Of a stretch of DNA of 41,146 nt, positions 1 through 41,146 are shown piece by piece. The position numbers and the translations under genes are program-made. Source of the DNA: Zoogloea sp. (GTDB taxonomy: Bacteria > Pseudomonadota > Gammaproteobacteria > Burkholderiales > Rhodocyclaceae); the NCBI GenBank assembly GCA_023150095.1, contig JAKLLO010000020.1:1-41146 (forward strand). The letters run 5' to 3'. Positions within the stretch are counted from its first letter, which is position 1, and the number at the start of each line of letters is the position of its first letter. Under the pieces are notes generated by a model. The model searched no databases. It worked only from the letters and a program-made list of their open reading frames with translations, and was not told where the DNA came from.

Positions 1-537
1 AAGGTCGATTACGACTGGAAGGGCATGGCGCCGGGCAAGGTCTGGGGCGGTCTCGTGACCCAGAGCACCAGCTGCTCCAAGGGCTCGCTGTGTGACGGGA
101 CCGGCACCAACCCGGACAAGTCCTTCACCGCCACCGGCTACGAAGTTGGTGCCAAGGCCAGCATGAACAACTTCGGCGCTGTCGCCTACGCCTTCTCCGG
201 CAAGGGCCTGGGCCTGTCCACCGTGGGCGCCCAGTTCTTCGGCGGCTCCGATGGCCTCGGCAACAAGACCGACTCCAAGGGCTACTTCCTGCAAGGTACC
301 TACCAGTACAACAAGACCAAGTTCGGCATCAACTTCGGCCAGAACAAGGACAACGACGGTGCTCTGGGCGCTGGCAACGAGCGCAAGAACAAGGCTTACA
401 CCCTGGGCGTCTATCACAGCCTGAACAAGTTCGTGACCCTGGTCGGCGAACTGAACCAGGAAAAGATCACCAGCACCGTGGATGACAGCGAAACCAAGAA
501 CCGCACCCTGTCCGCCGGCGCGATCCTGTTCTTCTAG
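1..537 (+). CDS. Gram-negative porin, C-terminal part (5' truncated by window)
   Basis: The reading frame is open from base 1 to the TAG at 535-537, giving about 178 residues with no start inside the window, so the N-terminus lies upstream. The protein alternates short hydrophobic and polar strands rich in Gly, Asn, Lys and Tyr and ends in ALFF-like residues (GAILFF). A terminal Phe is the usual outer-membrane barrel signature recognised by the Bam machinery. The style matches the general diffusion porins of betaproteobacteria (porin_4/OmpC-like), which form trimeric 16-strand barrels for small hydrophilic solutes. The internal Met at base 25 is only a chance Met and not a start. Substrate specificity cannot be told from this part. 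Confidence 0.85.
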   Translation, partial: KVDYDWKGMAPGKVWGGLVTQSTSCSKGSLCDGTGTNPDKSFTATGYEVGAKASMNNFGAVAYAFSGKGLGLSTVGAQFFGGSDGLGNKTDSKGYFLQGTYQYNKTKFGINFGQNKDNDGALGAGNERKNKAYTLGVYHSLNKFVTLVGELNQEKITSTVDDSETKNRTLSAGAILFF

Positions 538-611
538 GCCACACACATCGGATGGACGGGCCGCCACAGGCCCGCCATCGAAACAGTCTCTTGCTGTGTT
601 CTCCCTCCTTC

Positions 612-639
612 TGGCGCCCCCGTGGCGCCATCTTTTTTT
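612..639 (+). terminator. Intrinsic terminator after porin gene
   Basis: A 7-bp stem (612-618 TGGCGCC paired with 624-630 GGCGCCA) has a 5-nt loop and is followed at once by a T-rich run (631-639). It lies 75 bp after the porin stop. A second perfect 6-bp GC hairpin (557-574) lacks a T-run and may only stabilise the 3' end. Confidence 0.8.
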
Positions 640-676
640 GTATCGTCCGATCTTCGCCCTTGCCCCGGAGCCGCCG

Positions 677-1150
677 ATGCTGCGCCCCCTCTTTGCCGCA
701 CTCGCCCTTTTCACCTGCACGGCAGCCTTTGCCGACGGCATCGTCGAAGCGCGCATCACCCCCAGCCGCTATGCCGACGCCCGCGAGGCGCTGGTGGATG
801 CCATCGAGGCCGAAGGGCTGATTCCTTCCCCGCCGAGCGTCTTTGGTGACATGCTGTCCCGCACCGGCCCCGCGTTGGGCGAAGACAAGCCCGTCTACGC
901 CCAGGCCGAGGTGCTCCACTTCTGCAGCGCCCGCATCGCCTGGCAGATGGCGAAGGAGAACCCCCTCAACGTGGCCCAGTGCCCCCTGTCGATGGCGATC
1001 TTCACCCTCCCCGGGGATGCCTCCACGGTGCGTCTGGCGTGGCGCACCGCGGTGGGCGACAGCCCCGGCGCCCGCGCCGCCAACGCGCTCCTCGCCCGCA
1101 TCGCCCGACAGACCGCCGACAACGCCGGGCGGGTGAGCATCCGCGACTGA
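677..1150 (+). CDS. Small secreted DUF302-like protein
   Basis: The protein is 157 residues from the ATG at 677. I prefer this start over upstream in-frame ATGs because the product then opens with a classical Sec signal peptide (Met-Leu-Arg, a hydrophobic run, cleavage near ALA-type residues before Asp-Gly, about residue 20), and because the porin terminator lies just upstream at 612-639. The mature part has a FGDML segment, a conserved-looking HFCSARIAWQM segment and a Cys-Pro (AQCPLSMAIF) segment. These recall the DUF302 fold, a small periplasmic domain of unknown function. Two cysteines (in FCSA and QCPL) could form a disulfide or bind a ligand. It stands alone between the porin and parE. 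The family call is from pattern memory only. Confidence 0.6.
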   Translation: MLRPLFAALALFTCTAAFADGIVEARITPSRYADAREALVDAIEAEGLIPSPPSVFGDMLSRTGPALGEDKPVYAQAEVLHFCSARIAWQMAKENPLNVAQCPLSMAIFTLPGDASTVRLAWRTAVGDSPGARAANALLARIARQTADNAGRVSIRD

Positions 1151-1190
1151 TCGCCGGGAGTCTCGCCCGAAGCCGCCGCCCACGGTATAG

Positions 1191-3194
<2,004 letters not shown>

Positions 3195-3217
3195 TCCCGC
3201 TTCAACTCCATCACCTG

Positions 3218-3243
3218 CGGCCGGGCTCTCCCGGCCGTTTTTT
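3218..3243 (+). terminator. Intrinsic terminator of parE
   Basis: A perfect 8-bp GC stem (3218-3225 CGGCCGGG with 3230-3237 CCCGGCCG) has a CTCT loop and six T (3238-3243). It begins 24 bp after the parE stop. Confidence 0.92.
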
Positions 3244-3267
3244 CATCGGAGCCCGGCTGGGCGGTGG

Positions 3268-3298
3268 CCGACGTTGCCTCATTTTGAGGCGACGTCGG
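3268..3298. repeat. Long inverted repeat (hairpin) in parE-cstA gap
   Basis: CCGACGT-T-GCCTCA (3268-3281) pairs with TGAGGC-G-ACGTCGG (3285-3298) around a TTT loop: 13 Watson-Crick pairs plus one T-G wobble, extendable by one more G-C pair. No T-run follows. The right arm (TGAGGCGACGTCG) recurs as a direct copy at about 3432-3444, again preceded by CATTT. It looks like mobile-element end structure rather than a terminator. Confidence 0.7.
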
Positions 3299-3500
3299 CT
3301 TTCAGCCACCCGGCCTTGACCAATTTTCAGTCGCCGCCGCCTTGATTTCAGCCGAAGGCGGGTAACCGGAATGCTCGATGGCCTGATCCTTCATGGCGGT
3401 AGGGGGTGATCGGCACCCGGCGTCGATGCATTTTGAGGCGACGTCGCCCAATATTGAGGCAGCCGAGGTGAAGCCAGAGCCGGGATCGACGTAAAAGACG
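3268..3500 (-). mobile_element. Possible decayed IS21-like remnant
   Basis: This gene-free stretch contains several short related repeats: CATTTTGAGGCGACGTCG near 3280 and again near 3427, plus variants with CAATTTTCAG (about 3320) and CAATATTGAGGC (about 3450). IS21-family elements often carry arrays of such repeats at both ends. On the minus strand, just after the repeat near 3430, a short reading frame begins MHRRRVPITPYR and stops after about 27 residues; IS21 IstA proteins often begin with a similar Arg-rich motif. One reading is an element reduced to a left end, a stub of istA and a right end. No intact transposase or target duplication is seen, so this is a tentative call from pattern memory. 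Confidence 0.3.
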
Positions 3501-3860
3501 TCGAACTCGGGGAGCCAGCACCCCAGATCGCATGCCGATCACCCGGTATCGACCGATGGCCGGGCGATCGGCACGCATCGTGAGCCGTGCCCGGCGAGTG
3601 CGGACGTGACGAAACCTCTGACTTCGGTCAACGCAGGTGCGGTCATGTGTAAAACCCTGATTGACCATACGGTGGCGTATGGAAAAATCCGCCCAGGTTG
3701 AGTTCGCGGTCGGGCCGCGGATTCAAGCCTTCAGCGGGTAGTGTCCCGTCCCCGCGTCAGATCCAGTGCAGCTCCCCGCGCAGCGTCGCCCCGAACTGTT
3801 GCTTCATCTTTCCCGCCGGCCGGGCCTTTCCGCTTTCGCCAACAAGAAAAGAGGAAAGCC
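3501..3860. other. Non-coding leader region upstream of cstA
   Basis: No supportable gene is present. The only clear structure is a perfect 7-bp inverted repeat CCATACG-GTGG-CGTATGG at 3665-3682, which could be a regulator site or a leader hairpin for cstA. The A/G-rich Shine-Dalgarno of cstA is at 3850-3858. I could not pick out a convincing promoter. Confidence 0.4.
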
Positions 3861-5921
3861 ATGAACGCCATCCAGCGTCACCTGGGCTGGGGTGCCGTCG
3901 CCTTGCTGGGCGCCGTCGCCACCGCCATCGTCGCGCTCAACCGCGGAGAGACCATCAACGCCCTGTGGCTGGTCATTGCCGCGGTATGCAGCTATCTCAT
4001 TGCCTACCGCTACTACAGCCTGTTCATCGCCGAGAAGGTGATGGAGCTCGACCCCAAGCGCATGACACCGGCCCTGCGTCACAACGACGGGCTGGATTAC
4101 GTACCGACCAACAAGTACGTGCTGTTCGGCCACCACTTTGCCGCCATCGCCGGCGCCGGCCCGCTGGTGGGCCCGGTGCTCGCCGCCCAGATGGGCTACC
4201 TGCCGGGCATGCTGTGGATCCTCGCCGGGGTGGTGTTTGCCGGCGCGGTGCAGGATTTCATGGTCCTGTTCATCTCCACCCGCCGCGACGGCCGCTCCCT
4301 GGGCGATCTCGTCAAATCCGAGCTCGGCGCCGTACCCGGCGTGATCGCCCTGTTCGGCACCTTCATGATCATGGTCATCATCCTCGCGGTGCTGGCGCTG
4401 ATCGTCGTGAAGGCCCTGGCCGAATCGCCGTGGGGCATGTTCACCGTGGCCGCCACCATCCCCATCGCGCTGCTGATGGGCGTGTATAGCCGCTACATCC
4501 GCCCGGGCCGCATCGGCGAGATGTCGATCATCGGCTTCGTGCTGCTGATGGCCTCGATCGTCTACGGCGGCGACATCGCTGCCAGCCCCACCTGGGGCCC
4601 GCTGTTCACCTTCGACGGCAAGCAGCTCACCTGGCTGCTGATCGGCTACGGCTTCGTCGCCTCGGTGCTGCCGGTGTGGCTGCTGCTGGCGCCGCGGGAT
4701 TACCTGTCGACCTTCCTGAAGATCGGCACCATCGTCGGCCTCGCCATCGGCATCGCCATCGTGGCCCCCAATCTGCAGATGCCAGCCCTCACCAAGTTCA
4801 TCGACGGCACCGGCCCGGTGTGGTCGGGTAGCCTGCTCCCCTTCCTGTTCATCACCATCGCCTGCGGCGCGGTGTCGGGCTTCCACGCGCTGATCTCCTC
4901 TGGCACCACGCCCAAGCTGCTGGACAACGAGAAGAACGCCCGCTTCATCGGCTACGGCGGCATGCTCATGGAGTCCTTCGTGGCGATCATGGCGCTGGTG
5001 GCCGCCTCGGTCATCGAGCCGGGCGTGTACTTCGCGATGAACAGCCCGGCTGCGGTGATCGGTAAGACCGCCGAGAGCGCCGCCCAGGTCATCAACCAGT
5101 GGGGCTTCGTCGTGACGCCCGAGATGCTGCTCCAGACCGCCCAGGACGTGGGCGAGAAGACCATCATCTCCCGCGCCGGCGGCGCCCCTACGCTGGCCGT
5201 CGGCATGGCCCACATCCTCTCCAACGCCCTCGGCGGCAAGGCGATGATGGCCTTCTGGTACCACTTCGCGATCCTCTTCGAGGCGCTGTTCATCCTCACC
5301 GCCGTCGATGCCGGCACCCGCGCCGGGCGCTTCATGCTGCAGGATCTGATGGGCACCTTCGTGCCGTCGATGCGCAAGATGGACTCCATCTTCGCCAGCC
5401 TCGTCGCCACCGCCCTGTGCGTGGCCGCGTGGGGCTACTTCCTGTACCAGGGCGTGGTCGACCCGCTGGGCGGCATCAACACCCTGTGGCCGCTGTTCGG
5501 CATCGCCAACCAGATGCTCGCCGGCGTGGCGCTCACCCTCGCCACCGTGGTGCTGTTCAAGATGAAGCGCCAGCGCTTTGCGTGGGTCACCGCCGCGCCC
5601 ACCGTGTGGCTGCTGATCTGCACCCTCACCGCCGGCTGGCAGAAGGTCTTCCACGACAACCCGAAGATCGGCTTCCTGGCCAACGCCCACAAGTACGAAG
5701 CCGGCATCGCCCGCGGCGAAGTGCTGGCCCCGGCCAAGTCGCTGGAGCAGATGCACCAGATCGTCACCAACAACTACGTGGACGCGGCGCTGGCGGGCCT
5801 GTTCATGCTGCTGGTGGTGAGCATCCTGGCCTACGCCATCCCGGCGTGCTTCCGCGCCCTGGGCAACAGCAAGCCGACGGCGGTGGAAACCCCGTTCGAG
5901 CCCATGCCGGCCAGCAGCTGA
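3861..5921 (+). CDS. cstA: Carbon starvation protein CstA, pyruvate/peptide permease
   Basis: This 686-residue polytopic inner-membrane protein has well over ten hydrophobic segments. CstA family members import pyruvate (and in some reports peptides) during carbon starvation. Visible family landmarks are [18 protein letters not shown] (about residues 80-97), the [13 protein letters not shown] stretch and the [11 protein letters not shown] loop. The length matches E. coli CstA (about 700). The ATG at 3861 is chosen because AGAGGAAAG lies 3-11 nt upstream and [10 protein letters not shown] opens the conserved part; the longer upstream frame has no family match. The small YbdD-type gene follows 13 bp downstream, the usual partner arrangement, so the two are probably one transcript. 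Confidence 0.95.
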
Positions 5922-5934
5922 GGGAATCCGGCAG

Positions 5935-6138
5935 ATGTTTGGCGATCTTGCCCGCATGGGCAAATACCTCGGCCAGGCCGCCCGCCTGATGGTGGGCGTG
6001 CCGGATTACGACACCTACGTGCAGCACATGCGCCTGACCCACCCCGACCAGCCGGTGATGACCTACGAGGCGTTCTTCCGGGAGCGTCAGGAGGCGCGGT
6101 ATGGCGGCGGAGATGGGCGGCCGGGGCGCTGTTGCTGA
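5935..6138 (+). CDS. YbdD/YjiX family small protein, CstA partner
   Basis: The protein is 67 residues and soluble. It shows the family pattern from end to end: [47 protein letters not shown] and a terminal Cys-Cys. Members (YbdD, YjiX, formerly DUF466) are encoded directly after CstA-type transporters, and in E. coli they are reported to be needed for transporter activity. It starts 13 bp after the cstA stop and is surely cotranscribed. The terminal CC pair is shared with E. coli YbdD as I recall it. No clear intrinsic terminator follows in the 220 bp before the convergent glpQ-like gene. Confidence 0.92.
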
Positions 6139-6360
6139 AGGACGTGCCCGACCTTCGGGGCGGGTCGGCGCGACCCCTCGGTCGCCTCCCGGGAAGCCGA
6201 AGTCGGCTCGCCGGCAGGCAAAGTCGGGTGACAGATCCACGAACGAGGCATCGCTGCCACCGCCGTCGGGTGGGCGCCCTCCGCGCCCGGAGAGCCCGGC
6301 ATCGACACGGCTTCGGGCGCAGGCGTCGCCCCCGCGCCCGACTTCAAGCTTGAGTGACGG

Positions 6361-7512
6361 TCAGCGGATGCCGTTGAGCGCGGCCACGCCGGTGGCGGGA
6401 AAATCGGTGAACACCCCGTCGATGCCCAGGCGCATGTAGTACTGCATCTCGGCCTTCGGGTCGGCGAAACCGTAGCCGCTGGCATCGTCACGGAAGGTCC
6501 AGGTGTGCACCAGCAGGCCCTTCTGGTGGGCCAGCTCGATCACCCCGGTGCTGCCGTCCACCCGGCGGTCGTTGATGGTCAGGGTGGCGTCGCCGGTGCG
6601 CTCCACGCCGTCGTTCACCGTCTTCACCAGATAGGGTTTCCACGGCCCCACCGCATCGGCGTAGGTCTTCACGAAGTCGAGCCCGGTGGAGGTGAGCAGA
6701 TCGGCAAAACTGCGGGCGTCGTTCTTCACCACGAAGTCGTAGGGCTTGTGGTAGGGGGCCACCAGCGACATGCTGCCGTCGTCCTTCACGTCGTCGGCGT
6801 CGATCAGCTGCACAAGCTTGATGTTGGTCCTGGTGTTGAGATATTGCAGGTTGCTCACCTCGAACGACTGGATGAACACCGGCGCAGTTGCCACGTTGCC
6901 GTAGGCGGTGTGCAGGGTGGTCAGCAGCTTTTCCTCGAACACGTTGGCGCCAAAGCGCACCTCGTCGGCGTGGAAGGTGGAGTGCTTGATCTCCGGGTAG
7001 ATGCCCACCGTGCGGCCCAGACGGGCGCCTTCCGACTTGGCCAGGGCGATCACCTCGTCGAGGGTGGGGATGCCGAACAGCCCGTTGTACGCCTGCGAAC
7101 GGTTGGCGCGGGCCTGCACCGCCCGCAGGGTGCGGATCTCGGCCAGGGTGAAGTCGCTGGCAAAGTAAGCCGTGGTGGGCACGCCATCCACGTTGCGGGT
7201 GCTCATGCGCGACGCCGGAAACTTGGTCGCCACATCGGTGGTGCCATCGAGCATCGGCTCGTGGCGGGCGATCATCACGCCGTCCTTGGTCAGCACCAGA
7301 TCGGGTTCGATGAAGTCGGCGCCCTGCTCGATGGCCGCCTTGTAGGATTCCAGCGTGTGCTCCGGCAGGCTGCCCGACGCCCCCCGGTGGCCGATCACCA
7401 GCGGCGCACCACCGGAGAGGGTCTTGAACGCCGGCTGGCTGTCGTCGTCACTGCCGCCGCAGGCCTGGAGAAAGGCGAGGGAAAGAAGGGGAATCAGGAG
7501 TTTGATCTTCAT
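6361..7512 (-). CDS. glpQ: Glycerophosphodiester phosphodiesterase, lipoprotein
   Basis: This enzyme hydrolyses glycerophosphodiesters to glycerol-3-phosphate and an alcohol. The protein is 383 residues. It starts with a lipoprotein signal (MKIKLLIPLL, lipobox L15-Q16-A17-C18, then GGSDDD), so it is probably anchored at the inner face of the outer membrane or in the periplasm. GDPD catalytic motifs are clear: GHRGASGSLPEHT (H42, R43), EPDLVLTKDG (E69, D71) and H84 in ARHEP. A late WTFRDD and GVFTDFP match the GlpQ barrel end. The ATG at 7512 is chosen over the longer frame because it opens the signal peptide and has a GGAAGGG-like ribosome site. It is convergent with cstA-ybdD and divergent from the cobW-like gene. 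No Pho box was recognised upstream. Confidence 0.92.
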   Translation of the reverse strand: MKIKLLIPLLSLAFLQACGGSDDDSQPAFKTLSGGAPLVIGHRGASGSLPEHTLESYKAAIEQGADFIEPDLVLTKDGVMIARHEPMLDGTTDVATKFPASRMSTRNVDGVPTTAYFASDFTLAEIRTLRAVQARANRSQAYNGLFGIPTLDEVIALAKSEGARLGRTVGIYPEIKHSTFHADEVRFGANVFEEKLLTTLHTAYGNVATAPVFIQSFEVSNLQYLNTRTNIKLVQLIDADDVKDDGSMSLVAPYHKPYDFVVKNDARSFADLLTSTGLDFVKTYADAVGPWKPYLVKTVNDGVERTGDATLTINDRRVDGSTGVIELAHQKGLLVHTWTFRDDASGYGFADPKAEMQYYMRLGIDGVFTDFPATGVAALNGIR

Positions 7513-7741
7513 GGGAAGGGTCCGATAGAGGTGGGAGAGCGCTGCTTGCAAGGGTGAAATGTCCCAACCAATCTATCTCCCCGGAATTAAGGACACGTGA
7601 ACGCCCCGTGACGGCTTCGGCCGGACGCAGCGAAAGCCCACCCGGCAGCCTATGTCACGCCAGTCGCGGGATTGATCCGCCCACCCGCCGCCGGCTGTGG
7701 CAAGCTGCGAGCCGTTTCCGTGTTTGCCGCGTACCGCAGCC

Positions 7742-8779
7742 ATGACCAACCCCCTCGCCCTCCCCCGCCCGCCGATCCGCGCGACGATCCTCACCGGCTT
7801 CCTCGGCGCCGGCAAGACGACGCTGCTCAACCGTTACCTCGCCACCCAGCCCAGCCGCCGCGTGGCGGTGCTGGAGAACGAGTTCGGCGCGGTGGGCATC
7901 GACGGCGGGCTGATCGCCGGCTCGCCTGCGGTCGAGGTGGTGGAGCTGACCGACGGCTGCATCTGCTGCAGCGTGCGGGGTGAGCTGGCGGTGGCGCTGA
8001 CCGACCTGGCCGACCGGCGCGACCGGGGCGCGCTGGATTTCGACCACCTGGTGCTGGAGACCACCGGCCTCGCCGACCCGGCGCCGGTGGCCCAGGCGTT
8101 CTTCGTGGATGACGACGTGCGCGACCGCTACGAGCTGGACGGCATCCTCACGGTGGTCGATGCGATCCACGCCGGGCGGCAGCTCGACGAGAACCGCGTC
8201 GCCGCCGCGCAGATCGGTTTTGCCGACCGGGTGCTCCTCACCAAGACCGACGGGGTGGATGCCGAGGCCCTCGCCGCCCTGCAGGAGCGCCTCGTGCGCA
8301 TCAACGCCCGGGCGCCGGTGATGCCGGTGCCGGTGGCCGAGGCGGATCTGGCCGCGTTGTTTGCGCTGGATGCCTTCGTGCTCTCCGACGTGCTGGAGCA
8401 GATTCCGGCCTTCCTGACCGACGCCACTCCCGCCGGCCTCACCCGCGGCGGTGGCAGCCAGCGAGCCTTCGTGCGCCACGATGACGACATCGCATCCATG
8501 GTGCTGCACCACGCTGGGGATGTGGACCTGGGGCTGATGGGCAGCTTCGTGGAGGATCTGCTCCTTCGCCACGGCAACGACATGCTGCGCTACAAGGGCG
8601 TGCTGGCGGTGCGGGGCGAAGATCGCCGGCTGGTCTTTCAGGGCGTGCATCGCATCACCGGCTTTGATTACGGGCGGAATTGGGCCGCTGGCGAGGCCCG
8701 CGAGACCACCATCGTCGTCATCGGCCGGCGCCTCGACCAAGCCGCCATCACCGCCGCTTTCCGCCTCGCCTGTCGCTGA
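7742..8779 (+). CDS. CobW/COG0523-family GTPase metallochaperone
   Basis: The protein is 345 residues. It has a G3E GTPase with Walker [14 protein letters not shown] near residues 18-30, a switch [11 protein letters not shown], the metal-binding CxCC motif within [12 protein letters not shown], Walker B-like [11 protein letters not shown] and a base-recognition TKTD. The C-terminal CobW_C domain follows (about residues 230-340) with [17 protein letters not shown]0523 members deliver zinc, cobalt or iron to client enzymes; the CxCC motif is the metal site. Neither a Zur box nor a cobalamin riboswitch was seen upstream, so the metal is undecided. The ATG at 7742 is preferred; an ATG at 7697 would add 15 residues unlike the family. 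Confidence 0.9.
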
Positions 8780-8851
8780 GCCCCTTGGGGCCGGCATGCT
8801 GGCCCCATACTTGCTAAAGCCCTCCGGAATCACAATCCCCCGGAGAGTTTC

Positions 8852-9343
8852 ATGGTCCAGACAAGCCTCACCGAAGATCTCGTCGACTTCGGCGACCTGC
8901 CCGAACACGTCAATGCCCTGCTGCAACAGGGCGTCGCTGCCCATGCCAGCGACCCGGCCCGCGCCCGGGCGTGCTTTCGCGCCGCCATCGAGGTGGCGCC
9001 GGACGTGCTGCCGTCCTACCGTTGCCTGTTCAAGCTGCAGAACAAGCTGCGGGATTTCGATTCCGCCTTCGACACTGCCATGGCCGGGCTCGCCCAGGCC
9101 GCGGCCCAGTGCGCCATGAGCCTTGACTGGCAAGGCTGGACGCCCGCCCAGCGGGCTGCCGCGCCGGAGATTCCGGGGCGCTTCCTGCTGCAATTCTTGA
9201 AGGCGCTGGCCTTCATCGAGCTGCGCCGGGGCAATGAGGAAAGCTCCGCCCGTGCGCTCGCCAAGCTGGCCGAGCTCGACCCCGAGGACGGCGTCGGCGG
9301 GTCGGTGGTGGCCGCCCTCCTCGCCCATCGGGAGCCGGCATGA
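8852..9343 (+). CDS. Small TPR-like helical protein of unknown function
   Basis: The protein is 163 residues, soluble and Ala-rich, with helix pairs that look like tetratricopeptide repeats: about residues 20-50 (ALLQQGVAAHASDPARARAC, FRAAIEVAPDV), 55-75 and a later pair around ALAKLAELDPEDG. The recurring pattern of a small-residue helix followed by P after about 30 residues is what suggests TPR. A GGAGAG ribosome site precedes the ATG at 8852. It overlaps the next gene by ATGA (9340-9343), so the two are translationally coupled. No specific function can be assigned; such pairs may act in protein-protein contacts. Confidence 0.75.
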   Translation: MVQTSLTEDLVDFGDLPEHVNALLQQGVAAHASDPARARACFRAAIEVAPDVLPSYRCLFKLQNKLRDFDSAFDTAMAGLAQAAAQCAMSLDWQGWTPAQRAAAPEIPGRFLLQFLKALAFIELRRGNEESSARALAKLAELDPEDGVGGSVVAALLAHREPA

Positions 9344-9690
9344 GCACGGCGGCGAGCGGTCACAAAACCGACAATCCCCCGTTCAGCGTCACGGACACGA
9401 CACACCGTGCCCTTGGCCGGCTGCTGGTGCTGCGCCTCGGCGACGCGCTGAAAGTGCGCCTCACGCCCATCGAGGCCCACACCCTGGCCCTGGCGATGTT
9501 TGCGGTGCGGGACGGACGCAGCCCCGAAAAGGAGCTGTTCATGTGCCCCATCGCCAGTGATCCGATCTTCGTGGCACGGGTTGAGACCGACGGATTGCAG
9601 GTGGAAACCCCTGCCGGCGGCTACCCGCTGGGCTGGCTGGATGTGGGTGCGCTGGCCGCCGCGCTGTCGCCGGCCGCTGTGCCCGTCTAA
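9340..9690 (+). CDS. Hypothetical protein, coupled to TPR-like gene
   Basis: The protein is 116 residues with no signal peptide or membrane helix. It starts in the ATGA overlap with the preceding TPR-like gene. The middle, residues about 25-60, reads LGRLLVLRLGDALKVRLTPI then EAHTLALAMFAVRDGRSPEK. The rest alternates strands and ends in a low-complexity Ala/Val tail. The codon bias is the same as that of its neighbours, so it is probably a real gene. I recognise no family. The coupling suggests it works with the TPR-like protein. parC follows after 141 bp. Confidence 0.7.
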   Translation: MSTAASGHKTDNPPFSVTDTTHRALGRLLVLRLGDALKVRLTPIEAHTLALAMFAVRDGRSPEKELFMCPIASDPIFVARVETDGLQVETPAGGYPLGWLDVGALAAALSPAAVPV

Positions 9691-9831
9691 GCCCCCGCAC
9701 GAAAAGCGCGTCCGGACTGCTTTTCAGGGATTTGAATCGGCGGTGCCTGTGGTATTTTTGCGGCCTTTGTCGCGCCCGACGGGCGCCAGCAACCCAGGCG
9801 GCCCCGCGCCGCCAGCCGCAAGCACCGCACC

Positions 9832-12192
9832 ATGAACGACACCCCGGATCTCTTCGACGCCCTGCCCGACGCCCCCGCCGGCGGTGGCGAGCCGCCCGCG
9901 CCGCCCGTCACCCCGCTGCTGGGCAGCGACGACGCCCTGCCCCTCGACCTCTACGCCGAGCGCGCCTACCTGGCCTACGCCATGAGCGTGGTCAAATCCC
10001 GCGCCCTGCCGCAGGTGGAGGACGGCCTCAAGCCGGTGCAGCGCCGCATCCTCTTCTCGATGAACGAGATGCGCCTTGCGCCGGGTTCCAAGCACGTCAA
10101 GTCGGCCCGGGTGGTTGGCGACGTGATCGGTAAGTACCACCCCCACGGCGACTCCAGCGTCTATGACGCGATGGTCCGGGTGGCCCAGGATTTCTCGCTG
10201 CGCTACCCGCTGGTGGATGGTCAGGGCAACTTCGGCTCGCGGGACGGCGACTCCGCCGCGGCGATGCGCTACACCGAATGCCGCCTCACGCCCATTGCCG
10301 AGCTGCTGCTCTCCGAGATCGACCGGGGCACCGTGGATTTCCGCCCCAACTACGACGGCGCCTTTGAAGAGCCCCAGCTCCTGCCGGCCCGCCTGCCCTT
10401 CGTGCTGCTCAACGGCGCGTCCGGCATTGCGGTGGGCATGGCCACCGAGATCCCGTCCCACAACCTGCGCGAGGTGGCCGACGCCGCCATCCACGCCATC
10501 GAGCACCCCGAGGCCACCGTCGCCGACCTGATGACCCACATCAAGGGGCCGGATTTCCCGGGTGGCGGGCAGATCATCTCGCCGGCGGCCGACATCCGCG
10601 CTGCCTACGAAACCGGCCGGGGCAGCCTCAAGCTGCGCGCCCGCTGGGTGATCGAGGATCTGGCCCGTGGCCAGTGGCAGCTGGTGGTGAACGAGCTGCC
10701 GCCGGGCGTCTCCGCCCAGAAGGTGCTGTTCGAGATCGAGACCCTCACCAACCCGCAGCCCAAGACCGGCAAGAAATCCATCGACCCGGATCAGGCCCAG
10801 CTCAAGGCGCTGATGCTCGGCGCGCTCGACCGGGTGCGCGACGAATCGGGCAAGGATGCGCCGGTGCGGCTGGTCTTCGAGCCCAAGAGCCGCAACCAGG
10901 ACGTGGCCGAGTTCGCCAACCTGCTGCTGTCCCACACCAGCCTCGAAACATCGGCGTCAATCAACCTGGTGATGATCGGCCTGGATGGCCGGCCGGCCCA
11001 GAAGAGCCTCGCCGACATCCTTCATGAATGGGGCCGCTTCCGCATCGGCACCGTGCGCCGGCGTACCGCCCACCGCCTGGGCCAGGTGAACGACCGCATC
11101 CACATCCTGGAAGGCCGGCACATCGTCTTCCTGAACATCGACGAGGTGATCCGCATCATCCGCGAGTCGGACGATCCGAAGCTGGCGCTGATCGCCCGCT
11201 TCGATCTCTCCGACCGGCAGGCCGAGGACATCCTGGAAATCCGCCTGCGCCAGCTGGCCCGCCTCGAAGGCATCAAGATCGAGCGCGAACTGGCTGAGCT
11301 GCGTGGCGAGAAGACCGAGCTCGAGGCCCTGCTGGGCGACGAGGGCAAGCTGCGCCGGCTGGTGGTGAAGGAGATCAAGGCCGACGCCGCCAAGTTCGGC
11401 GACGCCCGCCGCACGCTGGTGGAAGAAGCCGCCCGCGCTGGCGTCACGCAGACCGTGGTGGATGAGCCGGTCACCGTGATCGTCTCCGAAAAGGGCTGGG
11501 TGCGCTGCCGCAGCGGCCACGGCGTCGATCTGGCCAACGTGGCCTTCAAGGACGGCGACCGCCTGGGTTCGGCCTTCGAGTGCCGCAGCGTGGATTCGCT
11601 GATCGCCATCACCGACGGCGGCCGCGCGCTCACCGTGGCGGTGTCGACGCTGCCCGACGGGCGCGGCAACGGCGCGCCGCTGGCGTCCTTCGTCGAGCTG
11701 CCGAGTGGCGCGAAGATCGCCCACGTGCTCGCCGGCCCGGCCGACAAGCGGGTGCTGCTGGCGAGCGTGGATGGCTACGGCTTCTTGTGCCGGCTTGGCG
11801 ACATGACCGCCACCAAGCGGGCCGGCAAGCAGTTCGTGACGGTGGATGCGGGCGGCAAGCTGCTCGCGCCGGTGCTCTTCGATGGCGCCGACAACCAGCA
11901 TCTGGCGGCGCTGTCGTCCGGCGGCAAGCTGCTGGTGTTCCCGCTCGATCAGATGAAGGAGCTCTCCGGCGGCGGGCGTGGCGTGATCATCATGGCGCTG
12001 GACGAGGGCGAGAGCCTGGCGGCCACCTGCGTCGCCACCAACGGGCTCACCCTGCTGGCGGCCACCCGCGGCGGCAAGGCGGTGGAGTTTGCCGTCTCGC
12101 CGAAGGACTGGGAGCCGTGGCTGGGCAAGCGCGCCAAGAAGGGCAAGCCGGCGCCGGGCCGGTCCCAATCGAACGGCCTGCGCGGCGAGTAA
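9832..12192 (+). CDS. parC: DNA topoisomerase IV subunit A
   Basis: ParC is the DNA-cleaving subunit, partner of ParE (1233-3194). The protein is 786 residues. After a short acidic/proline-rich N-terminal leader it has [60 protein letters not shown] and the catalytic tyrosine Y147 in [10 protein letters not shown]. The tower and coiled-coil follow ([20 protein letters not shown]), then C-terminal beta-pinwheel repeats ([32 protein letters not shown]). The absence of a clear full GyrA-box array and its length fit ParC rather than GyrA. The serine of the quinolone-determining region is the Ser of HGDSS, apparently wild type. A strong terminator follows. Confidence 0.95.
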
Positions 12193-12221
12193 GCCGGAAA
12201 GCCGGCAAGTCGAAGTAAAAC

Positions 12222-12244
12222 GGGGGGCTGGTGCCCCCCTTTTT
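12222..12244 (+). terminator. Intrinsic terminator of parC
   Basis: A perfect 7-bp stem GGGGGGC (12222-12228) / GCCCCCC (12233-12239) has a TGGT loop and five T (12240-12244). It lies 30 bp after the parC stop and just before the convergent histidine kinase gene. Confidence 0.93.
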
Positions 12245-12252
12245 GCTGGCGC

Positions 12253-13917
12253 TCAGGCGGTCAGCGGCAGGCGGACGATGAAGGACGTGCCCTTGTCGAG
12301 CTCGGATTGCACGCTCACCGAGCCGCCCATCAGATCCACCAGCTCCTTCACCAGCGCCACGCCCAGCCCGGTGCCCTGATGGCGCCGGGTCAGGAAGTTG
12401 TCGGCCTGGCTGAAGCGCTCGAACACATGGGACAGCATGTCCGGCGCAATCCCGCAGCCGCTGTCTGCCACGACAAATTCCAGCTGATCCTCCACCCGCG
12501 AGACGCGGACCTCCACCCGTCCGTGGTCGGTGAACTTGATCGCGTTGCTCAGCAGGTTGTTGAGCACCTGCACCACCCGCGTCGCGTCGCACACAAAATC
12601 ATCGGGCAGATCATCGGCCAGCGTCACGGCCAGCTCGATGCCCTTCTTGGCCGCGGGCGGCTGGTAGTTGCGGACGATCTTGTCGATCAGCGCGCGCAGG
12701 GGCTCGGGGCGCATCACCAGCTCCATCTTGCCGGATTCGATCTTCGCCAGATCGAGGATGGAGTTCACCAGATCGAGCAGATGTTCGCTGCTGTCGAGGA
12801 TCACCCCCGCGAACTCCTGGTTCTCGCCGCTGGTGGTTTCGCGCAGCAGCTCGGCGTAACCCATGATGCCGTTGAGCGGCGTGCGCAGTTCGTGGGACAT
12901 GGACGCCAGGAACTCGGACTTCATCCGGTTGGCGGATTCGGCCTTGATCTGGCTTTCGCGCAGCTGGGCGGTGATGCGGTATTGCCGATCCAGCAGGCGC
13001 ATCGCAATGCAGCCGAACAGCAGCACGATCAGCGTCGTGGCGAAGGCATAGACCTGATAGCCGTGCCGGCGGCCCCGGAACTCCGAGAGTGCGGTTTCCT
13101 CGGTCACTCCGACGGCGACGATCAGCGGATATTCGCTGAGCGTCCGGTAGCTGTAGAAACGATTCACGCCATCGGACACGCTGGTCGTGTGGAGGCTGCC
13201 GATCGGTTTCTGGCGGATCGCGTGGAACAGCGCGCTCTGGGTGACGTTCTGGCCGACAGTCATGTTCTCGCCGGCCCGACGGGCCCGGGTGATGCCGTCG
13301 AACCCGACCAGCGAAACCACGCCCCCCTGCCCCAGATCAACGCCCCGGTAAAAATCCGAGAAATAGAACGGATCGACCGAGATCACCACCACGCCGCCAA
13401 AACTGCCGTCCGGCTTGTTGATGCGGCGGGTCATCTGGATTGACCACTTCCCGGACGCGCGCCCCAGGATGGGCTTGCTGATGTAGAGCTGGTTGGTGTC
13501 CTTCTCCTTGTGCACCCGGAAGTGCTCCCGGTCGGACAGATCCATCTGCTTGTGGTTGGGCAGATTGCTCAGGATGTAGATGCCGTTCTCGTCGATCACC
13601 CCCAGCTGGTTGAAGATGTTGCTGATGATCATCCCCTCGCGCACGTACTCGGCGATGTTCACCTTGTCTCCGTAGCGCTCGTACTGGAACTTCAGGAACA
13701 ACACCGCCTGATCGACGCTCTTGATCGTCCGGATCGTGTGCTCCTCGAAGGCCCGGGCCAGGTTGAGGTTTTCGGTGTAGACGGCCTTGATGACCATCTC
13801 CTCCTCGGTCTTGGTCTTGTAGAGCACCGCCCCCCAGACGAGGAGGACGGGAAACACCATCAGGGCGATGATCGGCAGAAAAAGACGGCGACGCTCGATG
13901 CGGTAGGTGAGAGGCAT
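12253..13917 (-). CDS. Membrane sensor histidine kinase with periplasmic Cache-type domain
   Basis: The protein is 554 residues. TM1 is at about residues 11-33. A periplasmic double-Cache-like sensor (about 40-285) follows, with an RGVDLGQGGVVSLV segment and an extracytoplasmic YR-rich motif; then TM2 (about 287-308), a short coiled linker, HisKA with MSHELRTPLNGIMGYAELL (phosphoacceptor H342) and HATPase_c with NNLLSNAIKF, DSGCGI and HQGTGLGVALVKELV. There is no receiver domain or HAMP. An N-terminal extension of the frame to 14034 is rejected because MPLTYRIERRR at 13917 is preceded by GGAAG and opens the typical Lys/Arg-then-TM start. No response regulator gene adjoins, so it is an orphan kinase and its ligand is unknown. 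Confidence 0.92.
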   Translation of the reverse strand: MPLTYRIERRRLFLPIIALMVFPVLLVWGAVLYKTKTEEEMVIKAVYTENLNLARAFEEHTIRTIKSVDQAVLFLKFQYERYGDKVNIAEYVREGMIISNIFNQLGVIDENGIYILSNLPNHKQMDLSDREHFRVHKEKDTNQLYISKPILGRASGKWSIQMTRRINKPDGSFGGVVVISVDPFYFSDFYRGVDLGQGGVVSLVGFDGITRARRAGENMTVGQNVTQSALFHAIRQKPIGSLHTTSVSDGVNRFYSYRTLSEYPLIVAVGVTEETALSEFRGRRHGYQVYAFATTLIVLLFGCIAMRLLDRQYRITAQLRESQIKAESANRMKSEFLASMSHELRTPLNGIMGYAELLRETTSGENQEFAGVILDSSEHLLDLVNSILDLAKIESGKMELVMRPEPLRALIDKIVRNYQPPAAKKGIELAVTLADDLPDDFVCDATRVVQVLNNLLSNAIKFTDHGRVEVRVSRVEDQLEFVVADSGCGIAPDMLSHVFERFSQADNFLTRRHQGTGLGVALVKELVDLMGGSVSVQSELDKGTSFIVRLPLTA

Positions 13918-13966
13918 ATGAACTTCCGGACAAGGTTGGGGCGCACAAGCCGGAACTCCGCGCCCT

Positions 13967-14551
13967 TCAGCTACGAGATGCCCGGAGCCATGTGCAGGAC
14001 AGCCTGCCCTGCTCCACCGCATCGTCCAGTGCAATGTGGGTATGGGGCGAGGGATCTATCCCGGCGCGGGGCATCGCGGATTTGCCGCTGGCAAGACACG
14101 GCCGGCGCAGCAGGGCCATCGAGTAGGTTCTGACGTTTATAACGGCACAACCGAACAGGTTTTTACCAACATGTTCATCAAGGTAGTCAAGCACGAACGG
14201 AAAGTCGAAAGCCGCCGGATGCGCGACGAACACCGGGCGCCCCGCAGGGCACAGACCCAATCCACAAATCTTGCCATGACCACCTCCGGTGGCTGCTGCG
14301 CCTTGCGGCAGGCGGGCCCGGGCTTCGGGCTGGGTGGCCCGCCATTCCATCGTGCCGGGGTTGGGCGCAAGACCTGGCCGCGCCTCGAAATCGGCCGAGA
14401 AGCAGCCTGCCTCGACACCGGCCTCGGCGAACGCTGCCGCACCAAGGCTCAGGATCGAATGCCTGCCCGACACGGGGCCATCGGTCTCGATTCCTTTCGG
14501 GATGTGCGGTGCTGCGGGCAACAACGCGATGCGGAGTGCCGAATATTCCAC
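13967..14551 (-). pseudogene. Decayed DEDDh 3'-5' exonuclease (RNase T/DnaQ-like)
   Basis: The minus-strand frame encodes recognisable parts of a small DEDD exonuclease: IETDGPVSGRHSILSLGAAAF, GTMEWRATQPEA, GRPVFVAHPAAFDFPFVLDY, TYSMALLRRPCLASGKSAMP and PHTHIALDDAVEQG. Between ATQPEA and GRPVF the family-like residues (PPEVVMARFVDWVCAL) lie in another frame, so two compensating frameshifts occur within about 80 bp (roughly 14,235-14,320). The first catalytic Asp (usually DIETDG) reads Gly here, and the residue before the Tyr-Ser-Met-Ala stretch, usually Asp in the relatives I recall, is Asn. With altered catalytic residues and a scrambled middle it is most likely a pseudogene. A sequencing error could explain the frameshifts but not the substitutions. 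Confidence 0.65.
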
Positions 14552-14664
14552 ACCCGCTCTCTTTAGCCACGGCCACTCGGGCCGATAAAAGAGATTGCGA
14601 GGCCCGGTTTGTTATCCCTGTCCTCGACCAACAATAACCGTCAGCCCCCCCATACAGAGCGTTC

Positions 14665-17562
14665 ATGAGAATCCGCGTCACCGATCAAAATCTGCATCGC
14701 CTGCATCTTGCGGGCACGCTGATCGTCGTGATCGTGATGGCACTCGCTCTCGGCGTGAGCTTCCTGCTCATCGGCGTGGCCGAGCATCAGCGTTTCTTCA
14801 GTCGACTCGAAGACAGTTTCGCCACCAAGAAGCAGGAGCGCCTCGCCACCGAGATGTCTGCGGCCATCGGCTACCTGGATTTTGCCCACTCCCTGACCGA
14901 AAGCACGCTCAAGGCCGCGCTCAAGGAGCGCGTGTCGATGGCCATGCAGACCGCCCAGGCGATCTACGACCGGGAGCACGGCCGCCGGCCCGAGGCCGAG
15001 GTCAAGCGGCTGATCATCGAGGCCCTGCGGCCCCAGCGTTTTTTCGACGGTGGCGGCTACTTCTTCATTGACGACATGAAGGGGCGCTGCGTCCTGCTGC
15101 CCATCGCGCCGGAGCGGGAGGGATCGTCCCTGTGGGATAACCGGGACGACTCCGGTCACTACATCATGCGCGGCCTGATCGACGCGGTGAAGGAAGGCGA
15201 TGGCTCGGGCTATTCGTCCTACCGCTGGTACTCGCCGGGTTCACCCAAGGCGATGTCCGACAAGCTCGCCTACGTGGCGCATTTTGCGCCCTACGACTGG
15301 ATCATCGGGACGGGCGATTATCTCCAGCGCTGGCACGAGATGCGCATGCGGGAGGGGCTCGAGCGCCTGCGCGCCTGGAAGTTCGGCGACACCGGCCACT
15401 TTGCCGTGTTTGGGCTCGACGGAAAGATCCTCCTGCAGACGCAGTGGCCCGAACATGAGGGCCAGCACTACATGAGCGTCGGGACCGACGAGATGAAGCG
15501 CATCCGCGGTGAACTCATCGCCCTTGGCGCAAAGGGCGGCGGAGTGGCTGAATACCTCTGGAGCCGGATCGATCCTGACAAGGAAAGCAGTCTTGACGAG
15601 ATCGGCAACCGCACCTCCCTCGTCACGGTGTACCCGCCATGGAAAATTGTGGTGGTGGCATCCCTGTTCGAGCAGGAAATGGAGCCGGCGATTGCCGCCG
15701 AGCGCACCGCCATCATCCAGTCCGTGTCGAGCCGGCTACCCTTCGTGGCGCTGGCGGCGGGCATGGCGCTGCTGCTGGCGATCGTCGCCTCCTTCTTCTT
15801 CTCGCGATGGATCAGCCGGCAGCTGCGGGCCTACACCAAGCGGATCGACGCCCACGCCCAGACCCTCGAACGCCAGGCCGAGGCGCTGCACCTGTCGGCC
15901 CGGGTCTTCGAGACGAGCCGGGAAGGCATCATCATCACCGACCCCGAAACCCGCATCCTCGCCGTCAATCCGTCGTTCAGCGAGATCACCGGCTTTAGCG
16001 CCGACGAGGTCATCGGCCATCGCCCCACCTTGCTCGCCTCCAGCCGCCACGACAAGGCGTTCTATCGGGAGATGTGGAAGACGATCCGCGCCACCGGCAC
16101 CTGGAGCGGCGAGATCTGGAACCGCAAACGCGACGGCACGGTGTTTCCCGAGCAGCTCACGATCTCCACGGTGCGCAACGGCAAGGGCGAGGTGCTGCAC
16201 TACATCGGCACCTTCCTCGACGTGTCCGAGCGCAAGGAGGCCGAAGACCGCATCCGCCAGCTGGTGGAGTTCGATCTCCTCACCCGCCTGCCCAACCGCG
16301 CCCTGCTCAACGACCGCCTGACCCAGGCCATCGCCATTGCCGAGCGCGAGAAGAAGCGCGTCGCGGTACTGGTGATCGACATGGACCGCTTCAAGACGGT
16401 GAATGACTCCCTCGGCCATGCCACCGGCGACGAGATCCTGCAGGAAGTGGCCGCCCGCCTGCGCCGCCTGGTGCGCCAGAGCGACACCGTCAGCCGCATG
16501 GGCGGCGACGAGTTCGCGGTGGTGCTTCCGGCCCTCGACCAGCCGGCCAACGCTTTACCCGTGATCCGCAAGATCTGCGAGGCGCTGGGCGAGCCTTACC
16601 TCGTGCGCAACCAGGACTTCCACATCACCCCGAGCATCGGCGTGTCGCTCTTCCCCGACAACGGCACCGACGCCGAGACCCTCATCAAGAACGCCGACGC
16701 GGCGATGTACCACGCCAAGGATGTGGGCCGGAACAACTTCCAGTTCTTCACCGCCGACTTCAACCAGTGGGCCACCAACCGCCTGCACATCGAAAACGGC
16801 CTGCGCCACGCACTCGCCCGCAAGGAGTTGGTGCTGCACTACCAACCCCAGGTCGATCTGGCCACCCTGCGCATCGTCGGCTGCGAGGTGCTGCTGCGCT
16901 GGCAACCCCAGGGCGAGGCGCTGATCCCGCCGGACCGCTTCATCCCCATCGCCGAGGACACCGGCCTGATCGTTCCGATCGGCGCCTGGGTGCTCGACGA
17001 AGCCTGCAGCCAGCTGGCCGAATGGGACGCCAAAGGCACCGCGCCGATCCGCCTGGCGGTGAACGTCGCGGTGCCCCAACTGCGCCAGCCGGATTTCGTC
17101 GACTACGTGCGCGACACCCTCGCCCGCCACGGGCTGAGCAACGCGCGGCTGGAGATCGAGGTCACCGAAAGCGTGCTGCTGGATCAGGACGAGCGCATCC
17201 GGCACACCCTCGAAGGCCTCGTCGAGCTGGGCATCATGCTGTCCCTCGACGACTTCGGCACCGGCTACGCGAGCCTGTCGTACCTGCGCAACTTCCGCTT
17301 CGACGTGCTGAAGATCGACCGATCTTTCGTTTCCGAGCTGCACCGCAACCCGGACGACATCACCCTGATCCGCGCGATCATCAGCATCGCCCGGGACATG
17401 TCGCTGCTCACCATCGCCGAAGGCATCGAATCGGCCGAGCAGTGCGCGATCCTCAACGAGCTCGGCTGCCGCGTCGGCCAGGGCTTCCACTTCTCGCGGC
17501 CGGTGCCGGCCGCCGCCATGGGCGAGCTGATCGCCCAGGACGTCATCGCACTCACGGCATAA
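14665..17562 (+). CDS. Membrane Cache-PAS-GGDEF-EAL cyclic-di-GMP protein
   Basis: The protein is 965 residues. TM1 (about 14-37) is followed by a large periplasmic sensor with two Cache-like units (RFFDGGGYFFIDDMKG about 130, YDWIIGTGDYLQRWHEM about 215), TM2 (about 357-379), PAS (about 412-525, RVFETSREGIIITDPETRIL), GGDEF (about 535-692, intact MGGDEFAVVLP near residue 612) and EAL (about 713-959). The EAL motif reads EVL (residues about 741-743), but the other metal/catalytic motifs are present: NVAVPQL, IEVTESVLL, LDDFGTGYASLSYL, LKIDRSF and AEGIES. It could make or break c-di-GMP in response to a small carboxylate-type signal; which activity prevails is not readable. It ends in a strong bidirectional terminator. 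Confidence 0.92.
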   Translation: MRIRVTDQNLHRLHLAGTLIVVIVMALALGVSFLLIGVAEHQRFFSRLEDSFATKKQERLATEMSAAIGYLDFAHSLTESTLKAALKERVSMAMQTAQAIYDREHGRRPEAEVKRLIIEALRPQRFFDGGGYFFIDDMKGRCVLLPIAPEREGSSLWDNRDDSGHYIMRGLIDAVKEGDGSGYSSYRWYSPGSPKAMSDKLAYVAHFAPYDWIIGTGDYLQRWHEMRMREGLERLRAWKFGDTGHFAVFGLDGKILLQTQWPEHEGQHYMSVGTDEMKRIRGELIALGAKGGGVAEYLWSRIDPDKESSLDEIGNRTSLVTVYPPWKIVVVASLFEQEMEPAIAAERTAIIQSVSSRLPFVALAAGMALLLAIVASFFFSRWISRQLRAYTKRIDAHAQTLERQAEALHLSARVFETSREGIIITDPETRILAVNPSFSEITGFSADEVIGHRPTLLASSRHDKAFYREMWKTIRATGTWSGEIWNRKRDGTVFPEQLTISTVRNGKGEVLHYIGTFLDVSERKEAEDRIRQLVEFDLLTRLPNRALLNDRLTQAIAIAEREKKRVAVLVIDMDRFKTVNDSLGHATGDEILQEVAARLRRLVRQSDTVSRMGGDEFAVVLPALDQPANALPVIRKICEALGEPYLVRNQDFHITPSIGVSLFPDNGTDAETLIKNADAAMYHAKDVGRNNFQFFTADFNQWATNRLHIENGLRHALARKELVLHYQPQVDLATLRIVGCEVLLRWQPQGEALIPPDRFIPIAEDTGLIVPIGAWVLDEACSQLAEWDAKGTAPIRLAVNVAVPQLRQPDFVDYVRDTLARHGLSNARLEIEVTESVLLDQDERIRHTLEGLVELGIMLSLDDFGTGYASLSYLRNFRFDVLKIDRSFVSELHRNPDDITLIRAIISIARDMSLLTIAEGIESAEQCAILNELGCRVGQGFHFSRPVPAAAMGELIAQDVIALTA

Positions 17563-17594
17563 AAAATGGCGCCGGGTTGCGGCGCCATTTTTAT
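17561..17594. terminator. Bidirectional terminator between GGDEF-EAL and aminotransferase genes
   Basis: An AAAAATGGCGCC (17562-17573) / GGCGCCATTTTT (17581-17592) perfect 12-bp inverted repeat has a 7-nt loop. An A-tract on one side and a T-tract on the other give a U-run in both directions, serving both the plus-strand GGDEF-EAL gene (its stop overlaps the A-tract) and the convergent minus-strand aminotransferase gene. Confidence 0.93.
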
Positions 17595-17623
17595 TGCCTG
17601 ACCGGATCACCGGCCAGCGCGGC

Positions 17624-18805
17624 TTACTTCTTCAGCAGCACGTCGAGGGCTTCGATCATCTGGTCGATCTCGCCTTCGCTCACGTTCAGCGCCGGCATGA
17701 AGCGCAGCAGGTTGGGACGCGGGGCGTTGAGCAGCAGGCCTTGCGGGTCCATCTCGAGTGCCGCCTTGACGATGGCCGGGCCGCGGTCGTCGTCGAGGAT
17801 CAGCGCACGCAGCAGGCCACAGCCCCGCTCGCCCTTCAGGCCGTGCTTCTCGGAGAGCTCGAGCAGGCGCTGCTTGAGGTACTCGCCGCGGGCCCGCACC
17901 GATTCCATGAAGCCAGCGGACAGCAGCTTGCGCAGCACCGCCACGCCCACCGCCGCCATCAGCGGGTTGCCGTTGTAGGTGCCGCCCTGCTCGCCCGGCT
18001 CGAAGCAGGCGACGGATTCGGTGGCCAGCAGCGCAGCCAGCGGCACGCCGCCGCCAATGCCCTTGCCGAGGGTCATGATGTCCGGCTCGATGCCCGACTG
18101 CTCATACGCGAACAGCGTGCCGGTACGGCCCATGCCGGCCTGCACTTCGTCGACGATCAGCAGGATGCCGCGCTCGCGGGTGAGCTTGCGCAGGGCCTGC
18201 ATGAACTCGGGCGACGCGGGGATCACGCCGCCTTCGCCCTGTACCGGCTCCAGCATCACGGCGACGGTCTTGTCGGTGATGAGGGCCTCGACGGAGGCGA
18301 TGTCGTTGAGGTCCGCCTTCGGGAAGCCCGGCACCTGCGGCGCGTACATCACGTCCCAGCCGGCCTTGCCCGAGGCGGACATGGTGGCAAGCGTGCGGCC
18401 GTGGAAGGAGTGGTCGAAGGTGATGATCTCGTAGGCGCCGTTACGATGCAGCTTGCCCCACTTGCGGGCGAGCTTGATCGCGCCTTCGTTGGCTTCGGCG
18501 CCGGTGTTGGCAAAGAACACGCGGTCGAACACCGAATTGGCGGTGAGCAGGCCGGCGAGCTCGACCATCGGGCCGTTGTAGAAGGCCGGGCTGGGGTTGA
18601 GCAGGGTCTTGGCCTGCTTCACCAGCGCGTCGGTGATCTCGGCGGGACAGTGGCCGAGGCAGTTGACCGCCCAGCCCTGGATGAAATCGAGGTAGCGCTT
18701 GCCGTTGTGGTCGTACAGCCACGCCCCTTCGCCACGCTCGAAGACGAGATCGGGGCGATTGGTGATGTACATGAGGGAAGCGGTGTCAAACTCTCCGTAG
18801 CGCAT
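17624..18805 (-). CDS. argD: Class III PLP aminotransferase, acetylornithine/succinylornithine type
   Basis: This enzyme catalyses PLP-dependent transamination, likely N-acetylornithine with 2-oxoglutarate in arginine biosynthesis. The protein is 393 residues, as expected for ArgD. Visible landmarks are [30 protein letters not shown] (phosphate/PLP loop), [37 protein letters not shown] (PLP Asp) and [16 protein letters not shown] with Lys248 as the Schiff-base lysine. The start at 18805 is chosen over one four codons upstream because GGAG is correctly spaced and MRYGEFD is typical. An MFS gene lies 15 bp upstream on the same strand, so the two may be cotranscribed. Related class III enzymes act on other omega-amino acids, so the exact substrate is inferred. 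Confidence 0.88.
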
Positions 18806-18820
18806 GGGTGGCTCCAAAAT

Positions 18821-20134
18821 TCATGAACCTGCAAGTATACCGGCCCAAGGTGAAGAACATGTGTTCGGATCAGCCGCCGGGCTTTCCGATGCCAGGTTGA
18901 CCAGCCGCCGGCTGCGGCTGAGCAGGAAGACGACGAAGGCCGCCAGCACCACGCCTTCCCACAGCAGGGTGTGGCCGGCGCCGATCGCCCCGGCGATGAA
19001 GCCGGCCAGCAGGCCGCCCAGCGCATCGAAACCGAAGCGCGCCGAGGTGAAGAACGACACCACCCTGCCCCGCAGTTTTTCGGGCGCCATGCCCTGCATC
19101 AGCATGTTGATGCCCACGTTGCACACCGAGATCCCGAAGCCCAGCCCGGCCATCGCCGCCAGCGCCAGGGGCAGCGAGCCCGCCAGCGAGAAGGCGATCA
19201 GCGACGCCGCGCTGATGATGACGCCGGCCACCACGGCCCGCATCACCGCATGCAGCTGCCGGTGGTTGGCGAGCACGATGGTCGACGCAAACGCCCCGCA
19301 ACCGGCCGCACCCCACAGCCAGCCGAGGGTCGTCGCACCGCCGGAAAACACATCACGGGCAAACACCGGCAGCAGCACCGCGTAGGCGGACGCAGTGAGG
19401 TTGAGGGCGATCAGCGTGACGATCAGCATCCGGATCTGCCAGGTGTGCCAGGCGTAGGTCACCCCTTCGCGGAACACCTGCCCCATCGAACCCTTGGCCC
19501 GCGGCGGCTCGATGCCTTCGATCAGCGTGAGCCCGGCGATCAGCGCCAGGAAGGAGAAGCCGTTGATCGCAAAGCACGCGGCTTCGGACGTGAGCCCCAG
19601 CAGGAGCCCGGCCAGCGGCGGCCCAACAAAACGCCCGGCGTTGAACAGCATCGCGTTGAGCGCCAGCGCGTTGGGCAGATCCTCCCGCTGACCGACGAAG
19701 CTGCCGATCAGCGACTGGCGCAGCGGCGTATCGAAGCTGTTGAGCAGCCCCAGCAGGAGCGACATCAGGATGATGAGCGCCGGGCCAATCATGTCGAGCG
19801 CGGTGAGCGTGGCCAGCACGAAGGCCTGCAGCGCCAGCATCGACTGGACGCCGATCAGCCAGCGGCGCTTGTCCTGCTTGTCGATCCACGCCCCGGCCAG
19901 CGGGCCGACCAGCAGCTGCGGGATCAGCGCGCAGAAGGCGGTGATGCCCAGCAGCGCCGCCGAACCGGTGATCCGGTACACCAGCCATGACAGCGACACC
20001 TGCTGGATCCACGAACCGAGGATGGAGATCGCCTGCCCGAGAAAGTAGAGCCGGAAATTGCGATGGGCCAGCGACCGCATGGAGGCGGGCCAGCGGCGTC
20101 CGGCCGGGGCCTGGGGCGTCGGGGTGGAGGTCAT
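18821..20134 (-). CDS. MFS exporter, EntS-like (MFS_3)
   Basis: This 437-residue inner-membrane protein has about 12 hydrophobic segments. The MFS_3/EntS group pattern is visible: NFRLYFLGQAISILGSWIQQ near the N-terminus, DKQDKRRWLIGVQ (loop 2-3 motif A region), NSFDTPLRQSLIGSFVGQRE (the motif typical of this group) and GMAPEKLRGRVVSFFT. Members export siderophores, macrolides or other small molecules by proton antiport. The start at 20134 (MTSTPTPQ) is used because the frame upstream is Arg-rich, non-family sequence. It is separated by 15 bp from the downstream aminotransferase gene. The substrate is unknown. Confidence 0.85.
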   Translation of the reverse strand: MTSTPTPQAPAGRRWPASMRSLAHRNFRLYFLGQAISILGSWIQQVSLSWLVYRITGSAALLGITAFCALIPQLLVGPLAGAWIDKQDKRRWLIGVQSMLALQAFVLATLTALDMIGPALIILMSLLLGLLNSFDTPLRQSLIGSFVGQREDLPNALALNAMLFNAGRFVGPPLAGLLLGLTSEAACFAINGFSFLALIAGLTLIEGIEPPRAKGSMGQVFREGVTYAWHTWQIRMLIVTLIALNLTASAYAVLLPVFARDVFSGGATTLGWLWGAAGCGAFASTIVLANHRQLHAVMRAVVAGVIISAASLIAFSLAGSLPLALAAMAGLGFGISVCNVGINMLMQGMAPEKLRGRVVSFFTSARFGFDALGGLLAGFIAGAIGAGHTLLWEGVVLAAFVVFLLSRSRRLVNLASESPAADPNTCSSPWAGILAGS

Positions 20135-20238
20135 GAAGTCATCGATGAATGTTGCTGGCCGGCGCGGTCGCGGCCGGGCGCGCGACAGGGTAGCGGAAAG
20201 CTCGCGAAAAAGCGCCGCGAAGCACGGGCCCAAACGCC

Positions 20239-20277
20239 GACGGCGACGAGACGGGTTTGACCCCGCTCGCCGCCGTC
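20239..20277. other. Strong GC hairpin downstream of dctP
   Basis: GACGGCGACGAG (20239-20250) pairs with CTCGCCGCCGTC (20266-20277) with one mismatch, and the stem extends with CGGG/CCCG around a 6-nt loop after a bulged A. It lies about 75 nt after the dctP stop on the minus strand. No T-run adjoins, so it may protect the 3' end of the mRNA or act with Rho rather than being an intrinsic terminator. Confidence 0.4.
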
Positions 20278-20353
20278 CTGCCTTGCATCCGATTGACCGG
20301 GGCAATCCGCTCTTGTTCCCCGATCCGGATGACTTTTTTTGAGTCGATCGTGA

Positions 20354-21370
20354 TCAACGCTTGCCGGCGATCTCCCGGGCGCCTTCGGCCAGGCGCGCGC
20401 CGTCGAGGCCCTTGTCCTTCACCTGCTTCACCCACTCGTCCTGTACCGTCGCCGAGGCCTTGCGCAGGGCGTCCATCTCGGCCGGGCTGTACTCGGCGAT
20501 CTTGTTGCCCAGGCTCAGCACCTTCTTGTGGGCGGCCTTGTTCTCGTCGTCGAACACGGTGCCGAGCCGATCCACCAGCGGCGCGCCGGAGTGCTTGTCC
20601 ACGATGGCCTTGAGGTCGGCGGGCAGCGCGTCGTACTTCTGTTTGTTCATCAGTACCGTCAGCACGGTGGCGGTCGGGTACGGCTGGCCGGCGGGCGGCT
20701 GGACGTGGAACTTCGCCACTTCGGAGAGTTTGGTCGGTACGACCATTTCCCACGCGCCGAGGGCGCCATCCACCACACCCTTGGAGATCGCCTCGGTCAC
20801 CTGGGCCGGCGGCATGGCCACCGGCGCACCTCCCAGGGCGGCGATGGTCTTGGCACCCAGGCGGGTCGAGCTGCGCACCTTGAGCCCCTTCCAGTCGGCC
20901 AGGCCCTTCACTTCCTTGCTGGCGGTGTTGAGCGCCTGGCCGCCATCCACGTGGAAAGCCAGCACCTTGTAGGCCGAGAACTCCGGCTGGGCAAACTGCT
21001 GGTAGTACTTCCACACCGCGCGGCTGCCCGAGGTCGCGTCGGCCACCATGAAGGGCAGCTCGAAGGCCTCGATGGCCGGGAAGCGACCGGCGGAGTAGCC
21101 CGGCGCCGTCCACACCACGTCGGCGATGCCGTTCTTCACCTGATCCACCAGCTGGCCCGGCGTGCCGCCCAGCTGCATGGCCGGGAAGAACTGACAGGCG
21201 ATGCGGCCGCCGGATTCCTTCTTCATCTCCTCGCACCAGGGCATCAACACCTTTTGCTGGGTGGGCACCGCCGGCGGCAGGAAATGGGCGATCTTGAGCG
21301 TGACTTCTTGGGCCACCGCGGGAAGCGCGGCGCCCAGCACGGCCATCGCCAGCAGATTCTTGATGTTCAT
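20354..21370 (-). CDS. dctP: TRAP transporter periplasmic solute-binding protein
   Basis: This is the periplasmic binding component of a TRAP transporter. The protein is 338 residues. The signal peptide MNIKNLLAMAVLGAALPAVA is followed by mature QEVTLKIAHFLPP. The DctP family core is visible: GGTPGQLVDQVKNGIADVVW, GAKTIAALGGAPVAMPPAQV and EAISKGVVDGALGAWE. The family binds carboxylates through a conserved Arg, probably in the KVRSSTRLG stretch. The cognate membrane subunits dctQ/dctM are not adjacent but lie about 15.5 kb away at the head of the hpa operon; their promoter carries the same operator pair (see regulatory entries). I infer uptake of an aryl-acetate such as 4-hydroxyphenylacetate. 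The start has an excellent AGGAGGAGAC ribosome site. Confidence 0.92.
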   Translation of the reverse strand: MNIKNLLAMAVLGAALPAVAQEVTLKIAHFLPPAVPTQQKVLMPWCEEMKKESGGRIACQFFPAMQLGGTPGQLVDQVKNGIADVVWTAPGYSAGRFPAIEAFELPFMVADATSGSRAVWKYYQQFAQPEFSAYKVLAFHVDGGQALNTASKEVKGLADWKGLKVRSSTRLGAKTIAALGGAPVAMPPAQVTEAISKGVVDGALGAWEMVVPTKLSEVAKFHVQPPAGQPYPTATVLTVLMNKQKYDALPADLKAIVDKHSGAPLVDRLGTVFDDENKAAHKKVLSLGNKIAEYSPAEMDALRKASATVQDEWVKQVKDKGLDGARLAEGAREIAGKR

Positions 21371-21406
21371 TCAGGTCTCCTCCTGTGAAGGGCGTCTGCC
21401 CGTTAT

Positions 21407-21452
21407 TTACTAATATGCGAGCAATTAAAACACTAAGATGTTAGCAATACAA
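21407..21452 (-). promoter_or_regulatory. dctP promoter with two HpaR-like operators
   Basis: On the minus strand a -35-like TTGTAT (21447-21452) and a -10-like TTTAAT (21424-21429) are 17 bp apart. Palindromic sites CTAAGATGTTAG (21433-21444) in the spacer and CTAATATGCGAG (21410-21421) just downstream of the -10 have centres 23 bp apart. The first is identical to a site in the dctQ promoter. A bound MarR-type protein here would block RNA polymerase. The -35 is weak (TTG only), so the promoter call rests partly on the operator context. Confidence 0.65.
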
Positions 21453-21482
21453 GCCCGCCTTGATTCTTTTGCTTGGTCGGGA

Positions 21483-22541
21483 TCAGACCCGCTTGAACAG
21501 CGGGCTGCGGGCCTGCTGGGCGTCGGCGGCGGAGAAGAACTTCTCGGTGTAGATGTCCCGCTCGAACAGCCGACCCTGCATCAGCGCGGTGATGCACGCC
21601 TCGATCATCACCGGCGGGCCACACAGGTAGGCCTTGTGGCCGCGGAAGTCGTTGTCGAAGCAGGCTTTGGCCGCTTCATGCACATAGCCCCGGAAGCCCG
21701 TCCAGCCGCTGTCGGCCGGTTCGTCGGAGAGCGCCGGCACGTAGGTGAAGCCGGGATGGCGGGCGGCGAGCGCGGCGAACTCATCGTGGTAATACAGCTC
21801 CTGCCGGTTGCGGGCGCCGTAGATGAGGGTGATCGGCTGCGCGCTGCCGGTGGCGATGAGATCGAGGATCATCGAGCGTGGGCTGGACAGCCCCGAGCCG
21901 CCAGCCATGAAGATCGACGGCAGGCCGGCCGAGGCATGGACGAAGAAGCGCCCGTAAGGCCCACTGAGCTTGAGCGTGTCGCCAGCCTTGAGGGATTCGT
22001 GAATCCAGGTGGTGCCCTGCCCGCCTGGCACCCGCCGGATGTTGAGCTCGAGCTCGTCCGTGCCCGGCGGATTGGCCAGCGAGAAGGCCCGATGCCCGAT
22101 GCCGTCGGGCAGTTCGAGGTTGATGTACTGGCCGGCCTGAAAATCCAGCACCTCGCCGCCCTCCAGCCGGAGCCAGATGCCCTTGATCGTCGGCGTCAGG
22201 TCTTCGATGCGCGTCACCACGCCAGTGAAGTCGCGCACCGGCAGGTTGCGGGAATCCTCGTCGATCTCGATGTCGGCCTCGATGACGGTGTCGGATTCGA
22301 GCGTGGCGCAGCAGGCGAGGCACAGGCCGTCGCTGCGTTCGGAATCCATCAGCGCAAAGCCGGTCGCGCGGCCGTGGTCCACCTCGCCGTCCAGAACGCG
22401 GATCTTGCAGGTGGCGCAGTAGCCCTGACTGCAGGCGTGGGGCAGATAGACGCCGGCGCGCAGGGCGGCGTCGAGGATGGTCTGGCCTTCTTCCACCTCG
22501 ATGGTCTGGCCGAGGGGTTGGATGGTGAGTTCGTAGCTCAT
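21483..22541 (-). CDS. dmpP: Phenol hydroxylase-type reductase component (P subunit)
   Basis: This is the electron-transfer reductase of a multicomponent monooxygenase: NADH to FAD to [2Fe-2S] to the diiron hydroxylase. The protein is 352 residues, the DmpP length. The N-terminal plant-type ferredoxin domain has C37-x4-C42-x2-C45 (HACSQGYCATCK) and a further cysteine cluster at 74-78 (LCLACCA). The FAD domain shows RAFSLANPP, and the NAD domain MAGGSGLSSPRSM and YLCGPPVMIEAC. The start at 22541 is chosen (MSYELTIQP), not the longer frame that would run into the gap after the O subunit gene. It is the last of six minus-strand genes in the K-L-M-N-O-P order, with dctP under its own promoter about 110 bp downstream. 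Confidence 0.93.
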   Translation of the reverse strand: MSYELTIQPLGQTIEVEEGQTILDAALRAGVYLPHACSQGYCATCKIRVLDGEVDHGRATGFALMDSERSDGLCLACCATLESDTVIEADIEIDEDSRNLPVRDFTGVVTRIEDLTPTIKGIWLRLEGGEVLDFQAGQYINLELPDGIGHRAFSLANPPGTDELELNIRRVPGGQGTTWIHESLKAGDTLKLSGPYGRFFVHASAGLPSIFMAGGSGLSSPRSMILDLIATGSAQPITLIYGARNRQELYYHDEFAALAARHPGFTYVPALSDEPADSGWTGFRGYVHEAAKACFDNDFRGHKAYLCGPPVMIEACITALMQGRLFERDIYTEKFFSAADAQQARSPLFKRV

Positions 22542-22634
22542 GGGAAAATCTCTCTCCAAAAGATCGAGGACCGGGCGGCCCACCTGCGCGGGCCGCGCGA
22601 TCCTCGATGGGGTCGGGATGACCGGCGGGATCGG

Positions 22635-22994
22635 TCAGTAGCCCGAGCCGGCGATGCCGTCGAGGCCCGGCGTAGTGAAGCGGATCAGGTCCTTGTGGCC
22701 GATGCCGTTCTCCGCGAGGCTCTTGGCCGGATCAGGCGAGAACACGGTGTTCGAGTTCTGCCAGACCACCGTGCGCCAGTCGATCTGCGCCCAGTCTGGG
22801 TGGTAGCTGAAGCAGTCGGTCATGTATTTGTCGGTCACCACCGAGAACGGCGTCTCCGGCGGCAGCGCCAGCACGAAGGGGCGGGAGAACATCCGGTGGC
22901 GCTCCCAGTTGATGAACAGGAGCTGCTTGCCGCGGTAGTTGGCCAGCGCGTCGCGGGACGGAAAATCGTAGGGGGCCAGGGTTTTCAGGCTCAT
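22635..22994 (-). CDS. dmpO: Phenol hydroxylase-type gamma subunit (O subunit)
   Basis: This small subunit belongs to the diiron hydroxylase heterohexamer (L2N2O2). The protein is 119 residues. It resembles the DmpO/PhO family: YDFPSRDALANYRGKQLLFI, HRMFSRPFVLALPPETPFSV, DWRTVVWQNSNTVFSPD and a terminal GHKDLIRFTTPGL. It has no cofactor of its own; it packs against the N subunit. The start at 22994 (MSLKTL) is preceded by GAGGAGACC. It follows the N subunit gene closely (10 bp), as in the classical phenol hydroxylase operons. Confidence 0.9.
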   Translation of the reverse strand: MSLKTLAPYDFPSRDALANYRGKQLLFINWERHRMFSRPFVLALPPETPFSVVTDKYMTDCFSYHPDWAQIDWRTVVWQNSNTVFSPDPAKSLAENGIGHKDLIRFTTPGLDGIAGSGY

Positions 22995-23004
22995 CGCGGT
23001 CTCC

Positions 23005-24549
23005 TCAGTTTCTGGTGGCCAGGTGGCGCCAGGCGGCAAAGTTCTTCTGGTCTTCCGAGCCGTTGAAGTCGCCGGTGGCCCGCTTGTCGAGGCGCCAGTA
23101 TTCGGCGATGTGGGCGCCGGGGTTGAAGTCCGGCGCGGTCACATCGACGCCTTCCGGTGCGCAGTTGCCCTGCAGGGCCTGGTTGGACGAGATGTAGGTC
23201 TGGACGTACTTCTCGGGCTCGTGCTCGAAGATCTCCTTGCAGTGGTCCGAGCAGAAATGGAACTTCTCGCCCTTGTAAGTGGTTTCGCGGAAGCAGGTGT
23301 TCATCGGGTCGCCCGGCTCGTTGAACTTGATGGTGGACACGCACACCTGGCAGTTCATCGGCTGGGTGCGGTTGTTGAAGCGGTTGCCGGCCTTCTCCTG
23401 GGCGGCCCAGTACTCGTACACCGGGCGGTAGTACTTGTCGAAGGTGTCCGGATACTTGGCGGACAGCCAGTCCAGCTCGTCGGGTTCGGGGATCCAGGTG
23501 TGGAAGGGCGTGGCGTCGGGCTTCATGTAGAAGCCGATCCACGACTGGTGGGTGACGTGCTCCTTCTCCTCGATGGTCTGGTTGAAGCACTTGGGCACCG
23601 TGATGCCATAGCGGGCCAGATCGTTGAACAGTGCCGCGCCGTTCTGCTCGAAGTAGATCTCCCAGGCTTCCTTGAAGCTCATGATCCGCTTGGGCAGCAT
23701 GTAGTCCATCATCATCCCCACCGAAGCCAGCTTGCGGGTGCCGCGCCAGGTCCATTTGTCGATCCAGCGCTGGACGATGGGGAGGTTGTCCGGGTCCTGC
23801 TCGAGCATGAACTTGATGCACTCGAGGCCCAGCGTCATGTGGCGGGCTTCGTCCGACTGGGCCGAGAAGCCGACGGTCATCGCTGCCATGTCGCCGTTGT
23901 AGGCCGCACCCGAGATGAAGGGCACGAACAGGATGTTGGTGAGCACGTACTCGAAGGCAAAGCCGATCGCCACCATGAACTCGAAGGGCCCGGCGGTGAT
24001 GGCGTCGTCGAAGAAGGATTTGCCGTCCGACAGGTACCACATGCGCGACTGCTGGTGCGCGAACTCGTCCATCCCGTGGTAGTACTTATTGTAGTTGGAG
24101 ATGGAGTGGATCTGGGTCTGGAAGTGGCGGTATTCGTCCACCGCCTGCATCTGGCAGGCCACCCGCGGGCCGGCGCCGACCATCTGCCGGCCAACCATCG
24201 AGAAGCCCCGCGCGGCCATCAGCTCGAGCGGCGGCGTCGAGCCCAGGAAGAGCTTGAGCACGTTCATGTAGCGGGCGTCGGTGACCGACAGGTGCCCGTT
24301 GTTCTGGTTGAACGCGTCGAGGATGGCGTAGAGCTTGCGCTCCTTTTCGGACTGGTATTTCCAGTAGGCGTCCATCGTCAGCCGGAACGGGTCTTCCCAC
24401 TTGTCCCAGTCGTGGATCTTGATGCCCTCGTAGCTCACCTGCGGGAAGACCTTGTCCATCGGCTGGTAGGTCGTGTCCCACGCGAGGTCGCGGGTCATCA
24501 GGGTGTAGCGCTCCTTGAGGCCGAGCTTCTTGGCGACTTTCATGTCCAT
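23005..24549 (-). CDS. dmpN: Phenol hydroxylase-type alpha subunit, diiron oxygenase (N subunit)
   Basis: This is the catalytic subunit of a bacterial multicomponent monooxygenase, which uses O2 and a carboxylate-bridged diiron centre to hydroxylate an aromatic ring. The protein is 514 residues. The six ligand set is intact: E109 (PPLELM), E139-x-x-H142 (VDEYRHFQ), E200 (FAFEYVLTN) and E234-x-x-H237 (QSDEARHMT). A C-terminal YHS-type metal-binding region has Cys pairs (NCQVC near 400, FCSDHC near 432). Compared with CF600 DmpN as I recall it, residues next to the ligands differ (LELMAARGF for LEYQAFQGF, DEYRHFQ for DELRHVQ), hinting at another substrate. Its context beside hpaA and the homoprotocatechuate genes suggests 4-hydroxyphenylacetate or a relative, by inference only. 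Confidence 0.95.
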   Translation of the reverse strand: MDMKVAKKLGLKERYTLMTRDLAWDTTYQPMDKVFPQVSYEGIKIHDWDKWEDPFRLTMDAYWKYQSEKERKLYAILDAFNQNNGHLSVTDARYMNVLKLFLGSTPPLELMAARGFSMVGRQMVGAGPRVACQMQAVDEYRHFQTQIHSISNYNKYYHGMDEFAHQQSRMWYLSDGKSFFDDAITAGPFEFMVAIGFAFEYVLTNILFVPFISGAAYNGDMAAMTVGFSAQSDEARHMTLGLECIKFMLEQDPDNLPIVQRWIDKWTWRGTRKLASVGMMMDYMLPKRIMSFKEAWEIYFEQNGAALFNDLARYGITVPKCFNQTIEEKEHVTHQSWIGFYMKPDATPFHTWIPEPDELDWLSAKYPDTFDKYYRPVYEYWAAQEKAGNRFNNRTQPMNCQVCVSTIKFNEPGDPMNTCFRETTYKGEKFHFCSDHCKEIFEHEPEKYVQTYISSNQALQGNCAPEGVDVTAPDFNPGAHIAEYWRLDKRATGDFNGSEDQKNFAAWRHLATRN

Positions 24550-24572
24550 GTTTGTCTCCTTGGGGGCCGGAA

Positions 24573-24842
24573 TCAGCTGTTCCAGCTCAGGGTGAATTCG
24601 TCGTCGGTTTCGTCCAGGTGGCCCGAGATGGTGATGAGGTGCAGCTGCAGCTCCTGCAGGTCGAAGTCGCGGCCCATCTTTTCTTCCACCGTCTCGCGGC
24701 GGATCACCAGCCGGCCGGGCACGTCCACCTTCACCATGGCCGGCTGGTCGCTGACGATGGCGCCGGGGTTGTCGTCGAGGATGGCCTCGACGATGCAGCG
24801 GGTTTCTTCGTTCTTCTGGAACGCGATGAATGCGTTGGACAT
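24573..24842 (-). CDS. dmpM: Phenol hydroxylase-type regulatory/coupling protein (M subunit)
   Basis: This cofactor-free effector protein of the MmoB/DmpM family binds the hydroxylase and gates O2 and electron coupling. The protein is 89 residues (DmpM is about 90). Visible family features are AFIAFQKNEETRCIVEAILD, NPGAIVSDQPAMVKVDVPG and the EEKMGRDFDLQELQLHLITI segment. It lies 9 bp after the L gene and 23 bp before the N gene. A strong AAGGAAG ribosome site precedes the ATG at 24842. Confidence 0.92.
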   Translation of the reverse strand: MSNAFIAFQKNEETRCIVEAILDDNPGAIVSDQPAMVKVDVPGRLVIRRETVEEKMGRDFDLQELQLHLITISGHLDETDDEFTLSWNS

Positions 24843-24851
24843 GGCGCTTCC

Positions 24852-25844
24852 TTAAAGGGTGATGCCGGCCTTGGCGGCGCGGGCTTCAAGCTGGCGGGTG
24901 ATCTCGGCGAGCACGGAGTCGCCGTCATCACCAAAGGCCAGGGTGGCCACCGGCGCCAGGGCTTCGGCAGCCCGGTCGCGCCAGGCGGCGATCCACTCGG
25001 CGAGCTGCGCCTTGTTGGCCGGGTTGTCGGCGGCGGCGGCCTTCAACTGGGCGTCGATCCACTTCACGTTCTCGGCGTACCACTCGCGCTGGAAGCGGGT
25101 GAGCATCGAGAACACCGGGCCGTGGGTGGCGTTGAGGAGATCGTTGTAGCGCTCGTACACCAGCGGGAAGAGCAGCCCGTTGAGCACGAAATCCTGGGCA
25201 ACCAGCACCTGGAACCAGTCCTTCTCGACCATCAGGTCTTCCACGTAGCGCCGCAGGCCCTGCCACTCGACGGCGCCCAGCCAGGCGGCCTTGGCCTCGG
25301 CCAGCGCATCCACATCGCCAAAGGCCATGCCGAGCCGGGTGACGTACTGGGCGATGCCGAGCTGGTCCATGCTGGCGTAACAGGTGGCCTGGGCGATGGC
25401 GATGCCGTAGCTGTAGGCGGCCACATAGCTGTCGTTGATGTTGGCGCCCCAGGCCACGTGGCGCAGGGGCAGGAAGACCTTCAGCGCCGCATCGCGGCCG
25501 GCCGCGGGATAGCTGGCGGCAAGGCCGAGCTGATCCACCAGGTCGAAGTCACCTTCGGCGGTCTCCTGCATCCGGCCGCGAGCCTGCACCCAGGTGCCGT
25601 AGTAAAACTGGCGCGGGTCCTTCAGGGCGTACCAGTCCTGCATCGTGATCTTCGTGCGGGTGGCGTCGAAGATGTCGTGCTCCGGCGCCCAGGTCGGGCG
25701 GTAGTGGTAGTTCTCGGTGGGCTGCAGGTCCATCGTGGCTTCCAGGTAGCGGGAAGCCGGCTTGTCGGCGCCCATCCGCCGGGCCAGGTGGCCGAAGGTT
25801 TGCCGCAGGGGCGTGATGGTGACCGTGCGCAGGTCGATCTGCAT
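24852..25844 (-). CDS. dmpL: Phenol hydroxylase-type beta subunit (L subunit)
   Basis: This beta subunit of the diiron hydroxylase keeps the ferritin-like fold but lacks the iron ligands. The protein is 330 residues, the DmpL length. It opens MQIDLRTVTITPLRQTFGHL and contains ENYHYRPTWAPEHDIFDATRT, DWYALKDPRQFYYGTWVQ and RRYVEDLMVEKDWFQVLVAQ, all typical of the family. A GAGGAGGAGAC ribosome site precedes the start. It follows the K gene and precedes the M gene in the canonical order. Confidence 0.93.
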   Translation of the reverse strand: MQIDLRTVTITPLRQTFGHLARRMGADKPASRYLEATMDLQPTENYHYRPTWAPEHDIFDATRTKITMQDWYALKDPRQFYYGTWVQARGRMQETAEGDFDLVDQLGLAASYPAAGRDAALKVFLPLRHVAWGANINDSYVAAYSYGIAIAQATCYASMDQLGIAQYVTRLGMAFGDVDALAEAKAAWLGAVEWQGLRRYVEDLMVEKDWFQVLVAQDFVLNGLLFPLVYERYNDLLNATHGPVFSMLTRFQREWYAENVKWIDAQLKAAAADNPANKAQLAEWIAAWRDRAAEALAPVATLAFGDDGDSVLAEITRQLEARAAKAGITL

Positions 25845-25919
25845 GGTGTGTCTCCTCCTCGGGGGTTCGTCCGGCGGCGGGCGGTTGCCCGGCCGGGTTC
25901 GTTTTAGGTGTGGGGTGGA

Positions 25920-26198
25920 TCAGCGGAAGCGCTGATGGGTCGCGTCGTGCAGGCGCCAGGCCCAGTCGGTGGCGGGGCCGGCGGGCCGATCGGCGCCCTC
26001 CCCGTCCAGAAACACCACCTGATTGGCGGCGCAGAATTCGCCGAAGGCGGCCCGGGGCATCATCAGCTCGACGGCCATCTCCGGCTCGCCCACCGAGAAC
26101 TCGAAAGCCACCAGCCCGTCGTCGCGGGCCTCGATCACCCGCACGTAGCGGCGGGTGAGGTCGAAGGCGTGTCGTGCCATGTCTGTCTCCTCCGACAC
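25920..26198 (-). CDS. dmpK: Phenol hydroxylase-type assembly protein (K subunit)
   Basis: The first gene of the six-gene monooxygenase operon encodes 92 residues. DmpK-type proteins are not part of the turnover complex but bind the hydroxylase and are thought to help assemble the active diiron form. The sequence (DLTRRYVRVIEARDDGLVAF, then EFSVGEPEMAVELMMPRAAF) fits the family. Its Shine-Dalgarno CGGAGGAGAC is strong. A MarR-type operator lies about 65-75 bp upstream (core 26263-26274), and the hpaA stop is about 120 bp upstream. Confidence 0.88.
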   Translation of the reverse strand: MSEETDMARHAFDLTRRYVRVIEARDDGLVAFEFSVGEPEMAVELMMPRAAFGEFCAANQVVFLDGEGADRPAGPATDWAWRLHDATHQRFR

Positions 26199-26260
26199 GC
26201 CGCCACCGCCTGGCTGGTTGCCCGACTGAGGGGCGTGTTCATGGCAGCCATTTCACCAAA

Positions 26261-26279
26261 CATTAATATGTTAGTGAAT
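26261..26279 (-). promoter_or_regulatory. HpaR-like operator upstream of the dmpK operon
   Basis: CATTAATATGTTAGTGAAT contains the palindrome core TTAATATGTTAG (26263-26274), differing from the dctP/dctQ site CTAAGATGTTAG at two positions. It lies 65 bp upstream of dmpK in the short gap after hpaA. No second site 23 bp away was found here. A shorter perfect inverted repeat ATGGC-A-GCCAT sits at 26241-26251, between the operator and the gene. Confidence 0.65.
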
Positions 26280-26317
26280 GGATGTTCTGGAGCTTGACTT
26301 GTACTTTTCGGAGGTTT

Positions 26318-27244
26318 TCAGCCGGCGGTGCCGCTGTGGTGCTGCTGGCGGAACTGGCTGGGCGAGTTGCCCGTGCGCTGGGCGAAGAAGCGCGAGAAAT
26401 ACGCCGGATCGGCAAAGCCCAGCTGGTCGCTGATCTCGCCGACGGGCGTCGAGGAAAACCGCAGGAGGCGCCGCGCCTCCTGCAGCAGACGGTCGTGGAC
26501 CACCTCTTTCGAGGCCAGGTTGGCGATGCGCCGGCACACGTCGTTGAGCCGGGCTTCGGTGACGGCCAGCTCGCGGGCGTACTCGGAGAGCGTGATGTGC
26601 TCGCGAAAGTGCGCTTCGACCAGATCGCAGAAGCCGAGGAAGATCCGCACGTCCTCGCCCCGCTTCATCTTGAGCGGCGACGCCGGCAGCTCGGCCTGGA
26701 GCAGCCGGTTGAAGCTCACGAAGAAGCACAGCCCGAGGGCGTTGAGCACCGCCGAGCGGCCTTGCCCGCGGGCCACGAACTCGTCGCGCATCAGCGCAGC
26801 CAGCGCAAACAGCCGCTCGATCTCGGGCTTGAGCGCCGCGTCGGTGTTGCCCAGCAGCATGAAAGCCGGGTCGCGCAGCTGGGCCTCGGGCCACAGCCCG
26901 GCGGTCGAGGCGTGCCAGCCGCGCACCACCTCCTGGCGCACGGTGATCACGTGGCCGTCGGTGTCTTCTTCAGAGTAGAACGCGTGGGGCACCGCCGGCG
27001 GCGTGAGGAAGGCCAGCGGCGCGTCGCCGCAGTAAACCTGGTCGTCCAGATGGAGCTGGATCTTGCCCCGGGTGAGCAGATGCACCTGATAGAAGCGCGA
27101 ATGCCGGTGGGCCGGGGTGTTGCGGCCGAAGATCTCGGCCATCCGGCTGAAGGTCTCGCAGTGAACATCGCAATCCGGATCGCCCGCATCGTAGGTGCGG
27201 CTGATGTAGATGTCCGGAATGTTGCGCGCGGCGGTCGGCGGCAT
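26318..27244 (-). CDS. hpaA: AraC-family activator of 4-hydroxyphenylacetate catabolism
   Basis: The protein is 308 residues. The N-terminal cupin sensor domain (about 1-120) reads PDIYISRTYD, HRHSRFYQVHLLTRGKIQLH and LAFLTPPAVPHAFYSEED with DGHVITVRQE. The C-terminal double helix-turn-helix (about 205-300) has EYARELAVTEARLNDVCRRI and SDQLGFADPAYFSRFF. These match E. coli HpaA as I recall it along the whole length. HpaA activates hpaBC (the hydroxylase genes) with 4-hydroxyphenylacetate as inducer. Here it is the last gene of the hpa/TRAP operon (8 bp after the MFS gene) and lies directly ahead of the dmp-type operon, the place where hpaBC would be expected. The start is the ATG at 27244. 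Confidence 0.88.
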   Translation of the reverse strand: MPPTAARNIPDIYISRTYDAGDPDCDVHCETFSRMAEIFGRNTPAHRHSRFYQVHLLTRGKIQLHLDDQVYCGDAPLAFLTPPAVPHAFYSEEDTDGHVITVRQEVVRGWHASTAGLWPEAQLRDPAFMLLGNTDAALKPEIERLFALAALMRDEFVARGQGRSAVLNALGLCFFVSFNRLLQAELPASPLKMKRGEDVRIFLGFCDLVEAHFREHITLSEYARELAVTEARLNDVCRRIANLASKEVVHDRLLQEARRLLRFSSTPVGEISDQLGFADPAYFSRFFAQRTGNSPSQFRQQHHSGTAG

Positions 27245-27252
27245 GGATGGCC

Positions 27253-28464
27253 TCAGCCCGACGCCCCGCCCTGCCCGCGCGTGGCGAGGCGATACAGCCC
27301 GTAACCCGCCGCCGACAGCGCGCACGCAAGCATCACCACCCAGGCCATCGGCCGCCCAGTGCCATCGTGAAAGCGGCTCACCCCGAAGCTCGCCAGCATC
27401 CCGAAGCCAAACTGGCTGGCGCCAAACAGGGCCGCCGCGGCGCCGGCGTTCTGGGGGAAGCGCGACATCAGCAGCCCCACGCAGTTGGCGCCCAGCAGCC
27501 CGGTGACGCTCACCACCACAAACAGGCTGGCGATCACCCCGGGCACAGAATCCGCCGCCATTGCCACCACCAGGGCCAGCGCACCGGCGAGCCCGGCCAG
27601 TGATCCGCCGCCGAGCATCTTCACCGGCCCCACGCGCTTCACCAGCCGGCTGTTGGTGTAGTTGGCCGCAAAGATGCCCACCGCGTTGGCGGCAAAGACG
27701 AGGCTGAAGCCGGTGGGCGAAAAGCCGTTCAGGTCGATGAAAAAATGGGGCCCGCCGGTGATGTAGGCGAACATTGCCGCGAACGACATGCCGCCGGCCA
27801 GCACCAGCCCCAGCGCCGCCGGCGTGACCAGCATCGTGCCGTAGGCGGCGAAGGCGCGGCCGATGGGCAGCTGACCGCGCTTGTCGGCCGGCAGGGTCTC
27901 GGGCAGCTTGCGCCACACCACGGCCAGACTCATCACGCCCCACAGCAGCAGCGCGGCAAAGGTCGCCCGCCAGCCCCACAGGGCCAGCACGCCGCTACCG
28001 ATGAGCGGCGCGAGCAAGGGCGCCACCGAGGTGACCATCGCCATCAGCGACAGCTTGCGGATCGCCTCGGTGGGCGAATAGACATCCCGCGCCACCGCCC
28101 GGGCCAGCACCGACGCCGACCCGCCGCCGATGGCCTGGAACAGCCGGGCGACGATCAGCTGCTCCACCGCACCGGCCAGCATGCAGGCGAGGCTCGCCAC
28201 CACGAACAGGCCGATCCCGCCGAGCATCACCCGGCGCCGGCCGTAGCGGTCGGAGATCGGGCCATAGAACAGCATCCCGAACGAAAACCCGGCAAGGAAC
28301 ACCGTGACCGACAGCTGCACCGCCTCGGGCGAGGCGGCCAGCCCCGCGGCCATTGCCGGCAGCGCGGGCAGGTAGAGGTCGATCGCCAGCGGCCCGAAGG
28401 CCACCAGCGCGCCCAGCAGCAGGACCAGCCCGCCTTCGCTGATCGTCGTGGCTTTGAAGCTCAC
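27253..28464 (-). CDS. Bcr/CflA-type MFS transporter
   Basis: This 403-residue, 12-segment membrane protein of the DHA1 drug-H+ antiporter group has FGPLAIDLYLPALPAMAAGL near the N-terminus (motif D1), GMLFYGPISDRYGRRRVMLG (motif A) and VARDVYSPTEAIRKLSLMAM. It lies between the gabD-like gene (13 bp) and hpaA (8 bp), so it is a member of the hpa operon. The known HpaX transporter belongs to a different MFS group, so an export role for a toxic catechol or aldehyde is as likely as import. The substrate is unknown. Confidence 0.85.
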   Translation of the reverse strand: MSFKATTISEGGLVLLLGALVAFGPLAIDLYLPALPAMAAGLAASPEAVQLSVTVFLAGFSFGMLFYGPISDRYGRRRVMLGGIGLFVVASLACMLAGAVEQLIVARLFQAIGGGSASVLARAVARDVYSPTEAIRKLSLMAMVTSVAPLLAPLIGSGVLALWGWRATFAALLLWGVMSLAVVWRKLPETLPADKRGQLPIGRAFAAYGTMLVTPAALGLVLAGGMSFAAMFAYITGGPHFFIDLNGFSPTGFSLVFAANAVGIFAANYTNSRLVKRVGPVKMLGGGSLAGLAGALALVVAMAADSVPGVIASLFVVVSVTGLLGANCVGLLMSRFPQNAGAAAALFGASQFGFGMLASFGVSRFHDGTGRPMAWVVMLACALSAAGYGLYRLATRGQGGASG

Positions 28465-28477
28465 CCGGGCACCCTGC

Positions 28478-29932
28478 TCACAGCCCGCCCAGGGCGAGGT
28501 ACTTGGTTTCCATGTACTCGTCGAGGCCGTGGCTGGAGCCTTCGCGGCCGATGCCCGAGAGCTTCACGCCGCCAAAGGGCGCCACCTCGGTGGAGATCAG
28601 CCCGGTGTTGATGCCCACCATGCCGTACTCCAGCTGGCGCGACACGCGCCACACCCGGGCGTGGTCCTTCGAGTAGAAATACGCCGCCAGGCCGAACTCG
28701 GTGTCGTTGGCCATGTGTATCGCCTCGTCCTCGGTCTTGAAGCGGAACAGCGGCGCCACCGGGCCGAAGATTTCCTCCTTCGCTACCGCCATCGCGGGGG
28801 TCACGTCGGCCAGCACGGTGGGCTCGTACCAGGTGCGACCGAGGGCATGGCGACGCCCGCCGGACACCGCCCGGGCGCCCTTGCCCAGCGCGTCGGCGAC
28901 GAGCTCCTCGACCTTGGCGATGGCCGCGTCGTCGATCAGCGGGCCCTGGGTGACGCCCTCCTCCAGCCCGTTGCCCACCTTGAGGCCGGCGACGGCCTCG
29001 GCCAGCCTGGCGGCGAAGGTGTCGTAGATGCCGTCCTGCACCAGGAAGCGGTTGGAGCACACGCAGGTCTGGCCGGCGTTGCGGTACTTGGAGGCGATGG
29101 CGCCGGCCACCGCGGCGTCCACGTCGGCGTCGTCGAAGACGATGAAGGGCGCGTTGCCGCCCAGCTCCAGCGACAGCTTCTTGATGGTGCCGGCGCACTG
29201 GGCCATCAGCAGCTTGCCCACCGGCGTGGAGCCGGTGAAGGTGAGCTTGCGCACGATGGGGCTGGCGGTCATCACGCCGCCGATGGCGCTGGCCTTGCCG
29301 GTGACGACGCTGAAAACGCCCTTCGGCACGCCGGCGCGCTCGGCCAGTTCGGCCAGGGCGAGGGCCGACAGGGGCGTCTGCTCGGCCGGCTTGAGGACGA
29401 TGGTGCAGCCCGCGGCCAGGGCCGGCGCCACCTTGCGGGTGATCATCGCCGACGGGAAGTTCCACGGGGTGATGGCTGCGCACACGCCCACCGGCTCCTT
29501 GGTCACGACGATCTGGCGATCCTTGAAGGGCGACGGGACGACCTCGCCGTAGGCGCGTTTGGCTTCCTCGGCAAACCATTCCACGTAGGCCGCGGCGTAG
29601 GCGATCTCGCCCTTGGCCTCGGCCAGCGGCTTGCCCTGCTCCAAGGTCATCAGCCGGCCCAGATCATCCTGGTTGCTCATCAGCAGGTCGAACCAGCGGC
29701 GCAGGATGCGGCTGCGCTCGGCGGCGGTGGTGTTGCGCCAGGTCTTGAGGGCCTGGTCGGCGGCGGCGATGGCGCGCTCGGTTTCGGCGGCACCGCAGCG
29801 GGGTACGCTGGCGATGGTTTCGCCGGTGGCCGGGTTGGTGACGGCAATGGTCTCGCCGCTGTCGGCCGCCACCCAGGCGCCGTCGATGTAGCAGGCCTGG
29901 CGCAGCAGGGTCGGGTCTTGAAGGTTCAGCAT
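28478..29932 (-). CDS. gabD: NAD(P)-dependent succinate semialdehyde dehydrogenase
   Basis: This enzyme oxidises succinic semialdehyde, the product of HpaI, to succinate for the TCA cycle. The 484-residue aldehyde dehydrogenase has catalytic E256 (LSLELGGNAPF) and C290 (NAGQTCVCSNR), the cofactor loop FTGSTPVGK and GabD-style ITPWNFPSAMITRKVAPALA. It opens CYIDGAW like GabD. Its position right after hpaI fits the last step of the homoprotocatechuate pathway, a step for which E. coli uses Sad/GabD encoded elsewhere. The CVC pair (C290, C292) is the redox-switch pair typical of GabD proteins. The symbol is by family; sad is an alternative. Confidence 0.92.
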   Translation of the reverse strand: MLNLQDPTLLRQACYIDGAWVAADSGETIAVTNPATGETIASVPRCGAAETERAIAAADQALKTWRNTTAAERSRILRRWFDLLMSNQDDLGRLMTLEQGKPLAEAKGEIAYAAAYVEWFAEEAKRAYGEVVPSPFKDRQIVVTKEPVGVCAAITPWNFPSAMITRKVAPALAAGCTIVLKPAEQTPLSALALAELAERAGVPKGVFSVVTGKASAIGGVMTASPIVRKLTFTGSTPVGKLLMAQCAGTIKKLSLELGGNAPFIVFDDADVDAAVAGAIASKYRNAGQTCVCSNRFLVQDGIYDTFAARLAEAVAGLKVGNGLEEGVTQGPLIDDAAIAKVEELVADALGKGARAVSGGRRHALGRTWYEPTVLADVTPAMAVAKEEIFGPVAPLFRFKTEDEAIHMANDTEFGLAAYFYSKDHARVWRVSRQLEYGMVGINTGLISTEVAPFGGVKLSGIGREGSSHGLDEYMETKYLALGGL

Positions 29933-30026
29933 GAAACAGGTCTCCTCATGTTCTTGGCGCGGGCAACCGGACGCTCACGGGGCGTGATTCTGCGCGGGTC
30001 TGCGGCGGGCCGCCAGCCCGCGGGGG

Positions 30027-30824
30027 TCAATAAGCGGCGCCAGACTTGCCGGCGGAATCCTGCCTGAAGCGGGCGGCGAGCGTGGCGGCGGCGTTGCGCA
30101 GCAGCAGCGCATCGACCCCCACCAGCAGGAAGCGCGCGCCGATGGCCTGGTAAGCCGCGGCAATGGCCGGGTCGGCCGAGAACACGCCGGCAGCCTTGCC
30201 GCTGGCGGCGATCCGGGTGATCGCGTCTTCCACCGCGGCTTTCACGTCCGGGTGGCCGGGGTTGCCCAGGTGGCCCATGGACGCGGCGAGATCGGACGGG
30301 CCGATGAATACCGCGTCCACGCCATCCACCTTCAGGATGTCGTCGAGCCCGGCGAGGCCGGCGGTGGATTCGATCTGCACGATCAGGCACATCTCGCCGT
30401 CGGCCTGGGCGAAGTAGCCCTCGACGCCGTTCCAGCGGGCGGCGCGGGCCAGCGCAGTGCCCACGCCGCGGATGCCGTGGGGCGGATAGCGCATGGCGCG
30501 GACGAGGGATTCGGCCTCGGCGGCGGTCTCGACCATCGGCACCATCAGGGTCTGGGCGCCGCCGTCGAGGAGCTGCTTGATCCGCGCCACGTCGTGGTCG
30601 ACGGTGCGCACCACCGGCCGCACCGGGTACGGCGCCAGGGCCTGGAGCTGCTGGATGATGGAACGCAGGTCGTTGGGGCCGTGCTCGCCGTCGATCAACA
30701 GCCAGTCGAAGCCGGCGGTGGCGACCACCTCGGCGGCGTAGCCGTTGGCGAGGCCGAGGAACAGCCCGATCTGGGTCTCGCCCGCCTGCAGCGCGCGCTT
30801 GAAGTCGTTGCGGGGCATTTGCAT
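30027..30824 (-). CDS. hpaI: 4-hydroxy-2-oxoheptanedioate aldolase
   Basis: This class II (metal) aldolase cleaves 4-hydroxy-2-oxoheptane-1,7-dioate to pyruvate and succinic semialdehyde. The protein is 265 residues. HpcH/HpaI barrel motifs are visible: GLFLGLANGYAAEV, DWLLIDGEHGPNDLRS, PVVRTVDHDVARIKQLLDGG, TLMVPMVETAAEAESLV, MCLIVQIESTAGL (metal Glu) and DAVFIGPSDLAASMG (metal Asp). E. coli HpaI is of similar size. It begins 10 bp after hpaH and is followed by 94 bp without a gene before the gabD-like gene. The first ATG (30824) has AAGGAAA at good spacing. Confidence 0.94.
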   Translation of the reverse strand: MQMPRNDFKRALQAGETQIGLFLGLANGYAAEVVATAGFDWLLIDGEHGPNDLRSIIQQLQALAPYPVRPVVRTVDHDVARIKQLLDGGAQTLMVPMVETAAEAESLVRAMRYPPHGIRGVGTALARAARWNGVEGYFAQADGEMCLIVQIESTAGLAGLDDILKVDGVDAVFIGPSDLAASMGHLGNPGHPDVKAAVEDAITRIAASGKAAGVFSADPAIAAAYQAIGARFLLVGVDALLLRNAAATLAARFRQDSAGKSGAAY

Positions 30825-30834
30825 GGGGTTTCCT

Positions 30835-31638
30835 TCAGACGAAGCGGCAGGTGATGTTGCCCAGCGGGCCGTAGTCCACGTGGAAGGTGTCGCCGGCGTG
30901 CACCTTGACCGGCCGGGTGAAGGAGCCGGCGAGGATCACCTGCCCCGGCTCCAGCGCCACGCCGTGGGGCGCAAATTTTCTGGCGAGCCAGGCGATGCCG
31001 TTGGCCGGGTGGTTGAGCACACCGGCGGCGACGCCGGTTTCCTCGATCACGCCGTTGCGGTAGAGCAGCGCCGACACCCAGCGCAGATCCACGTCCATCG
31101 GCCGGATCGGCCGGCCGCCCATGATGATGCCCACATTGGCGGCGTTGTCGGAGATGGTGTCCATCACCTTGCGCGGGCGCCTGGTTTCGGGGTCGATGCG
31201 GTGGCAGCGGGCGTCGATGATCTCGACGGCCGGGATCACGTAGTCGGTGGCGGATAATACGTCAAGCATGTTGACGTTTTCGCCCTCCAGCCGCGCCTTG
31301 AGCACGAAGGCCAGCTCCACCTCGACCATCGGGTCGATGAAGCGGCTGACCGGAATGTCGCTGCCGTCCTTGAAGACCATGTCGTCGAGCAGCGTGCCGA
31401 AATCCGGCTCGTCGATCTGCGACGACTGCTGCATGGCCCGCGAGGTGAGGCCGATCTTGTGGCCGACGATCTTGCGGCCCTCGGCGAGCTTGAGCTTGAT
31501 CCACGCCTTCTGGATGGCGTAGGCGTCGGGGATGGTGATCTCCGGGTGGTCGAGGGAGATCTGGCGCACCGGCTGGCCGGATTTTTCGGCCCGGTGCAGG
31601 CGCAGTGCGGCGGCTTCGATGGTGGCTTGGTCGAGCAT
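30835..31638 (-). CDS. hpaH: 2-oxo-hept-3-ene-1,7-dioate hydratase
   Basis: This enzyme hydrates 2-oxohept-3-ene-1,7-dioate to the hydroxy acid cut by HpaI. The 267-residue product is the same length as E. coli HpaH. MhpD/HpaH family features are [57 protein letters not shown] (metal Glu pair), [17 protein letters not shown] and [13 protein letters not shown]. The ATG at 31638 is used since [11 protein letters not shown] is the usual start; the longer frame runs through the hpaF-hpaH gap. hpaF lies 22 bp upstream. Confidence 0.94.
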
Positions 31639-31660
31639 GGTATTTGTCCCTGTTATAGGT

Positions 31661-32050
31661 TCACGCCTTGCCATAACGGGCGTGGATATTGTTTTGCTTC
31701 CAGGTGCCGGCTTCGCTGAACTCACTGATCTCCATCGACAGGGCCAGGCCGCGGCGGGCAAAGATGTCCGCGAAGTGGGCCTTGATCATCTCGAAGAGTT
31801 CGTCGCCCGCCTTGCGGAGGGCGGCTTCGCTCCGACCGGCGCCCACCTTGAGGGTGGCATGCACGAAGGCGTCGTCGGCGCTGCCGTCGGCCACGCAGTA
31901 GTCGGAGAGGCGGATGGCGCGGGAGCGGATGCCGCCGATGGGAAACACGCCGCCCTGGTCGATGAGCACCTGGTTCGACTTGCGCAGCAGGCCGGCAATG
32001 TCGGCGTCACTGCCCAGGTTGTCGGTGTATTCGTAGATCAGATGGGGCAT
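31661..32050 (-). CDS. hpaF: 5-carboxymethyl-2-hydroxymuconate delta-isomerase
   Basis: This tautomerase-superfamily enzyme converts 5-carboxymethyl-2-hydroxymuconate into its oxo form (5-oxopent-3-ene-1,2,5-tricarboxylate). The protein is 129 residues. It starts Met-Pro-His ([10 protein letters not shown]), so the catalytic Pro becomes N-terminal after Met removal. It also has [14 protein letters not shown] and [14 protein letters not shown]. coli HpaF is about 126 residues and starts in the same way. A GGAGAG ribosome site precedes the ATG. It lies between the second dioxygenase gene and hpaH. Confidence 0.93.
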
Positions 32051-32080
32051 CAGCCTCTCCTTGGTGTGGCTTGGGTGGGT

Positions 32081-32977
32081 TCAGGAAACCGGCATCTCGA
32101 TGCCGAGGGGCCGGCTGGCGGCGGGGATGCCGGCCACCGGAAACTGCACGACGGTCTGGCCGGTGCCGGAGCTTTCGAAGTACGGGCAGACCACCTCGGC
32201 CTCACCCGTGAAGCCGTCCCAGCCCAGCGCGCCGAAGAGCATCGCGGTGTCGTGCATGCGGCCTTCGCCGGTGCAGTACTGGGCGTACTCGGGGAGCATC
32301 CGCAGGAAGGTCGCCCACTCGCCGGCCTGCCACAGGTCGAGCACGCGCAGGTCCACCTGCTTGTTGAACTCGCGGCTGATGGTGTTGAAGCCCTGCTCCA
32401 CCAGGCGGTTTTCCCAGATCTGGTGCGACAGCGAGCCGCTCGCCACCAGCGCCACGCGGCTGTCGCTGCGGGCCACCGCGCGGGCCACGGCCTCGCCGAC
32501 GATGCGCGATTCTTCGAGGCTGCCGAAGGTGCTCCAGCCGGCGATCGACACCACCTTGATGCGCCCTTCCGGGTTCATGTAGCGCATGGGCAGGATCGTG
32601 CCGTACTCGAGATCCAGCGACGCGACCTCGTGGGCGCGGGTCTTGACGCCCAGGGCGCTGGCCTCGTCGGCGATCAGCCGGCCGAGCTCCGGGTTGCCCG
32701 GAAAGTCGTAGGGCAGATCCTGGATGAAGTGGGGAAACTCGTGGCTGGTGTAGGTGCCGGCGTGGCGGGCGTTGTTGTTGATGTGGTAGCCGGCGTTCAC
32801 CAGCCAGTGGGTGTCGAACACGATGAAGGTGTCCACCCCCAGCTCGATGGCACGGCGGCCGATCTCCCGCTCGGCGTCGATGGCGGCCTGGCGGCAGCCG
32901 TGGGCCGGGCCGGGCTGCTCCGAGATGAGCATCGAAGGAACATGCGTGGCCTTCACGGCCAGAACGATTTCACCCAT
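32081..32977 (-). CDS. HpaD-like class III extradiol dioxygenase, second paralog
   Basis: This 298-residue LigB-type ring-cleavage dioxygenase closely follows a true hpaD. Iron and catalytic residues appear present: H12 (KATHVPSM), H57 (FDTHWLVNAGYHIN), the HIS of SGSLSHQIW and the Glu of TGEGRMHDTAML. Compared with the neighbour (33038-33886) it has a Pro-rich C-terminal extension of about 15 residues and many substitutions in the pocket-lining segments (for example NNNARHAGTYTSHEF for the region that reads NCAPQFEGIYTSNEL). It probably arose by tandem duplication, then diverged. It may cleave a related catechol; the substrate is not known. It has the same GGAGAC ribosome site as its neighbours. 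Confidence 0.85.
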   Translation of the reverse strand: MGEIVLAVKATHVPSMLISEQPGPAHGCRQAAIDAEREIGRRAIELGVDTFIVFDTHWLVNAGYHINNNARHAGTYTSHEFPHFIQDLPYDFPGNPELGRLIADEASALGVKTRAHEVASLDLEYGTILPMRYMNPEGRIKVVSIAGWSTFGSLEESRIVGEAVARAVARSDSRVALVASGSLSHQIWENRLVEQGFNTISREFNKQVDLRVLDLWQAGEWATFLRMLPEYAQYCTGEGRMHDTAMLFGALGWDGFTGEAEVVCPYFESSGTGQTVVQFPVAGIPAASRPLGIEMPVS

Positions 32978-33037
32978 GGGACGTGTCTCCTGATCTTGTT
33001 GGAATGGCTCTCTGTCCGGGCGCTGTTGCGGGTGTTT

Positions 33038-33886
33038 TCAAACGGGGAAGATGGCGTTGATCTGGCCGGTGCCGGAGCTGCCGAAGTACGGGGTGACGAC
33101 CTCGACCTTGCCCTGGTAGGCGTCCCAGCCCAGCGCGCCGAGGAGCATCGCGGTGTCGTGCATCATCCCTTCGCCGTGGCACTTGACCGCGTACTCGGGG
33201 AGCATCCCGCAGAAGGTCTGCCAGTCGCCGCGCTGCCACAGATCGACCACGTGGTGATCGACGGTCTCGAGGAAGGGGTTCCAAACCTTGTGGAGAAACT
33301 GCTCCGACACGCCGTTCTGGGCGAAGCGGTGGGACAGCGAACCGCTGGCGAGGATGGCCACGGTGCCGTCGCAGCGGGTCTCGATGGCCTCGCGCACGGC
33401 GGCGCCGAGCTTCGCGCTGTCGGCCAGGTCGTGCACCGTGCACAGGGCCGAAATCGACACCACCTTGAAGCGCTTGTCCTCGTTCATGTAGCGCATCGGC
33501 ACCAGGGTGCCGTATTCGAGGGAGAGCGTCGTGGCGTCGTGGGCGCGGGTGAGCACGCCGCCGGCGGTGGCGACATCGGCCATCGCCTGCCCCAGCGCCG
33601 GGTTGCCGGCGTAGGCGTAGGGCATGTTCCGGATGAAGTGCGGCAGTTCGTTGCTGGTGTAGATGCCCTCGAACTGCGGCGCGCAGTTGATGTGGTAGCC
33701 GGAATTCACCAGCCAGTGGGTGTCGAACACGACGATGGTGTCCACGCCCAGGTCACGGCAGCGCCGGGCGATCTCCCGGTGGCCGTCGATGGCGGCCTGG
33801 CGGCAGCCCTTGTGGGGGCCGTCGAGTTCCGACAGGTACATCGACGGCACGTGGGTGATCTTGGCGGCGAGTGCGAGCTTGCCCAT
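33038..33886 (-). CDS. hpaD: Homoprotocatechuate 2,3-dioxygenase
   Basis: This enzyme opens the ring of 3,4-dihydroxyphenylacetate, giving 5-carboxymethyl-2-hydroxymuconate semialdehyde. The protein is 282 residues, one less than E. coli HpaD, and it matches HpaD almost segment by segment (MGKLALAAKITHVPSMYLSE, FDTHWLVNSGYHINC, LEYGTLVPMRYMNEDKRFKV, VVSISALCTVHDLADS). H12, H57, the SGSLSHRF histidine and the CHGEGMMHDTAML glutamate form the expected iron site. The start at 33886 has AGGAGGAGAC. hpaE lies 23 bp upstream in the same operon, and the paralog follows 60 bp downstream. Confidence 0.95.
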   Translation of the reverse strand: MGKLALAAKITHVPSMYLSELDGPHKGCRQAAIDGHREIARRCRDLGVDTIVVFDTHWLVNSGYHINCAPQFEGIYTSNELPHFIRNMPYAYAGNPALGQAMADVATAGGVLTRAHDATTLSLEYGTLVPMRYMNEDKRFKVVSISALCTVHDLADSAKLGAAVREAIETRCDGTVAILASGSLSHRFAQNGVSEQFLHKVWNPFLETVDHHVVDLWQRGDWQTFCGMLPEYAVKCHGEGMMHDTAMLLGALGWDAYQGKVEVVTPYFGSSGTGQINAIFPV

Positions 33887-33909
33887 GGTGTTGTCTCCTC
33901 CTTCGGGGC

Positions 33910-35370
33910 TCAGATGCCCCAGCGCGGGATGGGGTGCTTGCCGTACGAGACCGCCACGTTCTTGGCCTCGCAGAACACCTCGTAGCTGTAGTGGTTGCCC
34001 TCGCGGCCGGTGCCCGACGCCTTCACGCCGCCAAAGGGCTGGCGCAGGTCGCGGACGTTCTGGCTGTTCACGAAGGTCATGCCGGCCTCGATGGCCTTGG
34101 CCATGCGCAGCATGCGGCCGGTGTTCTCGGTCCACAGATACGACGACAGGCCGTAGGGCGTGTCGTTGGCGATGCGCACGGCGTCCTCTTCGGTCTTGAA
34201 GCGGATCAGGCACGGCACCGGCCCGAAGATCTCGTCCTGGGCGATCTTCATCCGGTTATCCACGTCGGCAAACACCGTCGGCTGGACCCAGTTGCCGCCG
34301 GCGAGGTGGGCCGGGATGTCCGGCGTGCCGCCGCCAAACACGACGCGGGCGCCCTCCTCCTTGCCGATCTCGATGTAGCGGCTGACCTTCTCGCAGTGGC
34401 CCTTGCTGATCATCGGGCCGATGATGGTGTCGGGGTCGAGGGGGTCGCCCACCTGCAGGCGCGCGGCGCGGGCGGCAAAGTCGGCCACGAAGCGGTCGTA
34501 GATGCGGTCCTGGATCAGGATGCGGCTGCCGGCGGTGCAGCGTTCGCCGTTGTTCGAGAAGATCATGAACAGCGCGGCGTCCAGCGCACGCTCGTAGTCG
34601 GCGTCGTCGAAGATGATGAAAGGCGACTTGCCGCCGAGCTCCATCGAGTACTTCTTGAGCCCCGCCGCCTTGACGATGCGGTTGCCGGTGACGGTGCTGC
34701 CGGTGAAGGAGATCGCCCGCACGTCCGGATGCACGCACAGGGGCTCGCCGGCGGTGTGGCCGAAGCCATGCACCACGTTGAAGACGCCCGGCGGAATGCC
34801 CGCTTCCAGCACCAGCTCGCCCAGCCTGGCGGCGGTCATCGGTGACAGCTCGGACATCTTCATCACCGCCGTGTTGCCCAGCGCCAGGCACGGCGCGGTC
34901 TTCCAGGTGGCGGTCATGAAGGGCACGTTCCACGGCGAGATCAGCGCGCACACGCCCACCGGCTGCCACAGGGTGTAGTTGAGGTGGCCGGTGTCGGAAT
35001 CGTAGGTTTCGCCGTGCTGGTGCTGGGCCAGCTCGGCAAAGTAGTAGAAGTTGTCGGCGGCGCGCGGGATGAGCGCCTTCTTTGTCTGGCCGATCACCTG
35101 CCCGCAGTCGCGGGTTTCCATCTCGGCGAGTTCGGGAACATTCTTGGCGATGAGATCGCCCAGGTTGCGCATCAGGCGGCTGCGCTCCTTGGCGGGCGTA
35201 GCCGACCAGCTGGGAAAGGCCGCCTTGGCGGCGGCGACGGCGGCGTTCACTTCGTCCTGCCCGGCGCTGGCCACCTGGGCGAGCACTTCGCCGGTGGCGG
35301 GGTTGATCGTCTCGAAGGTTTCGGCGCTGTCGACCTTGCGGCCGTTGATGAGGTGCTGGATCGTGGTCAT
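33910..35370 (-). CDS. hpaE: 5-carboxymethyl-2-hydroxymuconate semialdehyde dehydrogenase
   Basis: This NAD-dependent aldehyde dehydrogenase oxidises the ring-cleavage semialdehyde to the tricarboxylate. The protein is 486 residues (E. coli HpaE 488). It has catalytic E244 (SMELGGKSPFIIF) and C278 (NNGERCTAGSR), the loop FTGSTVTGNRIVKAAG, and the HpaE-type segments PWNVPFMTATWKTAP and RDLRQPFGGVKASGTGREGN. The start at 35370 (MTTIQHLING) follows an AAGGACG-like site. It lies 13 bp after hpaG2 and 23 bp before hpaD. Confidence 0.95.
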   Translation of the reverse strand: MTTIQHLINGRKVDSAETFETINPATGEVLAQVASAGQDEVNAAVAAAKAAFPSWSATPAKERSRLMRNLGDLIAKNVPELAEMETRDCGQVIGQTKKALIPRAADNFYYFAELAQHQHGETYDSDTGHLNYTLWQPVGVCALISPWNVPFMTATWKTAPCLALGNTAVMKMSELSPMTAARLGELVLEAGIPPGVFNVVHGFGHTAGEPLCVHPDVRAISFTGSTVTGNRIVKAAGLKKYSMELGGKSPFIIFDDADYERALDAALFMIFSNNGERCTAGSRILIQDRIYDRFVADFAARAARLQVGDPLDPDTIIGPMISKGHCEKVSRYIEIGKEEGARVVFGGGTPDIPAHLAGGNWVQPTVFADVDNRMKIAQDEIFGPVPCLIRFKTEEDAVRIANDTPYGLSSYLWTENTGRMLRMAKAIEAGMTFVNSQNVRDLRQPFGGVKASGTGREGNHYSYEVFCEAKNVAVSYGKHPIPRWGI

Positions 35371-35383
35371 GGGGCGTCCTTGA

Positions 35384-36157
35384 TTACGGGTGTGCCGCGG
35401 TGGCAAAGAAGCTTGGGTCGTCGACGATGTGATTGACGAGGCAGCCGATGCCTTCGATCTCCGTCTCGACGGTGTCGCCGGCTTTCACGTCGGCCAGGCC
35501 CTCGGGCGTGCCGGTGAGGATCACGTCGCCAGGCTTGAGCGTCATGAACGACGACAGGTATTCGATCAGCGTGGCGATGTCGAAGATCATGTCGGCGGTG
35601 CTGCCCTGCTGGGTGATCTGGCCATTCACGCGGGTGGTGAGCGCCAGCGCCATCGGGTCTGGCACGTCGTCGCGATCCACCAGCCACGGGCCCAGGGGTG
35701 TGCAGCCGTCGCGGTTCTTCACCCGCAGGTTGGGCCGGTAGTAGTTTTCGAGGTAGTCGCGGATGGCGTAGTCGTTGGCCACGGTATAGCCGGCGACGAT
35801 GTCCATCGCGTCGGCCTTCGACAGGCCCTTGCCGGCCTTGCCGATCACCACCGCCAGCTCGCACTCGTAGTGCATGTAGGTGGCGTCGGCCGGCCGGCGG
35901 GTGTTGGCCCGGTGGCCGATGACGGTGCTGGGGCCCTTCAGGAAGACCAGCGGCACCTCCGGCGCCTTGAAGGCGAGCTCCTTGGCGTGGTCGGCGTAGT
36001 TGAGGCCCAGCGCGAACACCGTGCCCACCGCCACCGGCGGCAGCCACACGAAGTCGCCCTCCTCCACCTGCCGGCCGTCGGCCAGGCGCACGCGGCCGTC
36101 GGTGCCTGGCGTCACCTGATGAATCGCGCCCTGCCAGGCGATGCGTCCGTGCTTCAT
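35384..36157 (-). CDS. hpaG2: HpaG C-terminal-type isomerase/decarboxylase subunit
   Basis: The 257-residue FAH-fold protein matches the C-terminal half of E. coli HpaG: FALGLNYADHAKELAFKAPE, MHYECELAVVIGKAGKGLSK, AGYTVANDYAIRDYLENYYR and LKPGDVILTGTPEGLADV. The metal site (Glu-x-Glu in YECEL and the Asp of NDYAIRD) is intact. It is one of the two polypeptides replacing the fused E. coli enzyme that decarboxylates and isomerises 5-oxopent-3-ene-1,2,5-tricarboxylate. Its start overlaps the hpaG1 stop by 4 bp (ATGA), so the two are translationally coupled, probably in 1:1 ratio. Confidence 0.92.
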   Translation of the reverse strand: MKHGRIAWQGAIHQVTPGTDGRVRLADGRQVEEGDFVWLPPVAVGTVFALGLNYADHAKELAFKAPEVPLVFLKGPSTVIGHRANTRRPADATYMHYECELAVVIGKAGKGLSKADAMDIVAGYTVANDYAIRDYLENYYRPNLRVKNRDGCTPLGPWLVDRDDVPDPMALALTTRVNGQITQQGSTADMIFDIATLIEYLSSFMTLKPGDVILTGTPEGLADVKAGDTVETEIEGIGCLVNHIVDDPSFFATAAHP

Positions 36158-36804
36158 GAGCGGTCTCCTGCGATGGAAAATTCGACCGGCACCAGCCCCG
36201 GCGCGCTGATGCGCACGTGGCTGCCAACCTTGGCCTGGGGCGCCAGATAGCGCACGCCCACCAGCAGCATGTCGCCGCGGGAGAGGGTCATGAAGGCGCT
36301 CACGTCGGCCAAGAGCCGGGCCGGATCGCGCAGCAGGTCGTCGAAGCGGCGGGTCTCCGCCACCACGCCGTCGATCTCGGTGGTGATTTCCAGGGTGCCG
36401 ATCAGCCGGACCAGCGCAGCGCTGCTCACCGCACCTACCGGGCAGGCACCGTCGAAGCACTTCTCTCGGATCGCCGGGCGGTAGTAGCTGGTGTGCGGCA
36501 GGCTCAGATCCGCGACCAGAGCGATGCCGGCCACGGCGTCCAGGGCGGTTTCTGGCGCCAGACGTGCGGCGGGATGGCCGATCACGAGGCCGATGGTCGC
36601 GCCCACCTCCACCGCCACTGCGCCGGCCGGCAGCGTGACCACCGCGCCGCTGCCGACGAGGGTGTTGGCTGGCTTGATGTAGAGCGCCGGGGCCTTGGGC
36701 GCGCCCTTGTAGGGGGCGGCCTCGAGGGCGTCGCCGAGCCTGGCGAGGGATGCGGCGTCGTTGAGGATCACGCCGTACACCGTTCCGTTGATTGGGGATG
36801 TCAT
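36154..36804 (-). CDS. hpaG1: HpaG N-terminal-type isomerase/decarboxylase subunit
   Basis: The 216-residue FAH-fold protein matches the N-terminal half of E. coli HpaG: YGVILNDAASLARLGDAL, PYKGAPKAPALYIKPANTLV, SYYRPAIREKCFDGACPVGA and AFMTLSRGDMLLVGVRYLAP. The stretch equivalent to the metal-binding YEAEL of hpaG2 reads VEVGATIGLVIG, so the Glu pair is absent, as in the E. coli N-terminal half as I recall it. It probably forms the structural or decarboxylase half of a heteromer with hpaG2. It is coupled to hpaG2 by an ATGA overlap and lies 22 bp after dctM. Confidence 0.9.
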   Translation of the reverse strand: MTSPINGTVYGVILNDAASLARLGDALEAAPYKGAPKAPALYIKPANTLVGSGAVVTLPAGAVAVEVGATIGLVIGHPAARLAPETALDAVAGIALVADLSLPHTSYYRPAIREKCFDGACPVGAVSSAALVRLIGTLEITTEIDGVVAETRRFDDLLRDPARLLADVSAFMTLSRGDMLLVGVRYLAPQAKVGSHVRISAPGLVPVEFSIAGDRS

Positions 36805-36826
36805 CGTAGAGCTCCGGTTTCGGGTG

Positions 36827-38155
36827 TCAGCCGAGGAAGTGCACCAGCCCCAGGCTCACGCCCGGCAGGAACACCAGGGCGATGATCCGCAGGAAGTCCG
36901 ACGCGAGGAAAGGCATCACGCCCCAGGCGGTCTCGGTCATCGGCACATCCTTGGCCAGCTTGTTGATCACGTAGAGGTTCATGCCGACCGGCGGATGCAC
37001 CAGGCCGATCTCGACCACCATCAGCGCCAGGATGCCGAACCACACCGACTTGTCTTCCACCGGCATCCCGAAGAAATCCAGGCCCATCACCATCGGATAG
37101 AAGATCGGAATCGTCAGCAGGATCATCGCCAGCGAATCCATCACGCAGCCGAGCAGGATGTAGATCACCAGGATCGCGAACAGCACCAGCAGCGGCGGCA
37201 GGCCGCTCCCCTGCACCCAGTTGGCCAGCTCGGTGGGCATCTGCGACAGGGCCAGGCTGGAGTTGAGCAGGTCGGCGCCGATCAGCACCATGAAGATCAT
37301 CCCCGTAGCGTGGGCCGTGCCATACACGCTCTCGAAAAAGCCCTTGGTGCCCATGCCGCCCGACACCAGCGCGATCACGCCACAGGCCGCCGCGCCGATC
37401 GACGCCGCCTCGGTGGGGTTGGCCCAGCCGCCGTAGATGCCGACGATCACCACCAGAAACACCAGCAGCACCGGGATGATGTTGATCTGCGCGCGGATCA
37501 TGTCGGCGAAGGGCACCTTCTCGCCGGCCGGCCCGGCGGTCGGGTCGCGGCGCACGATGAACGCGATCACCAGCAGGTAGCCCAGCGCGGCGATGATGCC
37601 CGGCACCACGGCGGCCACGAACAGCTTGCCGATGGATTCCTGGGTGAGCACCGCGTAGATCACCAGCGGCACCGACGGCGGAATGAGGATGCCCAGGGTG
37701 CCGCTGGCCGCCAGCGTGGCGGTGGCGAGCTTGCCCGAGTAGTTGTGGGCGCGCAGCTCCGGCAGGGCCACCTGCCCCATCGTCGCCGCCGTGGCCAGGG
37801 ACGAACCGCAGATCGCCCCGAAGGCCGCGCAGGCCGCCGTGGACGCCATCGCCAGCCCGCCGCGCCAGTGGCCGATGAGGGTGCCGGCAGCGCGGAACAG
37901 CGCCTTCGACAGCCCGCCGTGGGTGGCAAACTGGCCCATCAGGATGAACAGCGGAATCACCGCCAGGTCGTAGTTGGAAACCCGGGCATAGACCAGGTTG
38001 TTGAGGGTGTACAGCAGCCCGCCGCTCTCGCCCTGGTTCATCACCAGGTAGATGCCGGTGCCGGTGATGAACATCGCCATCGCGATGTGCACCCGCACCG
38101 CCAGCATCGCCAGCAAGCAGCCAAAGCCGATCAGGCCGATCGTCGTCCCGCTCAT
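36827..38155 (-). CDS. dctM: TRAP transporter large permease subunit
   Basis: This 442-residue integral membrane protein of the DctM group has about 12-13 segments and is the Na+-coupled transport core. Visible group features are GICGSSLATAATMGQVALPE (read GAICGSSLATAATMGQ), GTLGILIPPSVPLVIYAVLT, GCVMDSLAMILLTIPIFYPM and GLVHPPVGMNLYVINKLAKD. It starts 1 bp after the dctQ stop and is translated together with it. The binding protein gene dctP is 15 kb downstream under a matching promoter. It probably imports the substrate of the hpa pathway. Confidence 0.93.
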   Translation of the reverse strand: MSGTTIGLIGFGCLLAMLAVRVHIAMAMFITGTGIYLVMNQGESGGLLYTLNNLVYARVSNYDLAVIPLFILMGQFATHGGLSKALFRAAGTLIGHWRGGLAMASTAACAAFGAICGSSLATAATMGQVALPELRAHNYSGKLATATLAASGTLGILIPPSVPLVIYAVLTQESIGKLFVAAVVPGIIAALGYLLVIAFIVRRDPTAGPAGEKVPFADMIRAQINIIPVLLVFLVVIVGIYGGWANPTEAASIGAAACGVIALVSGGMGTKGFFESVYGTAHATGMIFMVLIGADLLNSSLALSQMPTELANWVQGSGLPPLLVLFAILVIYILLGCVMDSLAMILLTIPIFYPMVMGLDFFGMPVEDKSVWFGILALMVVEIGLVHPPVGMNLYVINKLAKDVPMTETAWGVMPFLASDFLRIIALVFLPGVSLGLVHFLG

Positions 38156-38156
38156 C

Positions 38157-38696
38157 TCACTTCCTCCCCGGCATGGGTTTGGTCGGATGGAAGGACACCA
38201 TCGCCCGGTACGCGGCGCACACCGACATCAGCACCAGCCCCGGCACCAGCGCTGCGGTGGGAATCCACACCGGCAGCGACACCAGCGTGGTGACCTCGCC
38301 GGATTCGTGCACCGAGATCGCCGACAGCACCGTGCGCCAGGCCAGCACCGCGGCAATCAGCGCCAGCAGCAGCTCGGCCACGCCGTCGATGGGGCGCTTG
38401 AGGCTGTCGCGCATCTTCTCGGTGAAGAAATCCACCTTGATGTGCTCGCCCAGCAGCGTGCAGTAGGGCAGGAAGGCGGTGGCCGCCACGGCGGTGCCAG
38501 CCTGCATCAGCTCGATGTCGCCATTGACGGAGCCGAAGCCGAGCTTGCGCCCGACGATGGACACCAGCGACATGCCGATCAGGGCCATGAACAGCACCCC
38601 GCCCGATATCGCCATCGCCTTGCCGGCCATGATGAGGTAGTGCTCGACGGGGTCGTGCTCCACCAGCTCATGGGGCATTCCCATGGGGTCATGCAT
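38157..38696 (-). CDS. dctQ: TRAP transporter small permease subunit
   Basis: The 179-residue protein has four hydrophobic segments (about 23-45, 62-85, 103-125 and 145-165), as in DctQ proteins, which pair with DctM. The N-terminus is His/Glu-rich and soluble (MHDPMGMPHELVEHDP). GRKLGFGSVNGDIELMQAGT and LLGEHIKVDFFTEKM are typical of the group. It is the first gene of the long hpa operon. An AGGAGGAGAC ribosome site precedes the ATG at 38696, and a promoter with paired operators lies 60-100 bp further up. Confidence 0.92.
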   Translation of the reverse strand: MHDPMGMPHELVEHDPVEHYLIMAGKAMAISGGVLFMALIGMSLVSIVGRKLGFGSVNGDIELMQAGTAVAATAFLPYCTLLGEHIKVDFFTEKMRDSLKRPIDGVAELLLALIAAVLAWRTVLSAISVHESGEVTTLVSLPVWIPTAALVPGLVLMSVCAAYRAMVSFHPTKPMPGRK

Positions 38697-38756
38697 GATT
38701 TGTCTCCTCCTTTATTGATTTTTAGGTGGGCGTCGGAAAGGTCGGAACCGATCACT

Positions 38757-38801
38757 CACTAAGATGTTAGTAATTTAATCGCTAATATATTAATGAGTCA
38801 A
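38757..38801 (-). promoter_or_regulatory. dctQ-hpa operon promoter with two HpaR-like operators
   Basis: On the minus strand the -35 TTGACT (38796-38801) and -10 TTAAAT (38773-38778) are 17 bp apart. Palindromes CTAAGATGTTAG (38759-38770), which meets the downstream edge of the -10, and CTAATATATTAA (38782-38793), in the spacer, have centres 23 bp apart. The same layout and centre spacing occur at dctP. These are likely HpaR operators; hpaR starts divergently 67 bp away and is probably autoregulated from the same sites. Confidence 0.72.
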
Positions 38802-38867
38802 CCGGTTTCAAACGGGTATCATTCGGGGTAGTGAAATCTCGTTGTAATCCGAGCAAGGACGCCAGAC

Positions 38868-39344
38868 GTGGTCCAGAAAATCCCCTACCGCAACATTCCT
38901 CAACTGCTCCTGCGGGCGCGGGAGGAGCTTTTGTGCCACTTCCGGCCGATCATCAACCACTTCGGGCTGACCGAACCCCAGTGGCGGATCATCCGCGCGC
39001 TGTCGGAGCACGAGCAGCTCGAACCCCGCGAGCTGTGCGAACTGTGCCAGATCCTCAGTCCCAGCCTCACCGGCGTGCTGTCACGGATGGAAGACCTGGG
39101 CCTTGTCGCCCGCAGCCGCGTGCCCGAAGACCAGCGCCGGGTGATGGTGCGTCTCACCCCCAAGAGCCAGCAGATCTTCGACCAGATGGCGCCGCTCATC
39201 GCCGAGCAGTACCACAACATCGAGCAGGCCTTCGGCACCGAGCTGATTCACGAGCTCTACGACATCCTCGACCGGGTGATCTACGCCAAGCGCCCGCCCA
39301 CCACCCGCATCGAACTGCCGCCGGTGGACGACACCGCGCCCTGA
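38868..39344 (+). CDS. hpaR: MarR-family repressor of the homoprotocatechuate operon
   Basis: The 158-residue winged-helix protein (MarR fold) shows LLLRAREELLCHFRPIINHF, GLTEPQWRIIRALSEHEQLE (recognition region starts), LSPSLTGVLSRMEDLGLVAR and the wing RVPEDQRRVMVRLT. It resembles E. coli HpaR, which represses the hpa meta operon and is released by 4-hydroxyphenylacetate. It starts with GTG at 38868, with AAGGA at 38855-38859. It is divergent from dctQ, with the paired operators between. It is the only plus-strand gene of the island. Its likely targets are dctQ-hpa, dmpK and dctP through the shared palindrome. Confidence 0.9.
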   Translation: MVQKIPYRNIPQLLLRAREELLCHFRPIINHFGLTEPQWRIIRALSEHEQLEPRELCELCQILSPSLTGVLSRMEDLGLVARSRVPEDQRRVMVRLTPKSQQIFDQMAPLIAEQYHNIEQAFGTELIHELYDILDRVIYAKRPPTTRIELPPVDDTAP

Positions 39345-39403
39345 GCGTTGCCCTTGGCTCAAGGGCGGGTCGCAGCACAAACAGCCGGCACAAAAAGCTG
39401 CAC

Positions 39404-39447
39404 AAAAAAAAGCCAGCCGGTTTGCACCGACTGGCTTTCAATTTTTC
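39404..39447. terminator. Bidirectional terminator between hpaR and outer-membrane protein gene
   Basis: AAAGCCAG (39409-39416) / CTGGCTTT (39431-39438) with an inner CGGT/ACCG stem and a TTGC loop form a hairpin with an A-run before it and T-rich DNA after it. It serves hpaR on the plus strand and the convergent minus-strand gene. Confidence 0.85.
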
Positions 39448-39504
39448 GCACTGCAAACCCGGAAGCGCAGCACCCTGCCCTTCCGGGAATCCTTCAGTTC
39501 ATGA

Positions 39505-40461
39505 TCACAGCGGAGTGATCAGCTTGAACCACAGCTTGTCGCCCTGGAAGCGGTTCTCGACCATGGTTTCATGCTGCCACTGGCCGATGAACATCGTGCC
39601 GGTCTTGGTGGTGTACTTCACGCTGGGGCCGAAGGCGAAGACCTGGCCCTTGCGGCCGGCGGAGATGATGCCGGGGATCTCCGGCACGGTGGTGCCGTTG
39701 AACTTGTCGTTGGTCAGCTGCTTGAGGTAGTAGCCGCTGATACCGAAAGCCCACTCACCCACATGCTTGCCGACGAGGTAATCCATGTGGAACTCGTCGC
39801 CGGACTGGTACTTGCCGGGCTGGCCCAGAAAGACCGAATCGGTGTTCTTGGTCTTGGTGTTGTACATCAGCTTGGCGGAGACTTCCCAGCCACCCTTGGG
39901 CAGCCAGGTCACCGCGTAGATCGGCTCGAAGCTGTAGTAGTTGGCGCCGATGCTGGTGCGCGGGTCGTTCTTGTCGTAGGCGCCGGTGGGCAGGTTTATG
40001 TCCAGACCGAAGGCGGTGTGCAGCTCGGGGCTGTGGTGCCAGGTGATCACGAACGGATCGATGGTGATGTCGCCGATGCCGAACTTGCTGGCCGAACCGA
40101 CGGTGCCCGGCAGGTTGCCGATGCTCTGGTTCACGATCGGGAGGATCGCGTGCATGGCCCAGTTGCCACCCAGGATCGGGGTGTTGGTGACGTGCACCAG
40201 ACGCAGGGCGTCGAACACCGCATTGACGCGGGCTTCCTTGTTGTTGGTGGCCGGATGCTTGACGGTGTCGCCACCGCCATCCTTCAGCGTGCCGCCGTAG
40301 TAACCGAAGTAGTTGATGAAATAGGTGCCCGGCGGCGGCAGCGCGCCGGCGTACCAGTTTTCGGCACCGTTCGGGTACTGGTCGCCGCCTTCCTTGGCCT
40401 GGGCGACGCCACCGGCCATGAGCAGGCCGCCGACGAGTGCTGCGATGAGTGACTTCTTCAT
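39505..40461 (-). CDS. Phenol_MetA_deg (SphA-like) outer-membrane protein
   Basis: The 318-residue protein has a signal peptide cleaved after AQA (about residue 22). The mature protein is rich in aromatic and Gly residues with short alternating strands: ENWYAGALPPPGTYFINYFG, GDITIDPFVITWHHSPELHT and FGLDINLPTGAYDKNDPRTS. It fits the family of outer-membrane proteins found in aromatic meta-pathway operons, thought to aid uptake of hydrophobic aromatics. The protein ends in ITPL rather than Phe. An AGGAGGAGA ribosome site precedes it. It is separated from the fused tautomerase gene by 93 bp and ends in the bidirectional terminator. Confidence 0.85.
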   Translation of the reverse strand: MKKSLIAALVGGLLMAGGVAQAKEGGDQYPNGAENWYAGALPPPGTYFINYFGYYGGTLKDGGGDTVKHPATNNKEARVNAVFDALRLVHVTNTPILGGNWAMHAILPIVNQSIGNLPGTVGSASKFGIGDITIDPFVITWHHSPELHTAFGLDINLPTGAYDKNDPRTSIGANYYSFEPIYAVTWLPKGGWEVSAKLMYNTKTKNTDSVFLGQPGKYQSGDEFHMDYLVGKHVGEWAFGISGYYLKQLTNDKFNGTTVPEIPGIISAGRKGQVFAFGPSVKYTTKTGTMFIGQWQHETMVENRFQGDKLWFKLITPL

Positions 40462-40554
40462 ATTTCTCCTCCTTGTGGTTATCTGATCGAGTTGTTCTGC
40501 TGCGGTACTTCGCCGCTCCCGGCAAGCAGGGAGCGGTTTGATGCGGAACCGGGT

Positions 40555-40941
40555 TCAGCGGCCAAGATCCTTGGTGGTCTTGCCGGCAATGCCCCAATTG
40601 GTCTTGGGCACTTCCTGAATCCACACGCGAATCACCTGACGTGCTGCACCGACGGCTTCTTCGAGCGCCTGGGTCACGTTTTCGATGACGGCCCGTTTCT
40701 GCTCTTCGGTGCGCCCCTCGATGAGGAACAGCTGCGCAAACGGCAGCGCGGTGTCTTCGAGCGTCTCGACGCTCTCACCGCCGATGCCGAAGTCGCACTT
40801 GGGCAGTTCGTGGATCCACACCCGGATGTTGGGCCGGGGCGCGCCGACGGCGTCCTGCAGGGCCTGGGTCACTTTGGTGATGACCGCACGCTTCTGCTCG
40901 GCCGAATGACCTTCAACAAGATGAACCTGCGCAAACGGCAT
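40555..40941 (-). CDS. Fused double 4-oxalocrotonate tautomerase
   Basis: The 128 residues contain two tandem copies of the roughly 62-residue 4-OT domain. The first starts Met-Pro-Phe-Ala-Gln, so Pro1 (numbering after Met) is available as the catalytic base. In that copy the 4-OT Arg11 position is His, Arg39 is present and residue 50 is Phe. The second copy begins in the middle of the chain (ALPFAQLFLI), so its Pro is not free, but it retains Arg11 and Arg39 and has Trp50. The pattern suggests an asymmetric enzyme in which the two domains share an active site. It lies between the outer-membrane protein gene and a dmpG-type aldolase gene, so a meta-cleavage role (2-hydroxymuconate tautomerisation) is likely. 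Confidence 0.88.
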   Translation of the reverse strand: MPFAQVHLVEGHSAEQKRAVITKVTQALQDAVGAPRPNIRVWIHELPKCDFGIGGESVETLEDTALPFAQLFLIEGRTEEQKRAVIENVTQALEEAVGAARQVIRVWIQEVPKTNWGIAGKTTKDLGR

Positions 40942-41007
40942 GGCTTTCTCCGTGGCTGTTGCGATGGTGCGGAGCGCCGGAGCGCCCCGCGGGTGCTCGG
41001 ACGAACC

Positions 41008-41146
41008 TCAGACGGCCAGACCGCGGGCCTTGGCCATGGTAATGGCGGTGTCTTCGATCATGTCTTCCTGGCCGCCAACCATGCCGCGGCGGCCCAGCTC
41101 GACGAGGATGTCGCGGGCCGGGATGCCGTACTTCACGCTGGCGCGC
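41008..41146 (-). CDS. dmpG: 4-hydroxy-2-oxovalerate aldolase, C-terminal end (truncated by window)
   Basis: Only the last 46 residues are in the window. They read [20 protein letters not shown], then [20 protein letters not shown] and Val before TGA. This is the conserved end of DmpG/BphI-type aldolases (as I recall them, [21 protein letters not shown]). These metal-dependent aldolases split 4-hydroxy-2-oxovalerate to pyruvate and acetaldehyde and channel the aldehyde to DmpF. The tautomerase gene follows after 66 bp on the same strand. The start and most of the protein lie beyond base 41146. Confidence 0.88.

Follow-up and report, generated by a model that had tools for sequence, protein, structure and literature searches.

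In a 41,146-nucleotide stretch of Zoogloea sp. DNA (GCA_023150095.1, contig JAKLLO010000020.1, positions 1 to 41,146 of the forward strand; referred to as the window), a six-component diiron monooxygenase operon, dmpKLMNOP, probably replaces hpaBC: under the control of HpaA and HpaR, its product would hydroxylate 4-hydroxyphenylacetate (4-HPA), or 3-hydroxyphenylacetate (3-HPA), to homoprotocatechuate. The case for this role as first hydroxylase, proposed in a sequence-only reading of the window, is built on the nearby hpaA, on a shared operator of the HpaR type, on the co-occurrence with HpaD, on the separate clade formed by its DmpN and on the absence of a true HpaB from the window's genome. 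In Zoogloea and some of its relatives, the flavin enzyme appears to have given way to a distinct branch of the phenol hydroxylases.

The dmpKLMNOP operon and its gene neighborhood

The hpa genes, hpaA, hpaR and dmpKLMNOP were all recovered where, or next to where, the sequence-only reading had placed them, with the operon on the minus strand. The relevant genes are as follows:

20354 to 21370, minus strand: dctP, TRAP solute-binding protein (PF03480, 172.6 bits)
21483 to 22541, minus strand: dmpP, ferredoxin-FAD reductase (Fer2, FAD_binding_6 and NAD_binding_1)
22635 to 22994, minus strand: dmpO, third hydroxylase subunit (PF04663, 85.3 bits)
23005 to 24549, minus strand: dmpN, alpha subunit of the hydroxylase, all six diiron ligands present (PF02332, 224.2 bits)
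24573 to 24842, minus strand: dmpM, effector protein (PF02406, 104.5 bits)
24852 to 25844, minus strand: dmpL, hydroxylase beta subunit (PF02332, 185.9 bits)
25920 to 26180, minus strand: dmpK, phenol hydroxylase auxiliary component (PF06099, 97.6 bits)
26318 to 27244, minus strand: hpaA, AraC-family activator, hydroxyphenylacetate catabolism (TIGR02297, 285.7 bits against a cut-off of 274.65)
27253 to 29932, minus strand: MFS transporter (Bcr/CflA type) and gabD, succinate-semialdehyde dehydrogenase
30027 to 36804, minus strand: hpaI, hpaH, hpaF, hpaD2, hpaD1, hpaE, hpaG2 and hpaG1, homoprotocatechuate meta pathway
36827 to 38696, minus strand: dctM and dctQ, TRAP membrane components (dctM, PF06808, 295.3 bits)
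38868 to 39344, plus strand: hpaR, MarR-family repressor (TIGR02337, 144.2 bits against a cut-off of 121.2)

The meta pathway is present as had been claimed (hpaG1, hpaG2, hpaE, hpaD, hpaF, hpaH and hpaI, plus gabD), and both regulators exceed their curated cut-offs. So do HpaH, HpaE, HpaD and the C-terminal HpaG; HpaI falls half a bit short (368.3 against 368.8), and the N-terminal HpaG (206.3 against 228.65) and HpaF (129.5 against 215) also score below theirs. Two features had gone unmentioned in the sequence-only reading: the tandem arrangement of two HpaD genes (32081 to 32977 and about 33038 to 33886), both over the cut-off, and the TRAP transporter genes (dctM/dctQ and dctP), among which dctQ matches no NCBIfam model and owes its name to position and conservation.

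As had been noted, the full operon directly follows hpaA, from which dmpK is separated by 137 bp on the same strand, and it has dctP on its other side. Its six genes, in the order K-L-M-N-O-P, carry the matching domains of a multicomponent phenol hydroxylase, and the nearest solved structure to DmpN is phenol hydroxylase (2INN/3U52). The diiron ligands are exactly those read earlier from the translation (E109, E139, H142, E200, E234 and H237) and are invariant in the alignment, in 16 of 16 clade members (see below) and 30 of 30 other sequences. The usual surroundings of a phenol hydroxylase, namely, a DmpR-type sigma-54 regulator and a catechol 2,3-dioxygenase, were not found; hpaA, hpaR and the hpa genes are there instead. 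Such surroundings are context rather than a defining feature of the enzyme: in the stretches shown of five annotated plasmid phenol hydroxylase loci, the dioxygenase was present in all five and an annotated sigma-54 regulator in two.

A separate DmpN clade that co-occurs with the hpa pathway

DmpN from the window falls in a clade clearly set apart (support, 100/100; long stem of 0.53 changes per column of the alignment), the members of which are 84 to 94% identical to it, against at most 70% for the other full-length phenol hydroxylases in the genomes searched. Within the order, clade genomes span at least three families (f1, f14 and f51), and 11 of the 16 searched come from one family. Two contig-end fragments, in G002 (74%, 296 residues) and G001 (82%, 88 residues), were dismissed as intermediates, being 99.7% and 96.6% identical, respectively, to ordinary dmpN.

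HpaD scored above its cut-off in all 16 clade genomes searched, against none of 12 chosen others, and when 399 genomes were drawn evenly across the order, it was found in 8/8 clade genomes and 24/391 of the rest (Fisher p = 7e-10). Within the genus, clade dmpN is present in 7 of 23 genomes, and exactly these also have the orthologs of HpaA (66 to 73% identical) and HpaH; the remaining 16 lack both clade dmpN and the hpa orthologs.

Physical linkage is common as well. Among 17 clade loci, hpaA stands immediately ahead of dmpK in 11 and at most 10 kb away in 3 more, and this adjacency is consistent with an operon that HpaA would activate. In G253 and G434, hpaR-hpaA-dmpKLMNOP-dctPQM-hpa form one unbroken row, and several relatives have a dctP-like gene ahead of the hpa operon. 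Searches of the other six Zoogloea genomes placed the operon about 20 kb (G011) or 26 kb (G012) from the hpa genes or on a different contig from the hpa operon (G004, G010, G016 and G022). The dmpK and hpaG1 genes of G240 are 2.6 Mb apart on the contig, and the operons of G096 and G140 have neither hpaA nor an HpaR-type site nearby, with HpaD still in the genome.

An HpaR-type operator ahead of dmpK

The palindrome that had been noticed ahead of dmpK proved to be real. It matches the pattern CTAANATNTTARTR with no more than one mismatch, and the window contains seven such matches, at four places with hits on both strands included, where 0.03 would be expected; the consensus was taken from the window itself, its dmpK site included. 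The matches fall in the following places:

21433 to 21444, minus strand: putative HpaR-type operator CTAACATCTTAG, ahead of dctP
26263 to 26274, minus strand: putative HpaR-type operator CTAACATATTAA, ahead of dmpK; core of a longer palindrome, 26252 to 26278
38759 to 38793: two putative HpaR-type operators, between dctQ and hpaR

The HpaR sites described in the part of PMC7180172 consulted have the form TTAA-N4-TTAA; the dmpK site, CTAA-CATA-TTAA, shares this geometry, near but not identical in sequence, so that the operon is a predicted member of the HpaR regulon. Of 17 clade operons, 14 have a 12-bp HpaR-type site (one mismatch each) ahead of dmpK, though, most clade loci being related, these are not independent trials. 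None of 12 ordinary operons has such a site, and in a 400-kb control stretch it occurred upstream of 1 gene out of 322. In G240 it stands before both dmpK and hpaG1 despite their separation, and G435 has none ahead of the operon. Ahead of hpaR, only 4 of 10 loci have the site at one mismatch.

Flavin-dependent hydroxylases

The absence of hpaB, noted before from the window, extends to its genome (88.8% complete), in which neither PF11794 nor PF03241 has a match. PF03241 is likewise without a match in 12 of the 16 clade genomes, and in 3 more the match belongs to a CoA dehydratase/isomerase-like family. The exception is G434, with one HpaB-like protein (649.7 of 885.2 bits, under the equivalog cut-off) that is a closer HpaB relative and has a chlorophenol-4-monooxygenase as its best solved match. 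No C2 oxygenase (NF045920) was seen in the clade-genome stretches examined. PF03241 proteins of five Zoogloea genomes (G006, G011, G012, G014 and G022) were considered as hidden HpaB: they form one family, with 70 to 97% mutual identity and 21 to 24% identity to the true HpaB of G134. Since the one scored, that of G022, reached 121.6 against 480.2 bits and has vinylacetyl-CoA isomerase and a GABA-metabolism dehydratase/isomerase as its best solved matches, the family was rejected as HpaB.

As an argument from linkage, the missing hpaB is weaker than the sequence-only reading took it to be. Among 24 HpaD-positive comparator genomes, HpaB was found nearby in 1 and a C1/C2 flavin hydroxylase in 5, and any PF03241 match anywhere in the genome in 8; 23 had no hpaB within about 10 kb, and 18 lacked both HpaB and C2 within about 10 kb of HpaD (the stretches of G227 and G403, among these 18, covered less than the full span). 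The first enzyme is thus often unlinked, and the argument that a missing linked hpaB proves replacement was rejected.

Proposed mechanism and alternatives

In the phenol hydroxylase family, NADH electrons reach the hydroxylase via a reductase, and an effector ties their use to the activation of O2 by the diiron center. Here, electrons would pass from NADH through DmpP to the DmpLNO hydroxylase, with DmpM coupling them to O2 activation at the DmpN site. From the genomic context we infer that DmpKLMNOP converts 4-HPA to homoprotocatechuate: the acid, presumably taken up by the TRAP transporter with an aromatic acid as the probable DctP ligand, would receive a hydroxyl beside the ring hydroxyl of 4-HPA (or 3-HPA), and the product would then be degraded by HpaD, HpaE, HpaG, HpaF, HpaH, HpaI and GabD. 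Activation by HpaA and binding of HpaR to the palindrome ahead of dmpK as a repressor would induce the operon jointly with the meta operon.

The predicted models of DmpN and DctP are too poor for substrate placement (mean pLDDT, 48.8 and 55.0), and the pocket argument therefore draws on an alignment with T4MO. Fixed changes in the clade are I100 to Thr105 (16/16), L268 to Lys273 (16/16) and L272 to Ser276 (15/16); T4MO I100 and L272 we take to be entrance residues. We speculate that the clade comprises diiron monooxygenases evolved for arylacetic acids and hydroxylates phenylacetate twice, via hydroxyphenylacetate to homoprotocatechuate, in a CoA-free aerobic route beside paa, with Lys273, Ser276 and Thr105 at the pocket entrance admitting and holding the carboxylate, a proposal that we consider unlikely as it stands. 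More broadly, it is possible, if not probable, that another HPA-related substrate (e.g., 3-HPA, or phenylacetate hydroxylated twice) is the true one and that 4-HPA falls to another enzyme or is turned over more slowly by the same one, a reading that overlaps with the main one, in which the exact acid stays open. HpaA of E. coli W responds to both 4-HPA and phenylacetate (PMC4468947, in part), and the superfamily can hydroxylate twice, engineered ToMO turning 2-phenylethanol into tyrosol and hydroxytyrosol (PMC4411060, in part). In G240, a gene scoring as a PaaX equivalog (286.2 bits; cut-off, 264.55) also lies ahead of the operon, but this was noticed in just 1 of the 17 loci.

Could the operon instead encode an ordinary phenol or cresol hydroxylase, acquired beside the hpa genes, its catechol products co-metabolised at best and HPA catabolism started by another hydroxylase? 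Its six components and ligands all fit that family, toluene-monooxygenase type genes adjoin it in G010 and G012, and the frequent lack of a linked first enzyme in the comparators leaves room for this. We nevertheless regard it as quite improbable in view of the separate clade with its full HpaD co-occurrence, the presence of hpaA in place of a DmpR-type gene, the HpaR-type site, the TRAP transporter in the same cluster and the absence of any gene for catechol meta-cleavage from the ORFs scanned in the window (9832 to 40941). Moreover, a second dmpKLMNOP, elsewhere in the genome, lies beside a DmpR/XylR-type gene and is thus a separate candidate for phenol. Highly improbable, in our judgment, is that the clade tracks the same lineages as hpa by descent or joint movement, without a functional link: the predominance of one family among the clade genomes and a cluster that may move as a block would fit, but at least three families are represented, operon and pathway are kept together even where unlinked (G240, G096 and G140), both are missing from 16 of the 23 genus members, and the operator is common to them.

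Comparison with known systems

Among the matches listed in our searches of open-access, peer-reviewed papers, no diiron hydroxylase was reported in HPA catabolism. If the first-hydroxylase role holds, HPA hydroxylation would be a new job for the phenol-hydroxylase-type diiron family, which would then include an enzyme acting naturally on a charged aromatic acid, and one textbook pathway step would be served by three unrelated enzyme kinds (HpaBC, C1/C2 and a diiron multicomponent monooxygenase). It could account for some genomes with the hpa pathway but without hpaB, would mean that dmpN-type marker genes do not always indicate phenol degradation, and might offer a natural template for producing catechol acids and hydroxytyrosol-like products.

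With DmpKLMNOP/PHN (PDB 2INN and 3U52), the operon shares its six components, gene order and diiron ligands; it differs in its full-length DmpN identity (at most 70% in the genomes searched), separate clade and changed pocket-entrance residues, with hpaA and an HpaR-type site replacing the DmpR-type gene and no catechol 2,3-dioxygenase found alongside. Toluene/o-xylene and toluene-4-monooxygenases belong to the same superfamily, and engineered ToMO accepts 2-phenylethanol (PMC4411060, in part), but their gene set differs from dmpKLMNOP, and DmpN shares 28% identity with the toluene-monooxygenase type paralog encoded in its own genome. The C1/C2 p-HPA 3-hydroxylase (PDB 2JBR), which sits in the hpa clusters of G044, G152, G288, G318 and G402, is, unlike DmpN, an acyl-CoA-dehydrogenase-like flavoenzyme without a diiron site. 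HpaB of E. coli W, finally, is an unrelated flavin-dependent protein with no counterpart found in the window's genome, but HpaBC fills the same pathway slot and likewise has the activator gene hpaA next to it (PMC7180172, in part).

Gene layout around the diiron hydroxylase

The assembly to which the window belongs (G000) comprises 5.04 Mb in 317 contigs and is 88.84% complete and 5.86% contaminated. Within the window, a minus-strand row with gaps of at most 94 bp reads dctQ-dctM-hpaG1-hpaG2-hpaE-hpaD1-hpaD2-hpaF-hpaH-hpaI-gabD-MFS-hpaA and, after a 137-bp gap, is followed by dmpK-L-M-N-O-P and then dctP, also on the minus strand; hpaR is located at the far end of the row, in the opposite orientation. 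HpaA, HpaR, both HpaD copies, HpaE, HpaH and the C-terminal part of HpaG passed their curated cutoffs, and HpaI (by half a bit), the N-terminal part of HpaG and HpaF scored below theirs, each covering its model almost end to end. The following features were located:

32081-32977, minus strand: HpaD, first of a tandem pair, above the curated cutoff
about 33038-33886, minus strand: HpaD, second of the pair, above the curated cutoff, 58% identical to the first
39505-40461: candidate outer-membrane protein of the Phenol_MetA_deg family, adjoining hpaR
40555-40941: single ORF with two 4-oxalocrotonate tautomerase domains in a head-to-tail arrangement

The sequence-only reading had described a full K-L-M-N-O-P operon, and each of the six components indeed matched its own family.

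A separate DmpN clade

On the basis of identity to the DmpN of the window, the full-length dmpN genes of 60 relatives and 399 genomes of the order fell into two groups, at 89 to 94% versus at most 70%. Two contig-end fragments, at 74% and 82%, were identified as ordinary dmpN, and an HpaA search added two clade members outside the named genus (L100, 89%; L101, 84%). In a tree of 46 sequences, the 16 full-length clade members (including strain SB3) grouped with a support of 100/100; their stem measures 0.53 changes per column and the branches within the clade are short, a shape suggestive of rapid change and, after it, strong constraint. Together with G016, in which the gene is fragmented, this yields 17 clade loci. 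The DmpN of the window (23005-24549) branches outside the other Zoogloea members, at a fork with a support of 90/71, and in layout its gene cluster is similar to the one in genus g41, a hint that the island has been transferred horizontally.

The diiron ligand set, read as intact from the window, proved to be so: all six ligands are present and are invariant in 16/16 clade sequences and 30/30 others. The nearest solved structure is the phenol hydroxylase PHN, and alignment to T4MO showed that the clade keeps the catalytic residues and most of those lining the pocket. At three T4MO positions, which we take to lie near the pocket entrance, the clade differs: I100 is Thr in 16/16 clade sequences (Ile, Val or Phe in others), L268 is Lys in 16/16 (hydrophobic in others) and L272 is Ser in 15/16 (Leu in 28/30 others). 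A lysine within side-chain reach would suit a carboxylate. Since further clade-fixed differences were found elsewhere along the chain, the pocket is not the sole changed part of DmpN.

Association with the homoprotocatechuate pathway

Within the genus, clade dmpN, HpaA orthologs (66 to 73% identity) and HpaH orthologs (at least 80%) occur in the same 7 of 23 genomes; in the other 16, the best matches were 43% over a short stretch for HpaA and 41% for HpaH. HpaD_Fe exceeded its cutoff in all 16 clade genomes searched (SB3 was left out) and in none of 12 genomes without clade dmpN. Because these 12 were hand-picked (10 from the same genus, several with ordinary phenol hydroxylases), an even draw of the order is the fairer test, and here HpaD was present in 8/8 clade genomes versus 24/391 others (p = 7e-10), at a dmpN E-value limit of 1e-200 that fragments of clade dmpN would escape. 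Tandem HpaD pairs were also seen in G240, G342, G253, G146, G398, G096 and G140, and the six other clade Zoogloea carry one full HpaD each.

Directly ahead of dmpK, hpaA was found in 11 of the 17 clade loci, with three more (G342, G146 and G398) having it within 10 kb and three (G240, G096 and G140) lacking it near the operon. G253 and G434 combine hpaR, hpaA, dmpKLMNOP, dctPQM and the hpa operon in a single row, in an order unlike that of the window. The remaining Zoogloea loci keep hpaR, hpaA and dmpKLMNOP as a unit, with hpaR adjoining hpaA in all six that reach that far, while their hpa operon is separated from it by about 20 kb in G011 and 26 kb in G012 and occupies a different contig in G004, G010, G016 and G022; the dmp-hpa association has thus survived rearrangement. 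A toluene-monooxygenase-type alpha subunit follows the hpaA-dmp operon in G010 and G012 (L080:14367-15950 and L078:3400-4983).

The sequence-only reading had noticed an HpaR-like palindrome ahead of dmpK, and a comparison of the intergenic gaps of the window revealed the palindrome CTAANATNTTAG. It has the geometry and nearly the letters of the published HpaR sites, TTAA-N4-TTAA (PMC7180172). Allowing at most one mismatch within 220 bp of dmpK, a predicted site was found in 14/17 clade operons (one mismatch each), G096, G140 and G435 having none, versus 0/12 ordinary phenol hydroxylase operons. Sites also precede dctP in 11/11 loci with enough upstream sequence (a twelfth, L132, has just 7 bp), hpaG1 in 5/8 loci tested (two of the five being comparators, i.e., genomes of the order with HpaD and without clade dmpN) and hpaR in 4/10; the background, taken from a 400-kb part of G342 distant from the hpa genes, is one site, or 1/322 gene upstreams. 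In G240, dmpN and the hpa genes are 2.6 Mb apart on a 3.96-Mb contig (about 1.35 Mb if circular), and a site is located 122 bp before dmpK and likewise 122 bp before hpaG1.

Flavin hydroxylases, substrate and known systems

The absence of hpaB, first read from the window, extends to its genome assembly, where PF03241 had no match. Counting this genome (G000), 12 of the 16 clade genomes in the search gave no match, the others being G004, G010, G016, G435 and, from outside the genus, seven genomes of which three are single-contig. Matches in G011, G012 and G022 belong to a CoA dehydratase/isomerase-like family, and G434 encodes one HpaB-like protein, under the equivalog cutoff and on a contig other than that of the hpa genes. 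However, within about 10 kb of HpaD, the 24 comparators have HpaB once, a C1/C2 flavin hydroxylase five times and neither in 18 cases, so the absence of hpaB proves little by itself. What the comparators do show is that, in different lineages, unrelated enzymes adjoin the hpa pathway. C1/C2-type p-hydroxyphenylacetate hydroxylase genes lie within hpa clusters in G152 (L212), G288 (L217), G318 (L222), G402 (L229) and G044 (L206); both components were observed in G152, G288 and G044, and the stretches of G318 and G402 stop within or after C2.

Phenol has its own candidate operon in the window's genome: a second dmpKLMNOP, on contig C154, adjoins a XylR_N/V4R/sigma-54 regulator gene. In G240, a PaaX equivalog (L123:10150-11094) sits directly ahead of the clade operon, and HpaA of Escherichia coli W senses phenylacetate too (PMC4468947); the two give a hint of phenylacetate. 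By sequence, the window's enzyme belongs to the phenol hydroxylase family; its most likely function is that of the hydroxyphenylacetate hydroxylase. All five annotated plasmid phenol hydroxylase loci are paired with a catechol 2,3-dioxygenase. Among the open-access journal papers listed by the literature searches, none linked a diiron hydroxylase to HPA catabolism; a 2024 review (PMC10816480), in whose text the word diiron is absent, describes the 4-HPA 3-hydroxylases as two-component flavin enzymes.
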